54,532 bases of DNA from a virus, in the IMG/VR virus record IMGVR_UViG_3300022752_000089, positions 1 to 54,532 of that record, one strand, 5' to 3'. The notes below the pieces were generated by a model. The model was given only the letters and a program-made list of their open reading frames with translations, was not told the origin of the DNA and made no database searches. The stretch's first letter is position 1. Every line of letters starts with the position of its first letter. Shown here piece after piece: positions 1 through 54,532 of the stretch. The position numbers and the translations under genes were made by a program.

Positions 1-72
1 AGACCAGTAGTACTCGCCTTTATTGACGGCGTAGAGAAGGACAAATTGTCAATAAAAATTTCGGGGGATTAG
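1..72 (+). CDS. C-terminal end of a CDS entering from the left edge
   Basis: Frame 1 is open from the first base to a TAG at 70-72 and reads RPVVLAFIDGVEKDKLSIKI then SGD. The composition is protein-like, but only 23 residues are visible, so no family can be named. The stop codon lies inside the acceptor/D-arm start of the tRNA-Ala gene (63-137), an overlap also seen at 2358-2367 in this window. It could be a chance open stretch; the lack of other signals keeps confidence low. Confidence 0.4.
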   Translation, partial: RPVVLAFIDGVEKDKLSIKISGD

Positions 73-137
73 TCTAATTGGGAAAACACTAGCCTTGCAC
101 GCTTGAGTCAGCGGTTCGATTCCGCTATCCTCCACCA
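63..137 (+). tRNA. tRNA-Ala (TGC)
   Basis: Full cloverleaf. The 7-bp acceptor GGGGGAT/ATCCTCC has one G-T pair. Anticodon loop CTTGCAC gives TGC at 96-98. The T-arm is GCGG-TTCGATT-CCGC and CCA is encoded at 135-137. The anticodon stem has one T-T mismatch. First gene of the cluster. Confidence 0.93.
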
Positions 138-141
138 ATTC

Positions 142-217
142 GGTGATGTAGCTCAACAGGCAGAGCAACTCCTTCATACGGAGAAGGTTGGGGGCTCGGT
201 TCCCTCCATCACCACCA
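142..217 (+). tRNA. tRNA with CAT anticodon (Met or Ile2)
   Basis: Acceptor GGTGATG/CATCACC is perfect, the anticodon loop is TTCATAC, and CCA is encoded. A CAT anticodon can be elongator Met, initiator Met or lysidine-modified Ile. Acceptor pair 1-72 is G-C, which argues against an initiator. Met versus Ile2 cannot be settled by eye. Confidence 0.9.
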
Positions 218-221
218 ATAT

Positions 222-297
222 GGGTCTTTAGCTCAGTGAACAGAGCTCTTGGCTACGAACCAAGAGGTCGGGGGTTTGAATCCCTCAAGACCCTCCA
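222..297 (+). tRNA. tRNA-Arg (ACG)
   Basis: Acceptor GGGTCTT/AAGACCC, anticodon stem CTTGG/CCAAG with loop CTACGAA (ACG), T-loop TTTGAAT, CCA encoded at 295-297. The A34 wobble base would need host TadA deamination to read CGN codons. Confidence 0.93.
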
Positions 298-304
298 TAA
301 ATAT

Positions 305-379
305 ACCGAGGTAGCTCAGTGGTAGAGCAGCGTCTTGATAAGGCGTTGGCCAAGAGTTCAATTCTCTTTCTCGGTACCA
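305..379 (+). tRNA. tRNA-Ile (GAT)
   Basis: Acceptor ACCGAGG/TCTCGGT with a terminal G-T pair, anticodon loop TTGATAA (GAT), discriminator A376, CCA 377-379. The anticodon stem contains G-T pairs but closes. Confidence 0.9.
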
Positions 380-382
380 AAT

Positions 383-458
383 ATCTCGCTAGCTCAATTG
401 GCAGAGCGCTGGTCTCCAAAACCAGAGGTTTGCGGTTCGACTCCGTAGCGGGATACCA
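383..458 (+). tRNA. tRNA-Trp (CCA)
   Basis: Acceptor ATCTCGC/GCGGGAT, perfect anticodon stem CTGGT/ACCAG with loop CTCCAAA (anticodon CCA), T-arm TGCGG-TTCGACT-CCGTA, and an encoded 3' CCA at 456-458. Confidence 0.93.
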
Positions 459-479
459 ATTTTATAAAAGGTGATTAAT

Positions 480-962
480 ATGAAAAAGTTCGACATACAG
501 GAAGTAAAAGAATTCCTTGCAAGTCAAGGACCAGACACCAAAGTGTACCTTGGTGCAGACTCTGAACGTATTAGAGTTAACGGTGTTTGGTATGCTGATT
601 ATGCATTGGCTGTTGTAGTTCATATTGATGGCCGTCACGGTTGTAAAATCTTTGGTTTTGTTGACCGTGAATTAGATTACGACCACAAGAAAAGTAAACC
701 TGCAATGCGGTTAATGTCTGAAGTTTATAAAGTTTCAGAATTGTTCCAAAGTTTACAAGAAGTGTTAGAAGATTATCATGTTGAAGTTCATTTAGACTTA
801 AACAAATCCGATGAATTCGGAAGTTCTTGTGTTGTACAGCAAGCGATTGGTTATATCAAAGGTACCTGTAACATGACACCAATGGTTAAACCAGATGCAC
901 CTGCTGCAAGTTTCTGTGCTGACAGATTGAAAAGAATTCTGGCAGAACAAGAAGCCGTGTAA
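480..962 (+). CDS. RNase H-like nuclease, YkuK/DUF458-type
   Basis: 160 aa. The N-terminal half holds an RNase H-fold signature: VYLGADSER (first catalytic Asp), then a beta-hairpin region, then VEVHLDLNKS with a second acidic position. This matches the YkuK/DUF458 family of predicted RNase H-like nucleases; the exact substrate is unknown. A GTG at 471 is in frame, but AAAAGG at 466-471 is well placed for ATG 480, so 480 is chosen. The gene sits alone inside the tRNA cluster, between tRNA-Trp and tRNA-His, so a role in RNA handling is possible but is only inference. Confidence 0.7.
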   Translation: MKKFDIQEVKEFLASQGPDTKVYLGADSERIRVNGVWYADYALAVVVHIDGRHGCKIFGFVDRELDYDHKKSKPAMRLMSEVYKVSELFQSLQEVLEDYHVEVHLDLNKSDEFGSSCVVQQAIGYIKGTCNMTPMVKPDAPAASFCADRLKRILAEQEAV

Positions 963-965
963 TAT

Positions 966-1040
966 GGAGAAATTAGTTTAGTGGTAAAACCACGGGTTGT
1001 GATTCCGTTATCACCAGTTCGATCCTGGTATTTCTCCCCA
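966..1040 (+). tRNA. tRNA-His (GTG)
   Basis: Anticodon loop TTGTGAT (GTG). The extra G-1 (966) pairs with discriminator C (1037), the identity element of tRNA-His. Acceptor GAGAAAT/ATTTCTC is perfect, and CCA is encoded at 1038-1040. Confidence 0.94.
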
Positions 1041-1041
1041 T

Positions 1042-1116
1042 GCCTTGTTAACTCAGCGGTAGAGTGTCTCGTTTACACCGAGAAGGTCGGCAGTTCGATC
1101 CTGTCACAAGGTACCA
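1042..1116 (+). tRNA. tRNA-Val (TAC)
   Basis: Acceptor GCCTTGT/ACAAGGT, perfect anticodon stem TCTCG/CGAGA with loop TTTACAC (TAC), T-loop TTCGATC, CCA encoded. Only 1 nt separates it from tRNA-His. Confidence 0.93.
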
Positions 1117-1120
1117 ATAT

Positions 1121-1196
1121 GCCGATATAGCTCAGGTGGTAGAGCAGCGGATTGAAAATCCGTGTGTCGTAAGTTCAACTCTTACTATTGGCACCA
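1121..1196 (+). tRNA. tRNA-Phe (GAA)
   Basis: Acceptor GCCGATA/TATTGGC, anticodon stem GCGGA/TCCGT with loop TTGAAAA (GAA), T-loop TTCAACT, CCA encoded at 1194-1196. Confidence 0.92.
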
Positions 1197-1363
1197 TATG
1201 TTGTTAAAACAAATTCATCTTTTTTAGGTGGATTTGTTTTAGGAATAGTAGATAAAACAAACTCGGCTGGTTGACAATAAGAAGAACGTGTTTTATACTC
1301 CTCATTGGAGAATAAACGATATAAAATATCAACTGTAGATTGTTGTGAGTAAGGTATTGTCAT
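1175..1363 (-). CDS. Doubtful small antisense ORF in the tRNA cluster
   Basis: This is the only content of the 180-nt gap between tRNA-Phe and tRNA-Leu(TAG). It encodes 62 aa with no recognisable family and a weak internal echo (AEFVLSTIPK and DEFVLTTYG). Its 3' end runs antisense into tRNA-Phe. No Shine-Dalgarno is visible. An AATAAATACTTAT box on the minus strand at about 1365-1377, just upstream of the start, resembles a T4 late promoter but is so close to the start codon that the transcript would be nearly leaderless. It is either a late minus-strand gene or spacer DNA. Confidence 0.25.
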   Translation of the reverse strand: MTIPYSQQSTVDILYRLFSNEEYKTRSSYCQPAEFVLSTIPKTNPPKKDEFVLTTYGANSKS

Positions 1364-1377
1364 ATAAGTATTTATTT

Positions 1378-1454
1378 GCCCCGGTGACGGAATTGGTATA
1401 CGTGTTGGTCTTAGAAGCCAAATTTTAGGAGTTCGACTCTCCTCTGGGGCACCA
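1378..1454 (+). tRNA. tRNA-Leu (TAG) with a short variable region
   Basis: Acceptor GCCCCGG/CTGGGGC, a Leu-like D-arm, anticodon stem TTGGT/GCCAA with loop CTTAGAA (TAG), T-arm AGGAG-TTCGACT-CTCCT, discriminator A, CCA 1452-1454. Bacterial tRNA-Leu normally has a long class II variable arm. Here only five bases (ATTTT) separate the anticodon and T stems. Confidence 0.85.
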
Positions 1455-1459
1455 AATTT

Positions 1460-1534
1460 CTGGCGTTAGTATAATGGATAATACAGAAGGCTTCTACCCT
1501 TTTAATGTGGGTTCGATTCCTGCACGCCGGACCA
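1460..1534 (+). tRNA. tRNA-Arg (TCT)
   Basis: Acceptor CTGGCGT/ACGCCGG, anticodon loop CTTCTAC (TCT) on stem GAAGG/CCTTT, T-loop TTCGATT, discriminator A, CCA 1532-1534. It reads AGA/AGG codons. Confidence 0.9.
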
Positions 1535-1538
1535 AGAT

Positions 1539-1621
1539 GCGAGTATGGGGGAATTGGTAGACCCAGCAGACTTAAAATTTGCCGCTTCGGCGTACCGGTT
1601 CGACTCCGGTTACTCGTACCA
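1539..1621 (+). tRNA. tRNA-Leu (TAA)
   Basis: Acceptor GCGAGTA/TACTCGT, anticodon loop CTTAAAA (TAA), a proper class II variable arm with hairpin CGC-TTCG-GCG, T-loop TTCGACT, CCA encoded at 1619-1621. Confidence 0.93.
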
Positions 1622-1632
1622 AAAAATAATGC

Positions 1633-1661
1633 TTGACTTCTTTAAAAGAAGCATATATAAT
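1633..1661 (+). promoter_or_regulatory. sigma-70 promoter within the tRNA cluster
   Basis: TTGACT (1633-1638), a 17-bp spacer and TATAAT (1656-1661), one mismatch from consensus. It starts 12 nt before tRNA-Gly(GCC) and would drive tRNA-Gly(GCC), tRNA-Gly(TCC), the GroES-like gene and its neighbour. The A/T-rich spacer holds a CTTCTTT/AAAGAAG inverted repeat. Confidence 0.8.
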
Positions 1662-1672
1662 ACACACATGAT

Positions 1673-1747
1673 GCGGGTATGGTGCTAGTGGTAACACAAG
1701 ACCTTGCCAAGGTTTAGTTGAGAGTTCGATTCTCTCTACCCGCTCCA
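1673..1747 (+). tRNA. tRNA-Gly (GCC)
   Basis: Acceptor GCGGGTA/TACCCGC is perfect, anticodon loop TTGCCAA (GCC), T-loop TTCGATT, CCA encoded. It lies directly downstream of a sigma-70 promoter. Confidence 0.93.
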
Positions 1748-1767
1748 AGTAACTACAACAAATTTAT

Positions 1768-1841
1768 GCGGGATTAGTTTAATGGTAAAACAGCAGATTT
1801 CCAATCTTCGGTCATCAGTTCGATTCTGATATCCCGCTCCA
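1768..1841 (+). tRNA. tRNA-Gly (TCC)
   Basis: Acceptor GCGGGAT/ATCCCGC is perfect, anticodon loop TTTCCAA (TCC), T-loop TTCGATT, CCA at 1839-1841. One mismatch in the anticodon stem. Confidence 0.9.
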
Positions 1842-1847
1842 TTATAT

Positions 1848-1916
1848 GCGGTTTGTAATAGTACGATATTGAGGTACCCCCTTTATATTATCTGAGCATA
1901 GCAGACAACCGCTCCA
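1848..1916 (+). other. tRNA-like sequence with acceptor stem and CCA
   Basis: The 5' GCGGTT and 3' AACCGC can form a 6-bp acceptor-like stem, followed by T-CCA as in the neighbouring tRNAs. An internal TCTG/CAGA hairpin with a 7-nt loop occupies the T-arm position but lacks the TTC loop. No credible anticodon arm is seen. It is best read as a decayed tRNA gene or a tRNA-mimic end structure placed 15 nt before the GroES-like gene. Confidence 0.35.
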
Positions 1917-1931
1917 CTTTTTGAGGTCATT

Positions 1932-2177
1932 ATGAATATTAAACCATTGGGGAATAGAATCGTTGTTGAACGCCTTGAGGCTTCTAAAACAACCGAATCA
2001 GGCATCATTCTTAGAAGTACACCTGATCCAGATAGAGCCAAAGTTCTTGCAGTCGGACCATTGGTTGATGAAGTGGCAGTTGATGATGTTGTTCTATTGA
2101 ATTGGAACGCAGCAACAAAATCAGGTGACCATTATGTGGTTCCTATTGACCATGTAATTTTCATTTACGAGGAATAA
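1932..2177 (+). CDS. groES: GroES-like co-chaperonin
   Basis: 81 aa. The N-terminus NIKPLGNRIVVERLEASKTTE and the SGIILRSTPDPDRAKVLAVGP segment follow the Cpn10/GroES pattern (RPLGDRVVV...GGI...GKVLAVG), and the end PIDHVIFIYEE fits the last beta strand. The protein is shorter than cellular GroES (about 97 aa); the missing part is in the region between the mobile loop and the C-terminal strand. Phage T4 uses gp31 in the same way to steer host GroEL in capsid protein folding, so this is probably the functional equivalent. GAGG at 1923 precedes ATG 1932. Assignment as a GroES fold is fairly safe; partnership with host GroEL is inferred. Confidence 0.8.
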   Translation: MNIKPLGNRIVVERLEASKTTESGIILRSTPDPDRAKVLAVGPLVDEVAVDDVVLLNWNAATKSGDHYVVPIDHVIFIYEE

Positions 2178-2178
2178 A

Positions 2179-2367
2179 ATGTCTGATGGTGGCAAAGGTT
2201 CAAGTCCAAGGCCTTTTAGTGTTTCACAAGAAACATTTGCAAATAACTATGACAAGATTTTTAAAAAGCCTACTCAACAAGAATTAGATGATGATAAGGC
2301 TGAACAAGAAGAATTTGATAGAATTTTGGAAGAAAACAAAAGGCGCCAAAAAAGTATTGCGGGATAA
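2179..2367 (+). CDS. Small charged phage protein, unknown function
   Basis: 62 aa. It starts MSDGGKGSSPRPFSVSQETF and then becomes a charged, helical, probably coiled-coil tail (DDDKAEQEEFDRILEENKRR). The opening phrase resembles small proteins found in many T4-like phages of aquatic bacteria, but no function is known. It starts 1 nt after the GroES-like stop with GAGGAA upstream. Its last codons and stop overlap the 5' end of the following tRNA gene by 10 nt. Confidence 0.75.
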   Translation: MSDGGKGSSPRPFSVSQETFANNYDKIFKKPTQQELDDDKAEQEEFDRILEENKRRQKSIAG

Positions 2368-2432
2368 CTCAGGAGTAGAGTAGCGGGCTCATAATCCGAA
2401 TGTCGGTGGTGCGAATCCATCTCCCGCAACCA
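2358..2432 (+). tRNA. tRNA with CAT anticodon, possibly initiator-like
   Basis: Acceptor TGCGGGA/TCCCGCA, anticodon stem GCGGG/TCCGA with loop CTCATAA, discriminator A, CCA 2430-2432. The acceptor end (GCGGG...CCCGCA-A-CCA) and the GGG of the anticodon stem look like bacterial initiator tRNA. However, position 1-72 is T-A and the 11-24 pair is C-G, as in elongators. The T-loop is TGCGAAT, so the usual T55 is lost. Initiator Met, elongator Met and Ile2 all remain possible. Confidence 0.8.
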
Positions 2433-2434
2433 AT

Positions 2435-2578
2435 TCAATGTTTTGTGTACCACCATACAAATGATAGTACCATAATTACTGCAATCAATCCAAAAGCCAA
2501 ATAATATAGAAAAAACTTCAGTAGGCCTATTACATCAAATACCCATTCCAAAAATGTGTATTCTTTTTCTTTTTTCAT
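2435..2578 (-). CDS. Small single-pass membrane protein
   Basis: 47 aa read leftwards from ATG 2578 to TGA 2435. A charged start (MKKEKEYTFLEWVFDV) is followed by a long hydrophobic segment (about residues 17-42, IGLLKFFLYYLAFGLIAVIM and onward) and a short basic tail. The start codon overlaps the stop of the upstream minus-strand gene as ATGA, which implies translational coupling and supports a real gene. Function unknown; it probably works with the neighbouring membrane coiled-coil protein. Confidence 0.65.
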   Translation of the reverse strand: MKKEKEYTFLEWVFDVIGLLKFFLYYLAFGLIAVIMVLSFVWWYTKH

Positions 2579-3396
2579 TTTGGTGTTATTAGTTCTTTAT
2601 TATTTTCGTATGCTTTTTCATCTAAATATTGGATGGCTTTTCTAATCTTTTCAGCTTCATATCTTTTTTGCTTTACTAGTTCTTCTCGGTAAGTTCTATC
2701 TTTCCATCTTTCTTGTTTGTCTAGATATAACCAGTACCAAAATATACCTAAAAAAATACATATAATCAACGCTGCTATAGCTAATCCAAATTCTAATTTA
2801 TATGTTTCAATTCTGTCAGTTCTTTTTTTGACTCTATCTTCTTCCTCTTTCATTTGTTTAGCAATAAGAACTTTTTGTTGAACACCCAACTCTTTAGTCA
2901 TTTCTTCAACTTCAGTAAATAAGGCACCAAGTTCTGGTGGACTTTGATATATCATCAATTCACGGAGTTCTGTACCCATTTGTTCTAATTGTTTTTTCAT
3001 TAGAACCCGTTTCAAAGCTCGTTTAGCTAAACTATCACCTCCAGAATATACTTCAGTTTTACTACGTTTTTCTTCTTCTTCTAAAACTGCTATACACTTA
3101 AAATAATTATCATAGTATTGACCAAGATAATCACCAATATCTGCATAGATATTAATAGTATCTTCACTCTTTTTATTCAATTCAACCACACGAGCTTTTT
3201 CTTCCACTAACTGTTTCTTTGCTGCGGGAGTTGCTGGTTTATCTGGTGGGTGTGCCTTGTGGAACTGGTCGTCCAAATCCTTGAGGACTGCTTTCACATC
3301 CCCAGCGGCACCTTTGATATCTTTATATAACTGACAACCTTTTTTCACAGCGGCAACTGCACCGTTGGCCAAGGCAAAGAGTGTGAACGGATCCAT
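2575..3396 (-). CDS. Membrane-anchored coiled-coil protein
   Basis: 273 aa. The N-terminus is MDPFTLFALANGAVAAVKKG, Ala/Gly-rich and helix-prone. It is followed by long charged helices (roughly residues 60-200), one transmembrane segment at about 203-224 (EFGLAIAALIICIFLGIFWY) and a charged C-terminal helix. I recognise the pattern from T4-like phages of aquatic bacteria, where it is an uncharacterised, possibly virion-associated protein. It is on the minus strand, against the surrounding genes, behind a CATAAATA late box, so late expression is likely. The gene is coupled by ATGA to the 47-aa membrane protein gene. Confidence 0.7.
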   Translation of the reverse strand: MDPFTLFALANGAVAAVKKGCQLYKDIKGAAGDVKAVLKDLDDQFHKAHPPDKPATPAAKKQLVEEKARVVELNKKSEDTINIYADIGDYLGQYYDNYFKCIAVLEEEEKRSKTEVYSGGDSLAKRALKRVLMKKQLEQMGTELRELMIYQSPPELGALFTEVEEMTKELGVQQKVLIAKQMKEEEDRVKKRTDRIETYKLEFGLAIAALIICIFLGIFWYWLYLDKQERWKDRTYREELVKQKRYEAEKIRKAIQYLDEKAYENNKELITPK

Positions 3397-3414
3397 TTTG
3401 TACCATTTTTTCTA

Positions 3415-3443
3415 TTGACAACATAATAAGAAAATGATATAAT
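3415..3443 (+). promoter_or_regulatory. Consensus sigma-70 promoter
   Basis: TTGACA (3415-3420), a 17-bp spacer and TATAAT (3438-3443): a perfect consensus. It faces right, 65 nt before the Sm-like protein gene, and probably starts the replication transcript (Sm-like, polymerase, UvsX, gp41). It overlaps the region used by the opposing late promoter. Confidence 0.88.
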
Positions 3444-3468
3444 GTTCGTTCAAGTCAAACTATATAAT

Positions 3469-3476
3469 TATTTATG
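3469..3476 (-). promoter_or_regulatory. T4-type late promoter, minus strand
   Basis: The minus strand reads CATAAATA followed by an A/T-rich stretch, one base from the T4 late consensus TATAAATA. It lies about 75 nt upstream of the minus-strand gene 2575-3396 and gives that gene a late promoter opposed to the early promoter at 3415. Confidence 0.6.
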
Positions 3477-3507
3477 TGGTATAACATATTAACACCAAAA
3501 GGATATT

Positions 3508-3819
3508 ATGAAAATTCTTGCTTTTAAACTCATTACCAACGAAGAACTTATTTCCGAAGTTGAATCAGAAACCGAAACCGAATTCGTATTGTGTAATCCA
3601 TTGGGTATTGCAATTGTACGTGGCAAAGACGGGCAACCTAACGTAGGTTTTGCACCATTTCCAATCCACTCAGAACAAAAAACAGGTTCTACTATTGCCA
3701 TTTCTAAGAAACATATAGTATACTCTTATGTGCCGGCAGAAGATTTCATTAAAAACTATGACCAAATCTTTGGTGCAGGCATTATTCTTCCAGGTCAACA
3801 ACAAATTATTACAGGTTAA
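3508..3819 (+). CDS. Sm-like beta-barrel phage protein (predicted)
   Basis: 103 aa. The layout is a short beta-rich domain: MKILAFKLITNEELISEVES, then EFVLCNPLGIAIV, then VGFAPFP...IAISKKHIVYSYVP, ending NYDQIFGAGIILP. This resembles small Sm/LSm-like proteins often found next to replication genes in T4-like phages of aquatic bacteria; the fold is inferred from strand pattern only. First gene after the consensus sigma-70 promoter at 3415. Its stop overlaps the polymerase start by 1 nt. RNA binding is possible but not shown. Confidence 0.65.
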   Translation: MKILAFKLITNEELISEVESETETEFVLCNPLGIAIVRGKDGQPNVGFAPFPIHSEQKTGSTIAISKKHIVYSYVPAEDFIKNYDQIFGAGIILPGQQQIITG

Positions 3820-5108
3820 TGTCAAGTTTCTACACAAATGTCCAGTCTATCGCTGGCAATATTCTCTATCGTGGTGTTCTGGATGGTAAAAGAGTAAAAC
3901 AGAAGATTGAATACTCACCATCATTATACATTTCAACCAACAAGAAAACTGAATATCGTTCACTTGATGGTGAACCACTCATGCGTAAACTTTTTGGTAA
4001 TATCTACGAAGCCAAAGACTACCTAGACAAATTCAAAGATGTAAGTAATACCAGAATCTTTGGTAATACAAGGTATGAATATGCCTATATTGCTGAACAT
4101 CATCCTGACATGGTTGAATGGGACCAAGATAAGATTCTTGTTGCTGTAGTTGACATTGAAGTGGGTTCGGAGAATGGTTTTCCTGACCCCTACAATGCGA
4201 ATGAACCAATCACAGCTATTGCTATCACTTATATTGGTCAACCACCAATTGTTCTTGGATGCGGTGACTATGAGGTTCAAGGTAATGAGACTTATATCAA
4301 ATGCCGTGATGAATGGACACTCTGTAAGAAATTTATTGAATTATGGTCACGCAAATGTCCAGATGTTATCACTGGCTGGAATACCAAGTTCTTTGATATT
4401 CCATATTTGATTAACCGATTCAATAAGATTCTCGGTGAAGATGAAACAAAAAAATTATCTCCTTGGAACTTCATCAAAAATCGTACAACTAACATCAACG
4501 GGCGTCAACTGATTGCATATGAAATTGTTGGTGTTGCTTCACTTGATTACATTGAACTATACAAATGGTATGCTCCTGGTGGAAAGTCACAAGAATCCTA
4601 TCGTTTGGATAATATCGCACAAGTGGAACTTGGTGATGGCAAAATTTCTTATGATGAATTTGAAAACTTACATCAACTTTACAAACAGAATTACCAGAAG
4701 TTTATTGAATACAACATTAAAGACGTTGATTTGATTCTCCGTTTGGAAGATAAGTTGAAGTTGATTGAGTTGGCTTTGACTTTGGCATATGATACAAAAT
4801 CAAACTACGAAGATGTATTTGCACAAACTCGTATGTGGGATTCTATGACGTATTCCTATTTGCTCAAACAAAACATTATTGTTCCGCCAAAAATTACACA
4901 AGAAAAAGATTCTGCTTTTGAAGGTGCATATGTTAAAGATGTACAAGTTGGTCTACATGATTTTGTGGCCAGTTTTGACCTAAATTCACTTTACCCCCAC
5001 CTTATGATGCAATATTCCATTTCACCCGAAAATCTTGTGGAAAGAAGTTATATTGAAGATAGAAAACAAAAACTAATTCAGGAGTTAAAGTCGAGAAATA
5101 CTAAATAA
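3819..5108 (+). CDS. 43A: DNA polymerase family B, N-terminal part (gp43A-like)
   Basis: 429 aa. It carries the N-terminal domain and the 3'-5' exonuclease: Exo I VDIEV (D112, E114), Exo II ITGWNTKFFDIPYL, Exo III YNIKDVDLI. It then continues through palm motif A FDLNSLYP (386-393) to NLVERSYIEDRK and stops at 5108. Motifs B and C are missing here and are found in the separate ORF 5777-7135. Together the pieces have the length of a T4-like gp43. An HNH homing-endonuclease gene and a 35-aa ORF lie between them. Split gp43 genes are known in Aeromonas phages 25 and 44RR, where the two subunits assemble. The last 15 or so residues may derive from the inserted element. Confidence 0.9.
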   Translation: MSSFYTNVQSIAGNILYRGVLDGKRVKQKIEYSPSLYISTNKKTEYRSLDGEPLMRKLFGNIYEAKDYLDKFKDVSNTRIFGNTRYEYAYIAEHHPDMVEWDQDKILVAVVDIEVGSENGFPDPYNANEPITAIAITYIGQPPIVLGCGDYEVQGNETYIKCRDEWTLCKKFIELWSRKCPDVITGWNTKFFDIPYLINRFNKILGEDETKKLSPWNFIKNRTTNINGRQLIAYEIVGVASLDYIELYKWYAPGGKSQESYRLDNIAQVELGDGKISYDEFENLHQLYKQNYQKFIEYNIKDVDLILRLEDKLKLIELALTLAYDTKSNYEDVFAQTRMWDSMTYSYLLKQNIIVPPKITQEKDSAFEGAYVKDVQVGLHDFVASFDLNSLYPHLMMQYSISPENLVERSYIEDRKQKLIQELKSRNTK

Positions 5109-5127
5109 GTATATGTGGTTACTTATT
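5104..5127 (+). repeat. Hairpin overlapping the polymerase stop
   Basis: AATAAGTA (5104-5111) and TACTTATT (5120-5127) form an 8-bp stem with an 8-nt loop. The stop codon of the polymerase N-terminal part lies in the left arm, and the ribosome binding site of the HNH gene (AGGAGAA, 5128-5134) starts right after the right arm. It may hold back translation of the endonuclease, as hairpins do for some T4 homing genes. Confidence 0.55.
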
Positions 5128-5137
5128 AGGAGAATCA

Positions 5138-5671
5138 ATGAAATACAATATTACCAAAGATAAACTCTACGATTTGTTTATTACCAAAAATATGAGAAGA
5201 AGTGAGGTTGCTGAATATTTTGGTTGTTCGGATGCCAATATTAAAAAATACCTACAAAAATTTGACATAAAGAAACCTTTTGTGTTAGAATGTAAGAATA
5301 AAGAACGAAAAGCTTTATTAAATTGTTTGCATTGTGGTAACGAATATGAAACGCAGAAGTTTCGGACTGAAAGTGAGAAATATGATTCAAAATATTGTAG
5401 TTATTCATGTGCTCAAAAAAGTAGGTATTTGGGTGAAGAACATAAACGTAGAATTAGAAATGAGATTGCCGCAAGGCGTAGAGCGAGAATACGGAATCAA
5501 ACTCCAAAATTAAGTAAAAAAGAAAAGAAGAAATTACAGGAATATTATTTGATTTGTCCTAAAGGACATGAAGTAGACCATATACATCCTATTGCAAAAG
5601 GTGGTTTACATCATCCTGATAATTTACAGATATTGACTAAAACCGAAAACAGAAGGAAATGGATAAAATGA
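5138..5671 (+). CDS. HNH homing endonuclease
   Basis: 177 aa. Residues 1-45 look like a helix-turn-helix (RRSEVAEYFGCSDANIKKYL). A zinc-binding C-x2-C...C-x3-C region follows (CLHCGNEY...YCSYSC), then a basic linker, then the C-terminal HNH motif GHEVDHIHPIAKGGLHHPDN with LQILTKTENRRK. This is the standard layout of phage HNH homing enzymes. It sits exactly in the break of the DNA polymerase gene. The flanks (29 nt upstream, about 105 nt downstream, the latter mostly coding) leave little room for a group I intron core, so a free-standing insertion is preferred. The gene has a strong AGGAGAA site. Confidence 0.9.
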   Translation: MKYNITKDKLYDLFITKNMRRSEVAEYFGCSDANIKKYLQKFDIKKPFVLECKNKERKALLNCLHCGNEYETQKFRTESEKYDSKYCSYSCAQKSRYLGEEHKRRIRNEIAARRRARIRNQTPKLSKKEKKKLQEYYLICPKGHEVDHIHPIAKGGLHHPDNLQILTKTENRRKWIK

Positions 5672-5775
5672 CAAAACTTGAAATGGAATTTATGTGGGAA
5701 GGAATTTTTGCTATCGGTAAAGGTGTGACTTATCTTTTGGCAATGGCGTGTATGGTCAAGTATTTGTGGAATTAA
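5668..5775 (+). CDS. 35-aa membrane-like ORF in the polymerase break
   Basis: The ATG at 5668 overlaps the HNH stop as ATGA. The product starts MTKLEMEFMWEGIFAIGKGV and continues with a hydrophobic stretch TYLLAMACMVKYLWN, compatible with one membrane helix. It ends 1 nt before the start of the polymerase C-terminal ORF. Coupling on both sides suggests it is translated, perhaps mainly as a relay that brings ribosomes to the downstream polymerase part, whose own binding site is weak. No function is known. Confidence 0.5.
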   Translation: MTKLEMEFMWEGIFAIGKGVTYLLAMACMVKYLWN

Positions 5776-5776
5776 A

Positions 5777-7135
5777 ATGTTTAATGATGTAAAAAAATTA
5801 ACTACTGAAGAACTACAAAAAGAACTTCAGGCTATAGAATTATTCAAACAAGAAATTGATAAGGTTAATGTGGATAGTTTATTATCCAAATCAATTAATA
5901 CTTCTTTTCTCGGTCCAATGAAATGCACTATCACACCTAATGGTCAACTGTTCAGAATTGACAAACAAGGCTTCTTACCTGCTATGATGGAAGAAATGTA
6001 TGAAGATAGAAAGAAGTTTAAGAATCTGATGATTCAGGCCAAAAAAGAATATGAGGTCGAAAAAGATGAATCTAAAAAATATGAAATTGAAAAACGTATT
6101 GCCAGATATGACAACTTACAGTTGGCTAAAAAGGTATCACTTAACTCTGCTTACGGTGCTCTTGGTTCTCAATATTTCAGGTTTTATGATTTACGTATGG
6201 CCTTGGGTGTAACCACTGCTGGTCAATTAAGTATTCGTTGGATTGAAAACAAAATCAATGAGTACATGAACAAACTATTATCTACAGAAGAAATTGATTA
6301 TGTTATCGCCTCGGACACAGACTCTATATATCTCAAGCTTGGTCCACTTGTTGATAAAGTGTATTCTAAAAAGACGGATGTTAATCAGCTTATCTCCTTC
6401 ATGGATCGTGTCTGTGAAGATAAGATTCAACCGTACATTGACAAGAGTTATCAGGAGCTTGCTACGTATGTCCATGCATACGACCAAAAAATGCAAATGA
6501 AACGAGAAGGTCTTGCCAACAAAGGTATCTGGATTGCCAAGAAACGTTACATTCTAAACATCTATAATAACGAAGGCGTTCAGTATGCAGAACCTAAGAT
6601 GAAAGTCATGGGTCTTGAGATGGTTAAATCATCTACACCTGCTGCCATTCGTGCCAAGATGAAAGATTCTATCAAGTTGATTATTAATGGTACAGAAGAA
6701 GATATCCATAAATTTATCGCTGACTTCAGAGAAGAATTCAGAAAGATGCCACCAGAAGAAATCTCTACACCACGTGGCATGAACGGATTAAAAACCTATA
6801 CTGATGCGGTATCAATGTATAAAAAAGGTACACCAATTCATGTGAAAGGTGCCATTCTGTATAATCACCACTTGAAACAACTTGGTTTAACCAAGAAATA
6901 TGAGTTGATTAAAGAGGGTGAGAAAATCAAATATACGTATTTGAAGATGCCAAATCCATTTAAAGAAACCGTTATCTCATATCCATCCAGATTGCCGAAA
7001 GAATTTGAGCTTGACAAGTATGTCGATTATGATTTACAATTCGATAAAACTTTCTTGGATCCAATTCGTGGTATTTTGGATTGCATCGGATGGAAAACTG
7101 AGAAAGGTAATTCTTTAGAGGACTTCTTTTCATGA
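5777..7135 (+). CDS. 43B: DNA polymerase family B, C-terminal part (gp43B-like)
   Basis: 452 aa. It holds the rest of the palm, the fingers and the thumb. The segment VNVDSLL...TITPNGQLFRIDKQGFLP corresponds to the gp43 region after motif A. Motif B is KKVSLNSAYGALG (118-130) and motif C is SDTDSIYLK (DTDS at 180-183). The C-terminal thumb ends in GNSLEDFFS. With motif A on another polypeptide, the active site can form only if the two products assemble. The frame is closed by a TGA at 5726-5728, so no read-through fusion is possible without splicing. The binding site before ATG 5777 is weak (GGA). It overlaps the next gene by ATGA. Confidence 0.9.
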   Translation: MFNDVKKLTTEELQKELQAIELFKQEIDKVNVDSLLSKSINTSFLGPMKCTITPNGQLFRIDKQGFLPAMMEEMYEDRKKFKNLMIQAKKEYEVEKDESKKYEIEKRIARYDNLQLAKKVSLNSAYGALGSQYFRFYDLRMALGVTTAGQLSIRWIENKINEYMNKLLSTEEIDYVIASDTDSIYLKLGPLVDKVYSKKTDVNQLISFMDRVCEDKIQPYIDKSYQELATYVHAYDQKMQMKREGLANKGIWIAKKRYILNIYNNEGVQYAEPKMKVMGLEMVKSSTPAAIRAKMKDSIKLIINGTEEDIHKFIADFREEFRKMPPEEISTPRGMNGLKTYTDAVSMYKKGTPIHVKGAILYNHHLKQLGLTKKYELIKEGEKIKYTYLKMPNPFKETVISYPSRLPKEFELDKYVDYDLQFDKTFLDPIRGILDCIGWKTEKGNSLEDFFS

Positions 7136-8097
7136 TTTTTTTGACTTTTCTAACTGCAATAGCATTATCAGCCGTTGCAGCCTATTATTCTGTTATTGGT
7201 TTGGCTGCAATTTTTCCTGGTTCATTTTTGCCTGTTGTTGTTATGGGTTCTGTGCTTGAAGGATCAAAACTTGTAACAGTATCTTGGTTGTATAATAATT
7301 GGAAACAATGTCCAATTCTTATCAAAACATATCTATGTATGGCGATAACTATTCTGATGCTTATTACATCCATGGGTATCTTTGGTTTCTTATCAAAGGC
7401 ACACCTTGAACATTCATCCGATAATGCACCACTTCTAAACAAGATTGCAATCCTGGATGAAAAGATAAAAACGGAGAAAGAAAATGTGGATGCAAACCGC
7501 AAGATACTCAAACAATATGATGAGATTGTGGACCAGACGATGGGTCGCACAACAGATGAAAAAGGTACCGATAAAGCACAAGCGATACGCCGCACCCAAC
7601 AGAAAGACCGTAGTAGAATATTACAAGAAATTAACCAGTCGCAAACCACCATTGCCGCATACTCCGAGGAACGTGCGCCTCTATCTAATGAGCTTAAGAA
7701 AACAGAAGCGGATGTTGGGCCAATCAAATATATTGCCGCCTTACTCTACAGTGAAACTCTTAATGCTGACATCCTTGACAAGGCGGTACGACTGGTAATT
7801 CTATTGATTATTGTGGTATTTGATCCATTGGCAGTGTTGTTATTGATTGCTGCTAATATGTCAATGAGAAAACCAGAACCACCAAAACCGGTTGTTAAAG
7901 AAACAATAGTAACAGAAGAAATGGACATTCCAGTTTTTGTTCCAAAAGATAATTCAATACACGTTGAGAGAGATAACTTGGCAAATATTGTTATAGATGA
8001 GGCTTCAGGTGAAAGTATTCCGCCAATCAGTGGAACAAAAAAACTTCAACCTAAGTATGATTACAGTGAACCATTTTCGTTTAAGGAAAACAAATGA
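7132..8097 (+). CDS. Membrane protein with central coiled coil
   Basis: 321 aa. Three hydrophobic segments occupy the first 110 residues (1-30; a stretch beginning FLPVVVMGSVLEGSKLVTVS; and LCMAITILMLITSMGIFGFL). A charged helical region follows (about 110-200, EKIKTEKENVDANRKIL...), then another membrane pair (RLVILLIIVVFDPLAVLLLI), then a soluble acidic tail. I recognise it as a conserved uncharacterised protein that sits between the polymerase and uvsX in T4-like phages of aquatic hosts. It overlaps both neighbours by 4 nt. A link to membrane-associated replication is a guess. Confidence 0.7.
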   Translation: MIFLTFLTAIALSAVAAYYSVIGLAAIFPGSFLPVVVMGSVLEGSKLVTVSWLYNNWKQCPILIKTYLCMAITILMLITSMGIFGFLSKAHLEHSSDNAPLLNKIAILDEKIKTEKENVDANRKILKQYDEIVDQTMGRTTDEKGTDKAQAIRRTQQKDRSRILQEINQSQTTIAAYSEERAPLSNELKKTEADVGPIKYIAALLYSETLNADILDKAVRLVILLIIVVFDPLAVLLLIAANMSMRKPEPPKPVVKETIVTEEMDIPVFVPKDNSIHVERDNLANIVIDEASGESIPPISGTKKLQPKYDYSEPFSFKENK

Positions 8098-9167
8098 GTA
8101 TATTAGATAAAATTAAAAAGAACAGCAGCATCAAAGATTCTGCTATCTTAGCCAAATCAAAATTCTTTAATGATAAAGATATGATTCCAACCGCAGTGCC
8201 AATTATTAACGTGGCACTTTCTGGTAAGTTAGACGGAGGTCTGACACCAGGTCTTACAATGTGGGCTGGTCCATCCAAGCATTTTAAGACTGCTTTCTCT
8301 TTGTTGATGGCCAAATCTTATTTGGAGAAGTACGATGATGCAGCGCTTTTATTTTATGATTCTGAATTTGGTACACCGCAATCTTATTTTGATTCTTTTG
8401 GTATTGATACCAACCGTGTTTTACATACTCCCCTTACTGATATTGAACAGCTTAAATTTGATATAATGGCTCAGTTGACACAATTAGAACGTGGTGATAA
8501 ATTGATTATTGTCATTGATTCGATTGGTAATCTGGCATCTAAAAAAGAAGTTGAAGATGCCTTGGCAGAAAAATCAGTTGCTGATATGTCAAGAGCAAAA
8601 CAAGTTAAGAGTTTGTTCCGTATGGTAACACCTCACTTGTCATTAAAAGATATTCCAATGATTGTTGTCAATCACACATACAAAGAGATTGGTATGTTCC
8701 CAAAAGATATCGTTGGTGGTGGTACAGGTTCATATTACTCTGCCGATAATATCTTTATTATTGGTCGTCAACAAGAAAAAGATGGTACAGAAGTTACCGG
8801 TTACAATTTTATTATCAACGTAGAGAAAAGTCGTTATGTTAAAGAAAAATCTAAAATTCCTGTCAGTGTATCTTTTGATGGCGGCATCAGCACTTGGTCT
8901 GGCTTACTTGACCTTGCTCTTGAATCTAAACACGTAGTCAAACCAAAGAATGGTTGGTATCAACGTGTTGATGCAGATGGTGTTATTGAAGAAAAGAATT
9001 ACCGTGAGAAAGACACCGATACCAAAGACTTCTGGATGCCTATTTTGAAACAAAAATCATTCCGTGATTTCATTGAGAACAAGTACCGTGTGGCATCTGG
9101 TGAAATTATGACCAGTAACATTGATGAAACATTTGATGTTGAAACTATGAACGGAACAGAAGCATGA
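8094..9167 (+). CDS. uvsX: UvsX RecA-like recombinase
   Basis: 357 aa, close to T4 UvsX (391 aa). Walker A is GPSKHFKT (59-66), very similar to the T4 form GPSKSFKS. Walker B is KLIIVIDSIGNL (about 136-147), followed by DNA-binding loops (KQVKSLFRMVTPHLSLKDIPMI..., GGGTGSYYSADNIFIIGRQ). It catalyses strand exchange for recombination-dependent replication and repair, with the helicase gene just downstream. AGGAAA precedes the ATG, which overlaps the previous stop. Confidence 0.95.
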   Translation: MSILDKIKKNSSIKDSAILAKSKFFNDKDMIPTAVPIINVALSGKLDGGLTPGLTMWAGPSKHFKTAFSLLMAKSYLEKYDDAALLFYDSEFGTPQSYFDSFGIDTNRVLHTPLTDIEQLKFDIMAQLTQLERGDKLIIVIDSIGNLASKKEVEDALAEKSVADMSRAKQVKSLFRMVTPHLSLKDIPMIVVNHTYKEIGMFPKDIVGGGTGSYYSADNIFIIGRQQEKDGTEVTGYNFIINVEKSRYVKEKSKIPVSVSFDGGISTWSGLLDLALESKHVVKPKNGWYQRVDADGVIEEKNYREKDTDTKDFWMPILKQKSFRDFIENKYRVASGEIMTSNIDETFDVETMNGTEA

Positions 9168-9484
9168 TTGAAGGAATAGATTACTGCTTCATCTATCCAA
9201 AGGATGATAAAACAGCAGTCAACATTAAACTTTTGGAAGGACCATATAAAGATACTATCTTTAAATATGGTAAGGTAAAATTTAAAGAAGAAAATGAGCA
9301 GGTCTATTTACTTTTTGCTTACGATGTGTTAGAATCACCTGTAATGAAGCCAGCAAAGCTGGAAAAAAATGACACATTTAAGAATTATATTGGTGACTTA
9401 TTGGTAGAAATAATGTCATCTAACATTGAACAGGAAGTAATTGATGAAGCTGGAACAGACGATATTAAAGAACCTAATCTATAA
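9164..9484 (+). CDS. Conserved protein between uvsX and gene 41
   Basis: 106 aa, beta-rich N-terminal half (EGIDYCFIYPKDDKTAVNIK, YLLFAYDVLESP) and a helical acidic tail. I recognise a family present at this same position in T4-like phages of aquatic bacteria; its role is unknown. ATGA overlap with uvsX and a 41-nt overlap with the helicase gene indicate strict co-expression. An accessory role in recombination or helicase loading is only inferred from position. Confidence 0.75.
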   Translation: MIEGIDYCFIYPKDDKTAVNIKLLEGPYKDTIFKYGKVKFKEENEQVYLLFAYDVLESPVMKPAKLEKNDTFKNYIGDLLVEIMSSNIEQEVIDEAGTDDIKEPNL

Positions 9485-10832
9485 TGATGATTACCTACGT
9501 AAAGTATTACCATTTCTAAAGACAGAATATTTTACCGATAGAACTGATAGGACACTTTTCAATGAAATTACATCATTCACAGAATCTTACAATTCTCCGC
9601 CAACGATTGAAGCACTTGTATTGGCCGTCAAAGAAAAACGAAATCTCACAGATGATGAAGTGGAAAAGTGCGAAACTTATCTACAAGAGATTGAACAAAC
9701 TAAAGACACAGAATCCAAGGTTCAATGGCTTGTTGACAAGACCGAACAATTTTGCCAAGAGAAGGCCATATACAACGCAGTATTGGGGTCTATTTCTATT
9801 CTCGATGGAAAAGACAAAACGAATGACAAAGGTTCGATTCCCAAAATACTATCGGACGCCTTGGCGGTAACGTTTGATACATCCGTTGGCCACGATTATC
9901 TTGAAAACTCCGATGAACGATATGAATTCTATCATAAGAAAGAAGAAAGAATTCCATTCGACCTTGACCTATTCAACAAGATAACCAAAGGTGGTTTGCC
10001 TAAGAAAACACTGAATATTGCTCTTGCAGGAACTGGTGTTGGTAAATCATTGTTCATGTGCCATGTTGCTGCAGGTGCTATGGTACAAGGCAAAAATGTT
10101 TTATATATTACCATGGAAATGGCTGAAGAAAAAATTGCTGAACGTATTGATGCTAATATGTTGAATGTAACTATTGATGACCTTATGGATTTACCGAAAG
10201 AGATGTATGATAGAAAAATTACGAAACTCCGTGAAAAGACTGTTGGAAAACTTATCATTAAAGAGTACCCAACAGCGTCTGCAAGCAGCATACATTTTCG
10301 TACCCTACTCAACGAACTCAATCTTAAAAAGTCTTTTGTACCTGATATTATTTTCATTGACTACCTCAATATTTGTTGTTCTTCTCGCATCAAAGCAGGA
10401 GCCAATGTCAACTCATATTCCTACGTTAAATCCATCGCCGAGGAGTTGCGAGGTCTTGCCGTTGAGTTCGGAGTACCTATTGTTTCTGCGACACAGACAA
10501 CTAGAAGTGGATTTACTTCTTCCGATCCCGGACTTGAGGACACAAGTGAGTCTTTTGGTTTGCCGGCAACCGCTGATTTAATGTTCGCATTGATTTCTTC
10601 CGAAGAACTAGAAGAACTTGGTCAGATTATGGTGAAACAGTTGAAGAATCGTTATAATGATCCAACATTTCATAAGAGATTTACTTTGGGTATTGACAGG
10701 TCTAAAATGAGACTGTATGATATTGAACAATCAGCACAACAAGGTTTGGCTGATGCGGGCCACGATAAACCATTAAATACATTTGGTGACCGTGAAAAAT
10801 CACAGAAGAAATTTACTGGATTTAAAGTATGA
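9444..10832 (+). CDS. 41: Replicative DNA helicase, gp41/DnaB type
   Basis: 462 aa from ATG 9444 (a TTG at 9441 is in frame; AGGAAG at 9432 fits the ATG). The helical N-terminal domain (1-150) is followed by the RecA-like motor: Walker A AGTGVGKS (about 195-202), Walker B DIIFIDYLNI, and QTTRSGF as sensor. It matches T4 gp41, the 5'-3' helicase that forms the primosome with the gp61 primase (37007-38017 here). The basic C-terminus ends EKSQKKFTGFKV. Confidence 0.93.
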   Translation: MKLEQTILKNLIYNDDYLRKVLPFLKTEYFTDRTDRTLFNEITSFTESYNSPPTIEALVLAVKEKRNLTDDEVEKCETYLQEIEQTKDTESKVQWLVDKTEQFCQEKAIYNAVLGSISILDGKDKTNDKGSIPKILSDALAVTFDTSVGHDYLENSDERYEFYHKKEERIPFDLDLFNKITKGGLPKKTLNIALAGTGVGKSLFMCHVAAGAMVQGKNVLYITMEMAEEKIAERIDANMLNVTIDDLMDLPKEMYDRKITKLREKTVGKLIIKEYPTASASSIHFRTLLNELNLKKSFVPDIIFIDYLNICCSSRIKAGANVNSYSYVKSIAEELRGLAVEFGVPIVSATQTTRSGFTSSDPGLEDTSESFGLPATADLMFALISSEELEELGQIMVKQLKNRYNDPTFHKRFTLGIDRSKMRLYDIEQSAQQGLADAGHDKPLNTFGDREKSQKKFTGFKV

Positions 10833-11026
10833 ACACAAGAGATATTAAAGAAATAAAAATTAATTTTAATAATAAAAGTTGGGATCCACAAAAATCCAAT
10901 ATATTATTAAAGTATGATCCAAAATCCAAAATGGGTTTTAGTGTATCTATTATTTCTGTTGATTCAGAACCAAAGATTATCAGTTTAGATGAAGCAAACG
11001 AAGTATTAAAGAAATTTAAATTATGA
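10829..11026 (+). CDS. Small conserved hypothetical protein
   Basis: 65 aa, basic, probably one beta sheet and one helix (INFNNKSWDPQKSNILLKYD; SVSIISVDSEPKIISLDEAN). ATGA overlaps on both sides tie it to the helicase and the DruA-like gene. No family recognised. Confidence 0.65.
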   Translation: MNTRDIKEIKINFNNKSWDPQKSNILLKYDPKSKMGFSVSIISVDSEPKIISLDEANEVLKKFKL

Positions 11027-12129
11027 AGTTAGAATTTAATGATGCAGTACATTGTGCTAAAGTATTTGAAGATTACTTTGGTAACTTTGACCGGATTGAT
11101 GAATATATGCGTGACCAGAAATTGAATTCTCTGGCTGAACTTCCATCTAATCCTTTGTTTGCAATTGAAGATGAATTGTTTCAGAATTTCACGATGCATC
11201 CAAAAGATATGGATTTTGAAGTATTGGAAATACCATCAGAAACATGGGAAACATTATTGAATATAACTTCTTCACACATTAATATTTCACCAGTCGGTCG
11301 TCAGATTAGATTGGCAGTACGTGAGAAGAACACAGGAAAGTACGTAGGATTCATCCGTCTTGGTTCACCTGTAATCAATATGAAACCTCGTAATGAAATG
11401 CTTGGCCAAGTGTTTACGCAACAAACTGAATGGGGTAAACGATTCAATGATTCTTCAATGATGGGTTTTGTTATTGTACCTGCACAACCATTTGGTTTTA
11501 ATTATCTTGGCGGTAAACTTCTGGCTGCAATCTGTACATCACATGAAGTACGTGAGATTATTAACAAGAAGTATGGTATGAATCTATGTCTATTTGAAAC
11601 TACCAGTCTCTATGGAAGTTCCAAGACTGTTTCACAATATGATGGTATGAAACCATATATCAGATATAGAGGTCTTACTGATTCTGATTTTCTACCTATG
11701 ATGCACGGTAAACCATATTCTGATTTACGTGATTTTGTGGAAAGTAAAGTTGGTAAAATTGTAGAAGATGATATTTCTAGCAAAAAGTTAAAAACATCCA
11801 TGAAGATTATATCACTCACTAAAGCAGCACTTAAAGGTACTCCTGAAGGTGGCACATTCCAAGCAACGATTGAGAAGGCTAAAGGGTTGACAGAGCAGAA
11901 AAGATATTATATCAGTGACTATGGTTTTAAGAACATGGTTGACTATGTAAATTGTAAGACGGACGTGCTTATTCCTGGTGAAAACTATGAAAAACACAAA
12001 TTGGTAAACTTGATTGAGTGGTGGAGAAACAAGTCCATAAATAGATATGAAACACTTAATTCTGAGCGTAGATTGAGGTCTGAATTGGAAATCTGGACCT
12101 CTGGTAAAGATATACAAATTATCAGGTAA
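11023..12129 (+). CDS. DUF4338/DruA-like protein
   Basis: 368 aa. The central block follows the DUF4338 pattern known from DruA of the Druantia defence system. GKYVGFIRLGSPVINMKPRN aligns with the GA..F.SA...PRD region. SSMMGFVIVPAQPFGFNYLG with GKLLAAICTSHEVREI aligns with the NSRFLILPWV..NLAS.LL region. YGMNLCLFETTSLYGSSK aligns with YG..PVLLETFVD...GT, and YIRYRGLTDSDFLP corresponds to the W..(I/L)G.T.G end. The match is by eye and therefore inference. The gene is in the replication operon, overlapping the previous gene by ATGA. Its role in the phage is unknown. Confidence 0.6.
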   Translation: MKLEFNDAVHCAKVFEDYFGNFDRIDEYMRDQKLNSLAELPSNPLFAIEDELFQNFTMHPKDMDFEVLEIPSETWETLLNITSSHINISPVGRQIRLAVREKNTGKYVGFIRLGSPVINMKPRNEMLGQVFTQQTEWGKRFNDSSMMGFVIVPAQPFGFNYLGGKLLAAICTSHEVREIINKKYGMNLCLFETTSLYGSSKTVSQYDGMKPYIRYRGLTDSDFLPMMHGKPYSDLRDFVESKVGKIVEDDISSKKLKTSMKIISLTKAALKGTPEGGTFQATIEKAKGLTEQKRYYISDYGFKNMVDYVNCKTDVLIPGENYEKHKLVNLIEWWRNKSINRYETLNSERRLRSELEIWTSGKDIQIIR

Positions 12130-12148
12130 ATTTTTTTATTGGAAAAAA

Positions 12149-13264
12149 ATGGAAAAACAATTAAAATTCAATAGAGGAGATGTAGCTGAAGGTATACTTG
12201 GTGCAGCTATGGCCGCCAAATTTATTAATCGTCCTAAATCTTTAAAAGATAAAAATATTAAACTAACAAAACAAATGATTGATAAAGTTTTAGATGACGT
12301 TTTTAAAAACTCAATGAATCATAAAGAATACAAAGTAAAAGATATTATAGTAAAACAAGGTAAAATATCAATTGATAAAATAGATTTTACAATAAATCTT
12401 CCTATTGCTGCAGCAGATTTATTATCATCTAAAGAAGATAGAAGAATTGTTTATGATTTATATGAATCTTCAATAGAGTATATTGAAGAAACCTGGATAA
12501 ATGAAATACTTATCTTTGCAATCAATGGAGAAATAGATAAAATTGGTATAAGTTCGGATGGTGTTGGTGACCAGAAAGGAACAAAAGCGGATATTAAATT
12601 AAAAGTTAATGGAAAAGATTATTCTAGGCAAATATCTTTAAAAGTTAAAGGTGGCGACCAATTTTTTCAAGTTAGTGGTCATGAATTTGAAAAACAAATA
12701 ACTTTATGGAGTGATATACTTAAATTAGATATCTCAAAGATGAAAAAAAAATATGACGATGCATTATCAAAATATGATAAATCGGAATTTTTTTTGAGTC
12801 GTGAAGATAAGAGAGTTGAAGCTGTTAAAGATATGTTAAAAAACGCAACGTCTATTGTTTATCGTGAAGCTGCAAAACAAATGCAAGCAAAAGTCAAATC
12901 CAAAGACGATATTTTTTTTACTAATTTAGCAACCATTATATTTCATGGAGCTACAAAAGGAAATGAAACGATTGAATTAGTTAAATTGGAAAAAGGCAAA
13001 TTTAAACAATTAAAATTCAATAAAGATTTTGTGAATTCATATTCTGATGTTTTAAAAAAAAATAATTTAAAGATTATGTTTGTTGAGGGTATAGATCCTG
13101 TTGTTAGAGTGTATGCTAATTCGGTTGTTAAAGATAATTTAATAATACAATTCAGGACTAAAATCGCAACGGAATCAACAACAACAAAAGCTGGTAAAAA
13201 ATATTCTCCGTATTTAAGAAATATTGTTGAATCAGGCCCATCAATGTTTAGTTTATCGAAATAA
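12149..13264 (+). CDS. PD-(D/E)XK nuclease-like protein (predicted)
   Basis: 371 aa, Lys-rich and markedly more A/T- and A-run-rich than its neighbours. It opens FNRGDVAEGILGAAMAAKF, where E14 lies in a helix of the sort that starts PD-(D/E)XK folds. GTKADIKLKVNGKDY then RQISLKVKGGDQFF provide D148 and an S-x-K at 163-165, a known variant of the (D/E)-x-K site. I have seen this opening phrase in proteins of T4-like phages of aquatic bacteria, where it is uncharacterised. A 19-nt gap separates it from the DruA-like gene, with TTGGA before the ATG. Nuclease activity is inferred. Confidence 0.55.
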   Translation: MEKQLKFNRGDVAEGILGAAMAAKFINRPKSLKDKNIKLTKQMIDKVLDDVFKNSMNHKEYKVKDIIVKQGKISIDKIDFTINLPIAAADLLSSKEDRRIVYDLYESSIEYIEETWINEILIFAINGEIDKIGISSDGVGDQKGTKADIKLKVNGKDYSRQISLKVKGGDQFFQVSGHEFEKQITLWSDILKLDISKMKKKYDDALSKYDKSEFFLSREDKRVEAVKDMLKNATSIVYREAAKQMQAKVKSKDDIFFTNLATIIFHGATKGNETIELVKLEKGKFKQLKFNKDFVNSYSDVLKKNNLKIMFVEGIDPVVRVYANSVVKDNLIIQFRTKIATESTTTKAGKKYSPYLRNIVESGPSMFSLSK

Positions 13265-13267
13265 AAT

Positions 13268-13549
13268 ATGCCACTAACAGAATTTGATAAAATTATGAAA
13301 GAATACCAGGATCTGGAAGATGATTTTGGATTCTCTGCTGTATCTGAAGAAGAATACAATTCAGTAATCAACAAAACAGCAGAAACTGCTGATGATTATA
13401 AACATCGTTTGATGGAAGTGGAGAAGATGATTGTCCCTTTCCTAAACAAACTACATAGTACAGGTGATAAGGAATATATCTACTGGCCTAACCGTAAACC
13501 TGCAATTGAAAAACAAATAGAGAAGATACTAAAACTGACTAGAGGTTGA
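13268..13549 (+). CDS. Conserved hypothetical protein
   Basis: 93 aa, helical. The signature DDFGFSAVSEEEY, then YKHRLMEVEKMIVPFLNKL, then KEYIYWPNRKPAIEKQIEKI is familiar from T4-like phages of aquatic bacteria, where a protein of this size often sits next to glycosyltransferase genes. Function unknown. Its 3' end reaches the ribosome binding site of the first glycosyltransferase gene. Confidence 0.75.
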   Translation: MPLTEFDKIMKEYQDLEDDFGFSAVSEEEYNSVINKTAETADDYKHRLMEVEKMIVPFLNKLHSTGDKEYIYWPNRKPAIEKQIEKILKLTRG

Positions 13550-13551
13550 TT

Positions 13552-14262
13552 ATGACTGCTACTGTGATTATACCAACTACGGGTTCACCGGAGTTGAAAG
13601 ATGCTGTTCAATCCGTACTTGAACAAACCTATGAAACAAAATGTTATGTTGTTGCTGATGGTATTAAACACCATTCAAAAACAAGAATCATTACTGATGA
13701 CTTTCTTTCCAGAAAGAATTTGGAAAGATGTTATCTACCCATCAATGTCGGTGCCAGCGGATTCTATGGCCACCGAGTCTATGCTGGATTTACTCATCTA
13801 ATTGATACTGAATATGTTTTATATTTGGATCAAGACTGTTGGATGGAACCAGAACACGTAGAAACGTGTATCAACACAATCAAAGAAAAAAAATTAGATT
13901 GGACATATTCTCTCAGAAAAATCTGCGATAAAGATGGTAACTACATCACCAATGATGATTGTGAATCGCTTGGTAAATGGCAAACTTATCATGGAGTTAA
14001 TCATATAGATACTAATTGCTATTGCCTTAAAACAGAAATTGCGATAAAATTAGCACAAGTTTGGCATGGTGGTTGGGGACAAGATAGAGTTTGGTTACAA
14101 GCCTTATCTCAATACTTTCCGAATTTTGATTGTACTGGTAAGTACACAGTAAACTATAGAGTAGATGGAAATCCAGGTTCTGTTAACGCAGAATTTTTCC
14201 ATAATGGTAATAATATAATGAAACAAAAATATAATGGAGTTTTCCCATGGCGAAAAATTTAA
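13552..14262 (+). CDS. Glycosyltransferase family 2 (GT-A)
   Basis: 236 aa from ATG 13552, with AGAGG at 13541-13545 (a TTG at 13546 is in frame). The N-terminus MTATVIIPTTGSPELKDAV followed by QSVLEQTYETKCYVV is the classic GT2 beta1-alpha1 start. YVLYLDQDCWM is the DxD-like metal/nucleotide-sugar site, and WHGGWGQDRVWL corresponds to the acceptor-side GxxxED region. First of fifteen consecutive glycan genes. It probably transfers one sugar in a surface glycan or a phage modification; the donor cannot be told. Confidence 0.85.
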   Translation: MTATVIIPTTGSPELKDAVQSVLEQTYETKCYVVADGIKHHSKTRIITDDFLSRKNLERCYLPINVGASGFYGHRVYAGFTHLIDTEYVLYLDQDCWMEPEHVETCINTIKEKKLDWTYSLRKICDKDGNYITNDDCESLGKWQTYHGVNHIDTNCYCLKTEIAIKLAQVWHGGWGQDRVWLQALSQYFPNFDCTGKYTVNYRVDGNPGSVNAEFFHNGNNIMKQKYNGVFPWRKI

Positions 14263-15116
14263 TCATCGGTGCTTTTACAGGATACAACTACAATCAATTA
14301 AAACCTTGGGTTGAATCTATTGAAACTTGTGGTTTCAAAGGTGATAAAGTAATGATTGTTGGTGATGCAGATGATGATACTTGTGCGGAACTTATACATC
14401 ATGGTTTTGAATTGGTTGCTATGCCAAAAATCAATGCACCAATTCATGTTGCAAGATTCTGGTCAATATATGATTACCTACATCGGACTCCAATATATGA
14501 TATCGTTGTAACCACCGATGTTAAAGATGTTTATTTCCAAAGAGACCCATGTAAATGGATTACTGATAACATGGGTGATAAATCTTTGGTGGCTGGTTCA
14601 GAATCTATTCGTTACCAAGATGAACCATGGGGTAACGATAACTTACTTCAGACATATGGGCAAGAAGTATATAATAGGTTCAAAGACAACATCATTTACA
14701 ATGTAGGAACCTTTGGTGGTAAATGTGAATATGTTAAAGATATGTGCTTCAACATATTCACTAATGCAACCAACAGGCCAATTCCTATCGTTGACCAGGC
14801 GGTCTATAATGTGTTATTGAATATACAACCGTACAAAGATAATGTATTGTTTACCAATCAGGAAGATGGATGGGCAGTACAACTTGGTACTACAGGCGAC
14901 CCAAAAAAGATGGGTCAATTCAGACCATTCTTAACTGAACCAGAACCTGTATTCAACTATCATTCAAAGACAATTACCACAACAGCTGGAATACCACATT
15001 GTATTGTACATCAATATGACCGTGTACCAGTTTGGAAGAGTTTGATGATGAATAAATTTGGCCAAGAAGAGGTGACATTATCTGGCCCAGAATATTTTAC
15101 TTATAGGACAACTTAA
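14247..15116 (+). CDS. Glycosyltransferase-like protein
   Basis: 289 aa. The start KNLIIGAFTGYNYNQLKPWV, then VMIVGDADDDT, and the core YDIVVTTDVKDVYFQRDPC (a D-x-x-D pattern after a beta strand) fit a GT-A enzyme. IIYNVGTFGG and PIVDQAVYNVLL are typical acceptor-side segments. It overlaps the previous gene by 16 nt. The sugar and acceptor are unknown. Confidence 0.7.
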   Translation: MAKNLIIGAFTGYNYNQLKPWVESIETCGFKGDKVMIVGDADDDTCAELIHHGFELVAMPKINAPIHVARFWSIYDYLHRTPIYDIVVTTDVKDVYFQRDPCKWITDNMGDKSLVAGSESIRYQDEPWGNDNLLQTYGQEVYNRFKDNIIYNVGTFGGKCEYVKDMCFNIFTNATNRPIPIVDQAVYNVLLNIQPYKDNVLFTNQEDGWAVQLGTTGDPKKMGQFRPFLTEPEPVFNYHSKTITTTAGIPHCIVHQYDRVPVWKSLMMNKFGQEEVTLSGPEYFTYRTT

Positions 15117-15117
15117 C

Positions 15118-15684
15118 ATGAAAACATTAGTCGATATTATTATTGAGAAAAATTTAAATAATGAAACACATATTGAATTTGGTACAGATAAAGAACACTC
15201 ACATAGGTACTGTACTGGTTTCTATGATAAAGAATTCTTAAAGTATAAAGAAAAACAAATTATTATTACTGAAATTGGTATTGCTAAAGGTGGTAGTTTA
15301 GCTCTATGGCACGAATATTTTGATGATGCTTTTATTCTTGGAATAGATAACCGTGAACAAGGCGCTAAAGAAAATACTAAACACCTTTCAAATGTACATA
15401 TCATTTATGCTCAAGCATATAGTGAAGAATTTGTTCTATCATTACCCATGTCGGATATTATCATTGAAGATGGTTCACATCATTTTGAGGACCAAACAAG
15501 AGCAATTCAACTCTACCTGCAAAAATTGAAACCAGGTGGTGTCTTTATCATTGAGGATATTGCCAAAATGGAATATTGTGATGAATTTAAAAAGTATGTT
15601 CCTGACTCAATGACTTATGAAGTGGTTGATGTTAGAGATATTTCTCCAAATTTTGATAGTATTTTATTTGTTGTGAGAAATTAA
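15118..15684 (+). CDS. SAM-dependent O-methyltransferase (sugar type)
   Basis: 188 aa. Motif I is ITEIGIAKGGSLALWHEYF, with the acidic residue ILGIDNRE after beta 2. MSDIIIEDGSHHFEDQ is the signature of the methyltransferase_24/cephalosporin hydroxylase-like group, and LKPGGVFIIEDI is the post-motif strand. Members of this group include sugar O-methyltransferases of macrolide and polysaccharide pathways. Within this cluster it probably methylates a sugar hydroxyl. Confidence 0.8.
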   Translation: MKTLVDIIIEKNLNNETHIEFGTDKEHSHRYCTGFYDKEFLKYKEKQIIITEIGIAKGGSLALWHEYFDDAFILGIDNREQGAKENTKHLSNVHIIYAQAYSEEFVLSLPMSDIIIEDGSHHFEDQTRAIQLYLQKLKPGGVFIIEDIAKMEYCDEFKKYVPDSMTYEVVDVRDISPNFDSILFVVRN

Positions 15685-15685
15685 A

Positions 15686-16435
15686 ATGGCTGATTTATCA
15701 TTTATTCATATGGCCACGCCACATAAAACAGTGGCCACTAATCATATCATAAGTAATCTGAGAAAATATCATCCTGATGCCTATTATTTCTTGTCATCCG
15801 ATGGCATTGATGATTTATCTGATATAGCCAAAAAATATAATTGTGAATATAAATTTTACGAAAATAGATTTGGTTCATGTAATGTAAATGGTGGTTATGG
15901 TTATCCAGTAGAAAAGATTATTGCTTGGTTGACCAGATTCTATGAAGTTTGTTTGCGGTGCAAAACATCACATATACAGATGATGGAAGATGATGTTTGG
16001 TTGTTAAAACCAGTTACTGTCAAAAATGAATGGGAAATGGCTGCACATTTAAATAAACCTGGTGATAATTTGATATCTGAGGTTGTGCATGATATGATTG
16101 AACAATATTCAGGTAAAAGGCCTTTGACAAAATATTTTGGTGCTGGTGGTGGAACAATATTCAAGGTATCTACATTCATCGAGAATTATCATAATATTGT
16201 AGAGTTCTTAAATGAGTATGGTGACCGGATGAGAGATTCATATCCACCATTTGGTTCAATAGATGTGTTTATGGTTGTATATTATTTTTTATGTGGAAAA
16301 GATTATACAGTAAATCCATATATGGTTGATGCTCATGCACACCGACCTGGATTTAATTTTGAAGATTTTGTAAGTAAGTTATCTCCAGAAATAGAAATTA
16401 TTAACAACTATAAGAAGTGGTATTGGAATGAGTGA
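15686..16435 (+). CDS. Glycosyltransferase-like protein
   Basis: 249 aa. The N-terminus SFIHMATPHKTVATNHIISN is followed by a Rossmann-like half, then HIQMMEDDVWLLKPV with an EDD acidic site, then the AGGGTIFKVSTF and PPFGSIDVFMVVYYF acceptor-side region. Pattern of a GT-A-like enzyme, family not named. It starts 1 nt after the methyltransferase stop. Confidence 0.65.
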   Translation: MADLSFIHMATPHKTVATNHIISNLRKYHPDAYYFLSSDGIDDLSDIAKKYNCEYKFYENRFGSCNVNGGYGYPVEKIIAWLTRFYEVCLRCKTSHIQMMEDDVWLLKPVTVKNEWEMAAHLNKPGDNLISEVVHDMIEQYSGKRPLTKYFGAGGGTIFKVSTFIENYHNIVEFLNEYGDRMRDSYPPFGSIDVFMVVYYFLCGKDYTVNPYMVDAHAHRPGFNFEDFVSKLSPEIEIINNYKKWYWNE

Positions 16436-17252
16436 TATTAGTATTGTAACAGCATTTTTTGATATTGGCCGTGGTGATTGGACACCTAGTAAAGGTCTTC
16501 CACATTATCTGGAAAGAAGTAACGAAACATACATTGAAAGATTTTCACACCTGTGCAAATTGGAAAATGAAATTATTGTATTCACTTCTGAAGATTTAGT
16601 TGAAAGACTAGAAAAAGTTTGTGCTGATAGAATGGATAGAACCAAGATTATTGCATTTGATGTGCAGAAACAGTTTGCTTCGATGAGGCAACAGATTGAA
16701 CGAGTACAGAAAAGTTCTGAATTCAAAAATGCCGTTGTGCCATCACAAGCAAAGAATCCAGAATATTGGAATCCTGATTATGTTTTGGTAACTGACTTGA
16801 AGGCTTACTTCACACATTATGCAATAGGAAAGAATCTAACATCCAATGATATGGTGGCGTGGATTGACTTTGGTTATTGCAGGTCAGAAAAGAATATTCC
16901 ACCAAGTAAGAAGTGGTCTTATGATTTTGATCCTGAAAAGATTCATCTATTCTCATACAAAGACTTTGATAGAAGAACACCTGTATCACAAGCAATCCTG
17001 TCAAATGATGTTTACATTCTTGGTGCCAAAGTTGTTGCACATAAAGATAATTGGCCAATCTTAGAAGGATTGATGCGTGAATCTTTCAATCAATTGTTGG
17101 ATAATAATCTGGTAGATGATGACCAAGGACTTTGGTTAGTTTCATATTTGTTACATCCGCATATATTTGAATTGCATAAGATACCTGACCATCAATTCGG
17201 ACACGATCCATTTGTTTTATTTAATGATTTTAATTTGGAGGTAACATTATAA
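16428..17252 (+). CDS. HtrL/YibB family protein, putative glycosyltransferase
   Basis: 274 aa. The opening DISIVTAFFDIGRGDWTPS, then LPHYLERSNETYIERFSHLCKL and ENEIIVFTSEDL, is the hallmark of the HtrL/YibB family encoded in the LPS-core (waa) region of enterobacteria. VAWIDFGYCR is the conserved mid-domain segment. The biochemical role of the family is not firmly known; its genes sit among LPS glycosyltransferases. It overlaps the previous gene by 8 nt. Confidence 0.8.
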   Translation: MSDISIVTAFFDIGRGDWTPSKGLPHYLERSNETYIERFSHLCKLENEIIVFTSEDLVERLEKVCADRMDRTKIIAFDVQKQFASMRQQIERVQKSSEFKNAVVPSQAKNPEYWNPDYVLVTDLKAYFTHYAIGKNLTSNDMVAWIDFGYCRSEKNIPPSKKWSYDFDPEKIHLFSYKDFDRRTPVSQAILSNDVYILGAKVVAHKDNWPILEGLMRESFNQLLDNNLVDDDQGLWLVSYLLHPHIFELHKIPDHQFGHDPFVLFNDFNLEVTL

Positions 17253-17938
17253 TGAATCTAGTATCACAAGATACAGCAATATTAATTACGGCTTATACTG
17301 GCGGTAACGATCCATCTCATTATAATTGTGGTAATGATAATGTTATAATGAGTAAAAGAAAAATGGCCAAAACTCTGGTAAAATATTTAAGAGAAACTGG
17401 TTATTATATTTGTTTATCTTCACATTCAACCTTAGATGAAGAAACTCAGAATCTATGTCATTCTTTTATCTATGATTCGGATAATCGTTGGCAAATAGAT
17501 GGAATTCCTAAACGACCAAACCATGGTGTTGCGGAATTATCTGCCATACATAATGGAGTAAATATGCTCAGTCGTTATGGTTTTAAAAATATATTTAAAC
17601 TTTGTTATGACCAACACCCAGATTTGGATTACACAAAATTGATTAAAAAATATGAATCGTTAGATAAAAAATTAGTCACATTTAAATATCCAGGTGTTTT
17701 AGCAACTATGTGTTTTTATAGTAATATCGAATTCTTTAAAGAAACATTTCCTATGACTGAGATATATCGTGCTGAATCAGCATTAGAGAATGCCTGGCAC
17801 GATTCTGTTAGAGACCGTGGAATGATGGATTCAGTTTATGGTTATTCTTCTTTTAATGAAATGTTAGAATTGCCTGCTGGTGAATCACCACATTTTTCAA
17901 TATTAGGTAGTAATTTAAATGAATACAATTATCAATAA
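17252..17938 (+). CDS. Putative glycosyltransferase-like protein
   Basis: 228 aa with GGAGGT ahead of ATG 17252. TAILITAYTGGNDPSHYN...LVKYLRETGYYICLSSHSTLD looks like a GT-A N-terminal half. FKNIFKLCYDQHPDLDYTKL gives an acidic site at the right place. SPHFSILGSNLNEYNYQ ends the protein. No named family; the glycan context supports the call. Confidence 0.5.
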   Translation: MNLVSQDTAILITAYTGGNDPSHYNCGNDNVIMSKRKMAKTLVKYLRETGYYICLSSHSTLDEETQNLCHSFIYDSDNRWQIDGIPKRPNHGVAELSAIHNGVNMLSRYGFKNIFKLCYDQHPDLDYTKLIKKYESLDKKLVTFKYPGVLATMCFYSNIEFFKETFPMTEIYRAESALENAWHDSVRDRGMMDSVYGYSSFNEMLELPAGESPHFSILGSNLNEYNYQ

Positions 17939-17947
17939 AAGTTTACT

Positions 17948-18568
17948 ATGATAAGTATAATAATTATTGATTCATTGTATTATGATTTAAGAGCACTTAA
18001 AAAAACAATGGAGACACTAGGGGACAAAGTTACTAAAATTTATTGGTTCTCTGACCTTCCTTTTCCTGAAGAAAACTTTTCTATACCTGTTGTATGGACC
18101 AAGATAGATAAAATAAAAAATTATAATGATGATTATGGTTATATAAGTTTAAAAATATGTCCACATGTGTGCATAGAACCTTATAATCTAACTATACATA
18201 ATGATGGGTTTGCAGTTAATCCAGAAGCTTGGACGGACGAGTTCTATGAATATGATTATATTGGAGCTGTTTGGGGTGATGGTGTTATTGGTAATGGTGG
18301 GTTCACTTTAAGATCCAAAAAGTTATATGATGCTTTGAGGGATATGGATGTATCGTATACCACATTGCCTGAGGACGATATTATATGTAGAGTACACAGA
18401 AGTACATTGGAATCGAAATACGGAATTAAATTTGCTCCGGAACCTATTGCCAATAGATTCAGTATAGAGTATAATCTGAGTTCGGAGTGGTTAGGTAAGA
18501 GTTTAGGTTTTCATGGGAAACATGGAATTCACAAATATTATGGAGATGGTTTATGGGAAATAAAATAA
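17948..18568 (+). CDS. DUF5672-type glycosyltransferase-like protein
   Basis: 206 aa. LTIHNDGFAVNPEAWTDEFY followed by EYDYIGAVWGDGVIGNGGFT and LRSKKL, then PEDDIICRVHRSTLESKYGI, KFAPEPIANRFSIE and LGFHGKHG is the conserved course of DUF5672, usually found in capsule/LPS clusters and next to GT2 genes. It lacks the extra N-terminal domain that some members have. It overlaps the RfbH gene by 16 nt. Confidence 0.8.
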   Translation: MISIIIIDSLYYDLRALKKTMETLGDKVTKIYWFSDLPFPEENFSIPVVWTKIDKIKNYNDDYGYISLKICPHVCIEPYNLTIHNDGFAVNPEAWTDEFYEYDYIGAVWGDGVIGNGGFTLRSKKLYDALRDMDVSYTTLPEDDIICRVHRSTLESKYGIKFAPEPIANRFSIEYNLSSEWLGKSLGFHGKHGIHKYYGDGLWEIK

Positions 18569-19848
18569 ATTCTAATGAAATGGTTGATTATCTTTCTAGA
18601 GAAAAAATCAAGTATGTAAAAAATTATGATAATTATGTAGATGGAGAATTTGTTCAGTATTCTGGACAACTTTGGGATCATAAAGAAATGGCGGCCGCCA
18701 TTGATACATTAATATATGGTGCTTGGATAGTTTCTGGTGAAAAGGTTGAAAAATTCCAAAATGAATTTAGTAAACGGTTCAATGTAGGTTATTCACATAT
18801 GGTGAACTCTGGTAGTTCGGCCAATCTGGTATTAATTTCTTCTATGAAAAAGAAATTTGCATGGCAACCAGGTGATGAGATTATTGTATCTCCTGTTGGA
18901 TTCCCCACAACTATTGCACCAATTGTTCAGAATGAATTGAAGCCAATCTTTATTGACATTGAATTGAATACCTTAAATTTTGATGTTAATTTAATTGAAG
19001 AAAAAATCACACCAAGAACCAAAGCAATATTTGTGTCGCCTGTTTTAGGCAATCCTCCAGACATGGACAAAATTGTTGCTCTATGTGAAAAGTACAATAT
19101 AGTTCTATTAGGTGATAATTGTGATTCTTTGGGAACTAAATGGAACGATAAATTAATCACCGACTTATATTATGCTTGGACAACATCTTTCTATCCAGCA
19201 CACCACATCAGTACGGGTGAAGGTGGTATGGTATGTTCAAATGATGAAGAATTTATTAAACTTTCCAGAAGTATATCTTGGTGGGGCCGTGATTGTTATT
19301 GCATTGGCGCAAATAATATGCTTGAGTGTGGTACTTGCGGCAAACGATTTGATAATTGGATACCAGAATATGATGGTACTATTGACCACAAATACTTGTT
19401 TACAAATATTGGGTATAATTTAAAACCTTTGGATTTGCAAGGTGCTATTGGTTCGGAACAACTGTTGAAGTTTGATATGTTGGAATCTAAACGCAGAGAA
19501 TACAAAAATCAAATTCAGAAGATACTTGAAGATAACATCAAAGATGTTAGGGTTATCAACTCATTGGAATCAGGTGATCCATCATGGTTTGGTGTTCCAA
19601 TTTATTGCGAATCACAAGGCCTCAAAGAATTCTTGGTTTCTCATTTTGAATCTAATAAGATCCAAACAAGAAATTATTTTGCTGGCAATATTCTTGTACA
19701 TCCTGGTTTCAAACATTTGGATGATGCCAAAAAATATCCAAATTCAAACCTTGCTTTGACAAATGTATTCTTTATCGGCTGTTCACCACTATACAATGAT
19801 AAGATTTTGAGTTACATTGAAAAGGTTTGTAAAAAATGGAACGATTGA
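18553..19848 (+). CDS. rfbH: RfbH-like 6-deoxyhexose 3-dehydrase (E1)
   Basis: 431 aa, the usual length of the E1/RfbH group of DegT-DnrJ-EryC1-StrS enzymes. The active-site Lys of aminotransferases is replaced by His: SFYPAHHISTGEGGMV (His 217/218), the mark of CDP-4-keto-6-deoxyglucose-3-dehydrase (PMP- and [2Fe-2S]-dependent C3 deoxygenation). The cluster ligands C190, C248, C250 and C262 follow C-x57-C-x-C as in E1, with a 4-residue insertion before the last one (CGKRF). It removes the C3 hydroxyl on the way to 3,6-dideoxyhexoses such as paratose, abequose or tyvelose. The reductase partner (E3) is not seen nearby and would be supplied by the host. Confidence 0.88.
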   Translation: MGNKINSNEMVDYLSREKIKYVKNYDNYVDGEFVQYSGQLWDHKEMAAAIDTLIYGAWIVSGEKVEKFQNEFSKRFNVGYSHMVNSGSSANLVLISSMKKKFAWQPGDEIIVSPVGFPTTIAPIVQNELKPIFIDIELNTLNFDVNLIEEKITPRTKAIFVSPVLGNPPDMDKIVALCEKYNIVLLGDNCDSLGTKWNDKLITDLYYAWTTSFYPAHHISTGEGGMVCSNDEEFIKLSRSISWWGRDCYCIGANNMLECGTCGKRFDNWIPEYDGTIDHKYLFTNIGYNLKPLDLQGAIGSEQLLKFDMLESKRREYKNQIQKILEDNIKDVRVINSLESGDPSWFGVPIYCESQGLKEFLVSHFESNKIQTRNYFAGNILVHPGFKHLDDAKKYPNSNLALTNVFFIGCSPLYNDKILSYIEKVCKKWND

Positions 19849-20651
19849 TTAGTATATTAGGTCCTGGATTTGTTGGAGGTCGTTATCACGAATTAACATC
19901 AAATTCAGTAACCAATGACAAATATGATTATGAACCTAAATCCGATGAGATTGTTTATTTCATTTCAACCATTGATAATTATAATGTACATACTAATCCT
20001 TATTTGGATATAGATACAAATTTAACGGTTCTTATAAAAACATTGGAACACTGTAAGGGTAAAACTGTAACATTCAATTTTATAAGTTCTTGGTTTGTTT
20101 ATGGTGATGTAGAATTACCAGCAAAAGAATCTTCATATTGTGATCCAAAAGGATTCTATTCCATTACTAAACGTGCCGCTGAACAATTGTTGATATCATA
20201 TTGCGAAACTTTTGATATTGAATATCGTATCATTAGATTAGCTAATGTTTTAGGTAAATCTGATTCTAAAGTTTCCAAGAAAAAGAATGCTCTACAATAT
20301 ATGATTGAAGAAATTAAAAATGGTAGAGATGTTGATATGTACGATGGTGGAAAAATCTTTAGGGATTATATCCATGTCGATGATGTGGTACAAGCAATTA
20401 ATCTTATAATTGATAATGGTGAATTGAATACCATTTATAATGTTGGTAATGGTAAAGAAATATACTTAAAAGATGCTTTGTCTTATGTTAAAAATAAAAC
20501 AAATTCTACCTCTATGTTGAACAGTATAGAATCAGCAAAGTTTCACCAAAAAGTTCAGACAAAAAATATGGTATTGGATATTTCAAAAATACAAAGTTTG
20601 GGATACAAACCTAAATTTGATATCTACCAAGCTTTGGATACCTTGATATAA
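19836..20651 (+). CDS. NAD-dependent sugar epimerase/dehydratase (extended SDR)
   Basis: 271 aa. The N-terminal nucleotide loop is SILGPGFVGGRYH. The catalytic YSITK (Y-x3-K, about residue 107) is preceded by FISSWFVYGDVELPAKESS with the catalytic Ser. IFRDYIHVDDVVQAI is the typical extended-SDR C-terminal motif. It probably reduces or epimerises the 4-keto sugar made by the RfbH step, as Abe/RfbJ or RfbE-like enzymes do; the exact product is inferred. Overlaps both neighbours. Confidence 0.82.
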   Translation: MERLISILGPGFVGGRYHELTSNSVTNDKYDYEPKSDEIVYFISTIDNYNVHTNPYLDIDTNLTVLIKTLEHCKGKTVTFNFISSWFVYGDVELPAKESSYCDPKGFYSITKRAAEQLLISYCETFDIEYRIIRLANVLGKSDSKVSKKKNALQYMIEEIKNGRDVDMYDGGKIFRDYIHVDDVVQAINLIIDNGELNTIYNVGNGKEIYLKDALSYVKNKTNSTSMLNSIESAKFHQKVQTKNMVLDISKIQSLGYKPKFDIYQALDTLI

Positions 20652-21469
20652 TGTCTCAAGGTTACTTTTTAATTGCCATAGGTCAAAGATACATTCTTGA
20701 GGCCTCACTTCTAGCCAATACAATTAAGAAACACGATCCAACAAGACCTATTTGCTTGTTGATTAATCCAGAAGATTTGGACTATGCAAAGTCTTTTGGT
20801 TGTTTTGATGAATATGCACCATTTGATCCGACAGTAGATGAAGAAACTTATAAAAACTGTAATAATAGTTTTGAAAAGTTTTGTATCTATGCCAGAATAA
20901 ACTTTGATAAGATTCTGCCTTACGATGAAACAATCAATTTAGATACTGATGTATTATGTCAATATAATCCAGACCATCTTTGGGATTACTTGTCACAATC
21001 TGAGTTTCCTGTCAGAACGTTAGGCAAGAAAAGATGTGATGCACATTGGCATTGGAATCAAGGATACAATATATCAAACATTGTAGGTAAACATATACCT
21101 GCTGTCCATTGCGGGTTCATATATATTAGAAAGAGTAAAAATACAAATAGGTTTTATGCATCGGTTAGAGAAAAGTTTTTGAATTACGACAAGTACGGAT
21201 GCAAAAGATTGTTCAGAGGATCCAGAACAGAAGAAGCTTGTTATTCGTTGGCATTTTCTGAGTTTGATGCCAGTCCAATTGAGTATCATGAATATCCTGT
21301 GATGACATTTAACTTTGACAAGAATGAAGTTCTACCATCAAAGAAACAAATATTGATTGATGATAACAATGTTCCTTTTGAAATGAATAACTATATTCCA
21401 TTTATACATATGTGGGAAAAAATGGAAGGTGATAATTTTAAATCGTTATATGAAAGAATTATGAAATGA
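20651..21469 (+). CDS. GT8-like glycosyltransferase
   Basis: 272 aa. The start GYFLIAIGQRYILEASLLAN followed by TIKKHDPTRPICLLI matches GT8-like enzymes. NFDKILPYDETINLDTDVLC contains the DxD site. HCGFIYIRKSKN and IPFIHMWEKME correspond to the late conserved region with a metal-binding His. It starts on the last base of the SDR gene. Confidence 0.78.
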   Translation: MSQGYFLIAIGQRYILEASLLANTIKKHDPTRPICLLINPEDLDYAKSFGCFDEYAPFDPTVDEETYKNCNNSFEKFCIYARINFDKILPYDETINLDTDVLCQYNPDHLWDYLSQSEFPVRTLGKKRCDAHWHWNQGYNISNIVGKHIPAVHCGFIYIRKSKNTNRFYASVREKFLNYDKYGCKRLFRGSRTEEACYSLAFSEFDASPIEYHEYPVMTFNFDKNEVLPSKKQILIDDNNVPFEMNNYIPFIHMWEKMEGDNFKSLYERIMK

Positions 21470-22206
21470 ATTTTTATGTAAGACAAACTGACGCCTTAGG
21501 TGATTTTTTGAATTGTATTCCGGTATTGGCTGGCCTTCACAACAGATTTGGTAAATACAATTTAATTGTTAAACATCAAACAGAAAAATTCAAAGGATTT
21601 AAAGACTTTTTGATGTACCAAGATTTGTTTTATGGTGTGTACTTTGACAATGAGTTTCAAGGTGAAGTAATTAATATGGATAATTGGGGTACTGAAAGGG
21701 AATACAAAAGAAATCCTAATAGACCAATTGAAACTTGCAAATATGAAAACTTCCTAAAAGATGTTTATAAAATTGATTTTGAAGTTGATGATAAATTTGT
21801 ATTGAAATATCCAAAGTGTGATGTTGAAATCAAAGATACTTATTATGTTGGTGATAGATGGAATCACTTCAGTACCGACAATAGAAGAAAAACAAACATT
21901 CTATCCCATCTCAAAGATTTTGAATTCATTGACTTCAACAATGACCTGTTGACCAATTGTTACATCATCAAAGAATCTAAAAAACCATTCATTACAAACT
22001 TTACTGGTGTCGGTATGATGGCTGATTTACTTGATAAGGAATTGTTTTGTGTTTGGAAACCAGAAGATTGGAATCCAGAATGGATTGTTGGTGATGGCAT
22101 TACATGGGACAATGGAAAAAATATTGAACAAGTATTTGAAAAACACTTCTACTTGGACCGTAAAGCAAAATTAGTTCATGCAAAAGACTTGGAGAAGTAT
22201 CTATGA
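21466..22206 (+). CDS. GT9/heptosyltransferase-like protein
   Basis: 246 aa. The N-terminus NFYVRQTDALGDFLNCIPVL resembles the R...(L)GD(x)L...P start of ADP-heptose:LPS heptosyltransferases, and KKPFITNFTGVGMMADLLDK is a plausible GT-B nucleotide-binding segment. It is short for GT9 (about 340 aa). With the next gene, which shows the opposite GT9 end motif, it may reflect two divergent relatives or a split enzyme. Confidence 0.5.
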   Translation: MNFYVRQTDALGDFLNCIPVLAGLHNRFGKYNLIVKHQTEKFKGFKDFLMYQDLFYGVYFDNEFQGEVINMDNWGTEREYKRNPNRPIETCKYENFLKDVYKIDFEVDDKFVLKYPKCDVEIKDTYYVGDRWNHFSTDNRRKTNILSHLKDFEFIDFNNDLLTNCYIIKESKKPFITNFTGVGMMADLLDKELFCVWKPEDWNPEWIVGDGITWDNGKNIEQVFEKHFYLDRKAKLVHAKDLEKYL

Positions 22207-22913
22207 TTTTAAACATAGAACGAGGTGTCTTTGGGGATGAAGTAAAAAATGGTGATTTGATAGGTGTTGCCAACGTTGTGGCTTATCTCAGAAAAGAAAA
22301 TCCAGGTATTAAATTTCATATGTTGCCAGGTTCTGTTAGTTCAGTTGGTTACATACAAGAGTTCTATCAATTTCTTTTAAAGAATACAGATTATTTTTCT
22401 GAAACTCCAGGTGAATCTTACATGCAATGGCGTAGAGTTAATCTTTGGGACTTCCGTGATGTTATTGGTGACAATGTTATCATAAAAAATCCACTGATAA
22501 CAGAGAAGAAGATTGTGATATGTCCAGTTTTTGATGCACCATATAACATTTATAGAAACTGGCCTCAACCTGTATTTGATAAAATAATTGCGGAGTATTC
22601 AACAAAAGAATATAATGGTTATGAAAAGATTATATGTGGTATGGAACAATTTAAAGATAGATGTATTTCTCCAGATTGGCAGTATTCATCTGATTTTATG
22701 GCAAACATACAACACATAATGACCACAGAAATATTCATTGGTGGTGATACTGGTACTAGCCACTTTGCATGGTCGCTTGACAAAGGACCTAAAACTTTGT
22801 TATACTATAACTCTGGCCGTGGTATGATGCATTGTATGCCACCTTATTTGTTAGAAGGTAAAGGTCGTATAGTTAGATATTGGTTAGATTTTGAAGGCAC
22901 AACTTGGGGATAA
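22203..22913 (+). CDS. GT9-like glycosyltransferase (GT-B)
   Basis: 236 aa. EIFIGGDTGTSHFAWSL is the strong match to the GT9 donor-site signature (I.NDTG..H.A.AL). Before it, KIVICPVFDAPYNIYRNWPQ resembles the conserved P.......W. segment. ATGA overlap with the previous GT9-like gene. Heptose transfer is not certain; the family also includes other LPS enzymes. Confidence 0.65.
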   Translation: MILNIERGVFGDEVKNGDLIGVANVVAYLRKENPGIKFHMLPGSVSSVGYIQEFYQFLLKNTDYFSETPGESYMQWRRVNLWDFRDVIGDNVIIKNPLITEKKIVICPVFDAPYNIYRNWPQPVFDKIIAEYSTKEYNGYEKIICGMEQFKDRCISPDWQYSSDFMANIQHIMTTEIFIGGDTGTSHFAWSLDKGPKTLLYYNSGRGMMHCMPPYLLEGKGRIVRYWLDFEGTTWG

Positions 22914-22914
22914 A

Positions 22915-24285
22915 ATGAATAAATTGGTTATTTTTGACCTTGATGGTGTGATGATAGATTCCCGTGAAATGCATTATGAAACACTTAATGCAGCTCTACA
23001 TAAAGTTACAGGCACTCCAAAATTTGTAATTACCCGTGAAGAACACCTATCAAGATATGATGGATTAAACACCACCAGAAAATTACAGATGTTGACAGCA
23101 GACAAAGGACTACCAGTTGAATACTATAATGAAATCTGGAGAGAAAAACAGGAAGAAACATTCAAGTTGATTCCTGGTTGTCCAAGAAATAGTTCTGTTT
23201 CGTGGTTGATGGAACAATTAAAGAACAGAGGATGGAAAGTTGCTGTTGCTTCTAACAGTATCCGTGAGACAGTTAAGATTGCTCTTAATTCAATGAATGT
23301 AATTCAATATGTGGATTATTTTGTAAGTAACGAAGATGTTTTTAATCCAAAACCATTTCCAGAAATGTATTGGCAGTGTATGACAAAGATGAAATCTTTG
23401 CCTAAGAACACTATCATTATTGAAGATTCACATATAGGTCGTGAAGGTGCATTGAATTCTGGTGCTCACCTATATCCTGTAAAAGATGCATATGATTTAG
23501 AAGGGACTAAGTTTTTAGAAATGATTGATAATTTTGACATTAAAGACACAACAATTCCATGGCGTGATGAGAAATTGAATGTTCTTATTCCTATGGCAGG
23601 TGCAGGTTCTAGATTTGCTCAGGCAGGTTACACATTCCCTAAACCACTTATTGAAGTTAATGGTAAACCCATGATTCAGGTGGTTGTTGAGAATTTGAAT
23701 ATTGAAGCAAATTATATTTTCTTGGTTCAACGTGAACATTATGAAAAGTACAATCTAAAATACTTGCTTAACTTGATTGCACCTAATTGTACAATCGTTC
23801 AAGTTGACGGCATAACAGAAGGTGCAGCCTGTACTACATTGTTGGCCAAAGAGTTCATTAACAATGATGCACCATTGATTATGGCAAACTCAGACCAATA
23901 CGTTGAATGGAACTCAAATGAATGTCTATATGCTTTTAAAGCAGATTCAATTGATGGTGGTATTCTTACATTCAAGGCAACACATCCTAAATGGTCTTAT
24001 GCAAAACTAGATGACAATGGTTTTGTTTCAGAAGTTGCCGAGAAGAAAGTCATTTCAGACCAAGCAACAGTCGGTGTTTATTATTGGAACAAAGGTTCTG
24101 ATTATGTCAAGTATGCCGAACAGATGATTGACAAGAATATCCGTACAAACAATGAATTCTATGTTGCACCTGTATTCAATGAAGCAATTGAAGATGGTAA
24201 AAAGATTCGTGTTAAACAAGTTACTGGTATGTGGGGTATCGGCACTCCAGAAGATTTGAATTACTTTTTGACACATAAGAAATGA
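22915..24285 (+). CDS. HAD phosphatase fused to sugar nucleotidyltransferase
   Basis: 456 aa from ATG 22915, with GGGGA just upstream. Residues 1-200 are a HAD hydrolase of the beta-phosphoglucomutase type: DLDGVMIDS (nucleophile Asp), ASNSIRET (Ser), KPFPEMYW (Lys) and IIEDSHIG (acidic pair). Residues 210-456 are a GT-A nucleotidyltransferase: LNVLIPMAGAGSRFAQAGYT and FPKPLIEVNGKPMIQ (pyrophosphorylase signature), then ANSDQYVEW (metal site) and GMWGIGTPEDLNYFL. The fusion would dephosphorylate one sugar phosphate and activate another to NDP-sugar. Confidence 0.85.
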   Translation: MNKLVIFDLDGVMIDSREMHYETLNAALHKVTGTPKFVITREEHLSRYDGLNTTRKLQMLTADKGLPVEYYNEIWREKQEETFKLIPGCPRNSSVSWLMEQLKNRGWKVAVASNSIRETVKIALNSMNVIQYVDYFVSNEDVFNPKPFPEMYWQCMTKMKSLPKNTIIIEDSHIGREGALNSGAHLYPVKDAYDLEGTKFLEMIDNFDIKDTTIPWRDEKLNVLIPMAGAGSRFAQAGYTFPKPLIEVNGKPMIQVVVENLNIEANYIFLVQREHYEKYNLKYLLNLIAPNCTIVQVDGITEGAACTTLLAKEFINNDAPLIMANSDQYVEWNSNECLYAFKADSIDGGILTFKATHPKWSYAKLDDNGFVSEVAEKKVISDQATVGVYYWNKGSDYVKYAEQMIDKNIRTNNEFYVAPVFNEAIEDGKKIRVKQVTGMWGIGTPEDLNYFLTHKK

Positions 24286-24965
24286 AAGTAGCTCTTGTTT
24301 TAACTGGCCATATGCGCCATTGGAGAGAAGTTCTACCAAATTTTAAAGAACGATTTATTGACAAATACAATCCAGATATCTTTATCAACACTTGGAGTGA
24401 AGAAGGTTGGTACGGTTTAACTGCTGGTAATGATGAAGAAGGCTTTATTGAAGGCACACCTGGAGTAGAACATAGTGCTATTGCAGAAGCCTATGGCGCC
24501 AAGGCAGTTTCCATACAACGCTTTGATGATTATAGGGAGAATTTCTTACAACAGATTAAGAGATATCCAAACTACAATCATAGGTCTTTGAATATACTTT
24601 CAATGTTTTTTAAGATGGGTCAAGGCATTTTGATGCTTGAGGACTACATTATGAAAACAGGAACACAGTATGATTTGGTAATAAGAACACGACCAGATAT
24701 GTTGGTACACCAAGAACTTCCAGACTTTGACCCCAGATATTTCTATACCGTTTTTCATCCGAATCATACAGGACAAGGTACTGGTGATATGTTACAGGTC
24801 GGTAATCAATTCAATGTCATCAATTTCTGTAAAGCTATTTGTTATCTACCGATAATATATGATAGAAATAATCTATTGTGTCCACATACGGCATCAACAA
24901 CTTTTATTGAAATGCTGAATCTTCCGTGGCAACAAATACACTTGAATAAGGAATTTTACAGATGA
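24282..24965 (+). CDS. Glycosyltransferase-like protein
   Basis: 227 aa. It opens KVALVLTGHMRHWREVLPNF and includes YDLVIRTRPDMLVHQELPDF, a recognisable pair in putative glycosyltransferases of polysaccharide clusters (sensor of the L.G..R start and the RTR.D site). It overlaps both neighbours by 4 nt. Family number not assigned. Confidence 0.6.
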   Translation: MKVALVLTGHMRHWREVLPNFKERFIDKYNPDIFINTWSEEGWYGLTAGNDEEGFIEGTPGVEHSAIAEAYGAKAVSIQRFDDYRENFLQQIKRYPNYNHRSLNILSMFFKMGQGILMLEDYIMKTGTQYDLVIRTRPDMLVHQELPDFDPRYFYTVFHPNHTGQGTGDMLQVGNQFNVINFCKAICYLPIIYDRNNLLCPHTASTTFIEMLNLPWQQIHLNKEFYR

Positions 24966-25420
24966 TAGTTATAGCCCACCGTGCTTTATTGGATGGACCA
25001 GACAAAGAACTAGAAAATAATCCAAAACAAATACGATATTGTTTGTCGGAGGGTATTCCTTGTGAGATTGATGTTTGGTGGTATCATGACCGCTGGTGGT
25101 TGGGACATGACAAACCAGAATATGAAACAACTCTTGAATTCCTGTCACAAGATGGCCTATGGATTCACTGTAAGAACCTGGATGCATTAAACTTATTAAG
25201 GGAAGAAGGTATACATTGTTTCTGGCACCAAGAAGATGATGTTACTTTGACCAGTTGGGGATACATCTGGACCTATCCTAAGATAAGAGAATTGTTTCCA
25301 AAAAGCATCGCAGTCTTACCAGAATTGGACAGAGACTATTGGGATTATGCCAAAACAATGCTTATCACAGGAGTTTGTACCGATTTTGTTAATAAATGGA
25401 ACTCCGAAACATATAAATAA
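24962..25420 (+). CDS. GDPD-like phosphodiesterase domain, short form
   Basis: 152 aa. IAHRALLDGPDKELENNPKQ, then GIPCEIDVWWYHDRWWLGHD, retains the glycerophosphodiester phosphodiesterase catalytic pattern (HR...EN, E-x-D, H). The barrel is shorter than the usual 240 or more residues, so it is a minimal or truncated version. It may act on a phosphodiester-linked group of the glycan. Its stop codon lies just inside the late promoter at 25412. Confidence 0.72.
   Translation: MIVIAHRALLDGPDKELENNPKQIRYCLSEGIPCEIDVWWYHDRWWLGHDKPEYETTLEFLSQDGLWIHCKNLDALNLLREEGIHCFWHQEDDVTLTSWGYIWTYPKIRELFPKSIAVLPELDRDYWDYAKTMLITGVCTDFVNKWNSETYK
25412..25419 (+). promoter_or_regulatory. Perfect T4-type late promoter TATAAATA
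   Basis: TATAAATA followed by AGCCC, 48 nt before the first gene of the capsid-targeted block. It overlaps the stop codon of the GDPD-like gene and marks the boundary between the glycan genes and the late region. Confidence 0.85.
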
Positions 25421-25425
25421 GCCCA

Positions 25426-25453
25426 TTGACAACCAAAGTGTGTTGCATATCTA
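25426..25453 (+). promoter_or_regulatory. Possible sigma-70 promoter
   Basis: TTGACA (25426-25431), a 16-bp spacer and TATCTA (25448-25453). The -10 is poor, so this may be accidental. If used, it would add earlier expression to a block that also has a late promoter. Confidence 0.35.
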
Positions 25454-25466
25454 GGGGTAAATATTA

Positions 25467-26657
25467 ATGTTAACTTTTCAATCGTTTTTAAAAGAAGAAG
25501 CTGAAGGCGGAGAACTTAAGCACATTCATCATGCTGAAGACCGCCCATTAATGCACGGTCATGCCGGTTTTGAACACGCACATGAAGCACTAATGAAGGC
25601 TCATGCTCATATGACCTCTGGTGCAAAAAGCAGTAATCTAACAATGAAATATGATGGTTCTCCATCACTTGTTTTTGGTCATCATCCTTCAAATGGTAAA
25701 TTCTTTGTTGCAACTAAATCGGCATTCAACAAAAATCCAAAGATTAATCACACGGAAAAAGATATTGATAGGAACCACGGCCATGCGCCTGGTCTTGCAA
25801 GAACACTTAAACACGCACTCAAACACCTACCAAAAGTAACACCTAAAACTGGTGTATATCAAGGTGATTTGATGCACCATGCAGAAACCAAACATTTACA
25901 TGAAGGTTTTATTGTAGAAGCAAAAGACAGTAAAGTGTCTTTCACACCAAATACAATCACTTATACTGCTCATGGTGATGCGGCAAAAAAAATTAAAAGG
26001 TCTAAGGTTGGTATAGTTGTTCATCAAAAATACAGTGATGACATGAAAAGTGCTTCTCCTCATGTTGACCACCACAATTTTAAAGAACATCCAGATGTTC
26101 ATATTCATGGTGCTGAACATGATACAAGTAAAGTTAAACATTCTCCTGAGAATGAGAAGAAGTTTCAAACTCACATGGCTGCAGCAAAAGAAATTCACGA
26201 CACGCATGGCCATAAAATGTATGATGCTATGCATCCAAAACATACTGGTGAATCAGGTCATCTTTCTACATACATTAATAAAACTGTAAGACACGATGAA
26301 GTACCATCTGTTAAAGGTTTCAAAGAACATTTAAAAGATGTACACGAAAAACAAGCCGCAAAGGTAAAAACAGAAAAAGCCAAATCAGAAAAAACTGGTG
26401 AAGGCGTTAAACAAATTGCTCATGTTGAAAAGAACAAGTCACATTATGGCAATCTATTTGCTATGCATCACCATTTACATCAAGCCAAAAATGCTTTAGT
26501 AAGTTCTTTAGAAACACATGAAGGACACTACCAACACCACATTGAAGGTAAAAAATCTAAACCAGAAGGTTTCGTTGTGCATCATAATAATGAACCAACT
26601 AAATTGGTTAATCGTGCAGAATTCGCAAAACAAAATTTGTTAAAGGTAAGAAAATGA
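25467..26657 (+). CDS. DUF6267-like, ligase/nucleotidyltransferase-like, capsid-targeted
   Basis: 396 aa. The leader MLTFQSFLKE|E matches the T4 capsid-targeting sequence and a prohead protease site (L-x-E). The body has motifs of the ATP-dependent ligase/nucleotidyltransferase superfamily: KYDGS (K61-x-D-G, motif I), VATKSAF, GVYQGDLM (129-136, motif III) and KVGIVVH (motif IV-like, about 180-186). It is strongly His-rich (nine His in the first 50 residues). It resembles DUF6267 of T4-like phages. First gene after the late promoter. Inferred role: nucleic-acid end joining or adenylation by a protein carried in the head. Confidence 0.65.
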   Translation: MLTFQSFLKEEAEGGELKHIHHAEDRPLMHGHAGFEHAHEALMKAHAHMTSGAKSSNLTMKYDGSPSLVFGHHPSNGKFFVATKSAFNKNPKINHTEKDIDRNHGHAPGLARTLKHALKHLPKVTPKTGVYQGDLMHHAETKHLHEGFIVEAKDSKVSFTPNTITYTAHGDAAKKIKRSKVGIVVHQKYSDDMKSASPHVDHHNFKEHPDVHIHGAEHDTSKVKHSPENEKKFQTHMAAAKEIHDTHGHKMYDAMHPKHTGESGHLSTYINKTVRHDEVPSVKGFKEHLKDVHEKQAAKVKTEKAKSEKTGEGVKQIAHVEKNKSHYGNLFAMHHHLHQAKNALVSSLETHEGHYQHHIEGKKSKPEGFVVHHNNEPTKLVNRAEFAKQNLLKVRK

Positions 26658-27634
26658 TAACATTTAAAAGTTTTTTAATCAATGAAGGCCGTGGAAAACT
26701 TACTGCGTCTGGTGCAATTGGTGATGAACATAAAAAGAAATATGTTGACCCCCATGTAGGATCTGGAAAATTTTCACACGCATTAGCATCTGAACATGAT
26801 GATTTGCCAAAAGGTTCTTCTGTAAAAATTCATAAAGTTGAACATATTAATGGAAAAATACACGTTCACGCTGAAGATGAAACAGGTAATCATCATACTA
26901 TTCCAATATCCAAATTACACAAACCTGGCGAAGCACCACCAAACAAAGGTCATGAATATGAAAGTAAATTTGTTGATAGAATGAAAAAACATGGAATTAT
27001 GCCTCACCATTTATCAGGTGCAGGTTCAACTAGCGGTACGGATTTTGCTGTAGAACATAAGAAAAAAGGATCAAAAAGTCACTTTCATGCCGGTATCGTA
27101 TCTGGACATTTGCTTAATGGTGAAACAAAAAATGGTGTTACTGCTGCTATGGGTCAGTTGACAATACATCATACAAAAGAAAAAGGTTGGCATATTAAAG
27201 ATTCACAAAGAGAAAAAAGACCAAAATATGCTAAAGCAATTGAACATGCTGGCATTTTGGATCATATGAACGCACACCATCACAATCCAGAAAAATCTGA
27301 AACTACTGCTTCTGGTAGAGCAAAGTCTATTGAAATTCATCATCCAGATTTAAAACCGGCAGAATCATATTTACAGGACCATCATGTACATGTACTACAA
27401 GTTGGTGGACATGGAACTTATAGAGTCGGTACAAAAGATGAAACTGGCCACGGATTGCCAAGAATTTCAGGTGAAGGTAAATGGAGAATCAGAGAAAAAC
27501 AAAAAGGTAATAAAAGCGCTAGAACCGTTGCTTTTCATCCTGCTAGTGTAAAAGCTTTGAAAAAGAGTCATGTTGATTTGGACAAAGATGACCATCTAGA
27601 AGCATTTAAGAAAACATTAGGACATAAAGATTAA
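26654..27634 (+). CDS. PD-(D/E)XK nuclease-like protein, capsid-targeted
   Basis: 326 aa. The leader MITFKSFLINE|G is T4 CTS-like. The central part shows a full PD-(D/E)XK set: HEYESKF (E101/E103), GTDF (D130), GETK (E157-T-K159) and MGQLTIHH (Q168), the order typical of restriction-endonuclease folds. His-rich overall. ATGA overlap with the ligase-like gene before it. A packaged nuclease could act on host DNA after entry or on the phage genome; both are inference. Confidence 0.6.
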   Translation: MITFKSFLINEGRGKLTASGAIGDEHKKKYVDPHVGSGKFSHALASEHDDLPKGSSVKIHKVEHINGKIHVHAEDETGNHHTIPISKLHKPGEAPPNKGHEYESKFVDRMKKHGIMPHHLSGAGSTSGTDFAVEHKKKGSKSHFHAGIVSGHLLNGETKNGVTAAMGQLTIHHTKEKGWHIKDSQREKRPKYAKAIEHAGILDHMNAHHHNPEKSETTASGRAKSIEIHHPDLKPAESYLQDHHVHVLQVGGHGTYRVGTKDETGHGLPRISGEGKWRIREKQKGNKSARTVAFHPASVKALKKSHVDLDKDDHLEAFKKTLGHKD

Positions 27635-29434
27635 ATGAAATCATTTTTAGATATACTACAAGAGGAAAAGAATGGTGAAAAACACCATGTTTTTACCTTT
27701 GGTAGAATGAATCCGCCTACTACTGGCCACTTGAAGTTAATTGACAAAGTTAAAGAAGTTGCTGCAAAACATAATGCTGGTCATACAGTTGTCACATCAC
27801 ATTCACAAGATGCAAAGAAAAATCCTTTATCTGCCGGTGAAAAAGTAAAACATCTAAAGAGATATTCTCCTGGTACTAATTTTCAATCTTCATCAAAAGA
27901 ACATCCATCGTTCTTACATCATGCAGCTCAATTACATAAACAAGGTGTTTCACATCTTCATATGGTAGTTGGTTCTGACCGTGTACATGAAATGAAAAAT
28001 ACATTAAACAAATATAATGGACCACATGAAGGTGCATTGTATCATTTCAAAAAAATAACTGTACATTCTGCTGGTGAACGTGATCCAGATGCAGAAGGTA
28101 CAACTGGTATGTCTGGTACCAAGATGCGTGAACATGCCAGAAATAAAGACCTTGGAAAATTTAAACAAGGTGTTCCTGGCCACGTTTCTGGTGCTCATGC
28201 AAAAGAGTTGATGCATGACACAAGAAAAGGTATGGGATTACACGAATCTTACAATCGTGGTATGTTTAAGGCTATTTTTGTGACGGGCGGACCAGGTTCT
28301 GGTAAAGATGTTATCATCCGTGAAGCAATTGCTGAATCAAAGGCAGTAGAGTTAAATTCAGTACAAGCTTTTGATTACCTGATGGACAAACAAAGATTGT
28401 CTGAAAAATCTAATGACTTTCGTAGAGAATCAATCAGAAATCGTGGACCTTTGATTATCAATGGACCTGCTGATGACCATTCTCGCATAATTACAATTAG
28501 AGAAGAATTAGAAGAACTTGGTTACGAAACAATTATGGTATTTGTTAATACCACAGACAGAGCCAGCCAAGAAAGAAATCTAAGATTGACAAAAATGATT
28601 GCCGAATCAATCAGACGAGAAAAGTGGGAACTTGCCCAATCTTGTAAAGAATCTTACGTACAAAATTTTGATAACTTCATATATTTTGACAATAGTTCCG
28701 AAATCGAATCTATTGAAGAAGATATTACTGAGACCTATAAAAAAATAAATACATTTATAGACAGTAAAAACTATGGCGAAATTTCTTATTCGTGGTTGGA
28801 AAATCATGGTAGATTGGGTGCCAATGAATCATTTAATTATTTTAAGGAAAATTATCATGCTAAAGAAAATAGTAGATTGGTTGAAAATAAAGCCAAAGGA
28901 CCAAGACTCCAAAGTGGAGGAGGTCCAAAAGCCGATGGTCCAGGAGACATTACCCCAGACAACAGAGCAGGTGACCCCAACTCCGGTGATATCAAGTGGG
29001 ACGGAAACAAAAAAAGAGGTAGTTACACCTTCAAAACGTACAGCGAAGAAAACAACGGCCCCAAAATCAAAATCTACCCAGAGCCAAAAGAAAGCAACTT
29101 CTCCAAAGACAAAGAAACAATAAAAAAGAAAAAGAACACCGATGTTCCTACTGTAAGTCAAAGACTTAGAAATGTAACGACCATCGGTCCAGAATTCGAT
29201 ACACGCCAACAGGGAACAGTATACCCTATGTCTGGTCTAGGCGATGTAACATACAGAGAACAGATAGACTTTAAGAATTTTAGAAGAAAAGTTGTAGAAG
29301 CAATAGACGATCCAGGTGCAAATGATATGGGTGTTGGTGGAACTTTAGGTGGTGCAACCAATAAAGAACCGATGCAGTCATACAAAGACCAAGATAAGAA
29401 CATAACAACTGTAATTAAAAAGAAGAAGAAATGA
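27635..29434 (+). CDS. NMNAT-like adenylyltransferase fused to P-loop kinase
   Basis: 599 aa. The leader MKSFLDILQE|E is CTS-like. Residues 18-200 are a nucleotidylyltransferase: FGRMNPPTTGHLKL (the (H/T)-x-G-H motif at 30-32) and MSGTKMREHA (159-168, the ISSTxxR-type motif). Residues 211-370 are a P-loop kinase, with Walker A TGGPGSGKD (217-225). The layout resembles NadR (NMN adenylyltransferase plus nicotinamide riboside kinase), so an NAD-related reaction is a fair guess, but other substrates are possible. A long low-complexity, Pro/Lys/Gly-rich tail (about 410-599) follows. An overlapping ORF lies inside it at 28857-29123. Confidence 0.78.
   Translation: MKSFLDILQEEKNGEKHHVFTFGRMNPPTTGHLKLIDKVKEVAAKHNAGHTVVTSHSQDAKKNPLSAGEKVKHLKRYSPGTNFQSSSKEHPSFLHHAAQLHKQGVSHLHMVVGSDRVHEMKNTLNKYNGPHEGALYHFKKITVHSAGERDPDAEGTTGMSGTKMREHARNKDLGKFKQGVPGHVSGAHAKELMHDTRKGMGLHESYNRGMFKAIFVTGGPGSGKDVIIREAIAESKAVELNSVQAFDYLMDKQRLSEKSNDFRRESIRNRGPLIINGPADDHSRIITIREELEELGYETIMVFVNTTDRASQERNLRLTKMIAESIRREKWELAQSCKESYVQNFDNFIYFDNSSEIESIEEDITETYKKINTFIDSKNYGEISYSWLENHGRLGANESFNYFKENYHAKENSRLVENKAKGPRLQSGGGPKADGPGDITPDNRAGDPNSGDIKWDGNKKRGSYTFKTYSEENNGPKIKIYPEPKESNFSKDKETIKKKKNTDVPTVSQRLRNVTTIGPEFDTRQQGTVYPMSGLGDVTYREQIDFKNFRRKVVEAIDDPGANDMGVGGTLGGATNKEPMQSYKDQDKNITTVIKKKKK
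28857..29123 (+). CDS. Possible overprinted ORF inside the NMNAT-kinase gene
   Basis: 88 aa in another frame of 27635-29434. AGGAAA at 28845 is ideally spaced before ATG 28857. The product starts MLKKIVDWLKIKPKDQDSKV and ends in a Lys/Thr/Ser/Pro-rich, histone-like tail (KRTAKKTTAPKSKSTQSQKK...). Short basic proteins with such tails do exist in related phages. Against it: the surrounding tail is low-complexity and poor in stops in several frames, including the minus strand (28829-29209), so the opening may be compositional. Confidence 0.35.
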   Translation: MLKKIVDWLKIKPKDQDSKVEEVQKPMVQETLPQTTEQVTPTPVISSGTETKKEVVTPSKRTAKKTTAPKSKSTQSQKKATSPKTKKQ

Positions 29435-29916
29435 AAACTTTTAAAGAATACTTAAATGAAGTTGATGCACAAACCTTGCACCAAGATGCTGAAGAAATTA
29501 AGCGTCAGAAAAAGCATTTAAAAGATAAAGCCAAAGAATACCAAGACCAAGCAGATAGAGAAAAATCAGTAGGTGAATTTGGCGGCGCAGCAGATGCTAA
29601 AGGAAAAGGTTTTGAATTAGCTGCAAAAAATATTAAAGAAGATTCACCTGCATGGCAACGTTCTGCTGGAAAAGATCCAAAAGGTGGCTTAAATAGAAAA
29701 GGTATTGCTTCGTATCGCAGAGAACATCCAGGTTCTAAACTTTCAATGGCTGTTACAACAAAGCCATCTAAGTTGGATCCAGATAGTAAAGCTGCAAAAA
29801 GAAGAAAGTCGTTTTGTGCCAGAATGTCTGGTATGAAAAAAAGGTTAACATCTGCTAAGACAGCTAATGATCCTGATTCTAGAATCAATAAGTCTTTGCG
29901 TAAATGGAATTGCTAA
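29431..29916 (+). CDS. DUF6321-like basic protein, capsid-targeted
   Basis: 161 aa. The leader MKTFKEYLNE|V is the closest match in the window to the T4 leader MKTYQEFIAE|A. A charged helical region (20-75) precedes a conserved C-terminal block: SPAWQRSAGKDPKGGLNRKG, SYRREHPGSKL, KRRKSFCARMSGM, DPDSRINKSLRKWNC. This block corresponds to DUF6321 of aquatic T4-like phages. It is very basic and could bind DNA inside the head. Overlaps the previous stop by ATGA. Confidence 0.75.
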   Translation: MKTFKEYLNEVDAQTLHQDAEEIKRQKKHLKDKAKEYQDQADREKSVGEFGGAADAKGKGFELAAKNIKEDSPAWQRSAGKDPKGGLNRKGIASYRREHPGSKLSMAVTTKPSKLDPDSKAAKRRKSFCARMSGMKKRLTSAKTANDPDSRINKSLRKWNC

Positions 29917-29929
29917 ACGGAGAACAACA

Positions 29930-30877
29930 ATGATAAATTTTAATAAAAAAGACCCAGTTGCTGACGTAATCAGAGGAATCATGGAGAAAGAATTGTCTCC
30001 AGCCCAAAAGAAAATCGCTGCACTTGCTGGTGATAAAAAAGCAATTGATGCTTTAGATTTGGCAGCTCTACGTGCTGGTAAAAAACCAACATCTGAAGAA
30101 ACAGTTGAAGAAAATGCTTTTGATTACAAAAGTCCACGTAAACCTGAACCTAATGGTGGTTCTGGTGTAAAACAAGGTTCACGTTATGGTGGTTCTAAAC
30201 AAAAAGAAAAACCAGAACAAGAAGAACCAAAAGAAAAGATGAAAGAAGAAATTGATCCTTCAGATAGAACAGAAGATACTCTTTCTGGCCGTGTAAAAAC
30301 GAAAAGAAAAGATGATGTTGGACCTGGTTCAGATAGTAAAAGTACTAAAGTCAAATATCACCCAGGTCCTATGACATTAAAGGGTATGAAAGAAAAATAT
30401 GAAGAACCAATTCTTGATGAATTGATTAATGAAGTTCTTTCTAAAGATGCAGATGCTGGTGATTATATTCATGATTTTATACATTCAGATAATCCAAAAT
30501 TTGCTGGTAAGTCTAAGGCTGAACGCAAGAAAATGGCTCTTGGTGCTTACTATGGAAAAAAGAATGAAGAATATGTTGAAGAAAACATGATGAAGAATGC
30601 TGCAAAAAAAGCATTTAAGGCCTTGACTGGTGGTTCCGATGAGGATCAACGTAAAGACCTACAACGCAAGATGGGTGTACCACAAACTGGTAAAAAACCA
30701 ACTCAAAAAGAAGAAGTTGTAGTAGAAGGTCGTACACCAGTATCATCTCCTGGTATGGACACTCCTTTTGTTACCAATGCAGAAAATAAACCCTTGAACA
30801 ATGCAAAAGAACTTGCTGCAAAAACTATGAAAAGAATGAAAAATGAAATGCTTGGAAAAACAGGCACATCCGAATAA
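29930..30877 (+). CDS. Low-complexity, charged late protein
   Basis: 315 aa from ATG 29930 (GGAGAA at 29919; longer in-frame starts lie inside the previous gene). It is Lys/Glu-rich with little secondary-structure signal. One compact patch, YIHDFIHSDNPKFAGKSKAE followed by RKKMALGAYYGKK, looks like a conserved helical motif of phage proteins. The C-terminus contains SSPGMDTPFVTNAENKPLNNAK. Late context and composition suggest a head-core or internal protein; no CTS-like leader is visible. Confidence 0.7.
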   Translation: MINFNKKDPVADVIRGIMEKELSPAQKKIAALAGDKKAIDALDLAALRAGKKPTSEETVEENAFDYKSPRKPEPNGGSGVKQGSRYGGSKQKEKPEQEEPKEKMKEEIDPSDRTEDTLSGRVKTKRKDDVGPGSDSKSTKVKYHPGPMTLKGMKEKYEEPILDELINEVLSKDADAGDYIHDFIHSDNPKFAGKSKAERKKMALGAYYGKKNEEYVEENMMKNAAKKAFKALTGGSDEDQRKDLQRKMGVPQTGKKPTQKEEVVVEGRTPVSSPGMDTPFVTNAENKPLNNAKELAAKTMKRMKNEMLGKTGTSE

Positions 30878-30885
30878 GGTACAAA

Positions 30886-32277
30886 ATGAGCAGAGCACAA
30901 TTACTTAAATCATTAATTAAGAATACGGACATTTCCGAGGATGCAGCTTTGGACAAATATCTATTGTCTAGAGGTATTAATCCAAAGTTTGCCACAAAAG
31001 ACCAAAAAGTTGCTCATTCAAAAACAAATCAGTTCATTAATTGGAAAAATAGCAGACTTAATGAAATGACTGATAAGAAAGATACTGTTACATTGGATAT
31101 TCCATTGCTTATTCGTGTTTTAGAATTGGCTCGTGAAGATATCAGAACAGATATGGATTTGCACCGTGTTGTGGAGAAGTTGATTAACATTCGTAAAAAA
31201 GGAATGTTGACAATGAAAGATTATAATTACATTTCTAAAATCCATGAAGAAATTATGCCACAAATATCAGAAAATCATGTCGCTATCGCCATGGGCAAAA
31301 TGTTGGATGATGAAGGCAGTATGGTTCTAAATCAATTGGATGATATTGACCGTTGTTCAAAAATGATTCGTGATTATGTTGGTAAAGATTACGAAAAACA
31401 AATGCCTGCTTGGGTACAATCAAAAGTAACTTTGGCTGCGGACTACATCAATACTGTTGGTTCTTATTTGTCAACTAAAAATGAAGAAGTTGAACCTATT
31501 GATGAAATATCAACTACTGGATATCATGCAGCTGCCGTAAAGAGCAGACAAGATGCTGCTGTTAAAGTAATGTCCAGTATGGGTCAAGACAAAGCAGCAA
31601 AAACAAAGTTGAATGCTCGTAATGCTGGTCTAAAAAGACTTAGTGACAGAACATCAACTGAAATGAAGAAAGCCAATTCTGGTCCACAAAAACAACCAGT
31701 CGGAAAAGAACCTACTGAAGCCGAACGCCGTGGTTATGGCCAAGGTCGCTACATGGGTGACTCTGTTGAACATGATGATGAAACAATGGTTGAGGCACAA
31801 TCTGCTGCAGTTCGTTGGCAAAAGGCTTTAGAAGCTGCCAAAAAGAAGCGTGAAGAAGAAGAAAGAAGAAACGCAGAAAATGCCAAGCGTGCTCTTACAC
31901 CAGTCAAAGAAGATAAGTTTCAAGATTCAATGGCTGCAACACAAACAGTAGGTATGGAAGTAGATAATCCATCAGATGCTGAAAGAAAAAGTCAAAGGTC
32001 CAAGTCTGCTCGTATAATCAAATCCATATATAAAAGAAAAAATATGAAGGAAGAGTTATACGACCATGAAAAGGAAGATAAACCAACAACATCTTATGGC
32101 AAGAAACCAAAGATGAGTATAACAAAACCAACAGATAATGTCGGTGAGAATAAACCAGATGCGGCAGCTGTCTTGACTGGTGGAAAGACATTAACAGGTC
32201 AAACAAGAGATACTATTGAGATTGATCCAATGATGAAGAAGCGTCCAGGATCTGATCCTACTGGTAAAAACAAATAA
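30886..32277 (+). CDS. Charged helical late protein, possible head-core protein
   Basis: 463 aa. The N-terminal part is folded and helical (residues 1-200), including PAWVQSKVTLAADYINTVGS, a phrase that recurs in proteins of T4-like phages. The C-terminal half is repetitive and charged (AAKKKREEEERRNAENAKRA). PIDE|I near residue 205 is a possible prohead protease site. It lies between the capsid-targeted genes and the late structural gene at 32321. Function unknown. Confidence 0.7.
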   Translation: MSRAQLLKSLIKNTDISEDAALDKYLLSRGINPKFATKDQKVAHSKTNQFINWKNSRLNEMTDKKDTVTLDIPLLIRVLELAREDIRTDMDLHRVVEKLINIRKKGMLTMKDYNYISKIHEEIMPQISENHVAIAMGKMLDDEGSMVLNQLDDIDRCSKMIRDYVGKDYEKQMPAWVQSKVTLAADYINTVGSYLSTKNEEVEPIDEISTTGYHAAAVKSRQDAAVKVMSSMGQDKAAKTKLNARNAGLKRLSDRTSTEMKKANSGPQKQPVGKEPTEAERRGYGQGRYMGDSVEHDDETMVEAQSAAVRWQKALEAAKKKREEEERRNAENAKRALTPVKEDKFQDSMAATQTVGMEVDNPSDAERKSQRSKSARIIKSIYKRKNMKEELYDHEKEDKPTTSYGKKPKMSITKPTDNVGENKPDAAAVLTGGKTLTGQTRDTIEIDPMMKKRPGSDPTGKNK

Positions 32278-32279
32278 CA

Positions 32280-32287
32280 CATAAATA
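32280..32287 (+). promoter_or_regulatory. T4-type late promoter CATAAATA
   Basis: CATAAATA followed by AGCAAC, one base from the T4 consensus, placed 34 nt before the start of the structural gene at 32321 and just after the preceding stop codon. A strong AAGGAGA ribosome site at 32309 follows. Confidence 0.75.
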
Positions 32288-32320
32288 AGCAACATAACCA
32301 AAGGTTAAAAGGAGACACAA

Positions 32321-32923
32321 ATGTCAGCATGGTCAAATACAGATTTATATGCAAATACAAAACCAAAATTTCCGGATTTAAGACAAGTCCGTGAAGTTTA
32401 TCAGACAACAACAGCAAATAGTACTGCTTCGGGTGCTGCTACTATCACTTTTGTTTATAATGATGGTGGTCAAAATAACATAGCAAACGCTGGTGTAATA
32501 GTTGGAAGTTATGCCTACGGATCAGGTTTAACAGCTAATGGTACATCAAACTTCTTTGCTGGAAACACAAGAGTTACGAATGTCGTTGGTAATACAGTTA
32601 CATTCAACGCAGGTACAACTGCTGTTGTAGCATCTGGTACATTAATTGAGTTTGACCAACAAATCAAATGGCAAACTGGAGTGGCGAATACTTATAACCA
32701 AGATACAGTTTTAGTTACTGCTACCCGTGCTGCTAATGCTTCTTGGGGTGCAGCAAATCATGGAGAAGGCGCACACACTGGTTGGGTTCACGTTGTTTCT
32801 GGTACAGGCGGCCGTTTAGGACGTAAACAAGTAGAAACATTAGTTTGTTTGGCTAATGCGGTTGCTTACAACGCACTATCTGGTAATACAAGTAATAGCG
32901 GAACATATTACGCAGGTCTATAA
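32321..32923 (+). CDS. Virion structural protein (beta-rich)
   Basis: 200 aa, Gly/Ala/Thr/Asn-rich and beta-prone, with almost no Lys-rich stretches, unlike its neighbours. The C-terminal phrase VTATRAANASWGAANHGEGA then HTGWVHVVSGTGGRLGRKQV is familiar from structural proteins of aquatic T4-like phages. It has its own late promoter, a strong ribosome site and a terminator behind it, as expected for an abundant virion protein. Head decoration or a tail/neck role cannot be told apart. Confidence 0.7.
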   Translation: MSAWSNTDLYANTKPKFPDLRQVREVYQTTTANSTASGAATITFVYNDGGQNNIANAGVIVGSYAYGSGLTANGTSNFFAGNTRVTNVVGNTVTFNAGTTAVVASGTLIEFDQQIKWQTGVANTYNQDTVLVTATRAANASWGAANHGEGAHTGWVHVVSGTGGRLGRKQVETLVCLANAVAYNALSGNTSNSGTYYAGL

Positions 32924-32926
32924 TGA

Positions 32927-32952
32927 AAATAGGCACTTTCGGGTGCCTATTT
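32927..32952 (+). terminator. Rho-independent terminator
   Basis: AAATAGGCAC (32927-32936) and GTGCCTATTT (32943-32952) form a 10-bp stem with a 6-nt TTTCGG loop. The T-tract is carried by the end of the stem. It directly follows the stop of the structural gene. Confidence 0.82.
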
Positions 32953-32959
32953 CTACACT

Positions 32960-33346
32960 ATGTTTGATAATTTGAATGAAGATAATTTCTTAATGTATGC
33001 TGTGAAGTGTTATACATCACCGCATTGCATTTTGTCGGAATTTGAGGGAGATATTAAAAGAACAAAATACCTGAAAAGGTTATTTCGTAGATATAAAATC
33101 ACCAAGACAATCAAAGAAAGACTTATTCTAAATCATATTATCTTATTGAATAATGTTTTTGGTTCTGAAGCAACAGCAAGAATATTATTCTATAAGACTG
33201 ATGAACGAGATTATGATATATTGAAAACGTTTTTATCTTATTTAAACATTGCACCAGATATGGTGTATGGAATTAGAGGTAAAAATATATCAGTAGCAGA
33301 AATTCCATTAGATTTAAATGTCGCAGAGATATTAATACAAATATGA
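32960..33346 (+). CDS. Conserved small phage protein
   Basis: 128 aa, all-helical. The course MFDNLNEDNFLMYAVKCYTS, then KRTKYLKRLFRRYK, KERLILNHIILLNNVFGSEA and ARILFYK is a widely conserved T4-like phage family of unknown function. ATGA overlap with the next gene. Confidence 0.78.
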   Translation: MFDNLNEDNFLMYAVKCYTSPHCILSEFEGDIKRTKYLKRLFRRYKITKTIKERLILNHIILLNNVFGSEATARILFYKTDERDYDILKTFLSYLNIAPDMVYGIRGKNISVAEIPLDLNVAEILIQI

Positions 33347-33822
33347 AAACTTTTAAACAATACATAGATGAAAAAGGAAGATGCTGGCCAGGTCATAAGC
33401 CTGTACCAGGAAAGAAACCTTTTTCTCCAGGAAGTTGTATGAAAGAATCAGCTGCAGCCGCTATTGCAGCTGCAACAGCAATATCTAAAAAGAAATCTGG
33501 AGATTATGATTCAAAAGGATTTCGTAAAACAAAATATAAAAACCCAAACAATCCTAATATAAAATCAAACGAGCAAAGAAGAAAAGAACTTGCTGAAGAT
33601 TTAAGAAAATGGTTTGCTCAGAAATGGGTTCGCATGGATACCAAAGGTAATATCAAAGGGGATTGTGCTCGTGATCCTGGTGAAGGCAAACCTAAATGTC
33701 TTCCACAAGCAAAAGCACAAGCTTTAGGTAAAGAGGGAAGAGCTTCAGCTGCTAGAAGAAAACGCAGAGAAGATCCAAATCCAGAACGCCGTGGTGCACC
33801 AATTAATGTTAGGACAAAATAA
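33343..33822 (+). CDS. Basic Cys-containing protein, capsid-targeted
   Basis: 159 aa. The leader MKTFKQYIDE|K is CTS-like with an I-x-E protease site. GRCWPGHKPVPGKKPFSPGS comes next, and the conserved C-terminal domain reads LRKWFAQKWVRMDTKGNIKG, DCARDPGEGKPKCLPQAKAQ, then RRKRREDPNPERRG. I recognise this as a widespread phage domain of unknown role. High Arg/Lys content suggests DNA association in the head. Confidence 0.75.
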   Translation: MKTFKQYIDEKGRCWPGHKPVPGKKPFSPGSCMKESAAAAIAAATAISKKKSGDYDSKGFRKTKYKNPNNPNIKSNEQRRKELAEDLRKWFAQKWVRMDTKGNIKGDCARDPGEGKPKCLPQAKAQALGKEGRASAARRKRREDPNPERRGAPINVRTK

Positions 33823-34343
33823 TGAAATCATTTAAAGTATTTAGAGAAGAACACTTAGAAGAAAAAAATGTTCCAACAAGTCCAGAAAAATGGGCTAGAG
33901 CCAAATCTGCTGCAAAATCTAAATTTGCTGTATATCCATCTGCATATGCAAACGGTTGGGCATCAAAGAAATATAAAGCTATGGGTGGTGGTTGGAGAGC
34001 AACATCAGAAGATGTTGGACTAGAAGAAGGTTCATACATGGATACTGTGAAAAAAAGGATTGCTGGTCGTAATGCAGAAAAATATTCACAGTATTCTAAA
34101 GCCGATAAAGAACAAGACCGACCAGTAAGTTCAAAATTGTATGCCAAAATGGCCAAAAACCAAAAGAAACTTTCTGAAGATGGTATGGGTGTGGGTGCCA
34201 TGAGTGCTGCACCTACCAATACTGTTGGTAGTGGAAAGATTGCTGGTTCTGGTGGCCAAGGTGGTGAACCTGGTGTCAATCCAAAGAAGAAAAAAGGTCC
34301 TGTACTAATACAGATGGCCAAAAGAAAAACACCGATGGCATAA
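33822..34343 (+). CDS. DUF5872-like protein, capsid-targeted
   Basis: 173 aa. The leader MKSFKVFREEHLEE|K is a weaker CTS match, with L-E-E as the likely protease site. KNVPTSPEKWARAKSAAKSK followed by FAVYPSAYANGWASKKYKAM and GGGWR is the DUF5872 signature, common in phages and some algal viruses; function unknown. The rest is a basic, Gly/Lys-rich tail. Starts on the last base of the previous gene. Confidence 0.75.
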   Translation: MKSFKVFREEHLEEKNVPTSPEKWARAKSAAKSKFAVYPSAYANGWASKKYKAMGGGWRATSEDVGLEEGSYMDTVKKRIAGRNAEKYSQYSKADKEQDRPVSSKLYAKMAKNQKKLSEDGMGVGAMSAAPTNTVGSGKIAGSGGQGGEPGVNPKKKKGPVLIQMAKRKTPMA

Positions 34344-34346
34344 ATT

Positions 34347-34802
34347 ATGTGGTTATTACATTGGTTACCTAATTGGATTTTTTACGCCGTCTTAATTGCC
34401 GGCGTTGTCGGTTTGGTCGTATCTTATTTTGTAAGATTCTTGTCATTTATTCCATTTGTTTATGTTTATAAAACTCCCATACAACTTGGTTCTATTATTG
34501 CAATTGCAATAGGTACTTTTATGGCCGGTGCAATACATGATAATGATGCATGGGAAGCAAGAGTAAAAGAAATGCAAGATAAAGTTGCTGCAGCTGAAGT
34601 ACAATCAAAAGAAGAAAATGTAAAGATTGTTCAAAAGTTAGTAATTAAAACTCAAGTAATTAAGACCCGTGGTGAAGATATTGTTAAATACGTTGACCGT
34701 GAGATAGTTAAATATGATGAGAAATTTGCAAAAGGTGGAGTCTGTGAAATTCCACAAGAATTTATTAAAGCACATAATGATGCAGCAGAGGCACCAAAAT
34801 GA
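34347..34802 (+). CDS. Inner-membrane spanin candidate (Rz-like)
   Basis: 151 aa. Two N-terminal hydrophobic segments (about 5-33 and 45-62) are followed by a charged, periplasmic coiled coil (WEARVKEMQDKVAAAEVQSK...). Together with the overlapping lipoprotein gene and the endolysin gene this has the layout of an i-spanin. Classical Rz has one membrane segment, so a two-segment form is unusual; a holin role cannot be ruled out. Confidence 0.6.
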   Translation: MWLLHWLPNWIFYAVLIAGVVGLVVSYFVRFLSFIPFVYVYKTPIQLGSIIAIAIGTFMAGAIHDNDAWEARVKEMQDKVAAAEVQSKEENVKIVQKLVIKTQVIKTRGEDIVKYVDREIVKYDEKFAKGGVCEIPQEFIKAHNDAAEAPK

Positions 34803-35056
34803 AATATCTTTTACCTTTATTGATGGTTGGTTGTTCTACCACTGTTCCAGTTACGATGAAGTTTCCAGAAGCACCAGGTAGTATTGTAATGATGCCTTGT
34901 CCACAATTGCAAAAAGTCCAAGATGACGCTAAATTAAGTGATGTTACTAAAACAATAACAAATAATTATGGTACATACTATGAATGTGCTGTGAAAAATG
35001 ATGCATGGATTGAATGGTATCAAAAACAAAAACAAATTTTTGAAAGTGTAAAATAA
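34799..35056 (+). CDS. Outer-membrane lipoprotein spanin (Rz1-like)
   Basis: 85 aa. MKYLLPLLMVGC is a signal II sequence with the lipobox LMVGC, so Cys12 would be lipidated. The mature part has further Cys residues, as many o-spanins do. It overlaps the i-spanin gene by ATGA and the endolysin by 1 nt. It should bridge to the i-spanin and disrupt the outer membrane in the last lysis step. Confidence 0.7.
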   Translation: MKYLLPLLMVGCSTTVPVTMKFPEAPGSIVMMPCPQLQKVQDDAKLSDVTKTITNNYGTYYECAVKNDAWIEWYQKQKQIFESVK

Positions 35057-35679
35057 TGGAACTAACAAAAGAACAATTAAAACAATTACTGCCAAAGAAC
35101 CCATATATTGACCATTGGTTTCATGCTTTGTCACAATTGTTGCCTGACTACGAAATCAATACACCAAAAAGAATAGCAGCATTCATAGCTCAATGTGCTC
35201 ATGAATCTGGTAGTTTTACTGCACTTAAAGAAAATCTAAATTACAAACCTGCAACCTTACGTAAACTGTTTGGTAAATATTTTCCAACAGATGCGTTAGC
35301 GGAAGAATATTGTTCTAAGCCAAATAAACAAGCGGCTATCGCTAATCGTGTCTATGCAAGCCGTATGGGTAATGGTGATGAAGCATCTGGTGATGGTTAT
35401 AAATATTGCGGCCGTGGACTAATTCAATTGACTGGTAAATCTAACTATGTTGCATTTGCTGATTCTTTAGAAATTACACCAGAAGAAGCATCAGAATATC
35501 TTTCTACTTTTGAAGGTGCAGCCCAATCAGCTTGCTGGTTCTGGGAAACAAATAACTTGAATGCTTTGGCAGACAAAGGTGATATTTTAAACATGACCAA
35601 ACGTATCAATGGTGGTACAATTGGACTTGAAGATAGAATCAAACACTATGAACACGCATTAGATGTTTTGGGAGCTTAA
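35056..35679 (+). CDS. Endolysin, GH19 chitinase-like
   Basis: 207 aa. FIAQCAHESGSFTALKENLN contains the catalytic Glu50 and second acid Glu59 of GH19 muramidase/chitinase-like endolysins. YCGRGLIQLTGKSNYVAFAD is the conserved substrate-binding segment, and INGGTIGLEDRIKHYEHAL is the C-terminal signature. No signal peptide, so it depends on a holin to leave the cytoplasm. Confidence 0.92.
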   Translation: MELTKEQLKQLLPKNPYIDHWFHALSQLLPDYEINTPKRIAAFIAQCAHESGSFTALKENLNYKPATLRKLFGKYFPTDALAEEYCSKPNKQAAIANRVYASRMGNGDEASGDGYKYCGRGLIQLTGKSNYVAFADSLEITPEEASEYLSTFEGAAQSACWFWETNNLNALADKGDILNMTKRINGGTIGLEDRIKHYEHALDVLGA

Positions 35680-35681
35680 TC

Positions 35682-35969
35682 ATGTCAGATAAAAAACTTT
35701 TGTATATAGCGCTTGCAATAATTGTTTTACCATTAACATTAGCATTTTGTGCTGGAGATAGATTCCGTTATCCGTGCCAAGACCCAGCAAACTGGGATAA
35801 AGACTTTTGTAAATTTCCAATATGTGATGTAACAAGAACTTGTCCAGAACATATTTTTAAAGGTCAGAGAGACCCAAGATTAGGTCCACCAAAAGAAGCG
35901 CAAAATGTTTTAGAAGAACAAAAAACAAAATCAATATCTTGCCAACAAGGAGTAAATTGTGGAAAATAA
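35682..35969 (+). CDS. Membrane-anchored Cys-rich protein
   Basis: 95 aa. One N-terminal hydrophobic segment (LLYIALAIIVLPLTLAFCAG) is followed by an exported Cys-rich domain with C...C pairs (YPCQDPANWDKDFCKFPICD, RTCPEH, SCQQGVNCGK). I recognise this as a recurring small protein in phage lysis/tail regions, function unknown. Overlaps the next gene by 11 nt. Confidence 0.65.
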   Translation: MSDKKLLYIALAIIVLPLTLAFCAGDRFRYPCQDPANWDKDFCKFPICDVTRTCPEHIFKGQRDPRLGPPKEAQNVLEEQKTKSISCQQGVNCGK

Positions 35970-36408
35970 TAATACTTTCATGTACACAGAAGAGCAGTTG
36001 ATGGCTCGTTTGAAATTTTTTATCGGTATCTGTTTAGCATTGACACTAACAGGTATTGTGTTTGTTGTATTATTCTCCATCATCTTTGTTACTCAACCAT
36101 TAAACGCTATTAGTCCAATTGATTCAAAATTCTTTGAATTGATTATTCCTATTGCAACATTCTTAACAGGTACATTGTCTGGTATTATGTTGGCTGGTAA
36201 CGATAAAGATTTAAGAGCAAAAGCTCTAGACTCAGCAAATCGTCCATATACTCCACCACCAGCACCACCATCACCACCTCCTGCACCGGCACCAACACGC
36301 AGTATATCATCACCTATTGGCGATGTACAACCAACAGTAACGTCACAAGTAGTAACAGGCTTCGGTGGTAAACCTGCACCTGCACCTGCACCTCAACCAG
36401 AAATTTAA
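35959..36408 (+). CDS. Two-helix membrane protein, holin candidate
   Basis: 149 aa from GTG 35959 with AAGGAG at 35948, a strong site that supports the non-ATG start. Two membrane helices (FFIGICLALTLTGIVFVVLF; FELIIPIATFLTGTLSGIML) are followed by a Pro/Ala-rich tail (PPPAPPSPPPAPAPTR). Size, topology and place right after the endolysin fit a holin. Confidence 0.55.
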   Translation: MENNNTFMYTEEQLMARLKFFIGICLALTLTGIVFVVLFSIIFVTQPLNAISPIDSKFFELIIPIATFLTGTLSGIMLAGNDKDLRAKALDSANRPYTPPPAPPSPPPAPAPTRSISSPIGDVQPTVTSQVVTGFGGKPAPAPAPQPEI

Positions 36409-36417
36409 GGAGTTATT

Positions 36418-36636
36418 ATGAAGAATACATTTTGGTCTTTCTGTTTAATTTTAGGTCTTTGGTTTCCAGCATATAACAACCATGTATTTGCTTCTGAAAC
36501 AAAACAAGTTTGCCATGACAAAGTTGACAAAGCCGGTAAGCCAGTTATGGGTAAAGATGGCAAACCAAAGCAAGATTGTAAAACAATTAAAATCCACAAA
36601 AAACTAGAAGGCACAGAAGTACCTGTGAAGAAATAA
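36418..36636 (+). CDS. Small exported protein
   Basis: 72 aa with a signal peptide (NTFWSFCLILGLWFPAYNNH, likely cut after VFAS) and a Lys-rich mature part with two Cys (VCHDK...QDCKT), possibly disulfide-linked. AAGGAG before ATG. Function unknown, lysis context. Confidence 0.65.
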   Translation: MKNTFWSFCLILGLWFPAYNNHVFASETKQVCHDKVDKAGKPVMGKDGKPKQDCKTIKIHKKLEGTEVPVKK

Positions 36637-36942
36637 ATGGCAACTACAGTAGAGAGAATAGGTATCGTTGAGACAAAGGTAGAAAATCTCAACGAAAAGA
36701 TGGATGAACTTAAAGTTGATGTCAGAGATATGCACGATTGTCTGGATAAGACCCGTGATGAAATTAAAGACCAACTAAAGGAAATGTATGATGCATCATG
36801 CACCCAACATGCCTCCTTGTCCAAGGAAATATCTGCCATCAAATCTCAAAGAGATAAATTGATTTGGACATTTGCCGGAGTTGTTGGCGCTGGAGGTTTC
36901 TTTGCCGGCCATGCCGACAAGATATTGGCATTATTTACCTAA
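36637..36942 (+). CDS. XhlA-like membrane protein (holin-associated)
   Basis: 101 aa. A long coiled coil (RIGIVETKVENLNEKMDELK followed by VDVRDMHDCLDKTRDE...) ends in one C-terminal membrane helix (LIWTFAGVVGAGGFFAGHAD). This is the layout of the hemolysin XhlA/holin-associated family. It closes the lysis block; a sigma-70 promoter starts right behind it. Confidence 0.7.
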   Translation: MATTVERIGIVETKVENLNEKMDELKVDVRDMHDCLDKTRDEIKDQLKEMYDASCTQHASLSKEISAIKSQRDKLIWTFAGVVGAGGFFAGHADKILALFT

Positions 36943-36949
36943 TCTCTAC

Positions 36950-36978
36950 TTGACAATATATTAAGGTTCTGTTACAAT
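36950..36978 (+). promoter_or_regulatory. sigma-70 promoter before the primase gene
   Basis: TTGACA (36950-36955), a 17-bp spacer and TACAAT (36973-36978). It is 29 nt before the primase start and would drive the primase-ThyX-NrdA-NrdB block with host polymerase. Confidence 0.85.
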
Positions 36979-37006
36979 CACAGAACTTTAATCACATGGT
37001 TTCGTT

Positions 37007-38017
37007 ATGTCCGTTTACATTGATAGAACTTTTTTGCTGAGGCTTTCTCCAAAGCTGAACAAATTCACACAGAAGAAGGAAGACCTGTACAACTTCAGGT
37101 GTCCTCTCTGTGGCGATTCACAAAAACACAAATCCAAATCCCGTGGTTATGTTTACCGCAAGAAGAATGACTATTTCTATATGTGTCATAACTGTGGTGT
37201 CTCTACCACTTTTTATAACTTGCTTGACAAAGTTGATCCAAACTTGTCAAAAGAATATTCATTAGAACGTTACAAGGATTCTGCCAGTGCAAACAATTAC
37301 GTTAAACCAACCTTTGAAGAATTCAAAACAGAAACTCCCAAATTTAAGAAATCTTTGGGCATCCCATCAATCAAGTCTTTACCAAAAAAACATTATGCTA
37401 AAGTGTATGTTGAGTCACGCAAAATACCCGAGGGATTTCATTCGGAGTTATACTTTGCAGAAGATTTCAAAGGTTTCGTGGAATCCTTGCAGATTGAAAA
37501 AGAAGGTCTCAAAGAGAATGATCCGAGACTTGTAATACCATTCTATGATGCCGATAAAAACTTGATTGCGTTTCAAGGTAGAGCACTTGGTGAATCCAAA
37601 CTGAGATATATAACTGTCAAGTTATCTGATGACAACAGTAAGGTCTTTGGTCTTGACCGAATCAATCAGGAAGAGACTATCTACGTAGTGGAAGGTCCTA
37701 TTGACTCCATGTTCTTGGAGAACGCTGTGGCAACTGCGGATTCTAATTTGTCATCAATCAGTAAGTTATTTGACAAAACTAAAGTAGTTCTTGTATATGA
37801 TAATGAACCACGGAACAAAGATATATGTAAACAGATTGACAAATGCATTGAAGAACATTATAATGTTGTTATTTGGCCTGAATATATTGAAGAAAAAGAT
37901 ATTAATGACATGGTATTGAATGGTTTCTTACCTGATGAAATCCAAGATATCATAAGTAAGAATACCTTTGTGAATCTCAGAGCTAAGATGGAATTTATTA
38001 ATTGGAAAAAGGTTTAA
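37007..38017 (+). CDS. 61: DNA primase, gp61 type
   Basis: 336 aa, same length class as T4 gp61. An N-terminal zinc ribbon (FRCPLCGDSQ...YMCHNCGVS, two C-x2-C pairs about 20 residues apart) is followed by a TOPRIM domain: YVVEGPIDSMF (catalytic Glu) and VVLVYDNEPRNK (D-x-E/D pair), plus LVIPFYDADKNLIAFQGRAL before it. It makes RNA primers for the lagging strand and partners the gp41 helicase encoded at 9444. Confidence 0.92.
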   Translation: MSVYIDRTFLLRLSPKLNKFTQKKEDLYNFRCPLCGDSQKHKSKSRGYVYRKKNDYFYMCHNCGVSTTFYNLLDKVDPNLSKEYSLERYKDSASANNYVKPTFEEFKTETPKFKKSLGIPSIKSLPKKHYAKVYVESRKIPEGFHSELYFAEDFKGFVESLQIEKEGLKENDPRLVIPFYDADKNLIAFQGRALGESKLRYITVKLSDDNSKVFGLDRINQEETIYVVEGPIDSMFLENAVATADSNLSSISKLFDKTKVVLVYDNEPRNKDICKQIDKCIEEHYNVVIWPEYIEEKDINDMVLNGFLPDEIQDIISKNTFVNLRAKMEFINWKKV

Positions 38018-38019
38018 TT

Positions 38020-38682
38020 ATGAATGTAAAATTGATATCATACACACAGGGTATAGACGGTAAAGATTTGTTAGAACAGGTTGCTTTTGTGGCCAGAGTC
38101 TCAAATCCTGCCAATCAAAATAATACCGAAACATCTGAAAAGTTGGTTCGGTATCTTATCAAAAACCAACATTGGTCACCATTAGAAATGGTGAGCATTT
38201 GTTTAGAGGTAAACACCACAAGAGATATAGCAAGACAAATTTTAAGGCATCGTTCATTTTCCTTTCAGGAATTTAGTCAGCGGTATGCTGATGCGTCCCA
38301 GTTAGAATTTGAATTGAAAGAGTGTCGGTTACAGGACACAAAAAATCGTCAGAATAGTATAAAACCGGATAATTTAATTGATAGTAATGCATTTTTGATT
38401 TGGGAATGGGAACGTAAACAAAATGAATTACTTGATTTGGCTCGTTCTCATTATCTTTGGGCACTCGGTGCCGGTATTGCTAAAGAACAAGCGAGAGCAG
38501 TGCTGCCAGAAGGTATGACTGGTTCACGTTTGTACATGAATGGAACACTTCGTTCTTGGGTTCACTATATACAACTCAGGTCAGCAAATGGTACACAGAA
38601 AGAACATCAAGATGTTGCGTTGGCTTGTGTTGATGCAATTGAACCAATATTTCCGATGATTAAAGAATTTATAACAAAATAA
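38020..38682 (+). CDS. thyX: Flavin-dependent thymidylate synthase
   Basis: 220 aa from ATG 38020. The ThyX signature RHRSFSFQEFSQRY (77-90) is intact (family R-H-R-x7-S-x-R-Y type), HWSPLEMVS precedes it, and RAVLPEGMTGSRLYMNGTLR with SWVHYIQLRSANGTQKEHQD supplies the FAD/dUMP residues. It converts dUMP to dTMP, supporting DNA synthesis together with the ribonucleotide reductase genes. Confidence 0.94.
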   Translation: MNVKLISYTQGIDGKDLLEQVAFVARVSNPANQNNTETSEKLVRYLIKNQHWSPLEMVSICLEVNTTRDIARQILRHRSFSFQEFSQRYADASQLEFELKECRLQDTKNRQNSIKPDNLIDSNAFLIWEWERKQNELLDLARSHYLWALGAGIAKEQARAVLPEGMTGSRLYMNGTLRSWVHYIQLRSANGTQKEHQDVALACVDAIEPIFPMIKEFITK

Positions 38683-38697
38683 TAATAAGGCAAAAAT

Positions 38698-40485
38698 ATG
38701 GAAGAATATCTAGGTATTAAAATAGATTTAGAGAAAGATAAACTGTTCGATGAGTTAGGCATCAAGCGACTTAAAGAAAGTTACATGAAAGAAGATGAAC
38801 AATCACCACAACACCGATTCGCCTTTGTATCAAAAAGTTTTGGAAGTAATCCTGAACACGCTCAGCGCCTTTACGATTACGCCTCTAATCATTGGCTTAG
38901 CTATTCCACTCCAATTCTTAGTTTTGGGAGGTCTAAGCGTGGCCTTCCTATTTCATGTTTTCTTAACTTCATTGAAGATACAGCGGAGGGATTAGTTGAT
39001 AATTTATCTGAAACTAATTGGCTTAGTATGCTCGGCGGTGGTGTTGGTATTGGTTTCGGCATCCGCTCTACTGATGATAAATCCACAGGCGTTATGCCCC
39101 ACCTCAAGATTTATGATGCTTCATCGTTGGCTTATCGCCAAGGACGAACACGCCGTGGTTCGTATGCTGCTTACCTCGATATCAGTCACCCTGATATTAT
39201 TGCTTTCTTAGAGATGCGTAAACCAACAGGTGATCCTAATGTTCGTTGCCTGAATCTACATCATGGTGTTAATATCACCGATGACTTTATGAACATCATT
39301 GAAAAGTGTATGTTAGATCCAAATGCAGATGATTCATGGAACTTGGTTGATCCACATTCAAAAGAAATAAGAGAAACAGTATCAGCAAAACATTTGTGGC
39401 AACAAATTCTAGAATTGCGTATGCATACAGGTGAACCTTACATTCACTTTATTGATACAAGCAATAGGGAGATGCCAGCATTTCTAAAAGATTTAGGATT
39501 GAGAATTCACCAATCTAATCTTTGTTCTGAAATCATTTTACCAACGAATGAAGAAAGAACTGCTGTATGTTGTTTATCATCTTTAAATTTGGAGTATTAT
39601 GATGAATGGAAAGATAATAAGTTATTCCTTAATGATGTTGCTGAAATGCTTGACAATGTTCTTCAGTATTTTATTGATAATGCTCCTTCCACCATTGAAC
39701 GTGCAAGGTATTCTGCCATACGTGAGCGCAGCATTGGTGTCGGTGCTTTGGGCTTTCATGCTTACCTACAACGAAAGGGAGTGGCTTTTGAAGGAGTGAT
39801 GGGCAAGGTTCTAAACAACCAAATCTTTAAACACATTAGAATAGGATTAGATGATGCTAACCAATCTCTTGGACAAATACGAGGTCCCGCTCCTGATGCT
39901 GCTGGCACTGGTCAACGCTTTAGTCATCTTATGGCTATTGCTCCAAATGCTTCTTCGTCTATCATCATGGGAAATACTAGCCCTAGTGTCGAGCCTTATC
40001 GGGCTAACGCTTACCGTCAAGACACTCTTTCAGGATCATTTTTAAACAAGAATCGTTGGTTAGATAAAATTATCAAAGAGTTGACGAAAACGGAAGAAGA
40101 ATATAATGATACTTGGTCATCAATTATTGCAAATGATGGTTCAGTACAGCATTTAAATCTTTTGGATGAAAATCAAAAAGCAGTATTTAAAACATCCATG
40201 GAAATTGACCAACGTTGGGTTATTGAGTTGGCTGCTGACCGTCAACAATATATTGACCAAGCACAGTCATTAAATTTGTTCTTCCGTCCAGATGCACACA
40301 TTAAATACATTCACGCCATTCACTTTATGGCATGGAAAAAAGGATTAAAAACACTTTACTATTGCCGTTCAGAAAAGATTGGTAAGGCAGATAAAGTATC
40401 TAAGAAGATTGAACGTCAAGTAATTAAAGAACTTGATATGGTTCAAGTTGCTCAAGGTAACGATTGTATAGCTTGTGAGGGATAA
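38698..40485 (+). CDS. nrdA: Ribonucleotide reductase class I, large subunit
   Basis: 595 aa, shorter than E. coli NrdA (761) because the N-terminal ATP-cone is absent; activity control by dATP is therefore probably lost. Redox-active Cys are present: PISCFLNF (C87), QSNLCSEI and AVCCLSSLNLE, and the C-terminal relay pair is CIACEG. The 10-stranded barrel motifs (GGGVGIGFG, SPSVEPYRANAYRQDTLSGS) are kept. Reduces NDPs with NrdB (41371) and the thioredoxin (41133). Confidence 0.95.
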   Translation: MEEYLGIKIDLEKDKLFDELGIKRLKESYMKEDEQSPQHRFAFVSKSFGSNPEHAQRLYDYASNHWLSYSTPILSFGRSKRGLPISCFLNFIEDTAEGLVDNLSETNWLSMLGGGVGIGFGIRSTDDKSTGVMPHLKIYDASSLAYRQGRTRRGSYAAYLDISHPDIIAFLEMRKPTGDPNVRCLNLHHGVNITDDFMNIIEKCMLDPNADDSWNLVDPHSKEIRETVSAKHLWQQILELRMHTGEPYIHFIDTSNREMPAFLKDLGLRIHQSNLCSEIILPTNEERTAVCCLSSLNLEYYDEWKDNKLFLNDVAEMLDNVLQYFIDNAPSTIERARYSAIRERSIGVGALGFHAYLQRKGVAFEGVMGKVLNNQIFKHIRIGLDDANQSLGQIRGPAPDAAGTGQRFSHLMAIAPNASSSIIMGNTSPSVEPYRANAYRQDTLSGSFLNKNRWLDKIIKELTKTEEEYNDTWSSIIANDGSVQHLNLLDENQKAVFKTSMEIDQRWVIELAADRQQYIDQAQSLNLFFRPDAHIKYIHAIHFMAWKKGLKTLYYCRSEKIGKADKVSKKIERQVIKELDMVQVAQGNDCIACEG

Positions 40486-41136
40486 ATGTCTCATATTGTT
40501 GCTAACCTTCCACCTATAAAGTGTTTTGTTCGCAAAGAATTTCTCTATGATTTTGAAAAAGGTCATGGAGAATTTGAACCTTGTTGGTGGATAAGTATCA
40601 AATCATTACGAGGCCAAGCCTTTCGTATTGAGTCTTATCTAAACAACTATGGTGCATTGTACGACAAATTACCATTACATGCATATTGTTGGAAACCAAT
40701 TGAAGGTGAACCATTACCATTAGATTATCTACAACTATGGGACAGTTTATCTTATGACATAACAGTTATAAAAAAAGCACAATTACAATCAATGAGATGT
40801 AAATTCAAATTGAAAAACGGAGATTGGCAATATGGTGTTTATATGTTTACAGTTGATTCTGCTCATCCTGATTTTAACGTACTTGATACAGGGTTTTCTG
40901 AAGATGTCGAGGATCACAAGTCTTATAATTTCATCATGTGTGATAATGGTCAGTTTGCTGCTCAGCCAAATAATCGTTTAATCGTATTTGAGCCAAGTAG
41001 TAATCCAAAAGAATTGAAGATGCCTGACTTTAGGGTTGCAACAAAAAAATGGTCAGTTGAAACGGATTCAAAATGGGCATTAGGTGATACAAACACAGTA
41101 ATGTACGAACAAGTAGAAAAGAAAGAAAATAAATGA
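40486..41136 (+). CDS. Conserved phage protein in the RNR operon
   Basis: 216 aa, no membrane segments, mixed alpha/beta, Trp-rich (EPCWWISIKSLRGQAFRIES; AYCWKPIEGEPLPLDYLQLW). I recall similar proteins between nrdA and nrdB in T4-like phages of aquatic bacteria; function unknown. Abuts nrdA and overlaps the thioredoxin gene by ATGA. Confidence 0.7.
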   Translation: MSHIVANLPPIKCFVRKEFLYDFEKGHGEFEPCWWISIKSLRGQAFRIESYLNNYGALYDKLPLHAYCWKPIEGEPLPLDYLQLWDSLSYDITVIKKAQLQSMRCKFKLKNGDWQYGVYMFTVDSAHPDFNVLDTGFSEDVEDHKSYNFIMCDNGQFAAQPNNRLIVFEPSSNPKELKMPDFRVATKKWSVETDSKWALGDTNTVMYEQVEKKENK

Positions 41137-41378
41137 AAAAGATATTAAGATTTACAGCATCATGGTGCCAACCATGTAAAGGTTTAGCAATGACACTAAC
41201 AAATATTGAAACAAATATTCCTATTGAAGTTATTGATATTGACGTACTTCCAGAAATTGCAACAGAGTATGGTATTCGTTCTGTACCAACTCTGGTAATG
41301 ATACAAGATAATATTGAAGTTAAAAGAATGACTGGTGCTCAAACTGAAAATGTCATAAAGGAGTGGATAAATGGTTAA
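41133..41378 (+). CDS. Thioredoxin-like protein
   Basis: 81 aa, shorter than cellular thioredoxin (about 105). The active site is ASWCQPCKGLA (W-C-x2-C), with the conserved cis-Pro in RSVPTLVMIQD. It overlaps nrdB by 8 nt and probably serves as electron donor to the reductase. Confidence 0.88.
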   Translation: MKKILRFTASWCQPCKGLAMTLTNIETNIPIEVIDIDVLPEIATEYGIRSVPTLVMIQDNIEVKRMTGAQTENVIKEWING

Positions 41379-42360
41379 AAAAGAAGTACTTCAAAAACTA
41401 ACGGAAGATAGAAACTATTTTAAGCCATTTAACTATCCATGGGCATATGATGCTTGGTTAAAACACGAACAATCACATTGGCTTCACACAGAAGTACCAA
41501 TGGCAGAAGATGTAAAAGATTGGAAGAAAAATCTAACTGATAGTGAGAAACAATTTCTTACACACATCTTCCGTTTCTTCACACAAGGTGATATTGACGT
41601 TGCTGGTGGTTATGTAAAGAATTATCTTCCATACTTTCCACAACCAGAAGTTCGTATGATGCTAATGGGTTTTGCGGCAAGAGAAGCATTACACGTTGCT
41701 GCATATTCACATTTGATTGAAACACTTGGTCTACCTGAAACAACATATAACCAATTCTTAGATTATCAAGAAATGAAAGATAAACACGATTATGTGTTAG
41801 ACATTTCTTCTAAAAATGGTGATGCCGCTTCAACTGCAACCCACATCGCCGTGTTCAGTGCTTTCACTGAAGGGATGCAGTTGTTCTCCTCTTTCATTAT
41901 GTTGCTTAACTTTCCACGTACAGGCAAAATGAAAGGTATGGGACAGATTGTTACATGGTCTATTGTTGATGAAACAATGCACGCTGAATCAATGATTAAA
42001 TTATTTCGTACCTACATAGAAGAAAACAAAGAGATATGGAATGATGAACTTAAAGGACGAATCTACACCATCGCCGAAAGAATGGTTGAACTTGAAGATA
42101 AATTTATTGACTTGGCATTTTCTATGGGTGCTATGGATGGTTTGTCTAGTGATGATGTTAAAAAATATATACGTTATATTGCTGATAGACGCCTTATATC
42201 TCTTGGTCTTAAAGGCATTTTTAAAGTGAAAAAGAATCCTCTTCCATGGGTTGAGGAAATGATTAACGCACCAACACACACTAACTTTTTTGAGAATCGT
42301 GCCACTGATTATGCTAAAGGTGCATTGTCAGGAAATTGGGGTGATGTTTGGGCTAACTAA
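41371..42360 (+). CDS. nrdB: Ribonucleotide reductase class I, small subunit
   Basis: 329 aa. Metal ligands are in the usual order: QGDIDVAGG (Asp), REALHVAAY (E-x2-H, with the radical Tyr three residues after the His), TEGMQLFSSF (Glu) and VDETMHAESM (E-x2-H). The sequence HVAAY keeps the radical tyrosine, so a tyrosyl-radical enzyme is likely. The C-terminal tail that docks on NrdA ends in GNWGDVWAN. AAGGAG precedes ATG 41371. Confidence 0.95.
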   Translation: MVKKEVLQKLTEDRNYFKPFNYPWAYDAWLKHEQSHWLHTEVPMAEDVKDWKKNLTDSEKQFLTHIFRFFTQGDIDVAGGYVKNYLPYFPQPEVRMMLMGFAAREALHVAAYSHLIETLGLPETTYNQFLDYQEMKDKHDYVLDISSKNGDAASTATHIAVFSAFTEGMQLFSSFIMLLNFPRTGKMKGMGQIVTWSIVDETMHAESMIKLFRTYIEENKEIWNDELKGRIYTIAERMVELEDKFIDLAFSMGAMDGLSSDDVKKYIRYIADRRLISLGLKGIFKVKKNPLPWVEEMINAPTHTNFFENRATDYAKGALSGNWGDVWAN

Positions 42361-42371
42361 AAGGAAATCAA

Positions 42372-42566
42372 ATGACAACAAAAACAATAACAGCAGAATG
42401 TCATAGTTGTGAATCCAGTTACGACATAGTTTACATGGAAGAATTAGTTTCTGAACATTATCCAGAAATTTGTCCGTTCTGTGGTGAACACATTGAAGAA
42501 TTGTCCGAGGAAGATGAATACATAGAGGACGATGAACTCAATGATGATGAAAAATGGAACGACTAA
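42372..42566 (+). CDS. Small zinc-ribbon protein
   Basis: 64 aa. CHSCESSYD and CPFCGEH give two C-x2-C knuckles, enough for one zinc site, followed by a strongly acidic tail (EELSEEDEYIEDDELNDDEK). Such proteins are frequent beside RNR genes of T4-like phages; function unknown. Confidence 0.75.
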   Translation: MTTKTITAECHSCESSYDIVYMEELVSEHYPEICPFCGEHIEELSEEDEYIEDDELNDDEKWND

Positions 42567-42970
42567 ATTGGATATATGATAATAAAGATTTTACAGAAGA
42601 TTTAATTGGTGAAAATTATGGGTTTGTCTACCGGATTACCAACATGGTAGATGGTAGACAATACATTGGTAAAAAATTCTTTTATACATCCAAAACAAAA
42701 CAAGTTAAAGGTAAGAAGAAACGTTTCAAAATTTCCTCGGACTGGCAAACTTACTACGGTTCTAGTGACATTTTACAAAAAGATGTTATACTACATGGCC
42801 AAGATAACTTTAAGAGAGAAATCATCCACTTATGCAAAAGCAAAGGTGAGTGTGGTTACCTTGAGGCGAAAGAACAGTTTGTAAATGGTGTGTTAGAAAG
42901 TGATATGTACTACAATAGCTGGATTATGGTTAGAGTAAGAAAGTCACATATAAAAGGATTGCAATGCTAG
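42554..42970 (+). CDS. GIY-YIG-type endonuclease
   Basis: 138 aa. The N-terminal GFVYRITNMVDGRQYIGKKF is the GIY-YIG core (VYR...YIG). WQTYYGSSDILQKDVILHGQ follows, then DNFKREIIHLC with the catalytic Arg, then YLEAKEQF with the catalytic Glu. It is a Seg-like nuclease of the sort common in T4-like phages; free-standing homing or a recruited genome role are both possible. Confidence 0.82.
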   Translation: MERLNWIYDNKDFTEDLIGENYGFVYRITNMVDGRQYIGKKFFYTSKTKQVKGKKKRFKISSDWQTYYGSSDILQKDVILHGQDNFKREIIHLCKSKGECGYLEAKEQFVNGVLESDMYYNSWIMVRVRKSHIKGLQC

Positions 42971-43299
42971 AGTATTTTAAAGACATGACAGATTTTGATG
43001 TTTTGTTTTGGTTGCCTACAAATGAAGAAGATACAATGAAGGTTGAGTGTTGCAAATACAAAAAACCTGGTGAACAAATTGGTGGAAGTCAATTAGGTCC
43101 CGAATATCACATTGTAATATTTAAGTTTAATCCAGAAACCGGTACATATGCACACGATAGATGGGATGCCATTTTATCGGATCCTAGGGTTTATGTTTCT
43201 GGATTAATTCCACAAGATTGGTATGGTTTGGTGGCCAGAAAAACCACAGAGTCACAAGAATTTGTGGATAACATACTTGACAAGATTAAAAGTATCTGA
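42964..43299 (+). CDS. Hypothetical protein
   Basis: 111 aa, alpha/beta, several Trp and Cys residues (FDVLFWLPTN; KVECCKYKKP), no known motif. Overlaps the GIY-YIG gene by 7 nt. Its 3' end contains the promoter of the RNase H gene. Confidence 0.65.
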   Translation: MLEYFKDMTDFDVLFWLPTNEEDTMKVECCKYKKPGEQIGGSQLGPEYHIVIFKFNPETGTYAHDRWDAILSDPRVYVSGLIPQDWYGLVARKTTESQEFVDNILDKIKSI

Positions 43300-43305
43300 T
43301 ATAAT
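43277..43305 (+). promoter_or_regulatory. Consensus sigma-70 promoter before rnh
   Basis: TTGACA (43277-43282), a 17-bp spacer and TATAAT (43300-43305): perfect consensus, with the -35 inside the preceding coding region and the start 32 nt before ATG 43337. Confidence 0.87.
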
Positions 43306-43336
43306 ACTATTTTATTGAAACTATTGAAAGTTTATT

Positions 43337-44194
43337 ATGATTCTCGTTGACCTTAACCAGGTTTTATTGGCTGGCCTCATGGCACAAATTGCCAATGCAA
43401 AAAATGTGAAATTGGAAGAAAGTCTTATTCGACATATGATCCTGAATATCATCAGGAGTCACCTAAAGAACTTCCGCAAAGAATATGGTGAGGTTGTACT
43501 GTGTTCTGACAATCGTAAATACTGGCGCAAGGAATTCTTTCCTTTCTACAAAGCTGGTCGTAAAAAATCACGTAAGAACTCAGACCTAGATTGGCACCTT
43601 ATTTTTGATATGTTGGCCAAGTTTAAGGTTGAACTCAAAGAAAATTTCCCATACAAAGTAATTGATGTTGAGGGTGCAGAAGCTGATGATATTATTGGTA
43701 CGCTTGTGCCTCGTCATATCATGCATGAAAATATCCTGATTATTTCCAGTGATGGTGATTTCTTGCAATTGCAAATGTATAATGGTCGTAGCAAATACAC
43801 TGTTAAACAATACAATCCAACACAAAAGAAATTCTTGATTTCGGAAAATCCATTGGATGAACTGAAACAAAAAATTATCAATGGTGATAAAGGTGATGGC
43901 ATCCCAAACATTCTTTCACCAAGTGATACATTTGTACGTGAAATTCGTCAAAAAGTTATGACAGAAGCCAAACTTACAAAATTCATGTCGGAGAATTATA
44001 CCGAGTATGATGAAAACGCTAAGATTGGTTTTTCACGTAACCAGACTCTAATTGACTTACGAAACATACCAGACGATATACAGTCTAAAATCATAAATAC
44101 TTATGAAGAAACAGTACCAGTTAAAGGTAAATTACTGGATTATTTTATTGCAAATAAATTATTTAACCTAATGGAAGTAATTGAGGAATTTTAA
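43337..44194 (+). CDS. rnh: RNase H / 5'-3' exonuclease (T4 Rnh type)
   Basis: 285 aa, near T4 Rnh (305 aa). FEN-family motifs: MILVDLNQVLL (first Asp), VVLCSDNRKYWRKEFFPFYK (Arg/Lys-rich helix), DVEGAEADDIIGTL (acidic cluster), IISSDGDFLQL (D-x-D) and INGDKGDGIPN (H3TH metal site). Removes RNA primers and trims flaps on the lagging strand. Confidence 0.93.
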   Translation: MILVDLNQVLLAGLMAQIANAKNVKLEESLIRHMILNIIRSHLKNFRKEYGEVVLCSDNRKYWRKEFFPFYKAGRKKSRKNSDLDWHLIFDMLAKFKVELKENFPYKVIDVEGAEADDIIGTLVPRHIMHENILIISSDGDFLQLQMYNGRSKYTVKQYNPTQKKFLISENPLDELKQKIINGDKGDGIPNILSPSDTFVREIRQKVMTEAKLTKFMSENYTEYDENAKIGFSRNQTLIDLRNIPDDIQSKIINTYEETVPVKGKLLDYFIANKLFNLMEVIEEF

Positions 44195-44619
44195 TGAAAC
44201 CCCTATATGAAGTATTCGATGAATTTGATGAAGCAAAGAATAAAAAAGAACGGATGAATGTAATTCAAAAGAATTTATCCAACACACTGGTAAAAGTTTT
44301 AGAGATGGCTTATCATCCAAATATTCAGTGGAAGGTAAGCGAACTACCACACAACTATAAATTACCAACCGACACATTACCTGGAATAACTTACGATAGT
44401 TTGGAATCTCAACTACGCCGAATGTATGTGTTTAGTCAAGGTAATGAAACTGCTGAGAAACTAACACCGAAAAGGCGAGAAGAACTGTTATCACAAATTC
44501 TGGATTCAATTGAACCCCGTGAAGCAGAAATCATCTTAGGTATTTTCCAAAAAGATTTAGGTGTAAAAGGTCTTGACTATAAATTTATCAAAGAAGCCTT
44601 TCCTAATTTATTACCGTAA
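44194..44619 (+). CDS. DUF6433-like conserved phage protein
   Basis: 141 aa, all-helical. The course LYEVFDEFDEAKNKKERMNV, LVKVLEMAYHPNIQWKV, LRRMYVFSQGN, LTPKRREELLSQILDSIEPR, then GLDYKFIKEAFPNLLP fits DUF6433, usually found after rnh in T4-like phages. It starts on the last base of rnh. Confidence 0.78.
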   Translation: MKPLYEVFDEFDEAKNKKERMNVIQKNLSNTLVKVLEMAYHPNIQWKVSELPHNYKLPTDTLPGITYDSLESQLRRMYVFSQGNETAEKLTPKRREELLSQILDSIEPREAEIILGIFQKDLGVKGLDYKFIKEAFPNLLP

Positions 44620-44634
44620 CTACAGGAGTATTAA

Positions 44635-44817
44635 GTGTCAAAGTTTGTGGCTAAGTTTCGTAAAAATGATTATGATGATGATTTTTCACCAAAGCGTAAT
44701 AGACGTAAAGATGAAAAGGCAGAAAAAAGAAAAATAAAGCATAATTATGAAGATTATGATTATGGATCAGGTTATGAATCAACAAAAAGAAGCAATAAAG
44801 TAAGAAAAAGTTACTAA
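44635..44817 (+). CDS. Small basic/acidic low-complexity protein
   Basis: 60 aa from GTG 44635, supported by CAGGAG at 44623. Lys/Arg/Asp/Tyr-rich and probably disordered (MSKFVAKFRKNDYDDDFSPK...). Similar small proteins occur in related phages; function unknown. Confidence 0.68.
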   Translation: MSKFVAKFRKNDYDDDFSPKRNRRKDEKAEKRKIKHNYEDYDYGSGYESTKRSNKVRKSY

Positions 44818-44836
44818 TGTTGTAATCCTACAACAT
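44817..44836 (+). repeat. Perfect 8-bp hairpin before a promoter
   Basis: ATGTTGTA and TACAACAT flank a 4-nt ATCC loop. No T-run follows, so it is not a classical terminator, but its place between a stop codon and the promoter at 44840 suggests transcript insulation or 3'-end protection. Confidence 0.55.
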
Positions 44837-44839
44837 CGC

Positions 44840-44868
44840 TTGACATTTGACTAAAAAACGAGTATACT
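44840..44868 (+). promoter_or_regulatory. sigma-70 promoter
   Basis: TTGACA (44840-44845), a 17-bp spacer and TATACT (44863-44868), 24 nt before the start codon at 44892. Confidence 0.85.
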
Positions 44869-44891
44869 TATCATTCGTTTGGAGTAATATT

Positions 44892-45230
44892 ATGATGTTT
44901 CATGTGAATCTACGCAAGTCAAAGCAAAAAAATGTGACAAAAGCCGCTCGTGAGCAATATGAGCAGTGGTTGGCTTCGCATCAAAAACCCATAATCAAAA
45001 AACTACATACTCCAAACACCAAATTATCAGGATATTCTTTGTCGGCGCCTCCAGGTCGTGAGACAAAGCACTATCCATCATTAGATACAGGCCTTGGCAA
45101 CGCTACAAAAGCGGCACCAAAGGTTTACACAGGCACAAAAGTGATGGGAATTGCAACAATGCACAAATCCAACGCTGTTCCTGTGTTTAACAGCGAGGAA
45201 GCTGTAGAAATTTCAAGTATGAGGCGTTAA
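44892..45230 (+). CDS. Conserved small phage protein
   Basis: 112 aa from ATG 44892 (GGAG at 44881; the frame is open upstream but runs into the promoter). It is basic, with the conserved ends YEQWLASHQKP and VYTGTKVMGIATMHKSNAVP then VFNSEEAVEISSMRR, familiar from many phages of Gram-negative bacteria. Function unknown. Confidence 0.72.
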   Translation: MMFHVNLRKSKQKNVTKAAREQYEQWLASHQKPIIKKLHTPNTKLSGYSLSAPPGRETKHYPSLDTGLGNATKAAPKVYTGTKVMGIATMHKSNAVPVFNSEEAVEISSMRR

Positions 45231-45231
45231 A

Positions 45232-45372
45232 ATGAAGAAAGATTTAAAATTTATCGTTGAACTTAAGCGTCCGGTTTGCCGGACACCCATTAAACCTGTG
45301 CAAAAACATAAAATTGACACAAAATTCAGCCGGAAAAATAAACATCCACTGAAAAATCCACTGGAGAATTAA
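45232..45372 (+). CDS. 46-aa basic ORF
   Basis: ATG 45232 to TAA 45370-45372, starting 1 nt after the preceding stop. Lys/Pro-rich (MKKDLKFIVELKRPVCRTPI...HPLKNPLEN). No known family. Tight spacing and the same strand and operon support translation. Confidence 0.5.
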   Translation: MKKDLKFIVELKRPVCRTPIKPVQKHKIDTKFSRKNKHPLKNPLEN

Positions 45373-45374
45373 AA

Positions 45375-45533
45375 ATGACACAAATAGATGAACAAATAGT
45401 GCCTGCCGACTTGGTCTGTGATGAATTGCAACCTTGGCAGCGACTGGAAAACGTTATAAAAATATGGGCAGCACAAACCGGATTTGAAAATGACGAAGAT
45501 TGGTACAGAAAAATGAAGGAATACTATGAATAA
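45375..45533 (+). CDS. 52-aa acidic ORF
   Basis: ATG 45375 to TAA 45531-45533, with GGAG at 45363. The product MTQIDEQIVPADLVCDELQP, then WQRLENVIKIWAAQTGFEND, ends YYE. Overlaps the AbrB-like gene by 8 nt. Composition is protein-like (three Trp), family unknown. Confidence 0.55.
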   Translation: MTQIDEQIVPADLVCDELQPWQRLENVIKIWAAQTGFENDEDWYRKMKEYYE

Positions 45534-45708
45534 AGTATATAATTACGAAGATTTGTTCCAGGATATTCCTGGTGACCCCGATAATTTCCTTTTTACTCTT
45601 CCTCCAGAGATGATAGAAGAAACCGGATGGAAAGATGGTGATATCTTAAATATATCCGTGGAAAACGGATCAATAGTGTTGTCAAAAAAAGACACAACCG
45701 TAACATAA
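45526..45708 (+). CDS. AbrB/MazE-like DNA-binding protein
   Basis: 60 aa. FLFTLPPEMIEETGWKDGDI then LNISVENGSIVLSKK is the swapped-hairpin AbrB/SpoVT pattern (..IP.ei....g...GD.l.i....g.i.l.k). Small proteins of this type are common in T4-like phages as putative regulators. No toxin partner is seen beside it. Confidence 0.75.
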   Translation: MNKVYNYEDLFQDIPGDPDNFLFTLPPEMIEETGWKDGDILNISVENGSIVLSKKDTTVT

Positions 45709-45710
45709 AT

Positions 45711-45740
45711 TTGACAATCTAACATCTACTATGTTACAAT
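45711..45740 (+). promoter_or_regulatory. sigma-70 promoter
   Basis: TTGACA (45711-45716), an 18-bp spacer and TACAAT (45735-45740), 25 nt before ATG 45765; AAGGAAG precedes the start. Confidence 0.82.
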
Positions 45741-45764
45741 ACATTATATTGTTAAGGAAGTAAC

Positions 45765-47852
45765 ATGGAACTAATTGATACAAAATCACTTTTGGCCAAA
45801 CTGATGGCCACAGAAAACATTACCATTGAACATCGTAATGTTCGTACAGCATCCTTTGATGTTAAGAACCGTATTTTGGTTATTCCCACACTAGATAAAA
45901 ACCTATCGGCAGCTTTGTATGACCTTTTTACTGGTCATGAGGTTGGCCATGCTCTCTACACTCCTATGGACGGAATGCTTGAAGCAAAAAAACAAAAAAT
46001 TAACATGAGTGTTACCAATGTGGTTGAAGATTGCCGCATTGAACGCAAAATCAAATACAAATACCCAGGTCTTAAATTACCTTTCCTCAAAGCATACCAA
46101 GAATTGATTGAAAAAGACTTCTTTGGTACTAAAGGCAAAAACATAAACTTGCTAAACTTCCTTGACCGCTTGAACCTTTATACAAAAGGTGGCGTATCCT
46201 TGGGTATCAAATTCAATGAGATTGAACGTGGTTTGGTGAATGATGTTGAAAAAACAGAAACCTATGATGATGTTATTGAAGTTTCCAAACGTATCGTTGA
46301 ATACATGAAACAGGAAATGGAAGAACAAAAAGCCAAAGAAAAACTTCAGCCACAAGAAGATGATGGAGATGATTATGAGGAAGACTTTGACTTTGATTTA
46401 GATTCAGATGCATCAAATCAATCTGGTGATCCTGATGATGATGTTGAAACCGAAGATTCAGACTCAGATGAAGATTTTGATGAATCTGGTGATTTGGCGG
46501 ATGAAGATGATTTCAAAGATTCCAAAACTGAATCAGAAATCCGTTCTTTCACTGATGAAGCATTCCGTGAGAATGAAAGCCGACTGTTTGAGTTTGGTGA
46601 AGATTATTTGTATGCCAATGTTCCTAAAATGGAAGTTGAAAAAGTTGTCTACGATTACAAGCCTTTGTGGAAACGTTACAAAGAAGAAGAATTTTGTTCA
46701 GTAAAAACTGATGTTTACCTAAATCTCCGCCGTGAATCAAACAAGGTTGTTTCTTATCTTGTCAAAGAATTTGAAATGCGTAAGAACGCTGACCAACTAA
46801 AACGTGCCACCACTGCAAAAACTGGTGACTTGGATATGAAGAAACTTTTCTCATATGGTTTCAGTGAAGATATCTTTAAGAAAGTTACAGTTGTTCCTGG
46901 TGGTAAATCACATGGTCTTGTAATGTTCTTAGATTGGTCTGGTTCTATGGTTGACCATATGAGCAACACTATGAAGCAATTACTTAACCTTACTTTGTTC
47001 TGTAAGAAAGTAAACATTCCTTTTGAAGTGTATACATTTGTTGATGATATTGATTATGAATATAATTATCAACCTAAACCTAAAAAAGGTGATTTATTCG
47101 CCAGAAAATTTGGTATATGTAATATTCTTTCAAGTAGAATGTCTGCCGCTGAATTCACTTATGCTGGTTCTGCTCTTGTCTCTATGGCAGGTTGTGGACC
47201 TAATGGTAGAAGAAGTAAACAACCATATTGGATGTCCATGGCTGGAACTCCTTTGAATGAAGCAGTTATTGCCGCTATGGAAATTGTTCCGTACTTTCAA
47301 AAGAAATATAAATTGCAAATTGTAAACACTGTGTTTCTGACTGATGGTGAAGGATCTACTATTTCTGAAGTATATGAAGATGAAATTGGAAATACCAATT
47401 ACAATTCAAGATACAACAAAAAACATATGGTGATTCGTGATCCAATCACCAGACACCAAGAAATGGTCAGAAGTAATTCAAATTCTTTTGGTCAAACAAG
47501 TGCATTGATTCGTTTGTTGAAGAAACGTACAAATTCCAATATTGTTGGATTCTATGTTTTGAAAACTAGAGACATTACTGGTTCTGCTGGCAATATGTTC
47601 TTTCCAGATTATTCTGAAAGATATAAAGTCAAAGAACAATTTACAAAAGATAAATTCTTTGTGGTTCAAAACACTGGATTTGATGAGTACTATTTGCTCC
47701 GGTCAAACGGCCTAGATACTGAGGATGATGTAGCCTTTGAGGTTAAGGAAAATGCCACTAAACGTGGTATCGTTTCCGCATTTACTAAGTATGCAGGTAA
47801 CCGAATTAACAATCGTGTTATTCTAAACCGTTTTATCAACATGATTACATAG
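45765..47852 (+). CDS. Zincin-like metalloprotease with VWA domain
   Basis: 695 aa. An N-terminal HEVGH (58-62, in TGHEVGHALYTP) with a downstream NVVEDCRIE (84-91) is a zinc-metalloprotease site. A very acidic linker (about 195-250) follows. The C-terminal VWA domain has a complete MIDAS: FLDWSGSM (D388-x-S-x-S), a Thr in AGTPLNEAV, and FLTDGEGS. The VWA part is reminiscent of CobT/MoxR-partner proteins. Similar proteins exist in T4-like phages of aquatic bacteria, annotated as peptidases, with no known target. A MoxR-type AAA partner is not in the window. Confidence 0.75.
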   Translation: MELIDTKSLLAKLMATENITIEHRNVRTASFDVKNRILVIPTLDKNLSAALYDLFTGHEVGHALYTPMDGMLEAKKQKINMSVTNVVEDCRIERKIKYKYPGLKLPFLKAYQELIEKDFFGTKGKNINLLNFLDRLNLYTKGGVSLGIKFNEIERGLVNDVEKTETYDDVIEVSKRIVEYMKQEMEEQKAKEKLQPQEDDGDDYEEDFDFDLDSDASNQSGDPDDDVETEDSDSDEDFDESGDLADEDDFKDSKTESEIRSFTDEAFRENESRLFEFGEDYLYANVPKMEVEKVVYDYKPLWKRYKEEEFCSVKTDVYLNLRRESNKVVSYLVKEFEMRKNADQLKRATTAKTGDLDMKKLFSYGFSEDIFKKVTVVPGGKSHGLVMFLDWSGSMVDHMSNTMKQLLNLTLFCKKVNIPFEVYTFVDDIDYEYNYQPKPKKGDLFARKFGICNILSSRMSAAEFTYAGSALVSMAGCGPNGRRSKQPYWMSMAGTPLNEAVIAAMEIVPYFQKKYKLQIVNTVFLTDGEGSTISEVYEDEIGNTNYNSRYNKKHMVIRDPITRHQEMVRSNSNSFGQTSALIRLLKKRTNSNIVGFYVLKTRDITGSAGNMFFPDYSERYKVKEQFTKDKFFVVQNTGFDEYYLLRSNGLDTEDDVAFEVKENATKRGIVSAFTKYAGNRINNRVILNRFINMIT

Positions 47853-47860
47853 GAGAACAA

Positions 47861-48091
47861 ATGAACATATATTCAGAATTTGTTAATGAAAACAAAAAAG
47901 CTACAGTAACAAAAATGAAATTAGAAGGTCTTGACCCAAGGTTTCAAAAGTGGGAAGTTACTTTATTCATTGAAGGTCGGATGATTCAAAAAATCACCAC
48001 ACATAGTGAAGAAAAAGCCGAACACATTGCTGAAGATTTTGTGCAGAATGAGAATGGTGGTGCTTCATCACTATTGAGTGAGTATGTCTAA
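47861..48091 (+). CDS. Small hypothetical protein
   Basis: 76 aa with GGAGAA before ATG. The first residues MNIYSEFVNE|N loosely resemble the capsid-targeting leader, but the gene is in an early-type operon. The rest is a small alpha/beta domain (RFQKWEVTLFIEGRMIQKIT; EKAEHIAEDFVQNE). Function unknown. Confidence 0.65.
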   Translation: MNIYSEFVNENKKATVTKMKLEGLDPRFQKWEVTLFIEGRMIQKITTHSEEKAEHIAEDFVQNENGGASSLLSEYV

Positions 48092-48335
48092 GCGTGACAA
48101 AGACTATCAAGCCGCAAAAGATGTGCTTGATGACCTTATTGACCGATGCAAGAATGTACGAGAGTATAAAATCTCTTGCTACTTAGACGAAGCTTGGGTT
48201 CCTGCTGGTTCAATGCCTTTTGATATTATTATTAGAAATGGTATTGTGACCTGTAGGGTTTTGGCGGAGAGTAAATTGGAAGCAGCCTTAATGATTGCTA
48301 ACGAATTACCTGTTATTATGTTTATAGATGATTAA
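48084..48335 (+). CDS. Small hypothetical protein
   Basis: 83 aa from ATG 48084 (a GTG at 48078 is in frame). A helical, charged start (KRDKDYQAAKDVLDDLIDRC) and a beta-rich middle (VPAGSMPFDIIIRNGIVTCR). Overlaps both neighbours by 8 nt. No family recognised. Confidence 0.62.
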   Translation: MSKRDKDYQAAKDVLDDLIDRCKNVREYKISCYLDEAWVPAGSMPFDIIIRNGIVTCRVLAESKLEAALMIANELPVIMFIDD

Positions 48336-48609
48336 TATGGATAAAAAGACTAAAGAGATTTTTTGTATTACGCAGGAAGAATGTGCTGAGGTTACACAGG
48401 CTATTTCTAAAATTTTTAGATTTGGATTTAACTCAGTACATCCTGTTACCGATAAAAGCAATATGCAAAGCTTAGAAGAAGAAGTTGGTGACCTTCTAGC
48501 GATGATTGATATTATGGTAGAGAAGTGTATTGTTTCTGATTCTAATATCAATGCTGCTAGAATTGCAAAGAAAGAAAAACTGAAGATTTGGTCCAGTATC
48601 TATGAGTGA
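48328..48609 (+). CDS. MazG-like NTP pyrophosphohydrolase
   Basis: 93 aa. FCITQEECAEVTQAISKIFR gives the E-E-x2-E helix, and LEEEVGDLLAMIDIM the E-x2-D helix of the all-alpha NTP-PPase fold. Single-domain and short. It may clean non-canonical or signalling nucleotides. Start is ATG 48328 or the in-frame ATG 48337. Confidence 0.78.
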   Translation: MINMDKKTKEIFCITQEECAEVTQAISKIFRFGFNSVHPVTDKSNMQSLEEEVGDLLAMIDIMVEKCIVSDSNINAARIAKKEKLKIWSSIYE

Positions 48610-48739
48610 TGAAGAAGTTTTAGCAATCTATGAGGACATGAAACGAATTTACGGAGAAAAATTACCGAATCCTGACCATGAACCTATAAGATTCAGATAT
48701 TATTATACATTATATAAACATTATCATGGAGTGAAGTGA
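48602..48739 (+). CDS. 45-aa ORF
   Basis: ATG 48602 overlaps the MazG-like stop, and its TGA (48737-48739) overlaps the next start. The product is MSDEEVLAIYEDMKRIYGEK followed by a Tyr/His-rich end. Coupled on both sides, family unknown. Confidence 0.55.
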   Translation: MSDEEVLAIYEDMKRIYGEKLPNPDHEPIRFRYYYTLYKHYHGVK

Positions 48740-49101
48740 TGGCAGCTATTTCAACCGGTACAGATTTTCCAACAGATGGTAACATCGTTCCAGATTCTAA
48801 TTGGAGGTGGCATCCATCAACATCACCATTAACATACGAACACCCCATACAAGGCAAGATGTTTATGGTAAGTTTCACTGCATCTGATATTCTTATGATT
48901 GATAAAACTGAAGATGTATGGAAACAAGAAATTAAAAAACAATTAGCCATAGATTTAGCAGAGAAAATGTTAGAAGAAGGTGCAATTGAATTTACACAAA
49001 TACAAGACTCTGCTTGGGGACATAAGATAATTAAGGCTCGTTGTTTCCTTATTCCAGATAATCAAGTAAGAATACTGAGGACACTATATAAGGATAAATG
49101 A
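48739..49101 (+). CDS. Hypothetical protein
   Basis: 120 aa from ATG 48739 (GTG 48736 in frame; GGAG at 48728 fits the ATG). Beta-rich N-terminal half with WRWHPSTSPLTY and MFMVSFTASD, helical C-terminus. No known family. Confidence 0.65.
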   Translation: MAAISTGTDFPTDGNIVPDSNWRWHPSTSPLTYEHPIQGKMFMVSFTASDILMIDKTEDVWKQEIKKQLAIDLAEKMLEEGAIEFTQIQDSAWGHKIIKARCFLIPDNQVRILRTLYKDK

Positions 49102-49114
49102 ATAAGAGGTCAAA

Positions 49115-49402
49115 ATGAAAAAACTACTATTACTTTTATTATTCACCACATCGGCATATGCTCAACAAGAGATTCAAATATTTGACCTCACAAGACCATT
49201 GAAATGTGCCGCAGTAGAAGATATTATGCTTTTCATCAATCAGAATTTTGGTGAAACAATGGCATGGGTTGGTAAAGATGAAAACAATTCTTCTTATCTA
49301 TCAATATACAAAAACAAGGAAACTGGAACTTGGTCTTTGATTCAATATGATTCTAAAGTTGGATGTTTCTTAGGTTCAGGCTCACAAGGATCGCCAGTCT
49401 AA
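49115..49402 (+). CDS. Small exported protein
   Basis: 95 aa. Clear signal peptide MKKLLLLLLFTTSAYA with cleavage after AYA. The mature part (QQEIQIFDLTRPLKCAAVED...) has two Cys. I recognise a family of small periplasmic proteins common in T4-like phages of aquatic bacteria; role unknown. The 69 nt after it hold no clear signal. Confidence 0.72.
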   Translation: MKKLLLLLLFTTSAYAQQEIQIFDLTRPLKCAAVEDIMLFINQNFGETMAWVGKDENNSSYLSIYKNKETGTWSLIQYDSKVGCFLGSGSQGSPV

Positions 49403-49471
49403 ATTGTGACAGGAATATTACGAAGTGTTGATTATTATAGATAATGGAGACACCACAATTAATATTCCAAA

Positions 49472-50251
49472 ATGCAAAAAACATATAGAACTATATTCGT
49501 TAGTGATGTACACCTTGGCACTAAAGACAGTCAAGCTGACAAACTCAATAATTTCTTAAAACATAACAGTTGCGAAACACTGTACCTTGTTGGTGATATT
49601 ATTGATGCGTGGAGAATCAAACAAAACAAATGGCGTTGGAAGCAATCACATACAAATGTGGTACGCAGAGTACTAGGCCATGCCAAACGTGGAACTAAAG
49701 TCATCTACGTTGCCGGCAATCACGATGAATTCCTCAGGCCATTTATTCAATATAACATTGGATTTGGTCTGATAGAAGTAGTCAATCAAACAGAACACGT
49801 TGGTGCAGATGGTAAACATTATCTGGTCACACACGGAGACCTATTTGATGGTATTACAAGACTAGCACCATGGTTATCAATGTTAGGAGACAAAGCATAT
49901 GATTTCATACTTAGCCTCAACAGTAAATATAATTGGATTCGTCATAAGCTGGGTTTTGGTTACTGGAGCCTTAGCCTGTTTCTTAAGCAGCGTGTTAAGA
50001 AAGCTGTAGACTTCATATTTCAGTTTGAAAAGAACTTATCAGATTATTGCAAGAAACGTGGATTTGATGGAGTTATCTGTGGACATATACATCATGCAGA
50101 AATAAAAGAAATAAATGGTGTCACATACATGAACGATGGTGATTGGGTAGAATCATGTACTGCGTTGGTAGAACACCATGATGGTACTTGGGAAATAGTA
50201 ACATGGATTAAGGAGAGTGATAATGACAAAGACGATATTGATAGTAACTGA
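49472..50251 (+). CDS. LpxH-like metallophosphoesterase
   Basis: 259 aa. Full metallophosphoesterase set: FVSDVHLGT, LVGDIIDAW, VAGNHDEF, VTHGDLFDG, ICGHIHHAEI. Length and the segment KWRWKQSHTNVVRRVL fit the UDP-2,3-diacylglucosamine pyrophosphatase (LpxH-like) group, which works in lipid A synthesis at the inner membrane. The group also has members of unknown substrate, so the lipid A role is inferred. Overlaps the GT4 gene. Confidence 0.82.
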   Translation: MQKTYRTIFVSDVHLGTKDSQADKLNNFLKHNSCETLYLVGDIIDAWRIKQNKWRWKQSHTNVVRRVLGHAKRGTKVIYVAGNHDEFLRPFIQYNIGFGLIEVVNQTEHVGADGKHYLVTHGDLFDGITRLAPWLSMLGDKAYDFILSLNSKYNWIRHKLGFGYWSLSLFLKQRVKKAVDFIFQFEKNLSDYCKKRGFDGVICGHIHHAEIKEINGVTYMNDGDWVESCTALVEHHDGTWEIVTWIKESDNDKDDIDSN

Positions 50252-51218
50252 TAATTTACCAGAGCAAATAAATGGTGTCGTTACAACTTACAAGAATCTG
50301 GAAGCGCAGGCTGTTGCTGACGGTTATAATATTGTGTATCTTGACCCCTCTCGATTTCCCCATATTAACGCTCCTCGTTATCCGGAAGTTAAACTCTCTT
50401 GGGTTCGTAAAATCGGTAGAAAGATTAAAGAGATACAGCCGGACCATATTCATATCGCAACAGAAGGTCCAGTGGGGCTTGCTTGCCGTGTGTGGTGTGA
50501 CCGTAAGAATCTTACTTACAATACCGCTTATCATACTAAGTTTCCCGAAGGGATAAAGAAACTGCTTGGTATTCCAGAATTTATCACATGGTCTTATGTC
50601 CGTTGGTTTCATAAACATTCTGGTAAAGTACTCACTACGACCGAAACAATGGTGAATGACCTGAGATACCATGGCTTTGATGGTACAGTCATTCCATGGA
50701 CTAGAGGTGTTGACCGTGATATTTTCAATCCAAATCATCGTGTAGAAACAACCAGTAAATATTTGGTCTGTGTCAGTCGTGTCAGCAAAGAAAAGAATTT
50801 GGAAGATTTCTTAGAAATGGACTTTCCAGGTTATCTCAAAGTCATGGTCGGTGACGGGCCTATGTTAGAGACATACAGAAAGAAATACCCTGATGTACAC
50901 TTTACTGGTTTCAAAACTGGTATACAGTTGGCTCAGTATTATGCCAATGCAGAAGCATTTGTATTCCCATCCCGTTGGGAAACATTTGGTATTGTTATGA
51001 TTGAAGCCATGGCTTGTGGTACTCCTGTTGCCGCATTTCCGACTGCCGGTCCTATGGACGTAATTGAAGAAGGCAAGACTGGTTTTATGGACAAAGACCT
51101 AAGTACAGCAGTATACCGCTGCTTAGGCCTTGACAGGGACAAGGTACTAGAGTATAGTATAAAGTGGAGCTGGGAACATTGTTGGAAGATATTTAAGGAT
51201 AATCTAGTACCTGTATGA
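50223..51218 (+). CDS. Glycosyltransferase family 4
   Basis: 331 aa from ATG 50223 (AAGGAG at 50211; the GTG at 50217 is less well placed). GT-B fold: the N-terminal DNLPEQINGVVTTYKNL, HIHIATEGPVGLACR, and C-terminal CVSRVSKEKNLEDFL, AEAFVFPSRWETFGIVMIEA and MACGTPVAAFP with the E-x7-E motif. Close in pattern to MgtA/SQDG-synthase-like mannosyl- and glycolipid transferases, consistent with its pairing with the LpxH-like gene. Confidence 0.86.
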   Translation: MTKTILIVTDNLPEQINGVVTTYKNLEAQAVADGYNIVYLDPSRFPHINAPRYPEVKLSWVRKIGRKIKEIQPDHIHIATEGPVGLACRVWCDRKNLTYNTAYHTKFPEGIKKLLGIPEFITWSYVRWFHKHSGKVLTTTETMVNDLRYHGFDGTVIPWTRGVDRDIFNPNHRVETTSKYLVCVSRVSKEKNLEDFLEMDFPGYLKVMVGDGPMLETYRKKYPDVHFTGFKTGIQLAQYYANAEAFVFPSRWETFGIVMIEAMACGTPVAAFPTAGPMDVIEEGKTGFMDKDLSTAVYRCLGLDRDKVLEYSIKWSWEHCWKIFKDNLVPV

Positions 51219-51862
51219 AACCAAAGATAGCATTATTTCTACACCAACCAAAATGTTCAGTACAATCTGGTAATGGTATCATGCAATCTCTTTCCAAGTA
51301 TTATGACTTTAAGATATTCACTAAGCATAAAGTAGAAGATGACTTCTTTGACGATATCCAAATCACTGCGTTCCCCGGTGGTATTGGCGATTCCGAATCC
51401 TACCAATTCCTATTCAAAGAAAACGGAAAGACCATAAAACAATTTGTACGCCGAGGTGGTAAATACCTCGGTATTTGCATGGGCGGCTATTGGGCAACTA
51501 ATCACTACTTTAATCTCCTTGATGGAATTCATGCTGAGCAATACATCAAGCGTCCTAACACAGACACCAGGAGACCTCACGCCAAGAACCAACGAGTCCT
51601 GTGGGCTGGCGAAGAGCAGAGAATGTTCTTCTATGATGGGCCTGCATTTACTGGTCCTGGTCTTGCATCGTCAGAGATAATCTCCTTATATCCCAATGGC
51701 GATCCGATGGCTCTTATACAGGACAATGTAGGGGTTATCGGCTGTCATCCAGAAAGTACACCACACTGGTACAATACATACTCATGGATGAAGCCTCATT
51801 ATCACGGTGGAGAGCATCATAAATTACTATTAGAGTTCACTGACCAACTAATAAGGAAATAA
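51215..51862 (+). CDS. Class I GATase-like protein (BPL-N type)
   Basis: 215 aa. AFPGGIGDSESYQFLF, then FVRRGGKYLGICMGGYWATN (nucleophile C88) and GVIGCHPESTPHWY (catalytic His followed by Glu) match the DJ-1/GATase superfamily branch found at the N-terminus of some biotin-protein ligases. Peptidase- or amidase-type chemistry is possible. It overlaps the GT4 gene by ATGA and may belong to the same pathway. Confidence 0.75.
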   Translation: MKPKIALFLHQPKCSVQSGNGIMQSLSKYYDFKIFTKHKVEDDFFDDIQITAFPGGIGDSESYQFLFKENGKTIKQFVRRGGKYLGICMGGYWATNHYFNLLDGIHAEQYIKRPNTDTRRPHAKNQRVLWAGEEQRMFFYDGPAFTGPGLASSEIISLYPNGDPMALIQDNVGVIGCHPESTPHWYNTYSWMKPHYHGGEHHKLLLEFTDQLIRK

Positions 51863-51863
51863 A

Positions 51864-51995
51864 ATGTCTTGGTTCAAACATAGTCCACCAAAATATCCAC
51901 CGAACCACACACCAGTACCACCGCCACAGAGAACCAGTCCGGCCACAGAGAAAAGTCTAAAGGCAGCAAAGAAAAAAGGACCTAAGAAAAAATGA
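51864..51995 (+). CDS. 43-aa Pro/Lys-rich ORF
   Basis: ATG 51864 to TGA 51993-51995. The product MSWFKHSPPKYPPNHTPVPP ends with a lysine-rich tail; probably disordered. It begins 1 nt after the GATase stop (AAGGAA at 51853) and overlaps the next gene by ATGA. Similar tiny Pro/Lys-rich proteins exist in related phages. Confidence 0.58.
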   Translation: MSWFKHSPPKYPPNHTPVPPPQRTSPATEKSLKAAKKKGPKKK

Positions 51996-52198
51996 GAGTT
52001 ACCTATCCTTTTCTTGCGGCACTCCGAAAAAACGAGATGGACCATCATTACCTAAAGTGGTCACAGAACAGAATGAATTATGTTGACCATCTGCACAGAA
52101 AAGGTGACCATTTCAAATCGGATATGATTGCTCTGTACAACAAACGTGGTGACCTAAAACGGTATCAGGACAGGACAACTATTGACATTTTTCTTTGA
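51992..52198 (+). CDS. Small basic hypothetical protein
   Basis: 68 aa, His/Lys/Arg-rich and helical (FLAALRKNEMDHHYLKWSQN then RMNYVDHLHRKGDHFKSDMI). Coupled to the 43-aa ORF. No family recognised. Confidence 0.62.
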   Translation: MRVTYPFLAALRKNEMDHHYLKWSQNRMNYVDHLHRKGDHFKSDMIALYNKRGDLKRYQDRTTIDIFL

Positions 52199-52210
52199 AT
52201 GTAATATAAT
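52182..52210 (+). promoter_or_regulatory. Consensus sigma-70 promoter
   Basis: TTGACA (52182-52187), a 17-bp spacer and TATAAT (52205-52210): perfect consensus. The -35 box lies within the end of the preceding ORF; AGGAGAG and ATG 52233 follow. Confidence 0.87.
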
Positions 52211-52232
52211 TTCGTTATAGGAGAGAATTATA

Positions 52233-52442
52233 ATGTCTGAAGAAACACAATACAAATACGAAGGCCAGTATTCGTCTGGAGGAACATTCTCAATAGCCAA
52301 CAACTGGCCAAAACCAGTGGGTTATTGGGTATTATATCCAGGAGCTTTTCGTACATCATTTGCCATGTATAAGAAACCTCATAGAATACAGATTTGGTTT
52401 ACAGAGAAACTGTTAGGATGGAAGTGGGAGGATGCAAAATGA
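52233..52442 (+). CDS. Small hypothetical protein
   Basis: 69 aa, Trp/Tyr-rich (NNWPKPVGYWVLYPGAFRTS; IWFTEKLLGWKWED). The end resembles other short phage proteins with a KLLGW(E/K)W motif. Strong ribosome site AGGAGAG. Function unknown. Confidence 0.66.
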   Translation: MSEETQYKYEGQYSSGGTFSIANNWPKPVGYWVLYPGAFRTSFAMYKKPHRIQIWFTEKLLGWKWEDAK

Positions 52443-52663
52443 AATATTACAGAATATCTTTTGAAGGTGAATGTGGCCAGCATGTAGAAGAAACGTGGTC
52501 AGAGAAACAAATCCTTGGATCATCATGGTATCGCAATTGGGTATTGATGATGGTACAGGCGGACAAAGCCTTTTTGATGGCTGATGAAACAGCCATTGAT
52601 GACTGGTGTGTTGTACATTGGGCTGTAGAGGTAGAGAAACCCGATTGGATTGATGAAAAGTGA
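52439..52663 (+). CDS. Small acidic hypothetical protein
   Basis: 74 aa from ATG 52439 (ATGA overlap with the previous gene; an in-frame GTG upstream lies in the previous gene). Acidic, six Trp (EETWSEKQILGSSWYRNWVL; DDWCVVHWAVEVEKPDWIDE). Last plus-strand gene of the window. Confidence 0.62.
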   Translation: MKYYRISFEGECGQHVEETWSEKQILGSSWYRNWVLMMVQADKAFLMADETAIDDWCVVHWAVEVEKPDWIDEK

Positions 52664-52821
52664 ATTTTTCTCTTGGAGCCACCTGAAAAAAATTTTGAAT
52701 CCTTGGGAACCGGCCGAGAAAATAAAAAATAGGAAAAAAGAGTTTGACCTGGTGGGGCTTTTTATATAAACACATACCACCACCCCACCAACCCCACCAC
52801 CAACTGCTCTCCCACTGAGCC
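52664..52821 (+). other. Intergenic junction between opposing modules
   Basis: No plausible gene. It holds an 8-bp inverted repeat TGGTGGGG (52750-52757)/CCCCACCA (52783-52790) with a T-rich loop, a CCA/CCCC-rich low-complexity stretch, and at 52804-52821 an 18-nt segment. Read on the minus strand, that segment looks like a tRNA D-arm (GGCTCAGTGGGAGAGCAG), without the rest of a tRNA. Confidence 0.4.
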
Positions 52822-52855
52822 AAAAAAAAAGACCGAGAGCACAGCTCAATCGGTC
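52822..52855 (-). terminator. Rho-independent terminator of the minus-strand module
   Basis: On the minus strand GACCGA...TCGGTC with an inner GAGC/GCTC stem and a 3-nt loop is followed by nine T. It lies 43 nt after the stop of the Gp88-like gene. Confidence 0.88.
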
Positions 52856-52897
52856 CGAAAGCAGCACGGTTTTCAGTGCCATACCTGTCCTGTCAAA

Positions 52898-53548
52898 TTA
52901 TGCGGCAACCGCCTGTAATTTAATAACCTTGGCCATTTTGCGGCCGTGAGCAATATATGCCACAACCGGCACATCCTTAGAATAACAAGCACGGCAGCCA
53001 GAGCACTTGCCGCCATTATCGGGTGCCGTACAAGCAACCACACCAGCAGGCAGAGGCATACCAGCAGGCACAATGGTACTGCCATGCACACCAGCAGTAT
53101 AGGTGCCATCCACGGCATCGCTACTACGGCGGACCATGACATTCGGCAGAGCCTCCATTTGAGCCAGTATGGACTCAAATTTAGCAAATTTATACATACG
53201 GGTCGGTAACCAGTGCTTGGTGTTAGGTGTAGCCACCATGACAGCGTACATTTTAACAGCAAGGGAAAGCGAGTACATATCGCCGCTGTCAAACCAACGG
53301 AAGAAGCGTTGCTTGGAGAGAGCGCTTACCATGGTGTCAACCCAGCCAGCTTCCTGCCATGCAGCTTTATTGTCAGCGCGGACTGCTTTTGTGCCTTTGA
53401 AGGAGTAGCAGCCGGTGGTAGCGTAGCAACCAGAGCAAGCATCCACAAGCACGCCGGAGGCAGAGAGCGATCCGGGGCAAGTCTCCAACGCTTGCAGAGA
53501 CCAGCTCAGAATATTATCGAGCTTGCTGGTTTTTGATAATTTATTCAT
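52898..53548 (-). CDS. Gp88-family protein (Cys-rich)
   Basis: 216 aa. CPGSLSASGVLVDACSGCYA then TTGCYSFKGTKAVRADNKAA, then RFFRWFDSGDMYSLSLAVKM, KHWLPTRMYKFAKF and LPNVMVRRSSDAVDG, and the C-terminal GKCSGCRACYSKDVPVVAYI then AHGRKMAKV, follow the phage gene-product-88 family closely. Cys clusters at both ends suggest metal or Fe-S binding; the reaction is unknown. AAAGGAAAG precedes the ATG, and the promoter is at 53579-53606. Codon use is more G+C-rich than in the rest of the window. Confidence 0.85.
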   Translation of the reverse strand: MNKLSKTSKLDNILSWSLQALETCPGSLSASGVLVDACSGCYATTGCYSFKGTKAVRADNKAAWQEAGWVDTMVSALSKQRFFRWFDSGDMYSLSLAVKMYAVMVATPNTKHWLPTRMYKFAKFESILAQMEALPNVMVRRSSDAVDGTYTAGVHGSTIVPAGMPLPAGVVACTAPDNGGKCSGCRACYSKDVPVVAYIAHGRKMAKVIKLQAVAA

Positions 53549-53634
53549 TTTGCTTTCCTTTTTTGATTTGATGGAAGGAGTATATCATTCCTGGTTAAAA
53601 TGGCAACTGTAAACTTTTTTCTTCAAGCAAGCAA
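53549..53634 (-). repeat. Duplicated leader, copy 1
   Basis: The leader before the Gp88-like gene shares with copy 2 (54243-54320) an identical 24-nt block (53601-53624, equal to 54294-54317) that carries an A-tract and the -35 element. It also shares the -10 sequence TATACT, a TCCATCAAATC block, and an AAAAGGAAA ribosome site. Confidence 0.8.
53579..53606 (-). promoter_or_regulatory. sigma-70 promoter of the Gp88-like gene
   Basis: On the minus strand TTGCCA (53606-53601), a 16-bp spacer and TATACT (53584-53579). An A-rich stretch directly upstream of the -35 may act as an UP element. Confidence 0.7.
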
Positions 53635-53754
53635 CTGGAGTATTCTCTGAGCCGCTACGTGTACACCATGCACGGTTTCGCTTGCCAAAGCCAGCACAAT
53701 TGTATTATAATATGCGCCCACTAAAGCTCCAACCACAAAAAAGACTACTTTCAT
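53623..53754 (-). CDS. 43-aa membrane protein
   Basis: ATG 53754 with TTAGGA upstream. The product MKVVFFVVGALVGAYYNTIV then LALASETVHGVHVAAQRILQ is one hydrophobic helix plus an amphipathic tail. A longer in-frame start at 53886 would read through a strongly folded RNA region and is rejected. Its stop lies at the edge of the next promoter. Function unknown. Confidence 0.58.
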   Translation of the reverse strand: MKVVFFVVGALVGAYYNTIVLALASETVHGVHVAAQRILQLLA

Positions 53755-53790
53755 TCTAATTCCTAAAATGTTAACTTCTGTTTTCAATTT

Positions 53791-53898
53791 GCCAGTGATT
53801 TTCCAACTGGCGGCCTCGGGGATCCGATCCCTCTGCCTTACATCCGGACGCCGGTGTTCCTCACCGGCTGGAGCTGTGTTCCTCACAGCATTCGGATG
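53791..53898 (-). ncRNA. Structured RNA with AGGAA-loop hairpins
   Basis: On the minus strand an outer stem CATCCG/CGGATG (53898-53893 with 53846-53841) encloses two hairpins with the same loop: GCTGTG-AGGAA-CACAGC and GCCGGTG-AGGAA-CACCGGC. Farther downstream GCCAGT-TGGAAAATC-ACTGGC (53811-53791) is another strong hairpin with GGA in its loop, and GGGA-TCGGA-TCCC a marginal one. The element sits between the stop of the 113-aa gene and the start of the 43-aa gene. It resembles CsrA/RsmA-binding RNAs (GGA in loops); it may be a leader or a separate RNA. Confidence 0.5.
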
Positions 53899-53900
53899 GT

Positions 53901-54242
53901 TTAAATTGTGGAAACGCCTGCCTTGATTTTAGCAGCAAGGTCATTCGCTTCAGCACCAAAGGTCACGCCCTTGGAAGGACGCTTGTTTGCTTTCACTGCT
54001 TTGGAACCCACAGGACCCACGCTTTTAGCGAGCAGCTTCTCCAAGCGAGCTTGTGCCTTAGCAATTGCGGCTTCACGCTTTGCAGTGGCAGCGGCACGCT
54101 TCGCTTCGGCAGCGGCAATTTTATTTGCCTGTGCCTGCTCACGGTCAACGATAAGCGAAGCACGGAGAGCAGCAATAGCAGCACGCTTTTGGTTTGTGGT
54201 CAAGCCGTTAACTGAAGCGCAGGGGAAGGTGTAATTTGACAT
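53901..54242 (-). CDS. Ala/Lys-rich coiled-coil protein
   Basis: 113 aa from ATG 54242 (AAAAGGAAAC upstream). It starts MSNYTFPCASVNGLTTNQKR, then a long Ala-rich helix (ANKIAAAEAKRAAATAKREA...), ending in a basic segment. Probably a nucleic-acid-associated or structural helix protein; no family recognised. A longer frame from 54299 would start inside the promoter and is rejected. Confidence 0.65.
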   Translation of the reverse strand: MSNYTFPCASVNGLTTNQKRAAIAALRASLIVDREQAQANKIAAAEAKRAAATAKREAAIAKAQARLEKLLAKSVGPVGSKAVKANKRPSKGVTFGAEANDLAAKIKAGVSTI

Positions 54243-54320
54243 TTTGTTTCCTTTTCGATTTGATGGACAAAGTATACTGGATTTTGGTGGTTTTGGCAAC
54301 TGTAAACTTTTTTCTTCCAG
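54243..54320 (-). repeat. Duplicated leader, copy 2
   Basis: Leader of the 113-aa gene, similar to copy 1 (53549-53634) from the ribosome binding site to upstream of the -35 element; see copy 1 for the shared blocks. Confidence 0.8.
54271..54299 (-). promoter_or_regulatory. sigma-70 promoter of the 113-aa gene
   Basis: On the minus strand TTGCCA (54299-54294), a 17-bp spacer and TATACT (54276-54271), with the same A-rich upstream stretch as copy 1. It would also transcribe the structured RNA and the 43-aa gene. Confidence 0.75.
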
Positions 54321-54332
54321 TTGCCTGTGTGG

Positions 54333-54532
54333 TTATTCTACTTGGTCAAGGTGAGCAGCAGAATCCAAATAATCGGAGTCTGTAGTACTTTTGTTTTCAA
54401 GCATTTCCGATAGAATGAATTTAGCAATATTCAATTGCTTGCGGATGGTTACAGGCATTCCGTTTGATTTACCAGCGGGAAGCAATTCCTGGCAGTCCGA
54501 TAAAATACCCATTACAACCATTTCCAGACCGG
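54333..54532 (-). CDS. C-terminal part of a CDS cut by the right edge
   Basis: The minus-strand frame is open from the window edge to the TAG/TAA-type stop at 54333. It reads GLEMVVMGILSDCQELLPAG, then KSNGMPVTIRKQLNIAKFIL, and ends SAAHLDQVE. Helical, acidic, no family recognised. An internal ATG start is possible, but the frame continues past the edge. Confidence 0.5.
   Translation of the reverse strand, partial: GLEMVVMGILSDCQELLPAGKSNGMPVTIRKQLNIAKFILSEMLENKSTTDSDYLDSAAHLDQVE

Follow-up and report, generated by a model that had tools for sequence, protein, structure and literature searches.

Six proteins encoded in one block of a T4-type phage genome begin with a short leader that, with a probability that we put at about 0.85, is a capsid-targeting signal by which an exchangeable set of enzymes is packaged and delivered along with the DNA. 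The leader probably accounts for how these phages bring ready-made enzymes into infected cells. The whole stretch analyzed (the window) is an IMG/VR record of 54,532 bases, a fragment of a T4-type phage in which uvsX-, gp41-, and gp61-like genes were recognized by synteny and sequence similarity. Closest to it are other environmental contigs; more distant relatives are Kyanoviridae, e.g., cyanophages, Pelagibacter phage HTVC008M, and Methylophilales phage Melnitz. S-SM1, HTVC008M, Melnitz, and S-SZBM1 have a corresponding block, with the gp41 gene on one side and the gp61 gene on the other. Direct DNA search of the window against the phage collection gave no match, and neither did a portal-family search of this fragment, for which the control was likewise without a match. 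Elsewhere in the window, 14 tRNA genes occupy positions 63-2432, and a long series of glycan-like genes (glycosyltransferase- and nucleotidyltransferase-like) fills 13546-25420, immediately before the block.

The original prediction named six leader-bearing proteins between 25467 and 34343, and all six open reading frames (ORFs) and their N termini were found at its coordinates. The features of the block are given below, with a slash at the predicted cut. "Strict leader" denotes a match to the pattern ^M.[TSKNDG][FY]..[FYIL][ILVM].{1,2}E, built from the T4 leader. Homologs were gathered from ~170 environmental loci, and their counts include partial and cross-matched sequences (many of protein 10's 53), so the true leader fractions are probably higher.

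25412..25419 (+), T4-type late promoter box TATAAATA, exact match, 55 nt upstream of the first leader gene
25467..25496 (+), protein 1 leader MLTFQSFLKE/E; strict leader in 95/109 homologs
25467..26657 (+), protein 1, DUF6267 (Pfam PF19782, 6e-95; phrog_455)
26654..26686 (+), protein 2 leader MITFKSFLINE/G; strict leader in 28/56 homologs
26654..27634 (+), protein 2, phrog_26930-like (PHROG 3e-13)
27635..27664 (+), protein 3 leader MKSFLDILQE/E; strict leader in 69/121 homologs
27635..29434 (+), protein 3, cytidylyltransferase/NMNAT-like (~10-211) plus P-loop kinase-like (~205-391) (Pfam, PHROG, NCBIfam)
29431..29460 (+), protein 4 leader MKTFKEYLNE/V; strict leader in 45/69 homologs
29431..29916 (+), protein 4, DUF6321 domain at the C terminus (Pfam 5.6e-19)
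29930..30877 (+), family P5, neighbor without leader; leader in 0/58 homologs
30886..32277 (+), family P6, neighbor without leader at its own N terminus
32321..32923 (+), neighbor without leader (family 7); leader in 0/19 homologs
32960..33346 (+), neighbor without leader, DUF7207 (family 8; Pfam 5e-35); leader in 0/46 homologs
33343..33372 (+), protein 9 leader MKTFKQYIDE/K; strict leader in 15/28 homologs
33343..33822 (+), protein 9, small (weak phrog_23735/727; PHROG)
33822..33863 (+), protein 10 leader MKSFKVFREEHLEE/K, weaker; strict leader in 12/53 homologs
33822..34343 (+), protein 10, small (phrog_27331/3286; PHROG)

The leaders had been called near-identical, which holds at residues 4, 7, 8, and 10; elsewhere they are less alike. 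In the 26654 leader, the predicted cut falls after I-N-E, at residue 11, and the 33822 leader lies outside the strict pattern. None of the homologs collected for families 5, 7, 8, and 11 had a strict leader, and a few cross-matched homologs of family P6 did have one.

The strict pattern matched 5 of the 79 window ORFs, all inside the block, versus an expectation of 0.02 calculated at internal positions of these window proteins (Poisson P ~3e-11). The leader was not equally common in early, nonvirion proteins: in two near-complete relatives (172 and 175 kb, scanned in 20-kb pieces), the strict form was confined to two ORFs each, all within the block, and in S-SM1 it was confined to a single gene, T4-GC190, whose product has been detected in virions. 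Over the 75 kb of T4 that was scanned, the pattern fell exactly on IPII and IPIII; IPI has the leader in a longer form. Among 8,303 frame segments, 281 leader proteins were counted, 266 of them in the families of the block. Three further starts in the window, at 15118, 44194, and 47861, are leader-like by a loose pattern only. The last was rejected for its lack of conservation in relatives, and those at 15118 (a sugar-cluster gene) and 44194 look like chance matches.

Next to this restriction stands the conservation of the leader. In an alignment of 31 protein 1 homologs, picked irrespective of the leader, M1, F4, and E10 were invariant and F7 nearly so, and positions beyond E10 were variable, with indels. 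Both codons are in use at F4 and at E10, which places the conservation in the protein. In T4, amber-suppressor work found residues 4 and 7 chiefly responsible for targeting, and residues 8 and 10 for processing (PMC9026906); the conserved F4, F7, and E10 are thus residues of the T4 targeting and cleavage mutagenesis. The leaders also agree with the description of a capsid-targeting sequence (CTS) as an N-terminal propeptide of 10 to 19 residues with key residues 4 and 7, and all six proteins have, as sequence, the (L/I)xE cleavage site of gp21. In a residue table limited to sequences whose residue 4 is F, Y, L, or I, residues 4 and 7 of proteins 2, 4, and 9 resembled those of protein 1. Protein 3 is weaker at position 7, where its homologs often have V, K, or R, or else they lack E10. 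E10 was present in 56 to 80% of families 2, 3, 4, and 9. The leader is missing from some cyanophage homologs of proteins 1 and 3, among them DUF6267 of P-HM1, S-RIM2, and S-SZBM1. Among distant phages, the cytidylyltransferases of PA5oct and GAP32 and the DUF6267 protein of EniLVp02 start without it.

The block opens, as predicted, with a perfect late promoter box at 25412. The box TATAAATA has two copies only in the window and is rare in two relatives (14 copies in their 347 kb), and it was found no more than 120 nt upstream of 83 of 97 first-gene homologs, mostly at -51 to -55. Elsewhere in these relatives, the box stands ahead of head genes (scaffold-like and small core-like) and of an hsp20-like gene. 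A gp21-family protease (PF03420) was present in all seven of the longer relatives searched; gp21 is absent from the window, itself a genome fragment.

Bodies that are unrelated to one another bear the leader, and relatives exchange the contents of one slot of the block. At the DNA level, the leaders have a mean of 19 of 30 nt in common, versus only 9 to 10 for the bodies and the upstream DNA. The leaders at 29431 and 33343 are identical at 27 of 30 nt. One gene start might recently have been duplicated or spread by gene conversion, and the common N terminus might then play no part in targeting. We consider this origin for the common N terminus very improbable, given conservation at the protein level at the residues that T4 needs, the lack of similarity in the DNA upstream of the leaders, and the presence of leader-bearing proteins in virions. 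In relatives, the leader of protein 4 joins the body directly or via an insert. The slot that separates protein 1 from protein 3 is filled by protein 2 in 85 loci, is empty in 48, and is occupied by something else in 18, several of these being unrelated leader-bearing proteins.

Unrelated leader proteins in the protein 2 slot, without a significant Pfam match, include L115:3296-4063, L152:1221-2345, and L164:9842-10141. In L116, L121, L127, L135, L145 to L148, and L151, the slot has untagged proteins of ~393 to 468 residues that start like MSLQLKIYLTRAGL. One of the leader proteins that fall outside the families of the block is encoded at L153:1819-2520 (+), away from the main block; it starts with MKTFKTFIVE/S, is 234 residues long, and contains an ADP-ribosyltransferase domain (Pfam ADPrib_exo_Tox, 4e-12). 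There is also an extended leader form, in which a W/S/R stretch is followed by a CTS-like sequence (L205:4705-7314 [-] and L203:702-1253 [-]). This form is that of S-CRM01_128 (MRQSRWAKWSRGTEVKLSLDSFIKE/A) and of the Cas9-like S-CREM2 gp12 (MTSRWSNWSTGSDKKPLRFASFMAE/A), in which LRFASFMAE/A lies behind a 16-residue extension.

Of the labels first given to the cargo, that of the NMNAT/kinase protein was upheld in its cytidylyltransferase part by Pfam, PHROG, and NCBIfam, next to a P-loop kinase-like domain, and "ligase-like" and "PD-(D/E)XK-like" were left as motifs, with an unsupportive fold search. For protein 3, a cytidylyltransferase domain is firmly predicted: PF01467 and TIGR00125 scored above the cut-off, the PHROG cytidyltransferase match was 7e-62, and the sequence has the GRxNPPTxGH and SGTxxR motifs, in keeping with CTP_transf_like. 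With the NMNAT model NF002243, it scored 16.2 bits (cut-off, 127), which does not place it among NAD-making NMNATs. In protein 1, KxDG and EGxV motifs are invariant in the alignment and suggest a candidate ligase-like nucleotidyltransferase. PDB sequence and profile searches with protein 1 gave no match, and the Foldseek PDB search did not support its assignment as a DNA/RNA ligase (best ligase, 1xdn; E, 3.3; TM, 0.15). In the viral library, ligases were among the weak matches, just below the family's own members, which is only a hint. The AlphaFold model of protein 1 had a pLDDT of 85, with residues 1 to 18 below 50 and two short stretches also less confident. The matches to this model in the viral library include cytidyltransferase-annotated proteins of ~590 to 600 residues, so some phages may encode proteins 1 and 3 as a fusion; such a fusion, if real, would suggest a joint task. 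Protein 2 has a conserved GTD..GETK..GQ motif in its alignment, reminiscent of PD-(D/E)XK nucleases. It stays a candidate nuclease: there was no significant fold match, only a small SH3-like part being hit, and the motif region was modeled at a pLDDT below 50. A PADLOC search of the cargo gave no match. The cargo may act at the start of infection, e.g., in nucleotide or NAD supply.

Published virion proteomes of cyanophages serve as an independent test of the link between leader and head. The cytidylyltransferase T4-GC190 was detected in S-SM1 virions (PMC3037559), and cytidylyltransferase/NMNAT counterparts were detected in virions of S-SZBM1 (PMC9146016), S-CREM2 (PMC10665884), and S-SCSM1 (PMC9602691). 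In S-CREM2 virions, a SAM hydrolase, a kinase, and gp13 were also detected by mass spectrometry (MS) (PMC10665884). All four virion-detected cytidylyltransferase/NMNAT homologs have the leader. It reads MKKFSAFLNE/A in the S-SM1 cytidylyltransferase, MRFRQFIIE/A in S-SZBM1_140, and MKSFLQFLKE/A in the S-SCSM1 NMNAT; in S-CREM2, the leaders are MKNFSSFLTE/A (gp154), MKDFDSFLEE/F (gp6, SAM hydrolase), MKDLHSFLTE/Q (gp13), and MKRFDAFLTE/E (gp14, kinase). S-CRM01_130, annotated as a Ser/Thr kinase, starts with MISFDQFLSE/K and is probably the virion kinase cited in PMC10665884. The detections concern proteins of relatives, the window phage being known here from sequence alone. Together with the restriction of the leader to the block, these leader-bearing cytidylyltransferase homologs support the original reading of a T4-type capsid-targeting leader.

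For S-CREM2, we compared MS detection across 206 of the ~219 annotated proteins. Four of five leader proteins were detected versus 43 of 201 others (P = 0.01); the leader pattern had been relaxed after some of those proteins had been seen, so this enrichment counts as support and not as a blind test. With the strict pattern alone, both matching proteins were detected (2/2; P = 0.05). The leader-like gp175 was not MS detected. The authors of two virion proteomes raise contamination by enzymes as possible (PMC10665884 and PMC9602691), and the enzymes in virion preparations might then be abundant late cytoplasmic proteins whose leader has another use, e.g., in stability or membrane association. 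Such an account is improbable in our view: the detections are independent and come from several phages, and nearby S-CREM2 enzymes without a leader (dam methylase, pyrimidine-dimer glycosylase, and EcoRI-like nuclease) were not detected. Consistent with nondetection, the S-SZBM1 DUF6267 protein, which has no leader, is not named in PMC9146016.

We propose that the six proteins would be expressed late from the TATAAATA promoter, with their first 10 to 14 residues serving as a capsid-targeting sequence of the T4 kind in which residues 4 and 7 would draw the proteins into the prohead core. The gp21-family prohead protease would then cleave behind the glutamate of (L/I)xE, releasing enzymes that would remain in the mature head and presumably enter the host with the DNA. 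Alternatively, the leader might take late proteins to the prohead core for a role in head morphogenesis or DNA condensation, with no ejection into the host. T4 IPIII influences head morphogenesis (PMC9026906), and leaderless neighbors in the block have counterparts with head or virion protein annotations; in S-PM2, Syn9, P-HM1, and S-SZBM1, a gene annotated as a head or virion structural protein, matched by position and N-terminal likeness only, is in the place of the 32321..32923 gene. We hold this alternative to be unlikely, though less so than the others: the nucleotidyltransferase/kinase bodies and, in relatives, the SAM hydrolase, kinase, and ADP-ribosyltransferase domain fit host takeover better than assembly, and the cargo differs between close relatives.

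Returning to packaging and delivery, we see it as an even bet that the leader is a general, exchangeable head-loading address across Kyanoviridae and freshwater relatives, by which any late gene gaining it would join an injected cargo kit acting before phage gene expression. If so, the swappable kit would comprise a nucleotidyltransferase, a kinase, a SAM hydrolase, an ADP-ribosyltransferase, and possibly a nucleic acid ligase and a nuclease, and it may, e.g., supply nucleotides or NAD or blunt defenses. Cyanophage proteomics has met metabolic enzymes in virions, left undecided between packaged and contaminant; a leader readable from sequence offers an answer. With it, the cargo that is injected can be predicted for hundreds of marine and freshwater T4-type phages already sequenced, and what they deliver as infection begins becomes open to direct testing. 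We found no report of the leader in these phages in the open-licence literature.

The closest known system is that of the T4 internal proteins IPI, IPII, and IPIII, whose CTS is likewise a leader of ~10 residues; positions 4 and 7 are aromatic or hydrophobic, and positions 8 to 10 read (L/I)xE. Also shared are a late promoter (here predicted from its box), a gp21-family protease (here in relatives), and several unrelated bodies under one leader that are exchanged between relatives. Unlike in T4, the window bodies include a cytidylyltransferase/kinase and DUF6267, no IP family came up in the Pfam and PHROG searches, and the genes form a block of six located elsewhere in the genome (ahead of the gp61 primase gene). 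T4 Alt, a packaged ADP-ribosyltransferase, is also an enzyme in the head, and the L153 protein is likened to it by role; unlike Alt, the L153 protein has a short IP-type leader. By description, giant-phage ejection proteins (SPN3US) are similar in that many head proteins are packaged with the genome and processed by the prohead protease (PMC10052503 and PMC7411985). The virion NMNAT/cytidylyltransferase and kinases of cyanomyoviruses (S-SM1, S-SZBM1, S-CREM2, S-SCSM1, and S-CRM01) share the cytidylyltransferase family and the same leader with the window, and in most of them the gene neighborhood is similar. The available text of those papers leaves the leader unmentioned and packaging open. 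In the window phage, the tagged cargo extends further, to DUF6267, protein 2, DUF6321, and small proteins.
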